A program made the position numbers and the translations under genes. Of a DNA stretch of 64,000 bases, positions 1-64,000 are shown piece after piece. The first letter of the stretch is position 1, and each line of letters opens with the position of its first letter. Source of the DNA: Zygnema cylindricum (taxonomy: Eukaryota; Streptophyta; Zygnematophyceae; Zygnematales; Zygnemataceae); contig JBBHKE010000302.1 of assembly GCA_037447655.1 (NCBI GenBank), forward strand, positions 1 through 64,000, written 5' to 3'. Under the pieces are notes generated by a model, which was given only the letters and a program-made list of their open reading frames with translations, searched no databases and was not told where the DNA came from.

Positions 1-413
1 CTCTTAAATAGAGTTGTGTACGGTCAGTGTCAGACCGTACATAAATGTACCTTTTTAAGTTAAAAATTACAATAAATTAGTTTTAGTAACCGCAGACGCA
101 TGAGAATGTGCGTTCTAAAAAGGAAAACAAACCAGGTCGTAAAAAATCCCGTTCCCACATATTCGTCCGACAGCCACGTTTCGACCGTGTGAATGTACGA
201 TTTGTGTACGATTTGTCAGATTTTGTACGGAGACTTATATTAGTGTAAGCATGTTTGTGACCGACATTTTTTTTTTCAAAGATCCAAATTACCATAATCA
301 AACAATTAGAATGTATGATTTTTTCCAAAATTTTCAAATTCTTAAATAGCGTACACCACTGTAATTATTATTATACGCTAATCAAACTCCCACGCTAATA
401 ACAATTGGCGGTG
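1..413. mobile_element. 3' part of a TA-flanked CACCG-TIR element, cut by window edge
   Basis: The right end reads CGGTG followed by TA at 409-415 and is preceded by the inverted terminal motif seen many times in this window (left ends read CACCGCGAATCGTTATTAGC or close variants). Bases 1-120 match 6848-6965 and, less well, 28715-28835, which lie inside other members of the family. No open frame looks real. TA at both ends of complete copies suggests a Tc1/mariner-like group, but no transposase is present, so the superfamily is inferred. Confidence 0.6.
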
Positions 414-420
414 TAGTACA

Positions 421-590
421 ATATTCATTTCGCAAATCTTAGGCAACGCGACAAAGCGTCGCAAATCTGACACAGTAGTCATTATTCATTTCGCAAATCT
501 TAGGGAACGCGACAAAGGGTCGCAAATCTGACACGAGAGTAACAATATTCATTTCGCAAATCTTAGGGAACGCGACAAATCGTAAATATT
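421..590. repeat. Short tandem repeat, 61-63 bp period, about 2.7 copies
   Basis: The motif CGCAAATCTTAGG starts at 431, 492 and 555, each time inside an ATTCATTT...GCGACAAA context. The third copy runs into sequence also found around 47,560-47,720 near the hAT elements, so this is probably the subterminal array of a hAT-derived repeat. Confidence 0.7.
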
Positions 591-597
591 GGCTTAT

Positions 598-821
598 TCC
601 TCCGTACATTGATTAATTTTGTACTTTTTCGGTTACGGGCGGGCACGGTTAGTCGCGAAAAATCAAGATTCGGTTAAATTTTTTTTCATAAACGACAGTC
701 GGTTAACGGTTAACAATTTTGGAGCGTGACAAAACTCGGTCGGGCGTCGGTAACTCAGATTTTGAAAAAAAACAAAAAGGTCGGTTTGGGATATGAAAAT
801 TTTTGACTTTTGCGACCTTTG
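598..821. mobile_element. hAT-derived repeat, right-end fragment
   Basis: This stretch aligns along its length with 46,878-47,079 and 50,299-50,492, the right ends of two better preserved hAT insertions. Shared landmarks are a GGTACGGGCGGG-like block, a GGAGCGTGACATAAC-like block, and a terminal TTTTGCGACC. The last bases are the right TIR in a form ending CCTTTG. No matching left TIR was found, so the copy is partial. Confidence 0.65.
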
Positions 822-1929
822 TCGGCTCTATCCAAAAAAGGATGCTCTTCTATCCGTTGACTGGGCTCCGCGCGCGCTTTGAGCGATGGTGTTAGCCGCC
901 TCGAGTACGGAAACATGATTTTGACGGGGTAAGGTGGCCACCCTCAAAAGTCAAAACCCTGTATCGTGAAAGTGTACATTTTTGTATGGCATTTCTTTGG
1001 TGTGTCAATCTAGTAGTTTGGAGTGCCCATATGGCAACTCACGTAAGCGAATTTGTACGTACTTTCTTTTTAATTAGGTGGACGAACTGTTATGGATTCA
1101 CTAAAATCAAGGGTCCAAGTGAATTTATTGTGTAGATTGAGGTTCGCTTGCGCTAGAATCGGTCCTTTCAAACATTTTCGATTAAAAAAGCCTACATACG
1201 TTCGATAAAGCAGCGAAACCTTTGGGGCGCAAGCACGAAGCGCCTTTCACTATGTTACTCGAACCGTCGCGCATCATGCCTCACCACTTTGGCAAAGCCT
1301 ATTGTTTGTTTGTTGTATTTTGCAATTCTGGTGTATGACATTGTAAGAATTCATTATAAGACAAACATTCATATATATTTTTGGTATTTATATAGGAGTC
1401 ACCTGCAAAAGCTACAAGTGAACACAGTCCTCTTGTTTTTACCTCAAGAAATTGTGGCTCTTCAGGTTATGTAAATATAGTAGATGACACTTCGTAATTA
1501 TAGTCGATCACACATAGTAAATATATTACACCTTGAAATCGCTATGAGTGTAAAGTTGTGATGGTAAGGCCATCAAAGTACATAACATGATTTCAACTAA
1601 AAATAGTTGATGAGCATCAAAGGTAAAACACCAACCTCTATAAGGACAACAAAGTTTAAAAAACAATATAAACATAAAAAGGAAAGCAAGTACAGCATAA
1701 ATAAGAAATAAAAAACAAAACGTAGGAACACTAAAAACTATCTTTAAAACTTAAGCTGAAGAACATGCCACAATGAAGGTCAAAAATACGAATATCAATT
1801 ATATGCGCCACGTGGCGCGAGGGTAAGTATCGCAATCATCGACCATCATTCACCGCCTTGCCTGTCATATTAAGGTTGAAGCTTAGGAAAACTAACGGGC
1901 AGCAAAGACGCGATAACCGTAGGAAGCCA
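822..1929. other. Intergenic stretch, no gene seen
   Basis: No open frame here looks like a protein I recognise. The only structured item noted is a perfect 14-bp palindrome at 1805-1818 (GCGCCACGTGGCGC), which contains a CACGTG core that could bind bZIP or bHLH factors; no nearby start codon makes this functional. Confidence 0.5.
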
Positions 1930-2690
1930 ACATGAGAGCTGGAGAACGGATGGCAAATCCTCCAACTCTAAAGATTGGTGAGTGCGGACAGGGTTTAAAC
2001 TTGTGGAAGGAAGAGTACAAAGTCCCAAAGATCCCTATCACAAAATGGTATGAAAGTGTCAACAAGGTCTTTGTGCGCATCGTCACGCTCTTTGGAGGCC
2101 GATGCAGCCCAAGCCGCTACAGCCCGAGCCGCAACACTACTATGCAATGACACATGTGATGAAAAAAGGGCCCGTGATAATTATGTCATTGAAACTTCTC
2201 TGCTGCTCCATATAGAAACAAAAGATCCTCACCAAAGCCACGTGTACCATTAGATTGAGAACGCGGCGGGAGTACATGTGACACATCGCGTTTGACTATG
2301 TATCTTGCTTCACAACCCACGGCAACGATGACATCTCGTGCCATGCTGTGTATGTTGACCTCTCCCTACCGTGTGAGCAACAAAGAAAATGGACTCCTTG
2401 CTCGTTTTTAGGTTGACCATAAATGCAACAGGCCTTGCCCGAAAGCGAAAGGTGAGGCGATCCAATCCGTAAGCGAAGTGCACGAGAAAATTGAGCACAA
2501 GATAAAAGGGAGTGAGGCAAAAATTCGTGTAGCAATAATCCAAGCTCCAATCTCATGCCCCGAACAAGACCGAGGTCGACCATGCACTTCAACAATAAGG
2601 AGCGCCTCATATAGGCTTTTGAATTTGACGGCGGCTACCTCATCGGCGATATGTTGTTGCACCCGAGAGTGACTTCCGTTGATGAGGGAA
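1930..2690 (-). pseudogene. Decayed LINE (non-LTR retrotransposon) C-terminal fragment
   Basis: Read on the minus strand, three frames together match the C-terminal part of the LINE at 16,836-17,720. Around 2,500-2,660 the peptide SCSGHEIGAWIIATRI corresponds to LSCGGPGSGSWLLATPI there. Around 2,400-2,480 LRIGSPHLSL corresponds to FRLGLPHPPL, followed by the VHFLCCSHG / VHLLRCSHG cysteine motif. Around 2,040-2,150 SKERDDAHKDLVDTFIPF corresponds to AKERDYAHRDPMDDFIPM, in the region that in this class looks like a PD-(D/E)xK-type nuclease. Frameshifts and stops separate the blocks, so it cannot encode a protein. No tail or target-site duplication was found. Confidence 0.8.
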
Positions 2691-2929
2691 TAGAATGCGT
2701 GAGCTTCATCTAGCTTATAGTCTTAAAAAAGACTTAGTTCAAGAAACAGAGCGTTGTTATTCATTGGTGCTATTTTGGGTTCAATAGGCAACACAATTTT
2801 AACGCTAATTAACATACACAACACTAATTTCGCTACAAATTCCCATAATTGAGTGGCTAAAGTATGTGTTCACATAGTCGACGTCCGAATATGACAGGTT
2901 CACGCGATTTCCCACTAGTATTGTCTTCT

Positions 2930-3213
2930 AAACATAGTTCAAAAGTAGGTGAAAGTAGGCCTATACAATATGCCTATTGTACGCAAAACATATAATATGA
3001 CCTTAAGACCCATATTGTCTTGGTCGCAAAATGAAAAAGAAATGTAACAGGGTTGAGCTGCACATCGTTCGATAGAGAATTTAACGTCATCGGACGGTTA
3101 CTGATCAAAGTAGCGATCAAAGTATCGATCTAAGACGATAACATGAAAAGCCCACAACACAACTTGCGCCTACGAAAGGCCTACCATAAAACGCCTACTT
3201 TTGAACTATGCTT
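2930..3213. repeat. Possible MITE with 20-bp inverted ends
   Basis: Bases 2930-2949 and 3194-3213 are inverted repeats of each other with one mismatch (core CATAGTTCAAAAGTAGG). Imperfect complementarity continues inward (GTAGGCCTA blocks). The element would be about 284 bp with no coding capacity. No convincing target duplication was seen, so the class is open. Confidence 0.45.
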
Positions 3214-3359
3214 CTAAATATCAAAATTTGAGTGTTTCTTTCTGCGTGTCAACGTCACTCACTTTCCCATATCGACGCCCTTAGCTGGACACATTTTATG
3301 TACTCCGTACAAAAAGCGAGCAATTAAAGTACGGAATAATATCAATACCTCCTGAACTA

Positions 3360-3581
3360 CACCGCCAATCGTTATTACCTATTAGCGTAGAAGTTTTCTT
3401 AGCGTATAGGAATAATTACTGTTATTAACGCTAATTGGGAATTTTGAAATTTTGAAAGAAATCGTATACTCTAATTATAAATTAGGTTTTTTTAAATATT
3501 ATGGATAATTCTATTTGATAATTTGAGAAAAAAAAGCGGGACCGAATTAGCGTTCAATATGCTAAATAGCTATTGGCGGTG
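3360..3581. mobile_element. TA-flanked CACCG-TIR MITE, 222 bp
   Basis: The left end CACCGCCAATCG and right end ...CTATTGGCGGTG are inverted, and TA flanks both sides (3358-3359 and 3582-3583). It is non-coding and AT-rich. It lies directly beside the larger element that starts at 3589. Confidence 0.65.
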
Positions 3582-3766
3582 TACTGCACACCGCGAATCG
3601 TTATTAGCGTCAAAGTTATTTTCGCCACTTAAAACATATTTTCTCCGTACACACCTGACGGATTGTGGATCTGATGGTTGCGATTGAATGGTAGCATTCT
3701 CAGCTTTTGATTGGCGGTCTCAAATTGAAAATCCAACAAATGTGTATAGAGAAAAGATGTTTTTAA

Positions 3767-4698
3767 GGGCGTGTCCCCATGTGTTCAAGGGTTTTTTTCC
3801 GTCGTTTTCACAGAAAATGGGCCTTCCAACGAGAAAATATTACGCCGTACGAAAAATGGGCAAAATCACAAGTACATTTTGCGTCATATTGGAACTTGGA
3901 AGGTACGGCAATTTGGCGTTATTATCATCGCGACCCACTTCCAGCTCATCTTCACACTTGCACTGGAATCAAATCGCGACCTGATTTTAATCAAAATACT
4001 ACCCTATTGACGAATAGAAAACTTGGATTGCACGCGTCAAACGTTTTCGATTTTTTTTGCACGAAGGAAAGTACACGCTATTTTTTTTCACTCCTCGTCA
4101 CGCGCATGCACATAGGAAAATGACAAACATGTACGGAAAAAAATTTGCAGGGGTCGCGGACCTCCACTTTCCTTCATGGGTCCTTTGCAAAATTTTACGG
4201 CGCCCTCGTCTCTCCCCCTCTTTCTCACTCGTCCACTCCTCTTTCTCTCATATTTACACGAGATGCAGCAATAATAGTATCAAATGAAAGGTATATTTTT
4301 TTTCTTTTTTTTGAATATTTTTGGTCTAAGTTTGATGGCATATCGAATGATAAAAGATAAGAAAGCGAAATCGGGAAGCCATGGCGGAAAATGTACGTAC
4401 TGATGACGTCACATGGTAGGATTACTTCGCTATGTCACAAAACCTTAAACATCTACGACGTCACAAAAACCTCGACGTCTACAACCGTCGCCGTTTTTAG
4501 GAAGTTTCGTAGTTTCGTACTCTACATTTCGTTTCGTAGACTATCGCACATTTTGTAGACGTCTACAATTGTCACATATTCGAAGTAATGAACGCGCAAG
4601 TAACGATTGACATAGGCACCTTTTGAAAAGTACACCGTAAAATCGGCGCTAAAATCCAAAGTAGCGTTTCAAAGTTTCGGCTACACGGGGACACGCCC
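3767..4698. mobile_element. PIF/Harbinger-like MITE, 932 bp, TSD TAA
   Basis: The termini are GGGCGTGTCCCCATGTG and its near complement CACGGGGACACGCCC. Both flanks carry TAA (3764-3766 and 4699-4701). A TWA target duplication with G-rich ends is typical of PIF/Harbinger. The left 250 bp match the copy at 4,730 almost base for base. No transposase frame was seen; short open frames in this repeat are not conserved as proteins. Confidence 0.75.
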
Positions 4699-4701
4699 TA
4701 A

Positions 4702-6129
4702 GGGTACTTTCGCATGTAACCGAAACTTAGGGCGTGTTCCCATGTGTTCAAGTAAGGGTTTTTTTCCGTCGTTTTCACAGAAAATGGGACTTCCAACGAG
4801 AAAATATTACGCCGTACGAAAAATGGGCAAAAACACAAGTACATTTTGCGACATCTCGGAACTTGGAAGGTACGGCAATTTGGCGTTATTATCATCGCGA
4901 CCCACTTCCAGCTCATCTTCACACTTGCACTGGAATCAAATCGCGATCTGATTTTAGTCAAAATACTACCTTATTGACGAATAAAAAACCTGGATTGCAC
5001 GCGTCAAACGTTTTCAAATTTTTTTTTGCGGTTGGGAGAGTACACGAAAAAAAAGGTGTTTGTCCGTTTGCTTATGTTGTCCACTTGTGGGCGTCTACAA
5101 ATGTCATTTTGTAGACGTATGCGATTGCTTATGTCGTTCACGTGTGGGCTTCAACAAATGACTGTTGGCGTCGACAATTGTCCCAGTATGTCAGGAGCTC
5201 CGGCGTACAAATGTCTGCAGTTTGTTTCGAGATCGCTGGCGTCTACAAATGGCAGCAGTTTGGGTTTCGCAAGTATTTGAGACGTGTACAGCTGCCACAT
5301 ATTCAAAATAATGAACGCGCAAGTAACGATTCACATAGGCACACTTTGAAAAGTACACCGTAAAATCAGCGCTAAATTCCAAACTAACGTTTCAAAATAT
5401 CGGTTACATGGGAACACGCCCTTAGTCTTGTTACTTTGTTTTTTAGCGAAGATTCTCCGTACAATTTTCAGAGCATTCGGATGTAAACGAAAAAAACTTG
5501 TCACTTAAAATAGTGACTTACGAGACGTGTACCCCCACGCTGTATAATTTTTGTGACTTCGTAATGTCCGTACGCCACATTGTCGACGTGTCGAAATCAT
5601 AAAAAACCTTCCGCTGTCGCACAGAAATGCGGTTTCTTATTTTTTCTTCCCACTTGCCGACAGGTGGCCAATTTTTCATACGCCGTATGTGTGAAGACAC
5701 GTGTGTTTGAGAGAGACGGCCCTTGTACGGAAATCAGCGCACGAAAAACAGTACGCGCAAGCTGGAAACGTGCAGTGTTTTTTTTTTGAGTACTCTGCGC
5801 ACAAAAATTGTTAAAAAGTTATGACACGTGCAACAGCATCTCTCTATTCGCTTTACTTTTCGGACTATATTTAAAATCACCTCGCGAGGTGATTTGAAAT
5901 AAAGTTTTATCATGTGATGGAAGGACGCGAAAATGGGTCGAAATGCGCTAAACGACAAAATGCATCGCGCTAGACGACATACTACTGTACGTATAAAGTT
6001 TCACGGTAATGCAACTTGTACGGTGATTATTTCTCTTTTTGGTACGGCCGCTGATTTTCTCGTTTTTTTCTAAGTTACGTAGGAAAACGACACGAAATAA
6101 CTGTAACTTTAGCACATGCGAAAGTACCC
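4702..6129. mobile_element. Harbinger-like element, GGGTACTTTCGCATGT ends
   Basis: GGGTACTTTCGCATGT begins at 4702 and its reverse complement ACATGCGAAAGTACCC ends at 6129. The flanks are TAA on the left and TTA on the right, both TWA-type. It is itself interrupted 28 bp from its left end by the 4730-5421 insertion. It contains a perfect 22-bp palindrome at 5874-5895 centred on CTCGCGAG. No coding capacity was recognised. Confidence 0.55.
4730..5421. mobile_element. PIF/Harbinger-like MITE, 692 bp, TSD TTA
   Basis: The termini GGGCGTGTTCCCATGTG and CATGGGAACACGCCC are flanked by TTA at 4727-4729 and 5422-5424. It is a shorter sister of the 3767-4698 copy, sharing its left part and its last 100 bp. 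It is nested inside the 4702-6129 element, so it inserted later. Confidence 0.75.
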
Positions 6130-6223
6130 TTAAGTAGCGAAAAAAATCTTGACGCTAATAACGTTTCACGGTGTAGTGTAGGTGACACTGATTAAACCAA
6201 ACCTATAGTACAGGTCTACAGTA

Positions 6224-6711
6224 CACCGTGAATCGCTATTAGCGTAATAAAAAATATAGCGTAATGAAACAATTAGCGTACTTTACGGTAAATTGTGTTT
6301 TTTCGGGTACACCATGATACTAATTTATCATGTACTCTAATTTGTAAACTGCTTTGAAAAAAATTTCGGCACATAATATGTCCATACTAAAAAATGTAGA
6401 TGTATGAAATTGTTCAAATCGTACGCTGTCGCGTTTTTTGACATCTGCGTATGCCGAAAAATATTCACGCAATTATATATTATTATATTTTCTGTACTTT
6501 TAAATTTTAAAAGGTATGGAATAGTACAGATATGACAGTCCGTATACCACACTATTTAAAAGGGCTCTAAATTACAGTTATGAACCGTATTGAGCGGGGT
6601 ACCTCAAATAACGTTCAGAAACATTTAGCGTACTTTATTCTATTTGAGAATTTGCCTTAAAAAAAGAGGTACCCCAATTAGCGTCATGTACGCTAATAGC
6701 GATTCACGGTG
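6224..6711. mobile_element. TA-flanked CACCG-TIR MITE, 488 bp (copy 1)
   Basis: The ends are CACCGTGAATCGCTATTAGC and its exact complement, with TA at 6222-6223 and 6712-6713. The whole length is closely matched by 29,986-30,472. It is non-coding. Confidence 0.8.
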
Positions 6712-6718
6712 TACTATA

Positions 6719-7103
6719 CACCGCCAATCGTTATTAGCGTTGTGTACACTAATTCCATCCCGCTTTTTTTTTTTTTTTTATTCTCCATTAGCGTAGTTCA
6801 TTCTATTTTTTTCTTTATTCTATTAGGGTTATTTTCAGTACGTTGTCTCTTAAATAGAGTGGTGTACGGTCAGTGTCAGACCGTACATAAGTGTACCTTT
6901 TTATATAAAAGTACAATAAATTATTTTTAGTAACCGCGGACGCATGAGAATATGCGTTAGAATTAAAAACGCTAATTAAACTATACCTTAAATAGAATAA
7001 TGATAAAATTAGAATCATTTACTCTATTTCATGTGATAGAGTCGAAATTTCGAGCGACCGAATTAGAGTAATTTACTCTAATTAGTAATTACGATTCGCG
7101 GTG
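6719..7103. mobile_element. TA-flanked CACCG-TIR MITE, 385 bp
   Basis: It starts CACCGCCAATCGTTATTAGC and ends ATTCGCGGTG, with TA on both sides. Its interior (6848-6965) is the same segment seen at the window start and at 28,715. Only 5 bp separate it from the previous element. Confidence 0.65.
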
Positions 7104-7105
7104 TA

Positions 7106-7277
7106 GCGTATACAATTGTACGGCGAATATTCCATTTTTGCTGTTCCCAAATTAGCATAAACGCCGAAATTATAATACACCTTTTTTTTGAAAAAAATCA
7201 AATTCTTAATTAGCATCAATTACGGTAAATTTTCTTCAACACTATTTAAAATTTGACACTAATAACGATTCGCGGTG
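7106..7277. mobile_element. Right-end fragment of a CACCG-TIR element (uninterrupted allele of 28,558-29,832)
   Basis: Bases 7130-7277 match 28,930-28,978 joined to 29,718-29,832, and end with ATTCGCGGTG followed by TA. The join falls exactly where a 739-bp element sits in the other copy, so this fragment shows the empty target site. Confidence 0.7.
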
Positions 7278-7593
7278 TAGCGAGCGTTCTCTTTTGGGTT
7301 CAATGGTCGTATTTTAGTGGCGCCGATAAAGTGTTATTAAGTATTAACCTACGTTGTAGTTTCCCTGAAAGTATTGGTCTAGAGCATTGAATACTTGACT
7401 TTTGAAGATTTGAGAAGGATTGTAAAGATTTGACTTTTACGGAATGTATATATTGGACTGTCGGCACATGAATTGGAAATTCAATCCCACAGTACTCTGA
7501 TTTGCTTCGGTACAGTATTGTAGTGGTGAGTGAGTGAAGTAGTAAGTAGTGAGAGAGAAGGAAAGGTAAAGATAGACAGAATTCCACTCGACC

Positions 7594-10500
7594 ATGTCTT
7601 TTTTAAAGTGTACGGATACACCTCACCTGATTACCAGGAATGCATCAAAGAGTGAAGAAAAAGCTTGGAATGTCTACTTTTGGAGCAAAATATGTGTCTT
7701 CCTCTTGCAAATAATCTCTGTAATGCCTGCAGATTCAGCTTGTGACAAAAGCAAGCTTTATAGTGAGGATTGTAACGCTCTTTTAGAACTGTTTACCGTT
7801 ACAAATCAACCATGTTTCGTTTCAGGCGGTTCTTTTACTGATCCTTGTGGAAGTGATAGGAGAGTTGGATGCAAAAAGGTGATTTTTATGATCCGAAATG
7901 ATCTTTACAGAGTACATCAGAGTAACAACACATCATAGGACATATAAATTCTGTAATGAATATATTGAAGCGTTAATAATCTTGTTTAGCTGAAATATTT
8001 CTTCATTTTTTGAACCATCTATTTGGATGTTTCGTGGTAGGTTAAGCAAAGTGTCTAAAAAGTGTAGTTAAAGATTCTTTTTCCTGAACTGTCTTACGGA
8101 TTTTTGCAAAATAACCATGGAAAATTGTTTTATGTGATTGGCTCAATTGCAATTTTTCTTGTACATTGCAAAAACTCATCTGCTGACCAAAATTTATTTA
8201 TTTTGAAAACGATATTAATTGTCCAAGCAGCAAAATGCAGAATTATGTGCCTAGGGAATGATAATATCGCGGATTGTCTTGTTTATGATACATAAGACAA
8301 GTTTATTGAATTTGCTTGTGGTTCGTTTGATCACATTGTCACAGTACAATGTAAAAATTACAAATCCAATGAATTCAAATGAAATTACAGTGTTTAGGCG
8401 CTTTAATTTGTTATTGTGTCAGCATGTGGACTTGTAATTATGGAATGCTAACATTTGAAATCGTGAAAAGAAAGTGTGTTGGAAGAAATCGTGATATGTG
8501 AAATGTGGTCTTCTTTTGTCATTGTGCTCTTGCCAAAATCACTCAAGCTGGTACATAAACTGTTTATTTCGACTTTGTATATGATTAGTTTTCTTGGGTA
8601 TCTAGGCAAGTATTTCTCTATATTTCTGGATGAATTTCTGTGTCATAACAAAATTTCCATGCCAGCTTGAAGCCACAATTCTTGCTTTAAATATGCTTTC
8701 AAAAATCATTTTATCCTGCAATTTATGTTGAGAAGAAACATACAAGCTTTAAAGAAGGATCCAGTGCCTTTTTAAAACGGTTCCTTCTCAAACTCCTCCT
8801 TTGTAGACAACCTCCTGTGTTCAGATGTGACTCGATTCTGTTCAAAAGGAAAGAATTTTAAGAAGCTCAGCTATTTTTTAGTATATATATTTTTTATTGC
8901 AGGTTAACGGTGATGCTGGAAAACTCACAGTTATATCTTTGGATCTTCAAGGCAATCCTGAACAAGTTAATTCTTGTGGCAGTAATTTGAAAGCTATTGG
9001 AAAATTCAAAAATTTGACACATCTGAATCTGTCTGACTATCCTTTGAACGGTTCATTAATCTCATCATTTCCGATTCTGTCGAATCTTGAGGTACAAAAA
9101 AATTGTTTTTCGTACAGATTCGTGTTGCTTCCTGGGACTCGCAACCTAACACCAAAGAATTTGGACACAATGTGTAAAACCATTTCTCAAAGTTTGTAGA
9201 ATGCTTTAGGCACCAAAAGTGGACCACATATGGACATCAAAAATTGTTTTTTGTTTTATGAAGTGCTGTTTTCTTGTGCACTAAAAATGTACAAGTTTCG
9301 CTGTATTGCTTCAAAGGTTATTGTTGATGCACCAATGATAGTTATTACCTGCTTTTTCTTGCTTGGATTTCTTTTATCCGTTAAAAAAGAAAGCCAAATT
9401 GAATTCTGTTTCCATCGCTGAGTCTATGTTCAAAACTTGAAAGTCGTTTCTTTTTATATCTTCCTAGAAATCTACAAAATTATGCTTTCAGTGTTTACAC
9501 TCATATTGCAATACATGTTAAAAGAGATTTTCTGTACTTCCTAATTTAATATTTACGCCACTGACTAATTGACTGCTGGTTGTTTTTTATGACTACATAA
9601 TAAAGCGCCTCACTCTCACAAACAATGGTATCGACTATATTCCGGAAGATTTTGGCAATCTTGTAGAGCTTCAGCATTTAAACCTCAGTGGAAATAAGGT
9701 AATGTCCAAATTTTGTTTGTAAAAAAGTATGAGAAAAAATGTGGAAGACAGTAAAATAGCGGGAGACAGTAACATTACAGGAAGCAGAAATATCTCTGAA
9801 AGCAGAACTATTTCTAGACACAGAAATGAGGGCGTAGACAGAAATGTTGAAGGCAGACACTAATAAAAGAAGTGTGGAATTGTTGAGATGGATTTTTTTT
9901 GAAAGATGTGAACCAAGGACAGTAAAACTATGGAAGAAAGGTAGAACGAGGAGCCGAATACTAACTTGTGTAAATGAGAGTAATTCTTCAGATTCTGTGT
10001 ATAGAGGATCTTATACCTCTTTCATTCTTTTACTTTAAGAAAATAGGGTTTTCCATGCATGCCTTCTTTTCTAGTTTCTGAGGAACTTATTATTGAGAAT
10101 TTGGGATATTATTTTTGATGCAGGTAAAAATATATTGAATACATTTTTTGGATGGTTTGGATGCAGCTTAAAAGTCAGGGTTCTTCGTTACTGTCTTTGA
10201 AGGCCCTGACCAAGTTGAAGGACCTAAATCTTAGTGGAAATGGTCTACTAATATTCCCAATAGTTATTAAAGGTGAGGTTTCTGAATTCTTGATTTTTCT
10301 CCTTACTTCAGACATACTTTTCTTCTCCCCAACTTCCGCAAAGAAATCTTTTCAATCTTCTTTTTCAACGGAGGTATCCATAGATACGACCACCACTTAT
10401 TTGTTCCTTCTTCCTTCTTCTTTCTTTATTTCCACCCTCTTCTTTCTTTGTCATTTATTTCCTTAAATCCACTCCCTTCTTCCATCCAGTCTCACTATTT

Positions 10501-13404
10501 CTGTGTCCATCCATATTCCATTATTCCTTTTTTTTGTCCTCCGCCCCTCCACTTCTCCCCCCTTCCCCCTTCCCCTTCCCCCTCTCCCTCGCCCTCTCCC
10601 TCGCCCTCGCCTTCGCCCTCGCCCTCTCCCTCTCCCTCTCCCTCTCTCTCTCTTCTCTATTTTCTCTCTTGTTCTCTGGAGTGGCAGTCATGACTAACCT
10701 CACCCATCTTGACCTTTCCGACAATTATTTATCGGGTCCCATTCCCCATTGGCTTCAACTTCTCCATAAGCTCCAGGTATCCTCTACCTTTTTTTCTTTT
10801 TCGTTTTCTTTTTCATTTCCTTCTTTTTTACTTGTGCCTCAGCCTCTACTTCTCTATCCTTTTTTCCCCTCTTTCGTTTTCTCTCATCCATTTTTTTTTC
10901 TCTTTTCCTTTTCCCCGTTTCTCTTTTTTTTTCCGTTGGAGGCATTGCAGTACCTCAATTTGCAAAGCAATATGCTTTCCGGACGGTTCCCTAAATTTTT
11001 GAACAATATAACCGAAGTTTATGTTGGTGACAACAATTTTTGTGGGTGAGTTGAATTTTTTCACTTTTTTTATGAACTGACTGACAACTTTTTGCACCCT
11101 TTTGATAAATTACATCTGAAAAGAACTTAAAAATGAATTCCATGTTCCGTAAAAACTCAATTAAAAAGCAAAATAAAAAGGGAAACTTCGAATAAGAATC
11201 CAAAAACAAAAAAATCCCTGAAGAAACCTTAAATTTTTTCCGAAAATATTCGAGCCTTTGAGCCTGCTGAATGCTTTTTACTCAAAAAGCAACACACAGA
11301 TTGAGAAAGAGAAGGAGTAGGGGGTAGGGAGAGGTCGGGAAGAGGGAAGAGGAAGGGAGAGCTGGATGGAGGAGGGGGAGAGTGAGGGCAGAGGCAGAGC
11401 CAAAAGGAAAACATTGCTGTGATTTCATTCGCTTATTTATCTCTCTCATATTTGTGCTGTTCCCTCTTATTCCGCTTTGTTCCCCTTTATTTCGACTATC
11501 CTATTCCCCTTGGTTCCTCCGGATTTTCCCTTATGCCCCATTATTCCCTCTTATCCCTCCTTACTTTCCCTTATCTCCTCTTTATTTGCAGTGATACCAG
11601 TGACGTTTGTCAACCTTTCCCCTTTGCCCTCTTGGGCACCATTATTGGGACAGCCACTTCAGCAGTTATTTGTACTATCTGTATTGGAGTGATGCTTTGG
11701 CATATGAAAAGAAGGTAAGAAGGGGTTTTAAAAAAGAGGGAAGATTGTTTATTTTATTTTCTGGAGGAGGAGAGGAGTATTTTGACATAGAAGATGTTGA
11801 GCCTCTTTTTTTTTCTTTCCGGTTCCACTTTCAATTATACGTTTGTTTTTTTGCCGCAATGGCATGATAATTTTCATAAAAAGCCTTGGAAATTTATTAA
11901 GGTTTATAGAAACGGAAGAACGAATATGAGGTCGTGAAACGCAAAATGTGAATCGAAAAGTTGTAAAAGATAATTGTAAAACATTTATGTAAAATACTAA
12001 ACCTTAGGACAAGAAGGTTTCGTAAAATGGTTTCTAAAAGTTTTGATTTGAATTCGAGTTCTAGTAGACAGAGGTACAGGTGGGCAATTTATGATTTGCA
12101 TTTCATTTTTGCTTAAAAACTTATTAAGAATTTCCGTTTTACATGATCTCCGAAATTTCCACTTATGAATTTCACCAGAAATAAACTTCAGGAAATGCAT
12201 AACTGTCAAATATTGTTTTGACGTACTGGTTACGCTTCCTCTTTTTTTGGTATTATTCTGTTGATGTCGAAATGGAAGAACAACACACAGAATTTTGAAT
12301 CATTTTTATGTCAAGTAGTAGTTGATAAGACCAATTGACTCGTGAATAAGTCAACTGAATAGCACAATATTTCCACACCCTTTTTTATACGTAATTTTAA
12401 ACACACTTCTTCTGGAATAAGTACTTTCATGATTTTTGCACAAATTATGTGTGATATATATAAAAAAAATAATAATATATATACACACACAAACACACAT
12501 AGTATATATACACACATATGTACATACACACGCAGTACAAATCATTTCCAAAAACATCACATATGAGATATTGTCGTTAGAATTGGACGAAGGGAAAAAT
12601 CATCGATAAGCTTTCTAAAAAATTCCACATCAATGTTGGTGACAGGACTTAAATGTTCTGAAAATCAAGTTTGTTTGGGTCCATGAAAAGCAGCAGAAAG
12701 GTCGGTGCACAGAAGTTTGAAATTTTACAGATGAGTTGAATGTCGGAAACTATCCTAGCTTCTGTTCCTCTGGTAGATTTTGTGTGCCATAAAACTCCTG
12801 CTGGAATGGGCCATCAACTGAATAAAACCTTTTTCGAGAGATATTCTGTGTAGTTTCTTTTTTTCTCCTCCTATTTTTGATAGAGGATCTGTTTCTAGGT
12901 TGAAACCTTGTTCTCACTGGCATATTCTTTACATGTTTTTTTCACTCTTCTTATTCTGCACTATGAATTGATCTTAAAAATACAATCGAGAATGTTTTTG
13001 TAGAGTTTAAGGGCTTTTGGGTTTCAAAGGAAATCAAATAATTTTGAATGCATGGAAAACTCAAGGGAGGACCATTTGTTAAATACTTTTTAGAGTTTTC
13101 ACGGTAGTCAACTTGGTTGGAACTTTGTTGTTTACAGGGAAGAAATGGATGGGAATGCAGAAATGTCAGATCAGGCGAGGGAGAGAGAACACAGGGTGGT
13201 CTCGAATCCATGGGGGAAAGGAAGGAGGAGGAACCGGTCGTAATGGTCGATTCTCGTCCACTTATTCCGGTTCACATCAACGGAACGTTAATTGGAATGG
13301 CTTACAAAATTGAACCGAGTTCGTCAGATACATGGGATGGTAACTCCTCTTCATCGGAAGATGAAGATTTGGACCCCAAAATTGCCGAAGGAAGAACGTG
13401 GTAG
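7594..13404 (+). CDS. LRR receptor-like protein, single membrane pass, no kinase seen (multi-exon)
   Basis: Eight exons can be joined with GT-AG borders and consistent phase: 7594-7878, 8903-9091, 9606-9698, 10167 (or 10179)-10272, 10688-10776, 10951-11045, 11592-11714, then 13138 (or 13143) onward. Exon 1 has a hydrophobic signal-like stretch (KICVFLLQIISV) and an LRR N-cap (DPCG...GC). Exons 2-6 carry about five leucine-rich repeats (LTHLNLSDYPLNGSL, LQHLNLSGNK, LKDLNLSGNGL, LTHLDLSDNYLSGPIP, YLNLQSNMLSGRFP), mostly one per exon. Exon 7 encodes a membrane helix (ALLGTIIGTATSAVICTICIGVML) followed by MKRR. With the acceptor at 13143 the tail is acidic (SSSSEDEDLD) and stops at 13404; with 13138 it stops near 13245. 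No kinase motif was found in the next 3 kb. This is a secretory-pathway or surface LRR protein of unknown ligand. The start ATG is simply the first in frame; promoter and polyadenylation sites were not identified. Confidence 0.7.
10551..10660. repeat. CCCTCT/CCCTCG hexamer microsatellite in intron
   Basis: This is a pyrimidine-rich array of CCCTCT, CCCTCG and CCTTCG units that ends just before exon 5 of the LRR gene (10,688). It doubles as an extended polypyrimidine tract for that acceptor. Open frames across it on either strand (Pro/Ser/Leu- or Arg/Glu-rich) are repeat artefacts. Confidence 0.8.
11296..11590. repeat. Adjacent polypurine and polypyrimidine tracts in intron
   Basis: Bases 11,296-11,404 are almost pure A/G (GAGAGGTCGGGAAGAGGG and similar). 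Bases 11,440-11,590 are almost pure C/T (TTCCCTCTTATCCCTCC and similar) and run into the acceptor of the membrane-segment exon at 11,592. The two tracts could pair in the RNA. Confidence 0.7.
12458..12537. repeat. TA/CA microsatellite
   Basis: An imperfect (TA)n(CA)n tract containing ATATATATACACACAC lies in the long intron before the last LRR-gene exon. Confidence 0.8.
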
Positions 13405-15817
13405 CGATTCTCTCAAGGATTTTCAAGGTTTTTAGGGTTTTTTGGAGGATTATAACGGTTATAAGAAAGAAACTTGTGAAATATATACACGGGAATGGAG
13501 GGTACTGAGACTGATGAGAGACAGGTTCGATACTTTTATTGAGACGCAATTGGGAAGATGAGGATCAATTCTGGAGAAGAGATGAGAGGGAGTCGGTTAA
13601 TGGGAAAAATGAATATGAGAAAGTATCGGTAACAATTTATTCCCATGAAGAGGACTCTCCCAAGGTGGAGTTGGTCATCAATTTATTAATTCTTTGGAGA
13701 CAAACGCAACTGTGGTTTGGAAAGACGGTGGGTGGTCATATATATGGTCTTTTCTATTCTTTTATTTGTTTGATTTTTTTTTTTGGGGGGGTTATCTCAT
13801 AAGGTTGGCTCACCATAAACCATGTAAATATTTCCAAGTTTTTCTAGTTTGGAAGTATTTACATGTTTTGTGCCAAAAAAAAAAAGACACGATGGACAAT
13901 TATTTCCTTTCTCTTATATTTCAAGGTACTGAAGGAGGAGTGAGCTGCCGTTGTATTCTTTTATGTATGAATTTCTTAGTTATTTCTGAAGGTTGTCTAG
14001 GGTTAAAAAGTGTAAGGATAATATGTCCAATGGAGGTTGTCTAGGGTTAAAAAGTGTAAGAATAATATGTCCAATCGGGTTAATCGAAGGTCGGTGGGGG
14101 GAGAATAATGAAAGAAACTCAAATGTATTGAGACTTGCAAGTAAAAAAATTGTGAGAGGATTGACTTTCAAGTTATTGCAAACTTTGGTATATTCGTATT
14201 GTTATTAGGTCATGTTGTGTTTTTTTGTTTTTTTTTAACTTTTCAGAGGTGAAAATATACCGCAAGAGATTTTGGATGCTGTTAAGTCTTTACTTAACCT
14301 TTTGTTATCATCTGAGGTGGAATTTGCTATGCGAAATTCTAATTTTAATTTAGACTGCATATTCTTAACTGATCGTTGATGGTCTAAGTACTATACCTGG
14401 TCAACTACTCTAAGTTCATATATGGCCTTAAAAAGTAAAATGTTTCGACGCCTAACGGAAAGGTTGGGAAAAATGCTCCATTTGACGATTTGTGATTTTA
14501 TTGCACAGGATTGTCTGACGTTATCCCTTAATGATGTTTTCATTATTAATGGTTTGTGCCGTTTTCTCGTGTTTGAGGATTTTATGCTTACTAGATCTTT
14601 TTTGTTTTTTTCTCACACAATGATGTAGACAAAAAATTCAAAATCACAGGAAATAGTTGAGCAAACATGCGAAATGCTGCAAACCATACTAATCAGGATG
14701 GGAAGTAGTGTGGAAAGCAGGTCAAAGATATTGAGAGAATGTGAGGAAAGAGCACCCGAACGTTCCAAAAACCAGCTTTTCTGGTCTCGATTTTTTTTTC
14801 TCATGTGCTTGCTTTACTGTGCCTCTTCGTCATGATGTTTTTTTATTACTAATTTAATTCGTTGTTTCTTAATAAGCTGCAGATGGTCCAAAATTGTTGT
14901 TGGCGACGTTTTCTTGGTGCTCTAGTGTCAGTGTTCTTCCCTCAGGGTGATTATGTGGTTCAAAATGACATGTGTCACATCCGAATCCATGAACTGCATT
15001 TGTAATAACGTGCAACACAGAGCTTACATGAAGTTTCTGTTGCAATAACTTAATTTTTACTCGAGAAGCAAATACCTGCTTGTTATTTGGTCCTTTCAAG
15101 TTGACTAACTTTTGATGTTCATGTTAAGGCCGAAAATTGTTGAATCAAGTGTCAGGGGCCTATATAAAATCTCTCAAGCTGTGACGGTGTTGTACATAAC
15201 AACAAAAGAAAGACTTTAAAAAAAAAAGACGACACTTGGGGGAGTGTCAAGTAACTGTGACCTTCAGACTTGTATGTACTCTGGTTTGTATTGGATTAGT
15301 TCTTGACTTTTGGTTGACATACATTGCTGCCATCATTGTCTTCTCCACCACAAAATGTGTTGTCTCTCATAAGCTTCATCTTCTCGACAAGTACTGAAGT
15401 TATCCACGAAGCTGCAAATGCCCCACTTGAGCAGTCTAAGCTCACATGCTGTAGGATTGGAGCATAACGCGAGCATTTATTGAAATGCATTTAAAAGGGC
15501 AAATGTTCTCCTGATCAGTGTCTCTTTTTTTGTACTTTTGGTTGTTATATGGCAATTTCAGGTGGCTGAAACTTTTGACAACATTGGTCGATCTTATATT
15601 GTTTTCACTCCATTGCACACCAAACAGGGTGTGTATTCCACTAATTTTCGTCAATACCTAGATTTAGTTCGTAGAACTTCGTACAAAAAAATAGTAATTA
15701 CCTTTCATCACAATTACTTAACTATTAACCGCCCAGTTGATATCGTTGTCATGGGATCGGCACCTCAATCATCTAATAAGATTGGGATCGGTAAATGATA
15801 TCGGCATGATGCAACAC
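13405..15817. other. Region after the LRR gene with possible extra exons
   Basis: No protein family was recognised. Three stretches look coding-like and follow plausible acceptors: 13,525-13,680 (acidic, RRNWEDEDQFWRRDERESV), 14,248-14,315 (GENIPQEILDAVKSLLN, ending at a GT), and 15,561-15,798 (VAETFDNIGRSYIVFTPLH..., ending at a stop). They may be further exons of the LRR gene, exons of another gene, or decayed repeats. A 44-bp direct repeat lies at 13,991-14,078. Transcript data would decide. Confidence 0.3.
13991..14078. repeat. 44-bp tandem duplication
   Basis: GGTTGTCTAGGGTTAAAAAG begins at 13,991 and again at 14,035; the two units differ at only a few positions. Confidence 0.85.
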
Positions 15818-15989
15818 CAGAGGTCACAATCGGGTACTCCACCCGATTTTATTTTATTTATTTATTTTTGAATTACCCGGCCTAATCCGGCTGGCCCCCA
15901 AAATTTGGCACCAAAATCCGTTCCGGATCCGACGCGGGCCTGCCCATTACAGATCGAGTATGGATTCAGGTACCCGATTGCGACCTATG
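15818..15989. mobile_element. Short hAT MITE, 172 bp
   Basis: The left end CAGAGGTCACAATCGGGTAC and the right end, whose complement is CATAGGTCGCAATCGGGTAC, are inverted. The interior is in reverse orientation to 46,617-46,760 and matches it (GGATCCGGAACGGATT, GGTGCCAAATTTTG). The 8-bp flanks TGCAACAC and TGTGACAT agree at 5 of 8 positions, all differences being transitions. CAG-type ends with 8-bp duplications point to hAT. Confidence 0.7.
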
Positions 15990-16628
15990 TGTGACATATT
16001 TCGCCAAATTGCGGATAGGCATGATGCTATTTAATCCGCATCGCTCAGGCGACGTATTTTACGCGATGTGGATAATAGTTCTGCGCTGTGGGTATGTTAC
16101 TATTTTAGTAAAAGTATTTCTGATGAAAAACGGATGACAGCACCATTATACAGTCGGCCACGTCGTCATATCGTAACTATTGTATTGTACTTATACAGAG
16201 AGAACATCGAAAGCTTCTCGATTCACATCAAATTATCAAAATATTGAACCTTTCCACAGGTGGAAGTGCTGGTGCGCACCAGTTTGGAGTGCACTAAGTA
16301 AAGCAACAACAGTACCAAAATGTAGTACGGATGACAAATCAAAAATAAGATATGTTTCTCTAACCAATCAGAAAATACCTTGCACGAGAAAAATATTCTC
16401 AAAGGTGTCAAATTATTGACCCAAATGTTGTCGTCGACAAACTTTTGTTTCCTTAACTTCACAATTACCCGCCTTCCCCGTTTTACCCCTTCATGCTCTA
16501 AATTAAAAAAAATAAACATTGTGTCATTGATCCAATTTTCTGCCGCATCGTCCAGATCACTCCAGAATATGGCGCGTCCTTAGGAAAAAAATATCCTAAT
16601 ATATATATATATATTCTTTGTTAATGGC
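15990..16628. other. Intergenic, nothing recognised
   Basis: AT-rich sequence without a convincing gene. A (TA)n run at 16,598-16,614 lies next to the 3' end of the minus-strand LINE and may be part of its tail. Confidence 0.4.
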
Positions 16629-16835
16629 AGGATAAATTAAAAAGCACGATGGTAAACCATCTGAGTTCGAGGGTACAAAAGGGGTGGCATGGCCAACACA
16701 TAAAAACTACCAGGGCAATAAAACTAAAGAGAGCAACGGGAACAACAACAAGGCAAATAAAAGCACCCAAACCCAAAATGAAAAGCCCGGCAACACACAA
16801 ATCCAAAACCACAACTCTAACACCAACTCAATTAT

Positions 16836-18830
16836 CTATCTATCAAAAGCAACCCCGTAAGTCCCCCCAACACGGGGGAGCACGTTGAGGGAGGTCCGGA
16901 ACACGACGACGATCCATAACCCAGATAGCGATCGGAGGAGAATAGATGCCTGCACTCGCTGTAAAGCCACATATAAGCGTTTACGATAAAAAGATGTAAG
17001 GACCGAAGGAGGAGGGCTCCCAGGTCCTCGGTGCTCGAAAGCTCGTCGAGCGCAAGTACGGAGAAACTCGTCCATTGCAACACCCACACAACCAAAGATC
17101 TCGACCGCCATCGGAATAAAGTCGTCCATAGGGTCCCTGTGAGCATAATCACGCTCCTTCGCCTTAGCGGCATCACGAGCCGCCACCCCAACATTTCGAG
17201 CCGCCCGACCAACAACCGTAGACGAAGAAGGGTTTGCCAAAACAATATCACCGAAAATGCGACGGGCACCATCAAGCAAAACAACATCAATCCGACGTGA
17301 TGGAATAATGTGAGAAACCTCCCGACTCACAGAAAAGCCCCCCTCCGAAGCGATAGTCGCAACAACGTCGCGAATAGTGTCGTGCGCCTGGATCAAATCC
17401 CCCCCATGGGAGCAACGAAGCAGATGGACACCATCGGGCCCCAAAACACAACCACATGCACAAACAAGAGAGCCAAGTAAAGGAGGATGGGGGAGGCCAA
17501 GGCGAAATCGAAGGGCGGTGGTGAATTGAGCAGGTGAGAATCGGAGAGTGGACAAAATAGGTGTAGCCAAAAGCCAAGATCCAGAACCTGGTCCACCACA
17601 AGAGAGAAGACGGGCACGCGAAGAATCAGAGGGAAGCGCCTTGAGAAGGTCAGATTTAATGGCGGCGACAACCCGATCGGAAATTGATTCTTGGATACGC
17701 TCAGCGGATGTGGTAACCAAGGTGGAGAAAATAAGGTGGAGAAAATCGGCACATCCACTAAGGCATGGGGAGGAAGAGAAAGTGACGCGTCTAATAGAGT
17801 CTGCTGGAACGCTAACACACCGTCTGAAACGCGGGGGAACGCTAACTCACCGTCTGAAACGCGGGGAGCAAACACACCGTCTGAAACGCGGGGGAACGCT
17901 AACACACTGTCTGAAACGCGGGGGACCACGGTAGCTAGAACAGGGGTGTCCCCAGCCAAAAAACGGGAAACAAGGGTAGAGGCAATAAGACACCAACTTC
18001 CCAAATAGGCAGCGGGAGCAACACGAGCAGTCGATAATAGACCCAACCCTCCGACAGATATAGGGAGGGAAGCCTGAATGCGGGCTGAGGGCCTGGACTC
18101 GCGATCGAATGCCCCACGACCTAACAGAGTGTGGAGGACGTCCATGAGGCGATCGTCATATGCCGGAAGAGAGGAGATGAATGTCGAGGTGGGAGGGAAA
18201 GTACGAGTGAGGTAAGAAGGGCGATGGGGAAAACACCTAGTTAACATAGCAAAAGCCACTTGGGGATCATCATGGTGAGGAAGGTCGTCCACCTGGGCCA
18301 AATCTGTCTGTAAAGCATCATCAAGGAATAGGGTCACGAAAGTATCCGAACCAAGGGGGCAACCTAGCACACGAATGCCATCGGAAGGAGAAGGGGTTTG
18401 AAATCCAAGAGGGGGGGTAAAGGAAGGTGGAATATCCAGAGGAGACCAAATAACACACTTTGAAGGTTGGATTAAAGGTTGAGTTTGGCTAAACGTTCTT
18501 TGAAAAAATCGTATGCCAACACGACTTGTTCTCTAGGCCCAATAATGTGCGTATCATCTGCAACCGAAGGGAAAAGGCAAGAAGGGAAAGCGGTTGCGGA
18601 AGCACGAAGGGCCCGATAATGGGCAAGGGCGAACAAAGGTCCGCCCAGAGGGTCGCCCTGGCAAGTGCCAGTCGCAGAGGAGAGTGGAATGAGATCACCC
18701 TCGGTCGAAAAAGAAAGGCTGCTTGTCGAAGAATAGAAAGCCCTCACAAAAGGAAATAATTGGACAATTGGAGATGGAGCCGTCATAAGCTCTAAAAAAA
18801 TCACGTTCCGATCCACCGTATTGAATGCAT
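16836..18830 (-). pseudogene. LINE reverse transcriptase and C-terminal nuclease-like domain, frameshifted
   Basis: Three minus-strand frames follow each other. From 18,830 to 18,472 lie RT motifs: NAFNTVDR, then CQGDPLGGPLFAL, then the active-site block SVADDTHIIGP, where VADD stands for the usual YADD. From 18,460 to 17,740 is the RT thumb-like region (GIRVLGCPLGS). From 17,720 to 16,836 is the C-terminal region with a cysteine motif (CACGCVLGPDGVHLLRC, then SHGGD) and a nuclease-like block (RRIDVVLLD...FGDIVLANP...KERDY...FIPMAVEIFG) that resembles PD-(D/E)xK enzymes. Frame 1 is lost near 18,475. Frame 2 is lost at a 14-bp tandem duplication (17,719-17,732 and 17,733-17,746). The ORF is therefore inactive. 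An internal 10-residue repeat lies at 17,811-17,935. Confidence 0.8.
17811..17935. repeat. Minisatellite inside the LINE ORF, four units of about 30 bp
   Basis: CGTCTGAAACGCGGGGG recurs four times; the third unit is shorter. On the minus strand it encodes repeats of PRVSDGVLAF type. It is absent from what remains of the other LINE copies. Confidence 0.8.
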
Positions 18831-18931
18831 TAGGAACAAAGAATATGCTATCTATTCAAACTTTAGGACCCTGGTAGCACTGATGTCAGTTTGTACGTTT
18901 CTACGGAAAATATATGAAACATGTGACACTT

Positions 18932-20809
18932 TGTTGAAAAAGGGAATTTTGTATTCTATCTCTTTTGTTAGTCTAAGGTCATTCTACAGTTCTCATACTT
19001 GTCGCAATCAACTGCCAGGCAGCCATGGCTGTCTCAGGCACATAAGACACCCCCGATAACAAGACATGCGGAAAAAACACCCCGTGCAAAAGGAAGAAAC
19101 ACCCCCTGCAAATAACAAGACAGGCAGAAGAAACACCCAGGCAGAAGAAACACCCCCTTGTAGATAAGAAGACAGGCAGAAGAAACACCCAGGCAGAAGA
19201 AACACCCCCTGCAAAAGGTAGAAACACCCCCTGTAGATAAGAAGATATGCAGAAGAAACACCCCCTGCAGATAAGAAGACAGGCAGAAGAAACACCCTGG
19301 AAAAGGTAGACAGTCAGGAGCAAGAAACACCCCATGCAGATAAGAAGACAGGAAGAAGAAACACCCCCTACAGATAAGAAGACAGGCAGAAGAAACACCC
19401 CCTGCAAAAGGTAGACACCCATTGCAGATAAGAAGACAGGCAGAACAACACCCCCTGCAAAAGGTAGACTGTCACGAGCAACCCCTGCAAAAAAGAAGAT
19501 AGGCAGAAAAAACACCCCCTGCAAACCTGCAGATTGCAAATAAGAGACAGGCAGTAGAAACACCCCCTGCAAACCTGCAGGTTGCAAATAAGAGACAGGC
19601 AGTAGAAACACCCCCTGCAAACCTGCAGATTGCAGATAACAAGCAATCTGCAGATAAGAAGCAGATTGCAGATAAGAAGACAGGCAGAAGAAACACCCCC
19701 TTCAAACCTATAGATAAGAAGACAGGCAGAAGAAACAACCCCTGCAAAAGGTAGACTGTCAAGAGCAAGAAACACCCCCTGCAGATAAGAACACATGCAG
19801 AAAAACACCCGCTGCAAAAAGAGACTGCGAGGAGAAAGAAAGAAGACAGGCAGAAAAACACCCCTTGCAAAAAGATACTGCGAGGAGAAAGAATTGATCC
19901 AGTGACCACCGGATAAATGCTTTATCATGTGCCTGTTTGCTCTATCCGAGGATCTTGATGAAGCGACACATATATCATATGTGATAAATATATAAATGGT
20001 GGCGCTATGACACATACAAAACAAAATAAACAGGAAACGTACAGTACCGCACGAAATACTATACCATACGAAATAAATGAAACGACATTTAATTTCAACA
20101 GACGAAATCAAATGTCATTCGCAGTCAACGGCAACGGTCAACACCGAATGACGGCTATAGAAATTCAACGGTCAAGAAAGAACAACGGCTGTAGAATTTC
20201 AACGGTCAACAAAGATTATTCATCGCGCAGTCAAGATCGAACGGCCAAAATTGATCTTCAAATTACGAACGGACGGCACGCGTGAGTGTCGGCATGCTGG
20301 AAAGACTTTTTGGGAGCACTTCCCAAAGTGGAGGAAAACTGACACGTGGCACCATCCTATAGGATATTAGAGAAGAAAGGGACAGGATGGCGACGAATAT
20401 TCGCCACGTGGCAGACCGAGAGTGGTGTCGCATAATTCCGTACATAAAGTACTGCGACAACAATTGATTGTATATGCATTATGTAGTGTATGATAGTTTG
20501 ATTCGTCTAGTGGGGCTATTAGTAAGTTCTTAGGACTTATACTTTTTTTGAAAGCCCTTTCTTCCAGAGGCCATCTGTATAAATTGGTTGTTTTTAAACA
20601 GCTATAACTTAATGCTCATGGGTGCAATTTCAGTGATTCTTTTTGCTTTGAACTCAGTGGAGTCCAAGCTACACAAGGGTGTAGTCGATTAGAGTTTTTG
20701 CGTGCCAAGGTGGCACTTATTCATTGCTAAAATCAAAAGTGCAAATATTATCCTAGAGGCTTCATATAAGCTAGACATTTTATGGACAAATGGAGGTCAC
20801 AGAATTACA
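18932..20809 (+). repeat. 5' LTR of the copia element, minisatellite-expanded
   Basis: It starts TGTTGAAAAAGGGAATTTTG and matches the 3' LTR to about AATTACA at 20,809, giving TG...CA termini. Its length of about 1,880 bp exceeds the 3' LTR by 800 bp because of the array at 19,040-19,880. A TATA-like TCTGTATAAATTGG lies at 20,575, where the 3' copy has TCTGCATAAATTCG. The shared sequence includes the first 20 bases after the presumed gag ATG (20,790), so the LTR edge or primer site is uncertain. Confidence 0.75.
19040..19880. repeat. Minisatellite, about 33-bp units, in the 5' LTR
   Basis: The units are variants of AGATAAGAAGACAGGCAG followed by AAGAAACACCCCCTGC, with a secondary AAAAGGTAGACTGTC block, repeated more than twenty times. 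The 3' LTR has a single unit at about 25,298-25,345. Long Cys/Leu-rich frames on the minus strand here are only the translated repeat. Confidence 0.9.
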
Positions 20810-21737
20810 CGTTATGGGCCCACCCTCTAAGGTGCCCGTTTTCAATGGAACAGGGTTCATATATCGGGAAACAATGATGAGGGGTGCATTATTTGAAAAC
20901 CGACTATGGGGCATTGTGATTGGTCGTATGCGCCGACCAACTGCAAAATTGGATTCCACCAGGGTTTGGAGGATCTCAATTCACAGGAGGATCTGCAGAG
21001 GCAGAGGTTGTAGAGGATGTTCGAGAAAGCATCGTGTCGGACACAGCGAAGGAGAACGGAAAGGAGAAACTCACACCGATGGCTACTTGATCGGTTCCGG
21101 TAGCAGATGTTAAGAAAGCCGAGACAAATGACACTGAAATAGGGGATTTCAACAACACCGTGGCGACTCATTTTATTCTCGGACGTCTCACTCAAGCAGT
21201 TGCTACACATCATCTTCATGTGGACAAGACGGACGAGTTGTGGGAGGCTCTTTTCAACATTTACAAGAGTGGTAAGATTCAGCAGCAGAGGCTGGCTGAT
21301 CAGAAGGTACAAGCTTATGTGTGCAACAGGGAAAAGATGTTAGACTTTTGTAATGACTTGGTCGCGTTATTCATGGAGTCGGAGAGTGCACGAAAAACGG
21401 AGACCAAGAAAGAGAAGGTGAATACTTTGTTGATGAAACTCCCATATGATTATGAAAACATTGTTAACAACGTTCTGGATTTGCTAGATCATCAATGGAT
21501 CTGGAACTCCGTTGTGGGGATGATTTTGGTTTGGAAAAGCACAATTGAGATTCGGAGAGGAGGAAAGAGTATTCAAGCATTGGCTGCTGGAACTAACTAG
21601 GAAAATAAGGATTTCAAGAAACCTTATGGAAACTTTGGTAGAGGAAGAAGAGGAAACAATCGGACGGATCTGGATCGAGGCCTCCGAAGGGGCTTTGTCA
21701 CTTTTGTAAGAAGTTGGAACATTACATGACGGAGTGT
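20790..21737 (+). pseudogene. Copia gag (capsid and zinc knuckle), broken
   Basis: The frame starts MEVTELHVMGPPSKVPVFNG and is matched by the other copia copy at 62,788 (MGDTKLQVIDLPSRVTIFNG). A frameshift near 21,110 leads to the UBN2-like capsid part (21,160-21,600: LWEALFNIYKSGKIQQQRL...EKMLDFCNDLVALF...KVNTLLMKLP). A stop and another shift follow. The zinc knuckle at 21,696-21,737 is intact as C-x2-C-x4-H-x4-C. Gag would package element RNA in virus-like particles; this copy cannot. Confidence 0.8.
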
Positions 21738-23230
21738 ACTAAACTGGCAGCGTTGAGATTAAAAGAGGGGCGGATCGGAAAATCAACCGCAGGAAAGAAG
21801 AAGGCATTTGTGGCAACACAAGTCATGGGAAAGGATTCGGATGAGGATGATGGAGAACTTCTCCTCAACAAGGAGGCGGAGGTGAAAGGTGAGTCGGAGA
21901 TTCCAAGGAGGCAACTGTGTGCTTTCGGTGGAGTAAGAAAAGCTCCTGAAGAAGGATGGATTATTGATTGAGGAGCCTCTATGCATATCTGTAGAGAAAA
22001 ACCGTTGTTTACCAAAATGAGAAAGATCCTTACTGTAGAGATAGAGTACGAGGATGGGAGAATAGTAACCACTAATTTCGTGGGATTTGTGGATCTGAGA
22101 GTCTTAGTTGATGAGAAGACATTCATAGTCATTTTCTTTGATGTTCTTTTTATTCCAGAGTTGAACAAGAATCTTATCTCTACGTCGGTCTTAGATGATA
22201 AGGGTTTTAAGACTAGTGCTAAGAAAGGAGTCTTTGTTGCTAGCTATGAGAATGAAGTGTACTTCACAACTGAAAAGGGTAGCCAAAAAACGTTTAGGCT
22301 CAATTTGAGTAATGGGAAGAAGGGAGTTTATTGTGCCGATGTAAGTGATTTAATGACGTGGCATAAAAGATTGGGACATATGCATCTAGATAGATTGAAA
22401 GAAATGAAGAAAATGGGTGTAGTTGAGGGAATACATTTTGGAGATAATGAGACCTTGGATGATTGTAGTGGATGTGCTCAAGGCAAGGCCCAATGATTGC
22501 CTTTTCCAAAAACCGCAACATATAAGGGTGAAAAGGTCTTAGATTTGATTCATACTGACATATGGGGACCGGCCAAAGTGCCATCAGTTGGAGGGAAAAG
22601 ATTTATGCTTACTATCACTCAAGATTGGTCTAGATACTCTAAAGTATATTTCTTGAAAAACAAATCTGAGGCTTCGGCTTATTTTAAAGAGTATAAAGCA
22701 TGGAGTGAGAAGCTTCTTGAGACATCTTTAAAGAGAGTGGGAGTTATAATAGGGGGTAATACCCTTCTAATGAGTTTGAGGATTTTTTGAAAGAGGAAGG
22801 GGTTCTACACCAAAAGACTGTTCCAAAGAACCGAGAACAAAACGGTGTAGTCGAGAGACTAAATCGGACATTAAATGATAGTGCCCGTGGTATGCTGTCG
22901 GATAAAAAGATAATAAAAATTTTTTCGGCAGAAGCTATGAATTATTCTAACTATCTCAAAAATAGAGTCTTTACCTCGACGTTAAAAGGACAAACACCTT
23001 ATGAAAGATGGACCGGGAGAAAACCTAATATTTTACACTTAAAGGTGTTCAAAAGTCAAGTGTTTAGTCTAAACAAAAGCAAAATGTGATTGGAAGTTAG
23101 ATGTAAGGGGAAAGCCAAGATACCTACTTGGGTATGATACAAATATAAAAGGATATAGAGTTTATGATCTCAGAAGAGAAGACATCATTCTAGTAAAACA
23201 CTTGGTAGTCATGGATGAAGGATAGTCCAT
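21738..23230 (+). pseudogene. Copia protease and integrase, broken
   Basis: The protease active-site motif (WIID-x-GAS) is hit by a stop codon at 21,969-21,971 exactly where the serine of DSGA would be. The integrase zinc domain is recognisable (WHKRLGHMH...CSGCAQGKA, 22,355-22,496), with a stop just after it. The catalytic core follows (IHTDIWGP at about 22,548). The stretch that should hold the second catalytic aspartate, near 22,745-22,775, is frameshifted and substituted. The glutamate region NGVVERLNRT (22,842) is still readable. The C-terminal YLLGYDTNIKGYRVYD motif is in another frame at 23,120. Confidence 0.8.
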
Positions 23231-23347
23231 AGATCCCTTTAAATACACTAAACCGGTTAAATTAGAATTGAATCCGAAAATGAGTTACATTCAGATTCTT
23301 CTAACCGAACTCCGGTTCAGCCTGACCTTGCAGAAAAAGAGAAAAAA

Positions 23348-25170
23348 TTGACCGAGAGTGACCCTCTCTTGGAGTCACAGCTTCCGATTCAAACCGAGGA
23401 AGAAAACGAGGAAAGACCGAAAATGGATGATGAACGTCCGGAAGTGGACTCCACGGATAGGGGAGAAGATAAAGCCGTTCGGAGAAATCCAAGATTAACC
23501 TCCATTACAACAACAGAGTTTGAAGGAGGAAAGAGAAGCAACAAGAGACTTCAAGAGAGACAAGTGAACAACAAGGTAACTAAGTTGTCGCATTTGAGCG
23601 AACCCCAGACTTACTCGGAAGCAAATAATAGTCTGGAATATAGTAGATGGATGACAACCATTAATGATGAGATGGCTTCCATTATGGAAGCAATCGCAAG
23701 GGAGTTGGTGGATTGTCCTCCGGACAGAAAGCCGATAAGATGGAAGTGGGTATTTAAGTTGAAACCCAATGCGGATAACACTATCGACTGATACAAGGCC
23801 AGATTAGTGGCAAATGGATTCACACAGAATGAGGGAATTGATTATAAGGAGGCTTTTAGCTCCGATTGTAAGATTTCCCTCCGTCCGGATTCTAATCAGT
23901 CTAGCGCCAGCAGGTGACATGGAAGTGCACTTGATGGACATCAAAACCGCTTTCTTACACGGAGAATTAAAAGAAGAGATATTCATGCGACAGCTAGAAG
24001 GATTTGTGGAGAAAAGAGAAGAAAGTAAGGTGTGCACATTGATAAAGTCTCTTTATGGACTAAAGCAAGCTCCACGCCAATGGAACAAGAAGCTGGACGA
24101 GTTTTTGACGAGTTTGGGATATATACGAATCAGTTCAGATCATTCCATCTATCTATTTTAAGACGAGGAAGGTATAAATTTCATTGCCATCTATGTTGAT
24201 GATTTGATTGTTTTGAGTAAATCAATGGAGAAAATTAATGATTGAAAAAGGATCTAAAGAGTAGATTTGAAATGAAGGACTTGGGAGAGGCAAAGTATAT
24301 TTTGGGAATTCAGATGGTGAGAGATAGAGAGAAGAAAACAATTAGAATAACTCAAAAATTAGCAATAGGAAATATGCTTGAAAAATTTCAAATGGATAAA
24401 GCAAATAGTTGTACGACTCCAATGGACTTAAATAATGAAAATGAGGGGAGCTCACAAGAGGAAGTCTTGATTTTGGATAATGAGTTAGGACGTGAGGAAA
24501 GCGAGTTTGTGCAAACTATTCCATACAGACAAGTTGTCGGTAGTTTGATCTATTTTATGAACTCTACTCGTCATGATATAGCAGCAGCTGTAGGGATATT
24601 AAGTACGAGTTTGAATGATCCTAGGAAGAAAGATTGGGAAGCGGCCAAAAGGGTCATGCGATACTTGATAGGAACGAGAGATCTGTGGTTGCATTTGGGA
24701 GGGGATAATACTGACATCACCACTTGGAGTGATGCCAGTTATTGGGATGCTCGGATGAGGAGGTGTACTTCTGGGTAAGTGTTGTATGTTGGGAAAAGGG
24801 TTTGTTATTGGAGCAGTAAGCAACAAAAGGTGGTTGCTCAGTTCACCATGGAGGCTGATTATATGGCCTCGTGTTTGGCTGTGAAAAAAATAATGTGGGT
24901 GAAATCTTTGCTTTTAGAACTTGGATATATGAAGAGAGGAGTGCAAAAGATATTTTGTGATAATCAAGCTGCGATTACAATTGCAGCAAATCCTAAGCAT
25001 CACTTTAAAGCAAGGTATATTGATATTCGTTTGAGCTTTGTTAGAGAGAAGGTTGAGAATAAAATAATTAGTTTGAAATATAGACCGGATGGAGAAATGG
25101 TAGCAGATATGATGACTAAGCTTGTTCCTTCTCCCAAATTGATATTTTGTAGGGAGAAGTGTGGATCGAA
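23348..25170 (+). pseudogene. Copia reverse transcriptase and RNase H, broken
   Basis: RVT_2-type reverse transcriptase is visible from about 23,590 (ETYSEANNS.. SRWMTTINDEM) through WKWVFKLK, a stop at 23,789, then MDIKTAFLHGELKEEIFM (23,937), LYGLKQAPRQWNK (24,050) and the catalytic YVDD at 24,192-24,203. Stops occur at 24,162 and 24,243. The copia RNase H follows: TWSDASYW (24,723), a stop at 24,776, the EADYMA block (24,853), CDNQAAI (24,955) and RYIDIRLSFVRE (25,015). It copied element RNA into cDNA in the ancestral form; five or more lesions now prevent that. Confidence 0.85.
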
Positions 25171-25199
25171 GCAAAAGATAGACGAGAAAATAAAGGGAG

Positions 25200-26276
25200 T
25201 GTTGAAAAAAGGGAATTTTGTATTCTATCTCTTTTGTTAGTCTATGGTCATTCTACAGTTCTTATACTTGTGGCAGTCACTAAGAATTGCCTGTCTCAGG
25301 CAAATAAGAAGCCAGGCAGAAGAAACACCCCCTACAAAGGTAGACTATCAAGAGCAAGAATTGATTTTGTGACCTCTGGATAACTGCTATACATTGTTAA
25401 ATTGCTTTATCCAATGGGTTTTGACGAAGCGTTACATATGTTGTATGTGATAAATATATAAATAGTGACGCGACGACACATACGAGACGAAATGAATAGG
25501 AAACGTACATTACCGCACGAAATACTGTATTATACAAAATAAACAAAACGACATCTAATTTCAACGGACGAAATCAAATGTCGTTCGCAATCAACGGCAA
25601 CAGTCAACACGGATTGAAGGTCGTAGAAATTCAACGGTCAACACAGAACGATGAGCGTAGAATTTCAACGGTCAACAAAAATTATTTGGCGCGCGGCCAG
25701 GATCGAACGGCCAGAATAGATTGCTGAATTACGAACGGACGGCACGCGTGAGTGCTGACATGCCGGAAAGAATTTTTGGGAGCACTTCCCCAAAGTGGAG
25801 GAAAACTAACATGTGGCACCATCATATAGGATGCTAAAGAAGAAAGGGACAAAACAGCGACGACTTATTTGCCACGTGGCAGATCGAGAGTGGTGCCGCA
25901 TAATTGCGTACATAAAGAACTGCGGCTACCGTACATTGTATATACATTATGTAGTGTATGATATTTTCATTGGTATAGAGGGGCTATGAGTAGGTTGTTA
26001 GGACTAATACTTTTTTTGAAAGCCCTCTCTCCTAGAGGCCATCTGCATAAATTCGTTGTCTTTGAACAACCATAACTTAATGCTCATGGGAGCAATTTGA
26101 GTGATTCTTTAAGCTGCAGACTCAAGGGAGTTTAGGCTACACAAGGGTGTAGTCCATCAAAGTTCTTGCATGCGAGGGTGGCACTTATTCATTGCTAAAG
26201 TCAAAAGTGCAAATATTATCCTAGAGGCCTCATATAAGCTTACATTCTGTGGACCAATGGAGGTCACATAATTACA
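25200..26276 (+). repeat. 3' LTR of the copia element
   Basis: Begins TGTTGAAAAAAGGGAATTTTG directly after a purine-rich tract and parallels the 5' LTR, with only one minisatellite unit. Length is about 1,077 bp. Confidence 0.75.
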
Positions 26277-28044
26277 CACTCGTCGCACTATATGTTTTAC
26301 AGCAAGTCATCAACTTTCCATGTTCCATATGCCAACGTGGCACACGAGTTTCGTGCTGCAGCTGTGTACTTTTTCAGTACACGTGTATTTACCGATTTTG
26401 TGAATGGTACGGTTCTTTTTCTGATGTGGAAACTGGGCACCGCATCGATACGTGTTAAAATTTGAAAGCTTTGCTTTGAATAAGTTTCGTACTGAATTTG
26501 TAAGATGACTAAATGACAAAAAGTGTTGCTGGCTTTTACTTTTGTCTTTTTTTTGACACACAAACTACAGTACCGCGTGTGTTTGAAATCACTATACAAG
26601 CAATCATCATTTTAGCAATAGGTCGGCGCACGCGTGACCTTTACGAATAGTGCGGCTATAGAATGTGTAAAGTGTCGTAATTTGAACAGGTAGGTCTATG
26701 ACCCTATGTGTACTGTACACGTATTTAATCCTTTTGTGCTACATTTTTTTGAATTGAGTTCGAGTAGGCTAAGCCCATTTTCGGACCAAAAATTGGGTCG
26801 TAGAGCACGATGGATCTACATCTAATGACCAAAACCAAGTTTTCGACCACTCACAACTCGCCACATCACCTAGCAAAATGAAACATTTCCGGAAAGAATA
26901 TAAAACATTTGATAGCCTATTCCCACCGGAAAAAAATTCACTTCCGCAACAGAACAGGCGTTCGAATAATGTACGGCTTTTTGAGCACCGTCTTTGTTGT
27001 TCTCGAAAGTTCTTGAAAAACCGTACAATATAACTTCCTCAAAATATTTGAGGATATTGAAGTCGGGTTAAGGTTGCGTCTTTTTTTGAAACAGGCCAAC
27101 AATAAACCCAAAAGCTGGAGAAGCAAAAACAACATCCGAACGACTATTTCATTATTTTCGCGGGAAAAAACTGCCCAACGTTGACGTCGTGAAAAACTGC
27201 ACGTTTGTTTTCGCGCCTATGTTTGATGACGTCGAAGCGTGTGACGTGTTGCATGACCCCTTCAATCAGAGTTACGTGCCAAATTTTTGGAGTGAACAAG
27301 ACCCGTTTTCCGATGAGTTCTGGGAAAATCATCAGAATGGGCAAAAGGTTACAAATGCTACGGTGGGAATAGGATATGAGAAAAACTTTTTTTACTCTAT
27401 ATTACAAGTCTTTTTCTGGACCATTGTCCCTGATCTTGACAAATCGGACGAATCATTTACTTTTATGACGTCGTAAAAAGTTTCAAAAAATAATAACCGA
27501 TATACATCCCCATGTATTAAAGTATCGACTTTAATTTTTCGTTTTCACCCACAACGCAGTTTTGTACGATAAACAAATTATTCGTACAAAAAAATTAATT
27601 CTTTAAAATTATACCAAACGTCAAGTCGATACTTTGAATGTACTTCATGTTTGCCGTCATGTTAGGGAAGATTGGCGTTTTCTTTTTTTCGACCCCTGGG
27701 CAAGAGAATCCAGCCCGTCAAAAAACTTCATCAAAAGTCGCCTCGCGAGTGGCTTTCATGGAAAGTATCGCCCAAACAACGAATGAAAACGGCCCACGCA
27801 CGCGCCACACGCGTGGAAATTTTTAGGACGATAAAAAAATAAAAATTGTCGCTTTGCGACCTGTACAAAACTTGTACATGATGTGGTCTGATGTCTACAA
27901 TGTCACGGTCAACATTACTATGTCACGTGATGTCGCGGGAGTTGTGGGGGGACACCATTTGTCACTGTACACGTGTACATCCGTCGCTAGTTTTTGAGAC
28001 GTCACCAATTGCCGCGTGTATTGTAGACGTCTACAACCGTACAG
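26277..28044. other. Spacer with one unassigned 95-codon frame
   Basis: No family was recognised. An open frame at 27,189-27,476 (+) encodes MKNCTFVFAPMFDDVEACDV... with an acidic, aromatic-rich composition. It could be a relic of a TIR transposon gene or chance. The rest is AT-rich and shares short blocks (CGTACGG, GACGTC) with neighbouring repeats. Confidence 0.3.
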
Positions 28045-28046
28045 TA

Positions 28047-28552
28047 CACCGTCGATCGTATTTAGCGTGTTGAACACTAATTCGGCGCCCCTAAATTTTG
28101 AGGGTTTTACCTAAAATAGGGTAAATGATACTAATGTTTCTTGTACGCTAATTACGAGAAAAAAACAGTGTACATCATTTTAATTTATGTATTTTTATTA
28201 GTGTTGAGTACGGAATGTGTCGGTGCGTATAAAAATGTACTTTTTAATTATACAAGTACGGATATTTTAATAAAATATTTGGTATCACACGAAAAATTGC
28301 CCTAAATTGAAATAAGAGTTAGAATTAATTAGAGTGAAAGTATGCGACAGTGTACGAACTGTCAGAATTTCTACTTTTACCTATATTACTGTGAATATCC
28401 TCTCGACAAATCGGTTGTACCTATATTGGCGTTCGTTGAAAAATTAGTGTATAACATTTTTTTCGAAATCTTTCTAAGTCGAAATTAGTGTACATGACAC
28501 TAAATTATTCTACACACTAATAATTTCTACACGCTAAATACGATCGACGGTG
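28047..28552. mobile_element. TA-flanked CACCG-TIR MITE, 506 bp
   Basis: The left end CACCGTCGATCGTATTTAGC and the right end GCTAAATACGATCGACGGTG are exact complements, with TA at 28,045-28,046 and 28,553-28,554. It is non-coding. Confidence 0.8.
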
Positions 28553-28978
28553 TAGTACACCGCGAATCGTTATTAGTGTCAAAGTCACTAATTTGGGTTC
28601 TTAAAATTTTTATTTTTTTCCTCAAATAGGATACATGATTTTAATTTTTCCTTGACGTTAATTAAGGTACCGTACAAAATAGCGTAAAGAACGAAAGTTC
28701 AATAAAATCTAAATAGCGTGGTGTACGGTCGATGTCAGACAGTAGATAAATGTACCTTATCAAGTGAAAAATTTACAAAAAATGAATTATACCAGACGCG
28801 CACGCATAGGAACGTGCGCTCAAAAAACGGGATTATTCTGACACGTAAACTAGTCTGATATGTACGGATATTTAAATTTCACGTCGGCGTACGATTTCTT
28901 ATTTTGTACGAATACATATATTAATGTATATAATCGTACGACAAATATTCCATTTTTGCTGTTCCCAAATTAGCATAA

Positions 28979-29717
28979 GGGTGGCGTTCCATCAGACGAA
29001 AAGTGAGGTTGTTTACAAAAATCTGGACCTCTCCGTACTATGCCGTACCTCTTATTTTGTTTTTGTACGCAAACAACATTACAAAGAATCTTGCCAATAT
29101 TCTCCAAAGGTCTGGGAGGTTACAGTGACCGTTGGATGTTTTTTCGTGAAGCATTCGCTTCGAAAGTTTATGTAAATGGTGATGTACCTCGAGGAGGTAC
29201 ATCACCATTTACAGAAAAAATTTAGCCGCGACACGTTGGATAATGAATGTACGTGTCAAGACGGTAACCAACAGAAATCGAAAAAATTCGCATATGATAT
29301 ATGCATTCAAAAATTCAACGGAAATCACGAAAGTGATCTCGTAACGAGCTTTCGTCGCGCTATTTTTGTTACCAGCCATTAATCACACTATTTGTGAAAA
29401 CACTCATTCGTCACGCGAAAAAGCAGATGCCCTAAAAATAATGAGCTGGCACTTGACAAGCGTTTGCGAAGAGTACAAAATGTGTGTGGTACGATGCCCT
29501 GCTCCGCACGTACATGGTATGCAAATGAAGATTTCAAGTTGAAGTTGGTCAGTGTAAAACATATTTGACGATTTTCAATATACGGTCTTATCTTACGTGG
29601 TACCACTCATTTATGAGCACGTGGATTACAGACTCTGCGCGAGATAACAGCTTTCGAAATGTAGCATTCTGTAATGTTGTTTGTACGATTACAGAATTTC
29701 CTGATGGAACGCCACCC
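28979..29717. mobile_element. PIF/Harbinger-like MITE, 739 bp, TSD TAA, empty site known
   Basis: The ends are GGGTGGCGTTCCATCAG and CTGATGGAACGCCACCC, with TAA at 28,976-28,978 and 29,718-29,720. The homologous sequence at 7,155-7,170 reads straight through with a single TAA-like site, confirming insertion. Inside is a 20-bp perfect inverted repeat with a 3-nt loop (29,171-29,213). Confidence 0.85.
29171..29213. repeat. Perfect 20-bp inverted repeat, 3-nt loop
   Basis: Arms 29,171-29,190 and 29,194-29,213 (core GGTGATGTACCTC) are exact complements around GAG. The hairpin sits near the centre of the Harbinger-like MITE. Confidence 0.9.
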
Positions 29718-29985
29718 TAATGCCGAAATTAGAATACACCTTTAAAAAAAAATCAAATTCATAATTAGCATCAATTACGGTAAATTTTCTTCAACCCTAT
29801 TTAAACTTTGACACTAATAACGATTCGTTGTGTAGTTTTTGCGTACGTAATCATTTATAGTAAGTTTCGTAGTCGTTTACAATCATCGCAAGTTGTACCC
29901 ACATCTACACCCGTCACATTTCAAAGTTCCGATTTCATTTTCGCACATTGGGACGCTTTTCAAAGTAGTACGGAACACTTCACTA

Positions 29986-30472
29986 CACCGTGAATCGCTA
30001 TTAGCGTATAAAAAATATAGCGTAATGAAACAATTAGCGTACTTTACGGTAAATTGTGTTTTTTCGGGTACACCATGATACTAATTTATCATGTACTCTA
30101 ATTTGTAAACTGCTTCGTAAAAAATTTCGGCACATAATATGTCCACGCTAAAACATGTAGATGTACGACATTGTTCAAATCGTGCGCCGTCGCGTTTTTT
30201 TGACATCTGCGTATGCCGGAAAATATTTACGCAATTATATATTATTGTATTTTCTGTACTTTCAAATTTAAAAGGTACGGAATAGTACAGATCTGGCAGT
30301 CCGTACACAATACTATTTAAAAGTACACTAAATTACAGTTATGAACCGCATTGAGCGGGGTACCTCAAATAACGAGCAAAAACATTTAGCGTACTTTATT
30401 CTATTTGAGAATTTGCCCCAAAAAAAGGGGTACCCCAATTAGCGTCATGTACGCTAATAGCGATTCACGGTG
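29986..30472. mobile_element. TA-flanked CACCG-TIR MITE, 487 bp (copy 2)
   Basis: Near-identical along its length to 6,224-6,711, with the same TIRs and TA at 29,984-29,985 and 30,473-30,474. Confidence 0.8.
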
Positions 30473-30477
30473 TACAG

Positions 30478-30527
30478 TCCAAAATATTTTTTCAAAGTGT
30501 CGATTACATGGGGACGAACCCTTATCC
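30478..30527. repeat. Terminal remnant of the GGGCGTGTCC Harbinger-like family
   Basis: AAAATATTTTTTCAAAGTGTCGATTACATGGGGACGAACCC resembles the last 45 bp of the 4,730-5,421 element. The matching left end is missing. Confidence 0.45.
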
Positions 30528-30758
30528 GTGAACATTATAATATTTTTTTCCCTATGATTACACGTGCAATAAAATAGCTGGCGCGTTTGATTTCCCGCGC
30601 CTATTGCAATCATCATTTTTTTGTCGTTTGCGGACCGTAACATTTTGTTGTAACACCCGACTTTGGTCCCCTAAAAGAGCCTTATGGGACCTCTTCTATG
30701 CAACTGTACGGATGCTACAATTTCTATAGCTGTTAGACTGAAGCACACTAGTCGAGTG

Positions 30759-31545
30759 AGGCTGCGGCCCCATGTGGCTAAGTTCGGGTTTTTTTCTGTC
30801 GTCTTCCTTTATAACTTAGCGCCGTACTGCCTAAGTTGCGACCGTACGAAGAAATCGCAAATTTGTAAAGTACAATTTGCGTCATTCTTGAACTCAGGAT
30901 GTACGAAATTTTGTCGTCTTGCGGTTTTTCGACCCACTGTCACGTCATTTTCAAGCTTATCATAAAACACATCGGCACTGTGTTTTAAGCTAAGCAAATC
31001 CGTCTACACCAATCTGAAAATATATTCCCACGTGTAAAAAGATGTTAGAAGTTTTGACGACGAAAAAAAGTACAGGGTTTGTTTGTTTCTGTCGGCTTGC
31101 ATGTTGTACGGTTTTTTTTTTGCAGGGGTCTCGACGCTGCAGTGCCATTTCACACAAAGTTGAAAAGTCGGCGAACGTGAAAAATCTGCGAAGTAATGGC
31201 GGCCGGACGGGAGAGGTTTGCGTCAAGGCATTTTGCACAGCCACGGGTGCAAGGCTGTACGTCAATGATGTCTCGCAAAGACATGCGACATACCAAATCC
31301 GCAAATCGTTTCAAAAATTACGATGTGTCTTGCGACGCTTCAAAAAGTTTCAAGAAAATATGGTGCGTCATCACAAATTGTACACGGTGACAGCCGTCAC
31401 GGGCGTTGTCGACGTATACAATTGTCACAAACTTAAGTAATAATTTCGAATGAACACATAGAGACACTTGAAATCCGGGTCCGCCGGATCCGCGCTAAAA
31501 TACAAAGTAAGTACGCTAAGTTACAACTACATGGGGCCGCAGCCT
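30759..31545. mobile_element. Diverged Harbinger-like element, 787 bp
   Basis: AGGCTGCGGCCCCATGT at 30,759 is the exact complement of ACATGGGGCCGCAGCCT ending at 31,545. The first 200 bp parallel the 3,767 and 4,730 elements (a GTTTTTTTC-GTCGT block, CGCCGTAC, GTACAATTTGCGTCAT, CGACCCACT). No clean TWA duplication is visible because the right edge touches the foldback at 31,544. Open frames are not conserved. Confidence 0.6.
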
Positions 31546-32185
31546 GCGGCAGCCACATATAAATAAATTGGCTGCGCGCAGGTAGTTCCTCACTTCACGT
31601 GAGCTCCACTGTGAGAGCACACACCGACATTTGACTTAGCCGCAAAAATGGAATCTAATCGCGAACCGTTGCATTGAACTTGGACACAAATTAAAGGACG
31701 ACGTACAGCATGTATAAACTCGCACGAAACGAATAAACTTCGTACAAAATAAAAAAGCATACCCGCGTATAAATATCGATGTAACTAAAATGACGCGTCG
31801 TCACGCGCGACCAAATAAAGCCACACTATTTATGAATTAACATTCCTACATTGAAAACGTACTTCACATTTATTCAGCCACACTATTTACGAATCAACAT
31901 ACCTACATGACTACATCGTAATTTACGCGTCATTTTAGTTTCATCGATATTTATACGCGGGTACGCTTTTTTATTTTGTACGAAGTTTATTTATTTTCGT
32001 GCGAGTTTATACATGTTGTACGTCGTCCTTTAATTTGTGTCCAAGTTCAGTGTAACGGTTCGCGATTAGATTCCATTTTTGCCGCTAAGTCAAATGTCGG
32101 TGTGTGCTCTCACAGTGGAGGTCACGTGAAGTGAGGAACTACTGTACCTGCGCGCAGCCATTTTATTTATATGTGGCTGCCGCAG
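31544..32185. mobile_element. Foldback element: 255/261-bp near-perfect inverted arms
   Basis: The left arm (31,544-31,798) and right arm (31,925-32,185) are reverse complements at roughly 96 percent, from CTGCGGCAGCCACATATAAA inward to ACTAAAATGACGCGT. The loop of 126 bp holds a 55-bp-spaced direct repeat (CCACACTATTTATGAAT and CCACACTATTTACGAAT). It has no coding content. A transcript across it would form a long double-stranded hairpin. Confidence 0.85.
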
Positions 32186-34914
32186 TTTTGTTACAGTAAA
32201 CCTGCGCCGGCCGTGTGAATTGTTTTTTTTTTTTATGACGGTCGACGTTCGCAAGTGCGACACTTGTTAACCGCCGTTACAATATTTCGCCAGTCAAAGT
32301 TGTTCTACGGATTGACCGTCAAATCTGAACATAAAGGTACGTAGCTTGTACGAAACTGTACTTCAAATGTACAATTTCTGGCAGATACCTGCGCGCAGCA
32401 AAAATCGTCCCTGTGATTAGCAATTCCCTTTCGCTATAACGATTTTTACTTAGCGCAGAGTTTGACGCCACCAAGTACAAAACTGTACAGAATTCGTACA
32501 GAGTTTGCCGAGATTGGCGCAATTACCTTGAATTTCCAAAATCAAACTGTTGACCTCATGACCGGTGCGGATCTAGATGGCTATTTCCAGTTGAAGTTAG
32601 TAAACAAGTGTAGCTGGTACAGAAAAATGAAAAGGTCCAGCGCAAGCTGCGGAAAGCATTCAACTCCGTTTCTATGTTGCAGTTTTAGTCGCTCGTGTGC
32701 TTCACTCTTTGATTATATGCTGCAGTTGAAGTCTTTTCATTGGTCGGCGCAGTCGCTCTTGCGAGGAAAAGATATATATTTTAATACGTTCCAGGTTATA
32801 ACGGTTTGCTGATCTCACGTTAAAAAGGGCCGGCTACACCAGCGATAAAGTGTTATCTTAGTAAATTAGCCGGTCGTGAGGTATACGTTAGGTTTTAAAA
32901 AGTCAAGATAGAAAAACACATTCTTAAGCTTTCACTTTCTTTATATCTACTCCGTTCTTCTTTGTCTTTTGCTTTTTTTTCGAACAAGGTATATAGCCGA
33001 TAGTGGCACATTTTAGTTCTTCACGATAAACTTTTTCTGTCGGATGATATTATAGAGACCAGCTAAGTAAGCCAATGGTAAGTGGCCACGACCACCTCCT
33101 GTCATTATTTTGCAAATCAAAAACTGAGCCGATGCTCGGTTCCATTACCCGAAAAATATGTGCAACCGAAGAACTAACGCGAAGGAACAGAGTTGTGTTC
33201 CATCAAGGGTGAAGCGTTTTTGGAGTCAGTTCATTAGTTACAGGGACATCTCCGATAACGCAATAGTCAATGAAGTTCCATTGGGTCACTTCGTCAGGTT
33301 GGCGATCCTGACAAGTGGTGATATGTATCTCTTTCTAATGGCTCACAAGGTTAATAATTCATTACCACGCATTTTGGGCAAAAAAAGTTGGTGGCCGAGA
33401 TAATTGGTAGTTTGGGAGTTCCTTTGGATGTGTTCACTTGTTGTCCCTCCAACACACGAGAACAGAAAGCAGCTAACTAGTACAGCCTCATATTATGACA
33501 AATGCGAACACCCAACACTTAGAGAATTGGAAACACTTTAGACAGCAATATACCGCCACCTAATTGAAATCTTCGAGCTCGTACCCTTTTGAACACATGG
33601 CACACAATCCAAAACTCTTAAATACTCGTCAAAATTCCAATGTCTAGAGCGAGAAACAATAGATTGCACCAGAAAAGGGTGGCTTACCGTACTTTCACCA
33701 CTCTCGGTTAACATGCATGCTCCTTACTTCCACTATTCATTTGTTATTAGCTGAATGCCATTCGTCATTTATTTCTTGTTTGGCACCACCCTTGACTTCG
33801 GGTACCCTTGTCCAAAAGAGCCTTTAAGGTCCACTACTGAACGGTATAACGCTCAATGGAGGTCATTTTGAAGGGTCTTTTCCACTGATGCCAAGGGAAA
33901 CTATTATCTCTACTGTCAACTGGCACCAACGTTTTCCAGTTGCATTCATCTGGCAAGCTAACCTGCTTCGAGATTTTCATCTGCACAGCACCGCTACAGT
34001 TAAGGTTTGAATGGACGCCAGCATAACAACTTTTATGCCAAGGAGGCGAGGAACTGATGGTCTCCATAGTTGTTTACAACCCACCAGTTAGAGCATAAAC
34101 ACACATATGCTTTGAAACAATGTGTTTTGGAAGACAAATATAGTAGGCCCTGAAGTAGATAGGCATTCCACTTGTTTTTGCTCAGCATTCCGAATGGTTG
34201 ATGTCCTTTTTTTTTTCCTTTTTTTATTATCCAGAATTGGGTCCTTTTGAACAAGGATTTGAGGTACTTTGGGGTGACAACAATCAATAGCTAGCCTGGC
34301 AAAACTTCAAAAATTCATTGAACAAAAAAGCCCCGTTACAATATTCATGAATATCTGGTATTACTTCAAGTCATGGGTGGGCGGGTCCCAAAATGCCCCA
34401 CAATTCACAGCTTGCCTCACCATTTTGTTGTCCTCTTCCAGACTCTTGATAAGAACAGCTCCAATGGTCCCATATTTTGCATGTTTCTTTACATGCCTCA
34501 ATGTCACATCACTGCTCATCGCTGTTAGAGGAAACATAAGACAATGCGAAATCATACTGAAAAGTCCTCTGCTGATTTACAGTAGGTAGACGTGGCAAAT
34601 TGTTGGCCACTCCCTCAAATAGTGTTAACAATACTATTTTCTGATTTTCAACCGGAAAGAGCAGCGAACCAATCAGTGTTGTTAACACTATTAATGGCAG
34701 ACACTGTACCAACAAAACTTGCCAAATCTGGCATGTCTTTTATTTGTATGAGCATGTTTTTAACACATGGACACCTTGGCATACACAGCAACACCAGACA
34801 ACCACATGCCAAACACATCGTCAGAGGCATCCAAAGCAAGCGCAAAGAGACCGCAAGGAACTTTATTGAAATTGACGAAAGAATATTAAGCTTGACCTAG
34901 CACTGCCTTCAAAT
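32186..34914. other. Intergenic region downstream of RRN3, nothing firm
   Basis: A few open frames (for example 33,158-33,403 on the plus strand) have no recognisable family. Part of 33,800-34,900 may be the RRN3 3' UTR. Short GTACAG-rich inverted blocks around 32,330-32,520 suggest another decayed MITE. Confidence 0.35.
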
Positions 34915-37900
34915 TTATTTCGCAAATGAAAACTTGCGTGGCATTTTCGATGGCAACTTTGAGGGAAGTGGAATTAAATGAGAAGGAGAAGTTAACGACA
35001 TTGGTTCGCAAGACCTTGCTTGATCACTAAAACCATCACTCCCATAACTTCCCATCCCTATACTTCTTGGAGCAGGGGAAATGCCCCGATCCTCTGCACT
35101 ACTGGGCCACACATGTGACTTGTCACTCACGCTCATTGCCATGCGCTCCGGGGTTTCATCCTCGTCATCGGATGACTCTAGCAAGGCGGCCCGGTCAACC
35201 GAGTCTTCATTTGCGTCGTCTTCCTCTCCCTCAGTTCCTCTCTCAGATTCGGAATCACTGCAAGCATACCTCGGCTGCTGCCACTTGATGTAGATGGGTC
35301 TGATAAACCTGCAAGGGCAGAAAAGCACAAAGCTTAACAAGTGAATGGCTCTGCCAACACGCAGAATGTGCAAAAAGTGGGACAAGATGAAGGATGTCAT
35401 ACTGTCAAACGATTGCAAAACATGTGAAAGGAATGTGATGTCACTTTACTAAACAATGCTGACTTTACTAATGTACTGATTTTTGCTGACTATGTGAAAT
35501 GTCACTTTATTGTCTCACCCAAACATGCAGGTAGACAAAAATGGCTGCTTTGTGAGAGTAACCAAAAGCTGGAGACATAGAGGACTTCGCTGGAAGACTC
35601 TCTCAAAGATCACTGACAAGGAAAAGGACCTACCGATTTGATTGTCTGAGAAGATAAGGGTCGAATGGAAAGAACATATCCAACTGATGCTCCCCTCCAA
35701 AACTCATGCCAGGATGTAAGTGTTTCGTGGCCAAAAGTCCTTGCAACCTTTTCCCGTCTAACAACCTTGAAGCTGTCGCTTGCCGCTCAAATTCTTGAAC
35801 CACTGACTCCAAACAGGCCTGCAATGCCACCACACTAATTTAGAGACTCCTCCAAACACTCACCGTGCCAGTTACATAACCTTACGATAAAATCCAGCTG
35901 ATGCATATTATTTGTGACAAAGGCGATACAATCAAATAAGTACCTCCAGATAAAGTCTATATATGTGATGCACAAGCTTCAATATTTGATCGTACATTCC
36001 AAATGATTTGAAGGTCAGCGTACGAGAACTAATAAGCACGAGAAAACAACCCAAATATGTTTGCAAGAAACAGATGTTCTGCTTAACTAGATGGTTTGCA
36101 GTAACAGCGTAGAGAACTGGGTCGGGAACTTACTGCCAAAGGGTTGAGATGATCTGTAAAGATCCATTGCAACGGTAGGGCCCGCATTGCATGCTCTAAC
36201 TCAGAGTCTTCTAAAAGCTGGTGCAAACGGTAACAAATCACATATAAAATGGCCTGCCATAAATCAATCAGCTATTATCAGCCCGGCAGGATTGCATAGA
36301 CAATTTCATTGACTTTCAGATGAATCAAGCCTACTACTAGCATCGACTTTCATTTAACCTGGACTTGAAAAAAATACAGCATTGAAGTTCCACAGATTAA
36401 CTCGGCCTATCTAGCTTGAGCCAGTTGCCTTCGACAAGTTACGGGGTCCTACTAGCCGTTAAAAAAACCATCAACCAGAGAAAAATTAGACATTGACTTC
36501 TCTCATGGTCGTGTTCGTAAAAACTGACCTGACAAACAGCATAAAATACACTTGCTCGTATCATTTCCTGGGTACTCGGTCCTCCTATAGTACGGACTTT
36601 CCTCCTCTCCTCTTCAATATTGGCATACTCCCCACACCATGAAGTCAGCCTGCCAAACAAAACAATCACATTTTATAGGTTTGTCTCTATGCTACCCTAT
36701 CTTAAACGCTTTCACATATCAAACCAAGATCGATATGCATTTGAGTTTGTTGTGGCAAGAGGAATGTAGAAAACCAGGTGGGAAGAGTTAAAAACATTTC
36801 AAAACGAACTTGATCTTGACGCAGATGGTGACCTCGGTAGTACACTGACACGTTTTAACAGACGAATATGAAAGAAGAAAAAAACCACAACGCTAAATCT
36901 GGTAAAACGCGGGAGTTCACCGATGACTCACATAGCAAACAAACTAGACATCCACTTCTTAACTGATCCTTTGTCACACTTTGCCAAACCCTTGATATTC
37001 TGATTAGTTGTCAGCCATCAGCTGCGATATTTGCGTAGTTTCAACCGCATGACTTGACCTTCATCACTTTGGGTTCTAGGCAAAGAACAATTTACAAAAA
37101 AGCCGCTACCCGCCCCTTTTCCAAATGGCTGTCACATCTAAAGCCCACACATCTGCAAGGTAGACCCAGCCCTGATGACGCTTGCTTTGTACATTTTAGG
37201 ACAAAACAATATCCACAACAACAAATGTCGGCACTTTCGGCACAAAAGTGCACAGCTGATTGGTACAAACTCAAAACATACCTTGAAAGACAATCCATGA
37301 TGGTCGATAATGGTATGAACTTTGAACGGGCCAGAAAACTAGCGAGATAGGCAGCTGCAGACATCCTGCCATCAAAAACCCTCAAACCAGGCACGAGAGT
37401 AATAAATCAAATCAACCTTCACTAAAAGTGATCAAACCAGAAAGACCAGTTCTAAGACCTGCAAAGGATCAAAGTATAATTCACAGTCACTTCAGAGTTA
37501 GCGTTATATCAAAGATCAAGAATCCAGTAATCAATCTCGACTGGTTCAGTAGTACTAATTTGAGCAAACAAACCAAAAACAAATCTACCAGGTTACCAGT
37601 CTCAGCATGTAGAATTAACCTGAGCGACCAAAGCAAAAATAAATCAGCCACGGTAACCTTCAGCTACAATATGCTGCCATTCATACCATGGCAAGGGGAC
37701 CAACCTGGTGTCAATGCTGCGGTTGGGCGAAACAGCTATGCCGCATAGTAAATTAGCAAAGGATACCCCACAAGTTGCCGGGGCCAGAGAACAAAGAAAA
37801 AATAAAAGAAACTACACATAGAACGCGATAAAAAAACAAAAACAAAAAAACAAACAACAACAATAATAACAATATGTTACTAAGGCAGTTGTAGATTGCG

Positions 37901-40900
37901 TGTCAACTTTTCATGAAATAGCATGTTGATGGAGAAGTGGTTTAGTTTCACCTTATCTTTGACCATCTAATGCGAAGCTTTTAGCACCAATGGGCTCACC
38001 ATGGATGAATCGCAAGCCCAAAAAAAACAAAAAAGAGAAAAGAGCCTGGAACTAAACAAGATGTGATAATGTGGGTAAGTGTGAAGGCCAAGTCAAAACT
38101 CAAGGTGCTTCATAACCGATGTGAAATATCAATTTATACGACACAATTGCATAATTATTGCTAGTTTCAGCCAGAAAATACTCAACGGTACAGAGATCAG
38201 AGGGGTTGATAAGCCCAGGAATTGACTTCAGAAAGATGTGTGACAACCTTCGTGTGAGTGGTAATCATCAATCTAATGGGAGGAATATGACATGCCATTG
38301 TAATTGCATACATTTTGTGTGGTCTAACAGTAGTGTGGTCCAAACATCATGCGAAAAAATGGTGATTCTACTGGCCTGGATGTTCACAACATGACGACAG
38401 AAAGTGTGCAAAACATCCCATGTGCTTCTGAGACGCTTATGAAAAACTTAAGAATAGTGCGTAAACCCTCTACGTCTGTGAAATACTTGGAAATAGTGCA
38501 TAAACCCTCAACTTTTGCTTCAAACATGCCAAGCTTGTTGGGCACTGTACGCCAGACTCAAAAACTGCTTGTAATTTGCATCAAAATCCCAAGATGCATC
38601 ACAAAGGCCCCAACTCTCAAAAAACATAGTTGCTGAACAATTCCTGTTTGACTCGCAACACAAAACGTAACTCACCTGAGTAAACTTGGACTTGTGTGTG
38701 TCAAGGATTGTGGTCAAAAACGATCGTTCAACAGCCTTGTATACCTGGATGACCCGGAATACAAGTGAGGCATCAGTAGGAGAAGAACATAAATATAAGT
38801 TATGCTCCTCAAAATATGGCCCGCTTTCAAACAGCAGTTACAATCAGCAACTAGTTTCTAACCTAGCACCTAACAAGTTCTTTGGGGGCTCAGGAGAGTT
38901 GCCATAGATTGTGAGAAATCAAAACCACATTCCGCACACATGGCCTTGGATAAAGAAGGGTTACATAACAAAAGAAAACAATGCACACACGGTCACACAA
39001 ACACATGTCAGTTCCACAGGGAATAGGACAAACAAGAGGGATAATAAAACACACAGTCCCTGTGAGGGCTGGGCTAGCGCAATTAAAGAAATAAATAGAC
39101 AAAACACTTGAATTGAAACCCACAAACGGCAGCATATGGGCATAATAGGTCAGATTGCTGACTAATTATCATACATAACAAGTGACGATGTAGATTTCCA
39201 GTTTCATGACCATATATAAGCCGAGCATCGATGTGAATGAACAGCTAAAAAAAATGCATCCATAAAAAAAAGGCTGTCAATATAATATGCTGGAAAAATG
39301 AACGCGTAACCGCAAAGTAATTAACAGCCCAAGCCCACAAGGGACCACACCCAGCCAATTTCACATATTGTGACAGGAAGACTGACCTGCTGTATCTCTC
39401 CTCGATCAGCACGCAATCGAATGTGTTCTATGGTCATACACATCATCTCATCCATCTTGTCTGCCATTTCATCGAGTGTTGGAACTGGCCTGCCTCTGGG
39501 ACCTAACAGACCGTGTTGATGAGCAGCCTGTCCTCACCAGCCAACATATCTCCCAAACAGGGATCATTTATAGTAAAATGAAAAGGAGCAAAGTTCATCA
39601 TTTAGATGTAAGTGTCAAGAACTAAACAAACTAACCGCGGACCCAAAAGTAGCAGATAAAGCCTTTTACCTCACTGCCTGGTGGTAGAGCCTCAATTTTT
39701 TCCTGCTCTACGGGCTCGATGTCCTCATCACTCTCGTCATCCAGGTCCATGTGGAACAAGTACACCTTGTTGTTATCCCTCATTTCTTCCTCTTGCTTCA
39801 CAATATCCTCCCACCTGATTTCCACCTGAGCCATATTTAACCGCAGGTTAGTACCCTTGCCGCTCATCAACGCAGGGACAACCTTTCAAGTAAACTCTTA
39901 AGCAGAATCACATGTCCCGCACAAAATGTGTTTAGGTAGAGATTACTCTTCATAAATTCAATGTGTAGGAATGGACTCACATCAATCTCAATCAACCGAT
40001 CAATTACTGCTGCGAGTAAGTGGTCCCGCAGAGATGACCAGGCCTCCTCCTCTGCTATAGTCAAAACTCCCTTGATGTAAAGATTATGGAACTGTAACCC
40101 GACAAAGACCCATCACACTTTTAACGCCTTATTGGGGTGATGCGCAATCATAATTTCAAACTCAAGAGGACAGCTTTACAAATTCTTTTACAAAACATTT
40201 TTTTTCACCTAATCAAGCATTATAACTAGTGGTGTACGTCATGGAAAAAATGACGTTACTCGATACAGGGGCAAAAACTAGCTACGATATTTGATACAGA
40301 GATAAAAAAACAAAAAAAACAAAGAAAACGTAGTGTATCGTTCCTGAGGCAATCACATAGAATAGACTTCTCTCTTTACGAAATTTTCGACCACCGAAAC
40401 TTCTAAGTTTTTTGTAATTGCCAATGATCGAGATAAGTTGTAGGGGGGTACGTTCTACGGTTCTTAAGGTTATCGAACGCACTTTTTTTGAACTTTTTGG
40501 GTAACAGTCAAAACATATTTTCTCTTTCTGTTTGGTGAAGGTTCATCCAACGGTGGTTGCTCAAGTACATAATGCACAAGGCAAAATGGCTACAGTAAAA
40601 CTTGCAATTCGTAGTAGTACAATACAAGCTTTAATTTCGGGTAGCCTATCGCACTACAAAAAGTGTATTGTAAAAAGGAGCAGGTTAGAATTTGGCGGTA
40701 CGATACTGGCCTGTAACGTATCGAATATCGAAAAAAAAACGCTAGTCTACACATCACTAATTACAACAAAATGTCAAGAAGTATGGTTCTATGAATAATT
40801 TGAAATCTGTTTGAATGCAAAGACACAGTGGACAGATCTTCCAAATGTCTCTAGGCTCACAGACTGCAACACAATTGCTCGCGCCGCAAACAGACCAAAA

Positions 40901-43900
40901 CAAAAGCTATCGATAAAAATGCAAAAATTCTGCAAGGCTTACGTCGTCTAAAACTACTGGTTGACAATTTTATGCTCATGATCTTGGAAAGAAACATAAC
41001 CTACCAAATTAACAAAATCGCTTTAGAACCCTTCCATATAACTTGTCCATCTTAGCTCAATACCAACAATAGGACACAACAGAACACTTATAAACACACG
41101 CTGACCATCAAATGGTTGCATGCGGCGTTTACAGTCCGTGATCGAAGCATCTCAAGGGGACCGACAAGCAACAGACATGCAAACAATTTATACATGTGAT
41201 GATTATTTCTGTCGGGAAGGCCAATCATGTTATACCTCTTTATCAGAACGGCGATGTGGCATTTTTTGAATAATAATTGACTGCAATCTTGTAGGAGCAG
41301 TTGGAACAAGCCGTGAAATTCGCTCCAAAGTGGCAAAGACACGCTTCAACACATCATCTTTTCGAGCCAAGTCCTCTTGCCTCCGCTCTCGTGCCTTCAT
41401 GACAGCCGCTAGTCCAACAGGTTCTCCTCGTCGAGATACTCCTATGAAGGCAGGAAGTCCACATGAGGGAGGTAGAAAGTTGCGGACCAACATTTCCAAA
41501 CACAAGTGCAAAGCAGCAGGCTGGGCAGCCACCTGTTGCCAAGCATTAAATCCAAATCCCCCCCGACCTGTTAACAAAAGTCCATAAAGCCCCAACTCGA
41601 GAAAGACAAATATGTCTAACATGCATGAGTGTTGTTAACGAACAGATAAACCAAGCTATTCACCACTTTCATCTGCCGGAACAACAAGTCGAGCCTTGTT
41701 ATATGAACAAAGAAGAATCCTGGCATGAACCATGACCATTTGCCAATAGTTTCTAGAATGGACTTTAATTAGAAATTGAACAAATTAGAAACGCGTAAAA
41801 ATGCAGAATTCATCCATGATATGCGCTTAAAAGTAAGAGGTGTTGATTCCCTATGCAGGCTCACTGAATTTGTTTCTCAAAGTAACAAAAAAAGCAATTT
41901 GACGTTCAACTCATTACAAACCAAAACCGACATGCTCTGGCCCTCTTTTCATGGATGAATGGAAAGACACATTTTGGTAAGAAAATGGCTGATATATCAA
42001 TTGGGATGAGCATCGTATGCACAAAAGAAATTGACTTTATTTGCTGTTTTGCATGCTTGGTTTGAAGGGTTGAAATAAAAATGGACTGTAATGATTAGTG
42101 TTGCATATCAGGGATAAAACCTCCATATTCAATTTGGAGTCAAAATGACCTGACCCCTCAATATTCGGTACAGTCTTATATGGACTTGTATCATTAGTGC
42201 ATCGCGAAAGGCAGTGTCTCTTACAAAACAACCAGAAAAGTATCTACTTTACTCTAAAGGAACCAAAAGTGACAAAGACAATTGGTTTGGTTCTAGACGT
42301 TTTTGGATGAAGCCAGAACAAGAACAAAAACACGTAACAAATATATTTTTGACCATATTGCATATTGTGTATAGCAAATGTTTTTCCCTATTTCCCTAGT
42401 TGGATACATTACACTAGGTGGCTGTACTGTATCAAGAAGCATTTTGCTTGCACTTCGCCTGGTTTAAGATGTAATGACCCAACACCGTACTAAACCGTTA
42501 CAAACCGTTTTTTTCGCGGTTCGGTTCATAAAACTAGCTTAATAGTCATAGTTTGGTTAGTTGAGCTCGATTGCGCCAAGCCCGGTGTGAACCAATGTAC
42601 ACGATATTACGGTAGCTCAAGGGTACAAAGCACTCAGGGTACAGATAAGTACTAGGAGTACAACATACTAATGATAGTACGCCAAATTTAAAGATAATAT
42701 TTTCCTGGTTTTGAAAGCTTTGAGAGCTTTTTAGGGCTGTTTAGGGTACTCTAGGATTTTCTGTTTTTACGGTATAACGATTTGAACGGCTCGGTTGAAG
42801 CTAAATCTGACAGTTTGGTTTGGTTTGAAAAACTCAAACCCAGTTTTAAACTAATTGGAACTGAACCAAACCAGGCTGAGGGTTACATTTCACAACACCA
42901 ATACCGTCATAGTATATGTTGATGGCCCTAATGGTGATTTTTTACCACCATTTCTATTTCATTTTTTGCCCTACCTTCCATAGACAACAGTGAAATAAAT
43001 AAATAAATCCTTAATATTATGATGCATCGATAAACAATCGAATATGAATAATTGAAGAAAAATCTATGTGGGTGTGAACAATGCCAGAAAAGGAAATCTT
43101 CTAATATTACCGAAGATTATGACCAAAATCCACAATGGAGTCCAATTTCTCAGAATGTCACATTGAAAAAAATTATACTTTTGTTCGAGATTGTAATTGA
43201 ATCACTGTACATGCTTGCATTTGTTTCATGCGACTGTCTTTCTAACATGTCCGTATCTCTAACATCAAAAATGGAAGCATGGCCCCGCATTTCATCAATC
43301 AGAATTAACATAATGTTGCCATAACACTATAATTATTCCTTGACAAAACGTGGATATAGTAAAAATTCCAATCCATTTACACCCACTGAATTGGACCGAA
43401 CTTTTTCAATCCCCCAAAGTTAGCTTAAGCCTAAGAGTGCCAATACTAACCATTTCGAAGTTTGGTCAGTAGATGCCCAGCTTAGGTTCCAAACCCCACT
43501 TTGAAGCACCGGTGATTGCAACTTGATTTCTACTTTATGTTAACTTAAAATCTTTGTTTAACTGACATACGTACCAGATTCACAGCAAACTCGAGAATGA
43601 CATCGGACACTTCATTTGGACAAGTCCAAAGGCTTGTTCCAAGGAGCTGCAGAGGCCACATACACAGTATAAACACAAAGGTAAGTCTTGCATGCTTTAC
43701 ACAAAGGACTGCTTTAAGACTCAAAGTGTCAACAGTTAATAATAAACGTACATACCTCAAGAACAAAGGAAAAAACAAAAAAAAAAAAATCTCTCAGGTA
43801 CTAAAAACAGAGATCAGCTCCAAAATCCCTAAATGAGACCAATTCAAAAAGAGCAGCTTTAGCTTTCCTTAGGCCCTCCTCAATCAACTCGATCAAGCAA

Positions 43901-46242
43901 AGGTAACACCCAAATCAAACAATTCAAGATCATCAGAACAAATTTTGCCCAACTCTTTGTGAATGCATTAGTTATCCCCAGCTCCAACTGCAGACATGTC
44001 TGACCACAGGTAGGTGAATAAGTTCATTCTGACGGCACACACACTTCCATACGTTGGGATAAAGGTGCAGCAAATAACCACAATTTAAAACGACACAAAA
44101 AATAGAGTTGTGCTTGTCTAGTCAAAGCAAGATTATAACAATTTCCGGAATGTCATCTACTAACTAGTGACATAAAAGTCAAACATACTGGCGCTCAACT
44201 GGCACTCACTCAAGAAAAACTTGAAAACATTAAATTCAAAATCGAGCGAAGATATGAGTTATGGCAATAACACTAAGTGCCAGCAACAAAAAAAACGAAT
44301 TTCAAAAATAGAAATGCATCAAAAAAACGCAAACCCCCCAAATGGACCCTAAATTACAGGTCATTTTTCATCTTATGTGGTGTTATGAAATGGAAAAGAG
44401 GCTTATGAAGAATAGTCACCTGCATTAACAGAAATTCATGAGCTCGTTCATCAAAGTAAGTAACGCATTGGACGAAAAGTCTGAGCTGTCCCTGCAACTC
44501 ATAGCCACTCCATTATACTTATCATAAGTGCTCTTGAAAAAGAAGAAATAAGCACCAGACCAAAAACGGCAAAGATGCAGCTTTAACTACATTATTGTGC
44601 GCCATGAACAAATAAAAACAAAAAAAAGGGAGCAATAATTGAAGCTTAGTTAAATTGTCAGAAACGCTCCAGAAAAAAGAAAAAATAAAGAAGTGCACCC
44701 ACTATGAAAGGCAAAGAAGCAACTTTGACTACATTACTGTGAGCCATGAACAATGTTCCCAGAGTAGAAGATACAAAATCCTGAAAATTCTCCCTCGAGG
44801 GAAAACTACACCACGAGGCTAAAGACCAAGAAAAAATGTGAAGACGTCAATTGCAATAACAAGTTAAGTGACATGTACAGAATGACAAAGAAGCAAGCCT
44901 AAAATTATCCGGAAGTTTCATATACAGAGAAGCGGATACGGTGACCATAGCTCAAGGAATCTGCATAAACTGTGTGCTGCTCATAGTGCAAATGCAGAAA
45001 GTAGTTCACACCACATATGAAATAAAGGGTTGTTCCTTACACCTCTACAAAAGGAAGAGCTTCTAAAATATAAGCATACTAATTCTTGATGTTGCTGTAT
45101 ATCTCTCCAGGTAAAATATTTAGGCATGCCGTTTTGGGTCTTTCAAAGGTCAACAGGTCAAATCAGCGCAGTGCCTGTGAAAAGGAACTCAACCTCAATC
45201 ACTACAATTTGTTAGCTTTGTGGTAAACTCCCAGACATGTAGACCCATCTTTCACACACGCAGCTGGTGGCTAGGAGAATGTCAGGGAGGCTATGGATTA
45301 TCAATATCACTGTTTGACTGTTTGTGCGAAGGGATTTCTGCAATATAGCTACCTGGTAGCGTGAACTTTTTATAGTTTGTTTTTAGGAGTCTCAGTTAGT
45401 GTTAGCTCCATATTCCATTCATTGTCAACTACAAACAAGGGTAGGCTACACTGATATAGAGAAATAATTTGAGAAAAAAAATAAACTCTACCATTTTGCC
45501 ATCCACTGCTGTGCCAAAAGCAAAACCTTTAATCAGAACAGCCAATGCAAATAGTCGTCTAAAAAATTCTCGATGAAAAAAAATGAAAAATACTATGGTA
45601 ACTCTGAAACCTATGAATATCCGCTAGTGACGATTTGTAAGATAGTACACTATTTTCCGAGAGGCTCAAAAATTTAAGCCCATATTGAATTTCCATCACC
45701 AGTGATTAATTGTATATCAAACAAATATGCAATGTCATGAATGGCCAATACCTTTCAGGTTTCTTAGTATAAGTAAAACGTTGAAAATATCAAATTACCA
45801 GCGAAATTAATTTAGGAAATCATCTCTCTGTCAATGAGTCATCTTTTCGGGACAAAAATTTGATACGATAAATCACCTACCACATCCTTGAAAACATTGT
45901 CAAGTTCCTGAAGTAGTCTATAATACTCGCTAGAATCGCCCTGGTTCACAATTGGCAAAGAACACCCAGAAACAAAAAAAACTGTCAGCTGATGCTCATA
46001 TCATATAAAATACATTGAAAAGTCAAGGGTGGCTTACACTCAAACTCAAAAAAGAACCAGCAAGTCGAAAAAATCCAATGAAAACCAAAAATTATCTTCC
46101 GACAACAAAACTCGGAGGCAAAACTGACCTGTTTTTTGGACTCCAGTGCGTGAACAAACGACCTCAGTCGATCCTTGTAGAATTCTTCGAGTGAGCGATC
46201 AGTCCCCTGCGGCTGCTCGGCTGGCGCGCCCTGACGACTCAT
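34915..46242 (-). CDS. RRN3: RRN3 / TIF-IA, RNA polymerase I initiation factor (multi-exon)
   Basis: RRN3 bridges RNA polymerase I to the rDNA promoter factor. Exons on the minus strand with GT-AG borders and matching phase: 46242-46129, 45940-45881, 44491-44420, 43646-43571, 41567-41236, 40091-39981, 39825-39670, 39527-39387, 38744-38676, 37365-37282, 36649-36529, 36253-36134, 35818-35634, 35308-34915. Diagnostic peptides are LCLEMLVRNFLPP, LARKDDVLKRVFATLERI.RLVPTAP, LLAAVIDRLIEIDVEIRWEDI (across a splice), FLTTILDTHKSKFTQ, AAYLASFLARSKFIPLS, FYAVCQ and LDMFFPFDPYLLRQSNRFIRPIYIKW; the last block is the family signature. An acidic serine-rich tail follows (SDSESERGTEGEEDD). One short exon, expected between FTQ and MSAAAYLAS (between 38,675 and 37,366), could not be placed. 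The model gives about 680-710 residues, close to the family size. An in-frame ATG 17 codons upstream (46,293) is an alternative start. Nuclear, nucleolar role. Confidence 0.9.
42470..42900. repeat. Repeat-like block in RRN3 intron (AACCG/GGTTTGG motifs)
   Basis: The segment is rich in AACCGTT, GGTTCGGTTC, GGTTTGGTTTG and its complement GAACCAAACCAG at the two sides, suggesting a decayed TIR or hAT-like insertion inside the intron between the exons at 43,571 and 41,567. No clean termini were found. Confidence 0.35.
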
Positions 46243-46325
46243 TCGCGCTTCTGGGGAGAGCAGGCCGACCATGAATTCAAGAACGTCGCACACAACACAC
46301 CCTCTGCGAGACTTGCTACTGCTAG

Positions 46326-46480
46326 ATGGGTTTAGGTTTAAATTAACGTTAAGGTTCGGGTTTACGTTTAGGTTTAGATTTCGGCTTAAGTTTAGATTTA
46401 GGTTAAGGTAAGGTAGGCTTAGGTTTAAGTTTAAATTTAGGGTTAGGTTTAAGTTTAGGTTTAGGTTTCTAGGTTTGCTT
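46326..46480. promoter_or_regulatory. Degenerate telomere-like array (TTTAGG/TTTAGGG) upstream of RRN3
   Basis: About twenty hexa- or heptamer variants of TTTAGG, TTAAGG and TTTAGGG stand in a row, beginning 85 bp upstream of the RRN3 start. On the gene's own strand they read AAACCTAAA and AACCCTAA, the plant telo-box type known in promoters and leaders of ribosome-biogenesis and translation genes. It is either an interstitial telomere relic or a promoter or 5' UTR element. Confidence 0.65.
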
Positions 46481-46616
46481 CCGCGGGTTCTTCACCTCTT
46501 TCAGTTTTTTAATTTTATGGCGCTAAAGTAACAGTCGACGTGACGCTGTTTTCCTACTGTTGCGTATCGTATGGTATCGGACAAAAGTACGATGTGTACA
46601 TAAGTTCAATTCTTCC

Positions 46617-47079
46617 CAACGGTCGCAATTGGGTACCCGAATCCGTACCCGACCGTCACCCGACCGCCCGCGTCTGATCCGGAACGGATTCAGGTGCCAA
46701 ATTTTGTGGGCCGGCCGGATTCGGGGGGGTGATTTACAAAAAAAACAAAAAAATAGGGAACGGTCGTTAAGCAAAAAACGAAAAAAAATGAAGGTTTTGT
46801 ACTGTCCATACTATCCAACATTATTGTACTTTGTACACTTGGTATCTTGGAAGGTACATGGGAGATGTACCACAAATTTTGTACTTATTCGGGTACGGGC
46901 GGGTACGGGTAGTCATGGGAAATCGAGTTTCGGTTAAACTTTTATTATCATAAACGCGTACCTGGTAACGGGTAACAATTTAGGAGCGTGACATAACCCG
47001 ATCAGGTATCGGGTGTTCAGATTTTGAAAAAAAAAATGTCGGTTTTGGGTATATAAAATTTTGACTTTTGCGACCTCTG
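46617..47079. mobile_element. hAT MITE, 463 bp, 8-bp TSD
   Basis: The left end CAACGGTCGCAATTGGG and the right end TTTTGCGACCTCTG are inverted. The flanking 8-mers ATTCTTCC (46,609-46,616) and CTTCTTCC (47,080-47,087) agree at 7 of 8. The interior shares GGATCCGGAACGGATT-like and GGTACGGGCGGGTACGGG blocks with the other hAT copies. Open frames across it are not meaningful. Confidence 0.8.
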
Positions 47080-47622
47080 CTTCTTCCTAATGTTTACGCT
47101 TTAGTGCTTTACATATATCTAAAATATCGCCCGAGACCACAATTCCCGATAGGACAATTCATCCTATTCTTTCTTGCAATATTTGCTCTTTATGACGATA
47201 TGACGATGCAAACGATGTGGGAACGTCAAAATTCTCCTGCGCGTTACAGACGGGCAGAGGTCGCAAACGGTAACCCTGTAACCCGCAAAGGTCGCAAACA
47301 GTTACCCGAAACAGTAACCGACTATTACCCGACCGCCTGCGTCAGATCCCTAACAGATTCGGGTGCCAAATTTGGGGGGGCAGGCGGATTCAGGCAGGTG
47401 ATTCACAAAAAAAATAAAATTGGTTACGGTCAGGTAAGCAAAACTCAATTTTTTTTGAAGGTTTTGTATTCTCCAAACTATCTAACATTATTGTGTTTTG
47501 TACTCTTTGTATCGTGGAAGTGCAGAATATCATGATTAACGTCGAAGAAATCTGACGTTGCACTAACACAATTCATTTCACAAATCTTACTGGAAGATAA
47601 GGGCCGCAATTGTACTCTATTG

Positions 47623-47830
47623 TATAGTGTTAATTATGCAATTTATATGGTGTTTCCAAACATATGTCAAATTGTTATGTTAGTATCACGGGACAGATCG
47701 TAATTATTGGCTTACTCATAAGTCGTACATTATTGCAAAGTGTTAATTATGCATTTTATGTCGTGTTTCCGCAAATATATCAAATTATTATGTCAATTTC
47801 ACGCGACATGTAATAATTATTGGTTAATAA
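47623..47830. repeat. Tandem duplication, about 113-bp period, in hAT subterminal region
   Basis: AGTGTTAATTATGCA..TTTAT...TGTTTCC occurs at 47,623 and 47,736, followed both times by TCACG.GACA..TAATTATTGG. The same block is recognisable at 560-600. Confidence 0.7.
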
Positions 47831-47937
47831 ATTAGTGGAAATCAAGGTATAAACCTTCTTTATTAATCATGGTTAGTAATTGTATGATATTTTTTTATTA
47901 TTTTTTTTTCCGAAGTTTTTAAGCATTTTGTTAAGCG

Positions 47938-49445
47938 TTGTTTGATATTGGTGTTTCGTCCAACAAAATTGTTGATATCGACCAACCACTCCCATCTGTC
48001 AATAATGTAAAAAACTACATCATATCTTTTGCCAAATATATTCGTAGTTTGTTCATCCCAAAACTTAGAGAAAATATCGAAGCAATATTTTTGTCGCATT
48101 TACGACTGATCTTTAGACCGAGACAATCAAATTAGCCTCATTCATGTCAGTAACCGCTCATTTTATTGACAAATAATTTCAACTTCAAGCACGGACGCTT
48201 CAAGCCGATCATTTTCCAGAGGAAAAACATACCTCGGAAAATGTTTTAGCGGCTTTCAAAAATTGTTTGACCAAATTTGAAATGTCCAATTTTTATGTTT
48301 TGGAAAAATGCTGTGTTGTTGTGACCGAGAGTGGCTCTAACATGTGTGCGGTTTAAGGTCTATCAAGTATGTTTACTTGGATACCTTGCGCGAACCATAA
48401 AGTTGCTACAATTGTGACAACAATTTTAAATAAGAGCGAAACTTCCAACAATAATATGTGGAATTTCTTGAATTTGTTGATCTAATTGACGCTTGTAAAT
48501 AATTGGTCACGTTTTTTAAACAGAGTAATTTACAAAATCTTTTAAAGAACACTTTAAAACAAAAGAACGCAACGCGGTGGAATTCTTTTCTCCGAATGCT
48601 TAAGAGTATTTACGATGCATTCAATGAGATAGGATCAATCGCTCAAGCAAAAAATAAATTGATACTTTTTGCTTGTATCGATAGGACTCATCTTACCGAA
48701 CTTATACGATTTTTTGAAAGGTTTCAAAAACGGACCCTAAAGTTGGAAAAATTCAAAGAACCAACTCTACATTTGGTTGTGACTTTACATTTGAACTATG
48801 GTCTCTCCATAACCACCGTAAGATAGGAAAAACATATTAAAATGGCGGTGAAAAACAATGCCCCGCCGATTCCCCAAACTTGCAAAAAATGAAAGAACTT
48901 TTTATTAAATTTGCACTATCCAATAGTGGCCTTCACGAGTATCCGATTGTCATGGCTCTTTTATATCCCCGACAAAAACAAAGGCTTGAAATAATTTGGG
49001 TATCGAAATCCGAAAGTGAAAGCGCGAGGGTCAAACTTTGAGAACTCGCTAACAACCTCGGTGATGACATTTATTTATGTAGTCCTCAACGTATAACAAA
49101 AAAACAAAAAACATCGCAAAGTATGGGCGCTTTCTACAATTTTTTTCATAAGAGCGGTGACGAAAACGAGGTTCTTATTACCACCGCCAAAAAAACGCTC
49201 GTTAATAATGAATTGAAACATCACTTTGTTTTAAAATTAACCAGCGGCAAAAGATTAAACTTTAACATACTTGAATGGTGGTAAAAAAATCAAGATCCGT
49301 TGTAGCTATTCCGGCTTATAGCTTCATGTCCGAATGCAATTTTTCAGATGTCGAGAACACGATCACAAAAAAGAGGAGCTCACTAGCGGCTTCAGTTGTT
49401 AGTGATCATTTGTGTGTTGGATCCAACCGAGACCTTTTAAACACA
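47938..49445 (+). pseudogene. hAT transposase, dead
   Basis: Fragments in changing frames follow the hAT order. FDIGVSSNKIVDIDQPLPSV and an AFTTDL-stop-TE block correspond to the TTDxWTS region, where a TAG replaces the tryptophan. Next come FMSVTAHFID (about 48,150), VVVTESGSNM (about 48,320, the second acidic region), IPCANHKVATIVT (about 48,380), and NATRWNSFLRMLKSIYDAF (48,563-48,620), the family's TRWNS motif. The C-terminal dimerisation region reads MSECNFSDVENTITKKRSSLAASVV (49,328-49,402). A stop follows LEWW at 49,284, and more than six other lesions are visible. It would have cut and inserted hAT elements. Confidence 0.85.
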
Positions 49446-50567
49446 TATTTTTTGTTTTGTTTTCTAATTATTGTTATTTTTTTGGTATTAGTTATATTAT
49501 TTGTTTTTCTTTGATTTTTTTGTTGTATTTCATAATTTTTCTAATATTTATTTTGTTTAAAAAATCGGAATGCTTATTTTTAAAAGCAGTGTTTTTATAC
49601 CAAATTGAGATATATAGAGTTTTGTGTAATTTATAAGTTTGAGGTTGAGAATTTGTATAATAAAGTCAAAAATAGGACGAGGATTTCTTTGTTATGATTT
49701 GTTTATTTCTATATTTGATATAACAGAATAATTTTTGTTTTTTGTTTCCTATCACAATTTTTTGCTAATTGATTTTCCATGTGAAAAACTAAGATTTTTT
49801 TTTTAAGCATAAATAGTAAAAACTTTACCTTTTTGGCATAATTCATAACATATTATTGTAGTTGAAAGTAAAACCGTACAAAAAGAATGTAGCGAAAAAA
49901 TAAGAGTTGCGAGAGAATAAACATTAATATAAGAGTTTAAACATTAATCTAAGAGTTACACACAAAATTAGGAAAACATCTCTTGATGGAGGTGAGTGAC
50001 GAGGAAAAAATATATTCGTCAAGAGAGATTGCAAAAAGACAAAATAGTAAAAACAAGAGGTACACAAACTGTTTTTTTGCAAAGGGAGATGTACCACTAC
50101 ACCGCTCATTGTTATTAGTGTTAATACATCGCTACTATTTATAGCCAAAAATCACAAAATAAAGTTAACAACGCTATCAAAAGGCAGTGACTACAACCTG
50201 CCACGTCTCCTTTCATTAAATAGTATTACTGATTGTAATTTTTCATCAACACAAATAATTGTTTAACGTTAATAATAACGAGCGTTTTCATCTTGTAGTT
50301 ATTCAGGTACGCGCGGGTACGAGTAGTCGCGAGAAATCGAGTTTCGGTTGACTTTTTTTTTCGTAAGCGCGTATCGGGTAACGGGTAACAATTTTGGAGT
50401 GTGACATAACTTAGTCGGGCGTCGGGTACTCAAATTTTGAAAAAATATATTGTCGGTTTCGTTTATCTAAAATTATGACTTTGTGACCTCTACCGACGGG
50501 CGACGGTTCATGCAAGTGCCCAATTCCTAAAAGTAACAGAGTAATTCATTGAAGAAAAAAAAAACAG

Positions 50568-50868
50568 ATTGAATTAAAAAGCAACATGGTAAACCTTCTG
50601 AGTCCAAGGGTACAAAAGGGGTGACATGGAAAAAACTGAAAAACTACAAGCCCTAAAACAAAGAAGGCAACGTGAACACATAAAAATGGAAAGTACAATA
50701 AAAGCACTCGGACCGAAAAAAAAATTAGGACAACTCACTTAAAACAAAACAACAACCCCAACCCCAACACAATTAAAAATGTACGAAAAGCAACCTTGTA
50801 AGTCCCCCCAACCCCGAGGGGCACGTTAAGAGAGTTATAGAACACGTCGACAATTCGTAACCATGACA
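50568..50868 (-). mobile_element. LINE tail, severely 5'-truncated copy
   Basis: About 300 bp align with 16,629-16,927 (AAGTCCCCCCAAC.C near the inner end; ATGGTAAACC, GGGTACAAAAGGGGTG near the outer end). Only the 3' non-coding region and the last codons are present. An A-rich run lies at 50,556-50,565. Confidence 0.75.
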
Positions 50869-51015
50869 AAATATGTGTCTTTCTTATTTTTATTTTCTAG
50901 GTCATTTCTAAAAGAACAAAAATAAAAGGTCTTAGCTAGGCCCTAACCTCTATCTCCCTAGTCTCTATACTTGTTGTAGTCATTAATGACCGGAGAGAGA
51001 GAGAGATAGATCCAT

Positions 51016-51743
51016 TGTCATGCCGCATCTCGTCGGCTATTTTAGTTTTTTATATTTAGGTGTTAGGACGGGCAGCCGCTACACTAATTTGTATTTGGGT
51101 ATTATTTGGGTTTCGCAGAACCGTACGACGTGTACTGTACGACTTACATTACCTGGAATTCCCGCGACTACAAATTGGACCGTACCTTCGGTCCTACCGT
51201 ACCTACTTTCATTTCTCGAAATTATGGCCGACGACAATTTGTAATTATTTCGCGCAAGGAAGCATCTCGACCGTCGACGCAAAGTATACGATTCTCGTAA
51301 TATCTCATCTTGGCCGTTGACGCGTGTGACAGACAAAGATACTGTCAGTTCTGACGAAGCTACGCTATTGGACTATTTTAAGTCGTGAACCATTTGGAGG
51401 TTCACGCATTCACATGTAGATAGGAAGGGTTTTAATCCGTAGGTTATAGATTTTGTAACGTAGGGCATAGGATTTCGGCTTCCTATTGGCTGAATCCAAA
51501 CTAGACGCAAATATTTGCATAGCACGCTGTACTCTGATTGGCTTGTTTTCGCTAGGCGTAGTTTTGGTTACTTAGTTCATTTCGCATCATTTCCTGCACA
51601 CAATTTTCAAGTGCAGGAATTATTCATTTGATTTATTTTCAGTATTGAGGATTCTCTGCAGCCATCTTTTTATTTGTGAAATTGTCCGGACAGCTTAGAG
51701 GCGATTTTCTGCCTTTGCGTGAAGCGTCTAGTTTTCTATTATA
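51016..51743 (+). repeat. 5' LTR of the gypsy element (internally deleted)
   Basis: 728 bp, beginning TGTCATGCCGCATCTCG. Relative to the 3' LTR it lacks about 318 bp, removed between two copies of a CCGTACGAC-TACATT sub-repeat. Over the shared 600 bp about 17 differences were counted by eye, nearly all transitions. A conserved inverted motif TTCCTGCAC...GTGCAGGAA lies at 51,591-51,620. The true 3' edge may be later, since a TATAAATAG box lies at 52,131. Confidence 0.7.
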
Positions 51744-53092
51744 TTATCATATCTTGTAAAGCCTTACAAATTAATCTATACGGCTTCGGCCAAGACCTAC
51801 ACGGTTTCCCTTCACTTTTCTCATCCTTCTGAGTGGATTTCGACCGCGATCTCACAACACAAACTTCTTTTCCCGATTGTGGCTGAACTTTAATTAGTGT
51901 GGAAGTTGCATTTTGGGAATATTGTTGTGTTGTTTTTATTTATTGTGATTGTTTATTTATTTCTATTTGGCTTTTGCGCATCTTTTGGGTTTGGTTATCT
52001 CAAACCTCATAAGTGTCGGGCATATTGTCATTTTCGGTTTTTATTTATCTTTCTCGGTTGTTTATGCTTTGATTTATTCTATTTAAGTATAAATTCAGAT
52101 TATCCTTGATAAGATAACTCCTGCAAGGAATATAAATAGACCGTGGGGCCTAGTGGTCATCCATCGACTAAGTATTCCTGCACTTGAAAATTGTCTTATT
52201 TTCATTTCTCGCTTGTTTGTTTTTATTTCAATTTCGGTTTTCTTTTTATTTAAAGAAAAAAAAAAAACAAAAATATCAAAAATATATATTTATAGATACA
52301 TTTCTACAAATATCTATAACTGGTTTAACATTTATAATTACCATTTGCTTGTTTGTTGACGTTTTATCTTATTGGCCAATTTTCGGCCAACGATATACTA
52401 CACTAACTTAAGTATTTGGTTTTTGTTTTCCCCATTTTCTTTGTTATATATCTTGAGCATCGTTTGCTCACATTGAGACATACTTCACTAAGGAGTGGAG
52501 TTAGTGGAGCGGATCCGTTCTTGGGAGCTTTGCAAAACTTTGGTTGTAGCAAACAACAGCAGTTCACCCTTGGCAATCACCAGATTGCTAAGAGTGTTAT
52601 GTAAGTATCACGATGCCTTGCGGGTACAGGCGCGTGTTAAGGTAGTCTGTTGATCGTATAGAGGGACCGTGGTTGGAGTGGATTAGTGTTAATCCACTTG
52701 TATTGATCATTGCATTTGTCCAGCTTTCCTTGCTTGCTATCTGGCCCTGAGTGGCCTTAGCTGAGTTTGCTTTGCCCGGAGTGGGATTTCTTCCATAGAT
52801 CTTGCCGTTGGAGGCATTGGTTAGCACTTTTGTGGATTGTGCCGCTTTAGATCTGCACTTGGGAGTGCTCGGATAGTAAGTTATTTGCCTTTATAGATCT
52901 GGCCCTTCGGCCTTGTCCCCTTGTTTGCAGGGTAGAAGGTTTTGGTAATACGGCTTCCTGATAGATCTGGCCATCAAGGCCCTGTTAGAGATTGATTGGC
53001 TGATTGGACAAAAGAATGGTGTGGCCTGGCATTTGAAGCATATCGGATAGATCGGCTTTGTTATCTGGTCATCATTTGGTGTTATCATTTTT
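51744..53092 (+). other. Gypsy leader region
   Basis: Non-coding stretch between the LTR and the first gag ATG. It contains TATAAATAG at 52,131, an AT-rich block at 52,200-52,330, and four AGATCTGGCC/TATCTGGCC-like repeats between 52,740 and 52,980. The primer binding site was not identified. Confidence 0.5.
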
Positions 53093-54031
53093 ATGCCCAC
53101 CGATTGGGATAATCTTGATTATCCTGTCGGAACCACTCGATCGTTGGCCTCGTTTAGGCCCACGGAATCCGGACCATCAGATTTTTCTAGTCTTTTGGAC
53201 CATCCTTTTCTAAATATTTCGGGTCAAATTTCCCCTTCGGTTCGATCTACTCTCACCTCGGTATCTTCCTTATCATCAGTCTCTTCCACATTTTTCGAAG
53301 AGGAACCTGACCACGATTCCCTTGACGGGTCGAATTCCGATTCATTATCTTTTTGGTTTCCACAAATTACCAATCCAGTTTTATCCCCTAGCATTCCATT
53401 ATTGGAAATGGCTTCCACATCCGAGGGAGGGGGGCGCCTTCATTTCTTTTTTTCAAGAATGAAGGACACCATGACTTTATCGCATTTTCGCATGCTATTT
53501 GATACCGAAATGCGTGATCTTGCATTTCGGTACCAAGATCGGTTTGACCTACGAGTCGCTTTCTCTCTTTTAGGTCGTTACCTTCGCGGTTCAGCCCTTA
53601 CTCTTTATTCCCGCAAGTATGATTCCATACTTGCGATGACTGAGTTTTCTCCAGCGTTCTCTGGGAGTCCTGCTATTATAGGACAACCAGAAATTCCTTA
53701 TCAACCGGGTATCCCGAAAGTTCTTGATCTCAACGGCGATGTTATTACAGCAGCAATTGCGGAAATACCGCAACAGTTTGCTATAGCCGCACGTGTTGGA
53801 ATTCCAGCACGACCAGCGATGACTATCCCTATATTGGATCCGCTCTCTGTCATGTTTGAAATGTTGCAAGCGGAATACCGTATGCAAAACCCTGACCAAG
53901 TTCGCGAGTTAATGAACTTCGAACGGAAGTCAAGAGAGACTGCCCCTGCCATGCGTGCTCGTATGGAAGCTCTTCGTGAAGCATTGCCGGACTTAATGTC
54001 AGATGCTGAAGCTGTCCAAAAATTTGTATGA
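53093..54031 (+). pseudogene. Gypsy gag, separated from the rest by two stops
   Basis: 312 codons start MPTDWDNLDYPVGTTRS. The N-terminal third is Ser/Pro-rich and acidic. A capsid-like region follows (FFFSRMKDTMTLSHFRMLF...FSLLGRYLRGSALTLYSRKY...MQNPDQVRELMNFERKSRETAPAMRARMEALREALP), typical in style of the retrotransposon gag fold. TGA at 54,029 ends it. Because the next ORF is in the same frame, and only this stop and a TAG at 54,071 intervene, gag, protease and methyltransferase probably formed one polyprotein of about 1,230 residues. Confidence 0.75.
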
Positions 54032-54088
54032 CAGTTTCCGAGTCAGTCTAAGAAGTTTATCCAAAGTCACTAGACTCAAACGTATGGC

Positions 54089-56782
54089 TTGAAGTTCACT
54101 TTCAACCAAGCCGCCCAGCATGCCGTGGAATACGAAATGCAAAATTGTTGGTGGGAAGCCCATGACCGACCTAAAGCGGTCCCGAAAGAACCGATTGTTC
54201 CACCATGGAACAATCCTCGTCCTAACAACCGGCCTCCTAAAGTCCCGGCCATGGGAACCCCACCTGTTGCTCTCGAAAACCGATTATGTTTCCGATGTGG
54301 GAAGACCGGGCATGATGCCCGAATGTGTCCAGACAAAACTGCTACCTGTACACATTGCAAGCAAACCAGACTTTATGTCCATCGTTGCCATATAAAAAAC
54401 CCAGAATATTCCTATCAGATCCAAATTAAAAGTGGTGGCATCCCAACTCGATCCGCAAGACCGGTTCAACCGGTTAAAGAACCGGAGAAAGACACCACTC
54501 CACCTAAGGTATCTCGAAGAGAGAGAGAGCGTTTAGAAATGCAAGAGCAAATGGCGGCTATGATGAAAAAACAATTTGCAGCTTTCATGACCCAAATGAA
54601 GCCACAATTTACAGGCATGGCTCGCACTGTGGTACACATGCCCACATTGGCAGGTCGAATCTTACGAGATTCCACCATCCAACAACGAGAGGCTACGTTC
54701 GACAAAGGTTCGACCGATCACAGTCGTGATGGTAAAACACCTAACACGCGTATTCCTTTGTCAATCACTAAAGAACCTTCTCCTCCCTTGCCCAAAACCG
54801 CTTCAGCCATCGCGGCTGAAGCTCTCAACATAGTGGATCGAAATGTACATGAGGCACACCGTGTGAAAGAACGCTTGTGCATCCTTTCCGCTATGATTTC
54901 CGACTCACCGAAAATCTCCCCTATCTCCTTACCCTCCAATAGCTCGGCTGCAGCTGCCGTGTTACAAGCACTTCAGCTGCACAGAAATCTTGCTGCTATT
55001 CAGCCTATTTACATAGAGGAGCGAAAGTCTCTCGATCCTCACATCAGTTTTTTGGATAATGCGAAGGGTGCATTGTTGATTAATGGTATAGCTCCTTCCC
55101 TGCCTCTTATGGATACGGGTGCAAAGCCGGTGATATTGGGCTCTAGCTTTGCACTGAAGCTTGGTCTAACTCCGGCCAAGCTCAAGTCCACTTCTACTCG
55201 CTTGTTAACATCAGCGGGTACAACCGAACCGGTCCTAGGAATCACTAAAGAACCGCTTGTTTTCAGGTTCCAGAACGAAACGGCCACAGACTTTGCTGAA
55301 ATCTCGGTTCACGCTCTAGTCACTAAATGTAGTGACTATGAATGCCTAGTGGGACAGGACGTTATATTTCGTATAGGGGGTGGTGTTGACATGCATGATC
55401 AGACATTTTCTTATAGGCCCACTAGCTTCCCGGAACGCAAAATCTGCATTCCACTAATTTCCGCTAGGAAGCCCATGCCTATTATGGCAAATTCGGCCAC
55501 CTCGATACCTGCATTTTCAGGGAATTTGGTGGGGGCCGAAATATTTCATTCATTGTCAGCAGAAGAAATTTTGCCCGATAGTTCTTACTTACCAGAAATC
55601 TTCAGTGACCCAGGTTTTCTTATATATACGAGGGAATTTGACCGAATCTATAACCAAACCTTGTCAATTCCACTTTCTCCCATCTCTCCCTCAATCGCAG
55701 TTCCTACAGACTCTTCTGGGTTTCTTCCCATTGATTGGAATCCGGTCCAATTGAAACCTCATCCAAATGGATTAGTGATTTTGGACCTTTTTGCTGGAAT
55801 AGGCACTTCTCTCCTGGCATGTTTGCGGAATGGATTATTAATCCGATTTTATTATTCGGTGGAGATTGATCCGTTAGCACGGAAAGCACAATTACATCAT
55901 TGTAATCTGTTGCATTCCCAATACCCGCATTTGTTACCAAAATCTGCATACGAGCATATGCATACTGCCCTTCCACAAGTCATCCGGATTGTGGGCAACC
56001 ATCACTTACTGGAAATTGGTCTAATCGATCTAGTTTTTGGCGGATGGGAGTGCCAGGGAATGTCTCGCGCGGGGAAAGGGCTCGGATTAGCCGATCCCCG
56101 CACCAAATTATTTTTTGAGTTGATTTGCATCCTGCATTTTCTACAAACTTTAGATCATCCTATGGGGTATATCTTGGAAAATGTCGCGGCCTATAATGAT
56201 GCAAGACCTACGGTTTTGGCTGATTATCAACGAATCGAACAATTAATTGGACCGCCTTTTATTATTGACGCGGCTCGCCATGGTTCACTAGCACACCGGG
56301 TTCGCTCCAAATGGACGAACCTGATCGATATTGGTAGACTCCGTGAGGCCAACTTGTTCGTTCGTCCTCCTCCTACAGACATTCAGGCTGCCCTTCTTCC
56401 TTTTCATAAGGTGCAGCCTTGCATTCAAAAGGACTGTCCCCCTAATTTCAGTGTCAATGTCCCGGGTCAACCTCTCAAGGTGCTTCCTACCTTAGTTTCT
56501 TACCCACATTCACATGCATTCTCTAATGAAGGTCCTGGCATGCTCCGAAACATTCATACTGGTGAGCTCGAAGAGCCTACCTCTACGGAACGAGAACACC
56601 TAATGCATTTCATTCCCGGCACTACTGCCGCTCCTGGTCTTACTGAACGTCAAAGATGCACTTTATTAGGTCGTGTCATGGACCCTCAGTCTTTGTCTTT
56701 TGTTTTAGGTCTTGGGTATTCAGCTGGTCGCCACTCAAAGCACATCCGTCTCAACCAGCTAGGGGGGGGAATGCATCACTAA
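54089..56782 (+). CDS. Gag C-terminus, retropepsin and DNMT3-like C5 cytosine methyltransferase
   Basis: 897 codons without a stop. Residues 67-80 are a CCHC knuckle (CFRCGKTGHDARMC); residues 87-100 are a weaker second one. Residues 340-347 are the aspartic protease site (LMDTGAKP). From about residue 560 a C5 methyltransferase follows in standard, unpermuted order: motif I DLFAGIGTSLLA, II YYSVEIDPLA, IV DLVFGGWECQGMSRAGKG with the catalytic cysteine, VI YILENVAAY, VIII AARHGSLAHRVRSKWTNL, and a C-terminal block SNEGPGM..R...E...E..H...TAAPGLTERQRCTLLGR like the DNMT3 end (motifs IX-X). The proline before the catalytic cysteine is replaced by glutamate (ECQ), which may be normal in this group. 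The standard order argues against plant DRM, which is permuted. Predicted role: methylating cytosines in DNA, perhaps the element's own. No intron signal was seen. Confidence 0.85.
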   Translation: MKFTFNQAAQHAVEYEMQNCWWEAHDRPKAVPKEPIVPPWNNPRPNNRPPKVPAMGTPPVALENRLCFRCGKTGHDARMCPDKTATCTHCKQTRLYVHRCHIKNPEYSYQIQIKSGGIPTRSARPVQPVKEPEKDTTPPKVSRRERERLEMQEQMAAMMKKQFAAFMTQMKPQFTGMARTVVHMPTLAGRILRDSTIQQREATFDKGSTDHSRDGKTPNTRIPLSITKEPSPPLPKTASAIAAEALNIVDRNVHEAHRVKERLCILSAMISDSPKISPISLPSNSSAAAAVLQALQLHRNLAAIQPIYIEERKSLDPHISFLDNAKGALLINGIAPSLPLMDTGAKPVILGSSFALKLGLTPAKLKSTSTRLLTSAGTTEPVLGITKEPLVFRFQNETATDFAEISVHALVTKCSDYECLVGQDVIFRIGGGVDMHDQTFSYRPTSFPERKICIPLISARKPMPIMANSATSIPAFSGNLVGAEIFHSLSAEEILPDSSYLPEIFSDPGFLIYTREFDRIYNQTLSIPLSPISPSIAVPTDSSGFLPIDWNPVQLKPHPNGLVILDLFAGIGTSLLACLRNGLLIRFYYSVEIDPLARKAQLHHCNLLHSQYPHLLPKSAYEHMHTALPQVIRIVGNHHLLEIGLIDLVFGGWECQGMSRAGKGLGLADPRTKLFFELICILHFLQTLDHPMGYILENVAAYNDARPTVLADYQRIEQLIGPPFIIDAARHGSLAHRVRSKWTNLIDIGRLREANLFVRPPPTDIQAALLPFHKVQPCIQKDCPPNFSVNVPGQPLKVLPTLVSYPHSHAFSNEGPGMLRNIHTGELEEPTSTEREHLMHFIPGTTAAPGLTERQRCTLLGRVMDPQSLSFVLGLGYSAGRHSKHIRLNQLGGGMHH

Positions 56783-57950
56783 GAAAATCTTTCCGTACCA
56801 CTCTCCAAGGGACCACATTTCATTTTTTCCTCTTTCCTTCTCCAATTCCACCAGTTCCGGAAATCTCTATCTACGATTTCCTCAATCTTAGCCATATGTC
56901 CTGGTCTATTCCCACATACACGGTTGTCCAGTCTACAAGTCCCATGCATATTCCACCCACTCCTCATTGGAGTGTTGCTTTTCCAACACGCAGTTAGAAT
57001 CATTCAGTTAATTGCCTTAAACAGACACGTGTATTTTACAAGTTAGGTCAAACGCTTATCGCAAATGAGCAGTTGGCCTTTGCACAAGCCATGGAAGCTA
57101 TGACAACCGAAAATCCCGATGCTCATAAATGGAAATTTGGCACCAATCTAACAAAGGCCGAACAAGAGTTACTGAATGACGTAGTTTTACAAAATATCAA
57201 TGCCTTTGCCTTTTCTATGAATGATTTGGGTCGTCACACCGCTTATAAAATGTCGATAGATCTCGAAGATGATCGCCCTATATTTAAACCGAAACATCGT
57301 TTGTCAGAAACTGAATAGGAAATGGTAGACAAGCGATGTGCTGAACTAGAGGAAGCTGGCCTAATCTATCGGTCAGACTCCACATTTGCAGCTCCCACTG
57401 TCATGCCTCGGAAAAAGGATTCCGATGGTAATTTTACTGAACTTCGAATGTGAGGTGACTATCGTGAACTAAATGCTAGAACAGTTCAAGATCGCCATCC
57501 CATGCCTCTTGCCGAAGAAATATTTGATCATGTAGGCGGAGCAAATTATTTTAGTATCCTTGACCTCTGTCAAGGATTTAATCAAATCGAGATAGAGGAA
57601 AAAGACCGGCATAAAACTGCCTTTTGGGGTAGCGACGGCCGATGGGAATGGGCCGTAATGCCATTCGGACTGAAAAATGCTCCGTCAGTATTTCAAAAAG
57701 TCATGGACTCCGTTCTTGGAGGCTGTAAGTTTGCTAGATGTTACATCGATGACCTTATCATTGCCTCGGCTAGTATCGAAGAGCACGCTGCTCACATCGA
57801 ATGGGTATTGACTGAATTGAAAAGGGTCGGATTAAAATGTCATCCAGTGAAATGCACCTTTGGAGCCGAGGGAGTGCCTTACCTCGGCCATTTTATCTCG
57901 GCTGAGGGGATCACTCCTCTCGAAGCAAAGGTAGAGGCAATCAGTAAATT

Positions 57951-58604
57951 GCCTGCTCCCACGGACCTCACCAGTTGCGAGCTTTTCTCGGACTTGCTAA
58001 TTATTATCGCAGGTTTGTATCTAATTTTAGCACCATCGCATCTCCGTTAAACGACCTTCTCAAGAAGGAAGTGGCGTTTATATGGGGTCCTGATCAGATT
58101 TCCGCATTTCAAAAATTAAAAACCGCTTTATCAAGTGCTCCAATTCTCCGTCCTCCCAATCACAAACTCCATTTTTGTCTTCAAACAGACTTTGGGAAAC
58201 CCGGAATCGGTGCCAATTTGACACAAAGAGAGTTGAGCGGAGAGGAATACGTAGTTGCTTACGCGAGTAGAAGCAATGCCTGCTCCCACGGACCTCACCA
58301 GTCTGCGAGCTTTTCTCGGACTTGCTAATTATTATCGCAGGTTTGTATCTAATTTTAGCACCATCGCATCTCCGTTAAACGACCTTCTCAAGAAGGAAGT
58401 GGCGTTTATATGGGGTCCCGATCAGATTTCCGCATTTCAAAAATTAAAAACCGCTTTATCAAGTGCTCCAATTCTCCGTCCTCCCAATCACAAACTCCCT
58501 TTTTGTCTTCAAATAGACTTTGGGAAACCCGGAATTGGTGCCATTTTGACACAAAGAGAGTTGAGCGGAGAGGAATACGTAGTTGCTTACGCGAGTAGAA
58601 GCAA
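57951..58604 (+). repeat. 327-bp tandem duplication within pol
   Basis: GCCTGCTCCCACGGACCTCAC starts at 57,951 and again at 58,278; both copies cover the RT-RNase H junction to AGAAGCAAT. Copy 1 lacks one base in CCAGT(C)TGCGAG and has a few substitutions, so reading from RT shifts frame there, while copy 2 is in the frame of the downstream domains. Confidence 0.9.
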
Positions 58605-60288
58605 TAACCGGGCCGAATCAAATTATAGTAGCTACGAGGGAGAGTGTCTAGCCGCGGTTTGGGGAGTCGTTCACTTGCGCCATTATTTGTACGGAAAACC
58701 TTTCACACTCTTAACTGACCATCAGCCCTTACATTGGCTGATGACGAACAATAAGCTTTCCGGGAAGTTAGCCCGATGGGCTTTAATCTTACGAGAATAT
58801 GACGTTGAAATAATTCACCGACCAGGTCGGCTTAGTCTAAACGCAGACGGAATTTCCCGAAATCCTTTGCCCCGAACAAGAGATAACGGAGTTCGACAGG
58901 ATTTCGATGACGAAGATGTTCCCGTCATGTCAATGGGTTCTTATCTTACTTACTGCCTGGCGTCTATTTCGAACCCCCGTCCCGCCACAGATCCTTGGCG
59001 TGATGGGCCTCTCATTCTTTTCCTATCCTCCCAGACCTTCAGTTCCGGCACCACCTCTGATGAAAAAGACAGGGTGAAAAAGAGGGCCAAAAGCTACCTT
59101 TGGCTCGGGGGATCTTTAGTTCGATTGTTGGCAGACGGAAGCCATAGGCACGTTCCACGGCCTATTGAGCGTCTTTCTCTCATTGAGCAGATTCACACCG
59201 AGCTTGGTCACTACGGTACCAAGCGAACGTTAAGTCTAGTTCAGGCACGGTATTGGTGGTCAAGAATGCAAGCTGATGTCGCTGCTATTCTGCACAAGTG
59301 TGCCGCCTGTGACCGTCTCCGAACTTCTTTCTCTAACCGGCAGACTACGCTTCAACCTCTACCTATTAGAGGTTTGTTCTATCGATGGTTGGTCGATTTG
59401 GCTGGACCTTTTCCTATCTCACGTAGGGGTAAACAATATATCATGATTATGATTGAAAATTTCAGTAAGTGGGTAGAAGTCGTAGCCCTGCCTCACAAGA
59501 CCGCTAAGTTAACCACCGCAGCTTTTAAGGAACATGTCCTTATGAGATACGGTGCCCCAGCCGAGGTCCTTACGGATCAAGGTACAGAATTTCGGGGAGA
59601 ATTTCAAGAGATGCTTGATGAGGCTCTCATCGATCATCGTCGTACTAGTCGGGATCACCCCCAGGCCGATGGCCTGGCTGAACGAGCAGTTTAGACATTT
59701 AAGCGTGCCTTGCGTAAGCATTGCTTAGAAAAACACATTTCGGTTTGGGACGAGTCCCTCGGTTACATTACCATGGGATATCGCATGTCCGTTCAGGCTA
59801 GTCTAGCTAATTTCAGCCCGTTTTATGTTTTATTTGGGCGACAACCGTTGCTCGGTCGCAATATTCAGAAGGCCGCAACCTTCCCACTTCCGCTGATGTT
59901 TGACACTATTTTTTTGGAAGAACTCACTCGCCGTGCTTCGCTTTTTGCCCGTCAAATGCCCATGGCTTTTGATAACCTGCAGATTGCCCAGCACCGGGAC
60001 ACACTTCGGTTTGCCACCACTCGCAGCGGCAGCTATAGGCCGCAACAGAAGCCCTATCGGGAGGGAGATTATGTTTAATTTCGCAGGCAATCTTTTGACA
60101 CTTTGGACACGGATGTTTCCGCACACATCCTACGGATTATCGAGGTGGATCCGAACGGGATGTTGGGATTACAAGGAGCGGACACGCGGACTTTCCGAGA
60201 GCACTCCAAGAATTGTGCTCCATGTTACTTACCAGATTTGTCGCAGGATATGGATCCCATGCGGATGCCGATTACGGAGGTGACGGCA

Positions 60289-60423
60289 TGTACCTTTTCT
60301 CATCGATCGGACGGGGAAACTACCATGTTACTTTGTGATCATTGCAATCAGGGGTTTCACATAGAGTGTTTGGTGCCACCTTTATTGGCAGTTCCAGATG
60401 GTCACTGGTTTTGTCACGGATGT
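60289..60423 (+). other. PHD finger at the integrase C-terminus
   Basis: The spacing LLCDHCNQGFHIECL then PPLLAVPDGHWFCHGC fits the PHD pattern C4-H-C3 (C-x2-C, C-x2-C, H-x2-C, C-x2-C). The first pair reads CTFS, so the second zinc ligand appears lost or replaced by serine or the adjacent histidine. The conserved aromatic before the last pair (W) is present. PHD fingers commonly bind histone H3 tails, so this module could steer integration. It is separated from the catalytic core by the stop at 60,078. Confidence 0.75.
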
Positions 60424-60465
60424 CGCGAGCTACCGATCGTGTTGGCCAGCTCCTCTGCCGGCTAA

Positions 60466-60482
60466 AGAGCCGGGGGGGGGAA
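60466..60482 (+). other. Gypsy 3' polypurine tract
   Basis: AAGAGCC followed by ten G and AA directly after the pol stop is the expected primer site for plus-strand synthesis. A sister tract (TAGGGGGGGGAA) lies at 56,760-56,771, at the end of the methyltransferase ORF. Confidence 0.55.
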
Positions 60483-60674
60483 TAAACCGACCTAACTATA
60501 ACTAGCTAAGTCGTTGACCTTTCTTTTTCTTCCACCTTGCCTGTTGCGGTATTTATCCATTTTTACTTTGGTGTTTTATTTTATTTACGATATCTCGCTA
60601 TTATTTGAGTTTAAGTTGAGCGCAGCTGATGATATTGCATGCACCTTCATGTTATTTGACACATGCACGACAGC
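60482..60674. repeat. 190-bp repeat, copy 1 (before the 3' LTR)
   Basis: From AATAAACCGACCTAAC to CACATGCACGACA, repeated at 61,722-61,910 with few changes. It follows the purine tract immediately, the place where an LTR normally begins. Confidence 0.85.
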
Positions 60675-61720
60675 TGTCATGCCGCATCTCGTCGGCCATT
60701 TTAGTTTTTTATATTTAGGTGTTAGGAAGGGCAGCCGCTACACTAATTTGTATTTGGGTATTATTTGGGTTTCGCAGGACCGTACGACGTGTACCGTACG
60801 ACCTACATTTTCCGTGATTTCCGGGATGGCGATTTGGATCGTACCCGCGGTCCTACCGTACGACGTATAATTTTTGCGATTTGCGTCGACGGCGGATTTG
60901 ATTATGTCGCGTCGACCGTACGACTTACGGCGACCGGAATTCTCGCGGTCACAAATTGGACCGTACTTGCGGTCCTGCCGTACTTATTTATTTTTTCCGG
61001 ATTTCTCGCCAACGACACATTTTCGAATCGCGTCGAGAAAAACAAACTTACCGTACCATATATATCTTACGCGATTTCCGTCGACGGCGGATTCGATTAT
61101 TTTACGTCCACCGTACGACTTACATTACCCGGAATTTCCGCGACTACAAATTGGACCGTACCTTCGGTCCTACCGTACCTACTTTCATTTCCCGGAATTA
61201 TGGCCGACGACAATTTGTAATCATTTCGCGCAAGGGAGCATCTCGACCGTCGACGCAAAGTATACGATTCTCGTAATATCTCATCTTGACCGTTGACGCG
61301 TGTGACAGACAAAGATACTGTCAGTTCTGACGAAGCTACGCTATTGGACTATTTTAAGTCGTGAACCATTTGGAGGTTCACGCATTCACATGTAGATAGG
61401 AAGGGTTTTAATCCGTAGGTTATAGATTCTGTAACGTAGGGCATAGGATTTCGGCCTCCTATTAGCTGAATCCAAACTAGACGCAAATATTTACATAGCA
61501 CGCTGTACTCTGATTGGCTTGTTTTTGCTAGGCGTAGTTTTGGTTACTTAGTTCATTTCGCATCATTTCCTGCACACAATTTTCAAGTGCAGGAATTATT
61601 CATTTGATTTATTTTCAATATTGAGGATTCTCTGCAGCCATCTTTTTATTTTATAAAATTGTCCGGACAGTTTAGAGGCGATTTTCTGCCTTTGCGTGAA
61701 GCGTCTAGTTTTCTATTACA
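60675..61720 (+). repeat. 3' LTR of the gypsy element
   Basis: 1,046 bp, TGTCATGCC...TTCTATTACA. It contains three diverged units of a CCGTACGAC-rich motif (around 60,795, 60,918 and 61,108). The 5' LTR retains one. Confidence 0.75.
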
Positions 61721-61721
61721 T

Positions 61722-61910
61722 TAAACCGACCTAACCATAACCAGCTAAGTCGTTGACCTTTCTTTTTCTTCCACCTTGCCTGTTGTGGTATTTATCCATT
61801 TTTACTTTGGTGTTTTATTTCATTTACGATATCTCGCTATCATTTGAGTTTAAGTTGAGCACAGCTGATGATATTGCATGCACCTTCATGTTATTTGACA
61901 CATGCACGAC
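61722..61910. repeat. 190-bp repeat, copy 2 (after the 3' LTR)
   Basis: Near-identical to 60,482-60,674, then breaks off into unrelated sequence (CCATGGTTGCC). It implies a duplicated or truncated second LTR-like unit. Confidence 0.85.
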
Positions 61911-61948
61911 ACCATGGTTGCCTTAACAACCAGAGAGGGAGGAGAACT

Positions 61949-64000
61949 GTTTGAGAAAACTGTACCAAAAAGGATACGGACCAGCTAGGAATTGATCCTA
62001 GTCCGTAAGGTTCGCCGAATAACCGGCAGCCTTGTTGTCTAGTCTAGAACCTGTGCTGGGATACATAGGGCTCGATAGTTATTTAAAAGCTAACATGCAT
62101 ACCGAACCGATTAACTAGATCTACGTGAAATCTTGCATAGAAACAGTGCGAGTTTTGTATGTACTCTGGTACCGAACTAAACAAATTGATTTGACATTTA
62201 TTTGGACGGCAGACGTTAATACATAAGTTGAATCGCACGGCTATCATTAAAGCCGACATCATGGAATGGTTATTTTTGCGGTTTATAGAAGATTCGTCAC
62301 CAGATGACACGTGGTGCGGCATCAGCAGAAAGCTTAATCTTCGGGAAGCATTTAATTGAGTATGAGTGTGACAAACGTCCTCACCATGGCTATGCCATAC
62401 CTTAACCGTACATAAGGTACCACGGGACTTATACCCTTTTGTACAGTTCTATCTTGTGATTGGTGTTGTACAACAGTAGATAGGGGTTTTAGAGAGGAGT
62501 TTTAAGACTTAGAAATTTTGTAGGTAGCCGCCTCTCTCCAAGAGTGGTTCTGTATAAATAGGCATTTTTGCCACTTCATAACTAATCGCCCGTTGGGGCA
62601 TTTTCAACGATTTTTTCCCCGGACATTTTCAGAGATTTATTCTCTTGTGGACTCAAAGGGGTCCAGACTACACACGAGTGTAGTCATTAATATACTTTGC
62701 CTGCCAGGGTGGTAATTGTTCCTAAACAAGGAAGGCCATTAAAAATTCACTAGAGGCTTCATATACAAAGGGGAAATTTGGTATCTAATGGGGGACACAA
62801 AATTACAAGTTATAGATCTACCCTCTAGGGTGACTATTTTTAATGGAACAAGATTCATCTATTGGGAAACGATGATGACAAGTGCATTGTGTGAGAAGCG
62901 GTATTGGGGAATACTTAGTGGACAAGTGAGACATCCATCCCCAAGGACTCCACCAAGATTTTGGGGAGTCAAATTTCCTTGTACAACGAAGGAAGCAGAT
63001 GAAGGGGAAAGCAGTGTTTTGGAGGGAGGAAAAGAGAATAGGAAGGAGTCCGTTACTCTTATTACCCTGGCGATAGAGACATCAGTTCCGATGATTGAGG
63101 AGAATGATACTCTCACATGAGAATACACAAAAATGGCAGCGAGACACTTCATCTTGAGACATCTCACTCAAGGTTTGACAATATCTCATCGTCATATAAT
63201 TGTGGTTGCAGATATGTGGACAACTATGGTAGATATTAACATGAGTTGGACTATTCAAGAGCAACAACTAGCTGAGCAAAAACAGAATTCATACTCTTAC
63301 AAAGGGGGAAAGATGTTAGACTACCGCAATGATCAAGCCTTTTTGTATATGGAGTTGGAAAGTGCCGGTTGAACGGGAACCATGAAAGCAAAGGTCAACA
63401 CTTTGATCATGAAATTACCAGATGAGCATGAAAATGTGGTCAACCGAGTGCAAGATTTTGACGACAACCTCTAGATCTGAACTCAATTGTGAGAATGATC
63501 CTTGTCCGAAAGACAATATATTGAGATCTGGAGGGGAGGAAATAGTATATAAGCTCTTGTTGCCGAGAAAGATCGGTGGAGCAAGGACTCTAAGAAACCT
63601 TATGGAACTTTCAACGCAGGGGAAAATCAGCTTGGAGGACCGATGATCTCGAAAAGACTCAGTCATTTTTTCTAGAAACCTGGTCACTTTATGTCGAAAT
63701 GCACCAAGTTCACGGAGTTGAGGCTCAAGGAGAACCAAACTAGTGGATTCTCAAAGGCAAGAAAAAAGCATTTGTGACGACACAAGTGAAAGGGGAGTCA
63801 AGAGACGAAGAGGCTTCGGATGAGGAGGATCAAGAACTTATTCTCAATGAGAAGTTGGAGGAGACGGAGATACCATGAATGCAGAGTTGTGTAATTAGAG
63901 TTGTCCGAGAAGCTGCGTAAAAAGGTTGGATCACAGACTTAGGTGCTTAAATGCATGTGTCGAGAAAGGCAGTTATTTCCAAAACTAAGAAAAATTCCCA
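61949..64000 (+). mobile_element. Second Ty1/copia element, 5' part, truncated by window end
   Basis: The presumed LTR begins TGTTTGAGAAAACTG and resembles the first copia family in its last 250 bp: TATA-like CTGTATAAATAGGC at 62,552, a CACACGAGTGTAGTC block, and CTAGAGGCTTCATATA at 62,751. A TGGTATC motif at 62,781 could be the initiator-tRNA primer site. Gag and protease relics follow. The 3' LTR lies outside the window. Confidence 0.7.
62788..63950 (+). pseudogene. Copia gag and start of protease, broken
   Basis: The frame MGDTKLQVIDLPSRVTIFNGT matches the gag start of the first copia element. A stop at 63,118 is followed by AARHFILRHLTQGL...MWTTMVDINMSWTIQEQQLAEQ (63,133-63,372), paralleling the other capsid block. 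Further shifts follow. Near 63,676-63,710 the knuckle retains only GHFMSKC, with its first cysteine side damaged. Near 63,930 the protease motif reads ITDLGA followed by a stop, so both the catalytic neighbourhood and the frame are lost. Confidence 0.75.

Follow-up and report, generated by a model that had tools for sequence, protein, structure and literature searches.

A multicopy Ty3/gypsy element of Zygnema cylindricum with a DNMT3-like methyltransferase in Pol, split repeats and a candidate self-priming site

Retrotransposon-borne DNA methyltransferases were reported in 2018 in two lineages (de Mendoza et al. 2018, PMC5890265). The main text of that paper describes KnitGypsy-Dnmt3 of Klebsormidium nitens as a Dnmt3 lodged in a Gypsy Pol with DIRS-like repeats, its methyltransferase being under purifying selection (Ka/Ks < 0.2); expression of this enzyme in yeast gave no methylation, a result that the authors called inconclusive. 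For KnitGypsy-Dnmt3 the same main text makes no mention of PHD, target site, junction, circular form, self-priming or polypurine; its single use of TSD or duplication concerns SymbioLINE, and its single use of primer concerns cloning. The element described here lies in a 64,000-nucleotide stretch of Zygnema cylindricum DNA, hereafter the window. Judged against the published description, it is like KnitGypsy-Dnmt3 in its Ty3/gypsy Pol, unpermuted Dnmt3-type methyltransferase, DIRS-like repeats and purifying selection, so that the class is indeed known in principle, as the initial annotation had it. SymbioDIRS-Dnmt3 and SymbioLINE-Dnmt of dinoflagellates, as presented in the same main text, also carry a cytosine methyltransferase, and the former shares with the window element a layout of two repeats, A and B, in the order A-coding-B-A-B; however, they depend on a tyrosine recombinase or on LINE machinery, whereas the window element has a DDE integrase (PMC5890265). 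The split direct repeats are likewise common to the window element and to DIRS, PAT and Ngaro elements, but the tyrosine recombinase and the absence of target duplication of the latter are not. A further, possible likeness is to the Tf1/sushi elements, which are self-priming in that the 5' end of their RNA anneals to the primer-binding site: the window element has a putative primer site complementary to the predicted RNA 5' region. Tf1/sushi elements have, to our knowledge, ordinary LTRs and no methyltransferase. Chlamydomonas REM1 is an algal Gypsy-like element with a PHD finger, encoded in a separate reverse-oriented ORF, and we know of no methyltransferase in it. A search of titles and abstract openings, with most subscription papers and preprints outside its reach, returned nothing on chlorophyte methyltransferase Gypsies or on elements of this kind integrating from joined cDNA.

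Frame translation recovered 54089..56782 of the forward strand as 897 codons without a stop, at the coordinates first annotated. This frame encodes, in order, a nucleocapsid, a protease and a DNMT3-like cytosine methyltransferase (MTase) with unpermuted motifs, and is followed 3', in another frame, by the RT, RNase H, integrase and PHD finger of a Ty3/gypsy element (Table 1). Pfam detected the DNA_methylase domain PF00145 at residues 564-701 (E 3e-9); the fusion of the MTase behind a zinc knuckle and a DTGA protease, also noted in the initial annotation, holds, with both knuckle and protease below the Pfam cut-off in the window protein. The RT and RNaseH-integrase parts had Ty3 Gag-Pol (7q5b) and Ty3 RT (4ol8) as their best solved matches, and this kinship, together with the order protease, RT, RNase H, integrase, places the element in Ty3/gypsy. 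Domain scans, solved-chain matches and trees thus agree with the earlier reading of a Ty3/gypsy element with a DNMT3-like MTase between protease and RT. No tyrosine recombinase was found in the four window proteins scanned with Pfam, and an rve integrase was present. In the PHD finger of this copy one zinc ligand appears, by eye, to be altered.

Table 1. Features of the Zygnema element, in window coordinates
Feature	Position	Strand	Basis
Left target-site duplication CCAT	51012..51015	none	
Repeat A, left copy (A1); end set from other copies	51016..52175	+	
Arm within A, perfect complement of primer site (predicted RNA start)	51600..51620	+	
Self-complementary primer-binding site (putative), end of A1	52174..52194	+	
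gag frame, stop at 54029, further in-frame stop 54071; frame shared with next ORF	53093..54031	+	
Open frame, nucleocapsid + protease + methyltransferase	54089..56782	+	
CCHC zinc knuckle, residues 66-81	54284..54331	+	Pfam, below cut-off
Aspartyl protease with DTGA, residues 331-402	55079..55294	+	Pfam, below cut-off; over cut-off in relative P0002
DNMT3-like C5 cytosine methyltransferase, residues 546-885	55724..56743	+	Pfam, alignment, solved-chain profile, trees
Reverse transcriptase core (YIDD); same-frame upstream stops 56995, 57316, 57451	57502..57990	+	
328-bp tandem duplication in RT/RNaseH	57950..58605	+	By spacing; missing from siblings C2577, C829, C1915, C1344
RNase H + integrase (H2C2, rve)	58255..59691	+	
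PHD finger, Pol C-terminus	60289..60423	+	
Polypurine tract immediately 5' of B1	60471..60482	+	
Repeat B, inner copy (B1)	60483..60672	+	
Two-base spacer GC of B|A border (CACGACA-GC-TGTCATG)	60673..60674	+	
Repeat A, right copy (A2), without ~430 nt of 3' part	60675..61721	+	
Repeat B, outer copy (B2)	61722..61911	+	
Right target-site duplication CCAT	61912..61915	none	

The TTG start of the open frame is mechanical, as the frame extends upstream into gag across the two stops given in Table 1. A sibling element has a single open frame of 2395 codons spanning both this stretch and RNaseH-integrase, and the stop at 56780 is therefore damage of the window copy. The copy is degenerate in other respects: in agreement with the stops already annotated in gag and pol, the remaining ~1449 gag-pol codons hold 7 stops (those within the shifted 328-bp duplication excluded), and the tandem duplication and the shortened right A repeat add to this. 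At that stop density the chance of a frame staying open is about 0.01 for 897 codons and 0.18 for the 353 MTase codons; hence the open MTase frame alone is weak evidence of selection, and comparison from copy to copy is the better test.

The unpermuted set of main C5-MTase motifs with a catalytic Cys is borne out by aligning the protein with 8 relatives, two of them incomplete (P0009 is cut before motif I, P0003 at its end): we take DLFAGIG to be motif I, GGWECQ motif IV, LENV motif VI and HRVRSKWTN motif VIII, followed by a IX/X-like block. The catalytic Cys is residue 655 of the frame; it is kept in 20 of 20 genomic copies, the full W-E-C-Q in 15 of them. C5-MTases normally have Pro in motif IV, where the window protein has Glu; W-E-C-Q is typical of the window family, and W-P-C is found in a second MTase family of the genome and in the aligned elements with the order RNaseH-MTase-integrase (RH-MT-INT). 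Identity of the MTase across relatives is 29-48%. When a profile of nine MTase domains, the window's included, was compared with solved chains, DNMT3A was the best match (71 bits, E 8e-19), with HhaI and DRM2 at 49 bits and DNMT2 at 23. The best matches being DNA methyltransferases, a non-methyltransferase identity for the domain was rejected, and the homology searches and trees uphold its initial assignment.

A careful tree of 57 rows united DNMT3A and DRM, phage DNMT3-like and retroelement enzymes in one clade as against HhaI and others (100/97), without a firm order among the three. The retroelement MTases together with five proteins of unknown context formed one clade (100/99), and a sixth such protein, P0016, grouped with RH-MT-INT. 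This tree omitted six long or odd rows (P0009, P0100, P0105, P0109 and two from phages) as well as 9 of the 27 RH-MT-INT rows, so that P0009, the most distant row of the order protease-MTase-RT (PR-MT-RT), has no place in it. In a quicker, earlier tree (66 rows) DNMT3A-DRM and the phage enzymes came together (81), the retroelement clade lying outside. The domain may derive either from the DNMT3 of a host or from a phage-like source. Viral contigs yielded 24 phage-type MTase loci, with W-P-C in motif IV; a search of these contigs for relatives of the RT/integrase or of P0002 confirmed none.

Successive searches of public proteins gave 8, 101 and 144 matches (120 of the 144 listed). In a domain scan of 226 proteins, the window's included, the MTase was joined to Gypsy domains in 129: protease-MTase in 5 (window included), MTase-RT in 2, and RNaseH-MTase-integrase or part of that order in 122; the remaining 97 had a match to the MTase model alone. 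New here is that this MTase is joined to Gypsy domains in at least 128 public proteins apart from that of the window, and that it occupies two places in Pol, PR-MT-RT and RH-MT-INT. Among the matches listed, the named sources are Monoraphidium neglectum, Haematococcus lacustris, one JGI identifier and a Minisyncoccia bacterium MAG; we read the identifier as Chromochloris zofingiensis and take all three to be green algae, and the MAG match was taken for contamination. The two positions might suggest that two Gypsy arrangements captured their MTases independently from related sources, with no move within Pol, and Ty3 was the sole MTase-free Gypsy in the comparison. However, the MTases form a single clade in which RH-MT-INT is nested among PR-MT-RT lineages, the RT tree agrees weakly with this nesting, and a PHD finger ends both the window element and the RH-MT-INT elements. 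We regard separate captures as unlikely, if with appreciable weight; given that RH-MT-INT falls inside PR-MT-RT diversity, a move of the MTase within Pol is the simplest reading.

The host genome (353 Mb in 2689 contigs) contained at least 58 scored matches to the whole ORF, 89 to RNaseH-integrase, 116 to the MTase and 123 to PF00145; these counts are lower bounds and some rows are pieces of one copy. The initial annotation had set absence of the MTase from other copies as the mark of a chance insertion; with at least 116 match rows carrying the domain, such an insertion was rejected. A second, distinct family of MTase-bearing retroelements at C544 and C1374 has, over the part read, the order MTase-RT-RNaseH by profile, and in its member L086 a DTGA protease frame lies, by eye, ahead of the MTase. 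C750 was considered as an MTase-free sibling and rejected, the MTase being present. At C2234, C1063, C846, C2450, C2027 (324 kb), C2666 and C2495 an RNaseH-integrase match has no adjoining MTase match among the matches listed.

Selection was examined in 20 of 30 fetched copies, those covering most of the ORF, 4 of them without a stop. In five pairs of stop-free copies pN/pS of the MTase is 0.15-0.18 (pN 0.11-0.15, pS 0.75-0.82) and that of the protease 0.16-0.25; synonymous sites in these pairs are saturated. The copies of the sixth stop-free pair, with 2 differing sites over 340 MTase codons, look recently duplicated, a sign of recent movement. With two of the four being near-identical, the five pairs are worth about three independent comparisons. 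Among all copies, the MTase has pN<pS in all 186 of the 190 pairs that were kept (>=40 codons, pS >0.1), with a median ratio of 0.26, against 0.24 in the protease (174 pairs) and 0.32 in the linker (180 pairs). Purifying selection on the MTase among the 20 copies is thus supported; the initial annotation had read a hint of selection or of chance survival from the open frame, and selection stands on the codon comparison it had proposed, whereas the open frame itself is hardly evidence. A captured passenger without function is what the degenerate state of the window copy might suggest, as might the higher density of stops in the MTase across the 20 copies: 40 in 6594 codons, against 17 in 6486 for gag-linker and 10 in 4401 for the protease part, or 6.1 per 1000 codons versus 2.3-2.6. 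This excess is due in part to L028 and L029 being frame-shifted there; recombination as the cause of their low MTase identity was rejected, DNA identity being 92-98% throughout with single-base gaps. The passenger reading is contradicted by the ratios of the stop-free pairs, saturated pS notwithstanding, and by retention of the domain in relatives of 29-48% identity at two Pol places, and we consider it highly improbable. MTase Gypsies now comprise two arrangements, with some proteins from named green algae, an enzyme under selection and signs of recent movement.

The window element does not have the simple LTR-coding-LTR layout but is A-coding-B-A-B, its repeats being 96.6% (620 nt) and 96.8% (190 nt) identical and the first 187 nt of A 89%. 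Four copies were read at the putative primer site: in the window, C829 and C1915 it is complementary to the stretch inside A at 21 of 21 positions, and in the diverged copy C1344 at 18 of 18 with different letters. The paired change that keeps complementarity in C1344 favours self-priming; a predicted self-complementary primer site whose pairing is intact with different letters in a diverged copy is new here. Since the polypurine tract adjoins B1 and the primer site ends A1, the unit at both cDNA ends should be B+A.

Right ends were taken from 20 copies besides the window (rows 2-20 of the RNaseH-integrase match list and C1344): 13 are B-A-B, 5 stop after B1, 1 is cut off by the end of its contig and 1 has no clear form. 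At the B|A border exactly two bases stand between (C/T)AC(G/T)ACA and TNTCATGC in 14 of 14 cases, that of the window plus all 13 B-A-B copies. The A|B2 joint, where the two predicted cDNA ends meet, is by eye variable: exact in one copy, elsewhere with added bases or deletions, and with polypurine-tract letters retained in L070 and primer-site-like letters in L060. The outer ends are TG...CA with 4-bp target duplications (CCAT, AAGG, CCCT and TTGG) in the window, C829, C1915 and C1344, that is, in 4 of 5 A-coding-B-A-B copies checked; no duplication was found at the ends of C2526, whose B2 outer end is mutated, or of C2577, which ends after B1. This combination of A-coding-B-A-B with 4-bp duplications, a B|A border of constant length and a variable A|B2 joint is new, and indicates that the cDNA which integrates is probably end-joined and perhaps circular. 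The split repeats could instead have arisen by templated circularisation as in DIRS or PAT, the A|B2 differences being later deletions: A-coding-B-A-B is the DIRS-type layout, the main text on KnitGypsy-Dnmt3 says so of that element (PMC5890265), and ~430 nt of A are lacking at the window's own joint. Yet length varies at A|B2 between copies while the B|A border is constant in 14 of 14, the differences include added bases and a retained polypurine tract, and the element has an integrase, not a tyrosine recombinase, with 4-bp duplications; templated circularisation accordingly appears quite improbable.

Recombination of B1 with B2 could also account for the copies that stop after B1. In L055 and L056, two of these five, the spacer GC is still present and unrelated DNA follows it, a state that neither the joined-cDNA model nor recombination explains. 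A symmetrical cut of a circle predicts an A-B-A form as well, and the mirror form A-B-A-coding-B was not seen in C2577, the sole readable left end of a B1-ended copy, which counts against the model. The stretches from C1977, C2281, C10, C2293 and C1506 showed no left end, and that of C1807 ran into a neighbouring copy.

The explanation that we favour, at a probability of roughly 60% for the whole, is that the window holds an old, degenerate copy of a multicopy MTase Gypsy that would use self-priming, joined-cDNA integration and cDNA methylation. The RNA would start inside A1, and its 5' end would fold back and prime first-strand synthesis; ordinary reverse transcription would then yield a linear cDNA with a B+A unit at each end. 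These ends would be joined imprecisely into circles or concatemers, and the integrase would cut the border CACGACA-NN-TGTCATG within a B+A unit, inserting A-coding-B-A-B. Confidence in this account is slightly lowered by the non-independence of the stop-free pairs and by the two unexplained B1-ended copies. Also counted against it are Glu for Pro in motif IV, a CpG ratio of 1.01 and the two copies without end duplication. That a Gypsy lineage integrates end-joined (2-LTR-circle-like or concatemeric) cDNA through a DDE integrase at a palindromic repeat border, with a particle-borne MTase marking that DNA, we put forward tentatively, at somewhat short of an even chance. End-joined circles are usually regarded as dead ends of retroviral replication; if the proposal is true, they would be the productive form of such Gypsy elements. 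The pattern of junctions makes integration from joined cDNA open to test in this element.

As to the MTase, its motifs, the selection on it and its position in Gag-Pol are observed; methylation of the element's own cDNA is the most likely role that they suggest. The enzyme would be carried in the particle as part of Gag-Pol and would methylate the cDNA before or at integration, whereby the cDNA would resemble host chromatin or gain protection; the PHD finger may direct integration to a histone mark. An extrachromosomal stage would be a possible reason for the element to need its own methylation. The MTase could alternatively modify RNA or act on host chromatin, for example silencing competitors or limiting copy number for host benefit; the enzyme could work in trans, and the main text of PMC5890265 discusses as options the methylation of RNA, for the LINE type, and a lowering of transposition. 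However, the best solved relatives are DNA methyltransferases, and lying inside Gag-Pol before RT the MTase should be packaged with the template, so that we hold such targets to be unlikely.

The element shows no depletion of CpG, its observed/expected ratio being 1.01 as compared with 0.94 over the first 51 kb of the window. Private C>T changes among five close siblings affect 48 of 516 CG, 34 of 455 CHG and 58 of 1654 CHH sites (CG+CHG versus CHH, Fisher p 1.2e-7), the window copy contributing 167 of the 300 private changes. The excess at CG and CHG suggests methylation of old resident copies; it is silent on which enzyme methylates, since host enzymes would leave the same mark.

A second family of MTase-bearing elements was found in the same genome as the window element. 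In this family the domain order is MTase-RT-RNaseH, with a DTGA protease frame discerned by eye upstream of the MTase, and motif IV, which contains the catalytic Cys, reads W-P-C-Q.

Loci of the second MTase-bearing family in the host genome
Locus	Position
L085	G000:C544:125600-130400
L086	G000:C1374:25500-29500

Three public proteins (P0018, P0020 and P0021), one of them encoded by a 37-kb contig, form a deep branch within the same MTase clade as the retroelement enzymes. Their motif IV region shows S-S-P-C-Q or similar, and the domain scan of these proteins found no Gypsy domains.

Two copies of the window element lie near each other at G000:C1807:50474-61535, where the stretch taken for one copy's left end ran into the neighbouring copy's B|A border, where its repeat B meets repeat A.

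In the window itself, leucine-rich-repeat stretches with a pyrimidine-rich separator, noted by eye at 10534-11049, suggest a plant-type gene. Visual inspection also pointed to a degenerate Copia-like element (21160-25240) with pieces of gag, integrase and RT. On the minus strand, a low-complexity repeat stretch (18979-20111) contains ORFs made from a short repeated hydrophobic motif, GVFLLPVFLS-like.
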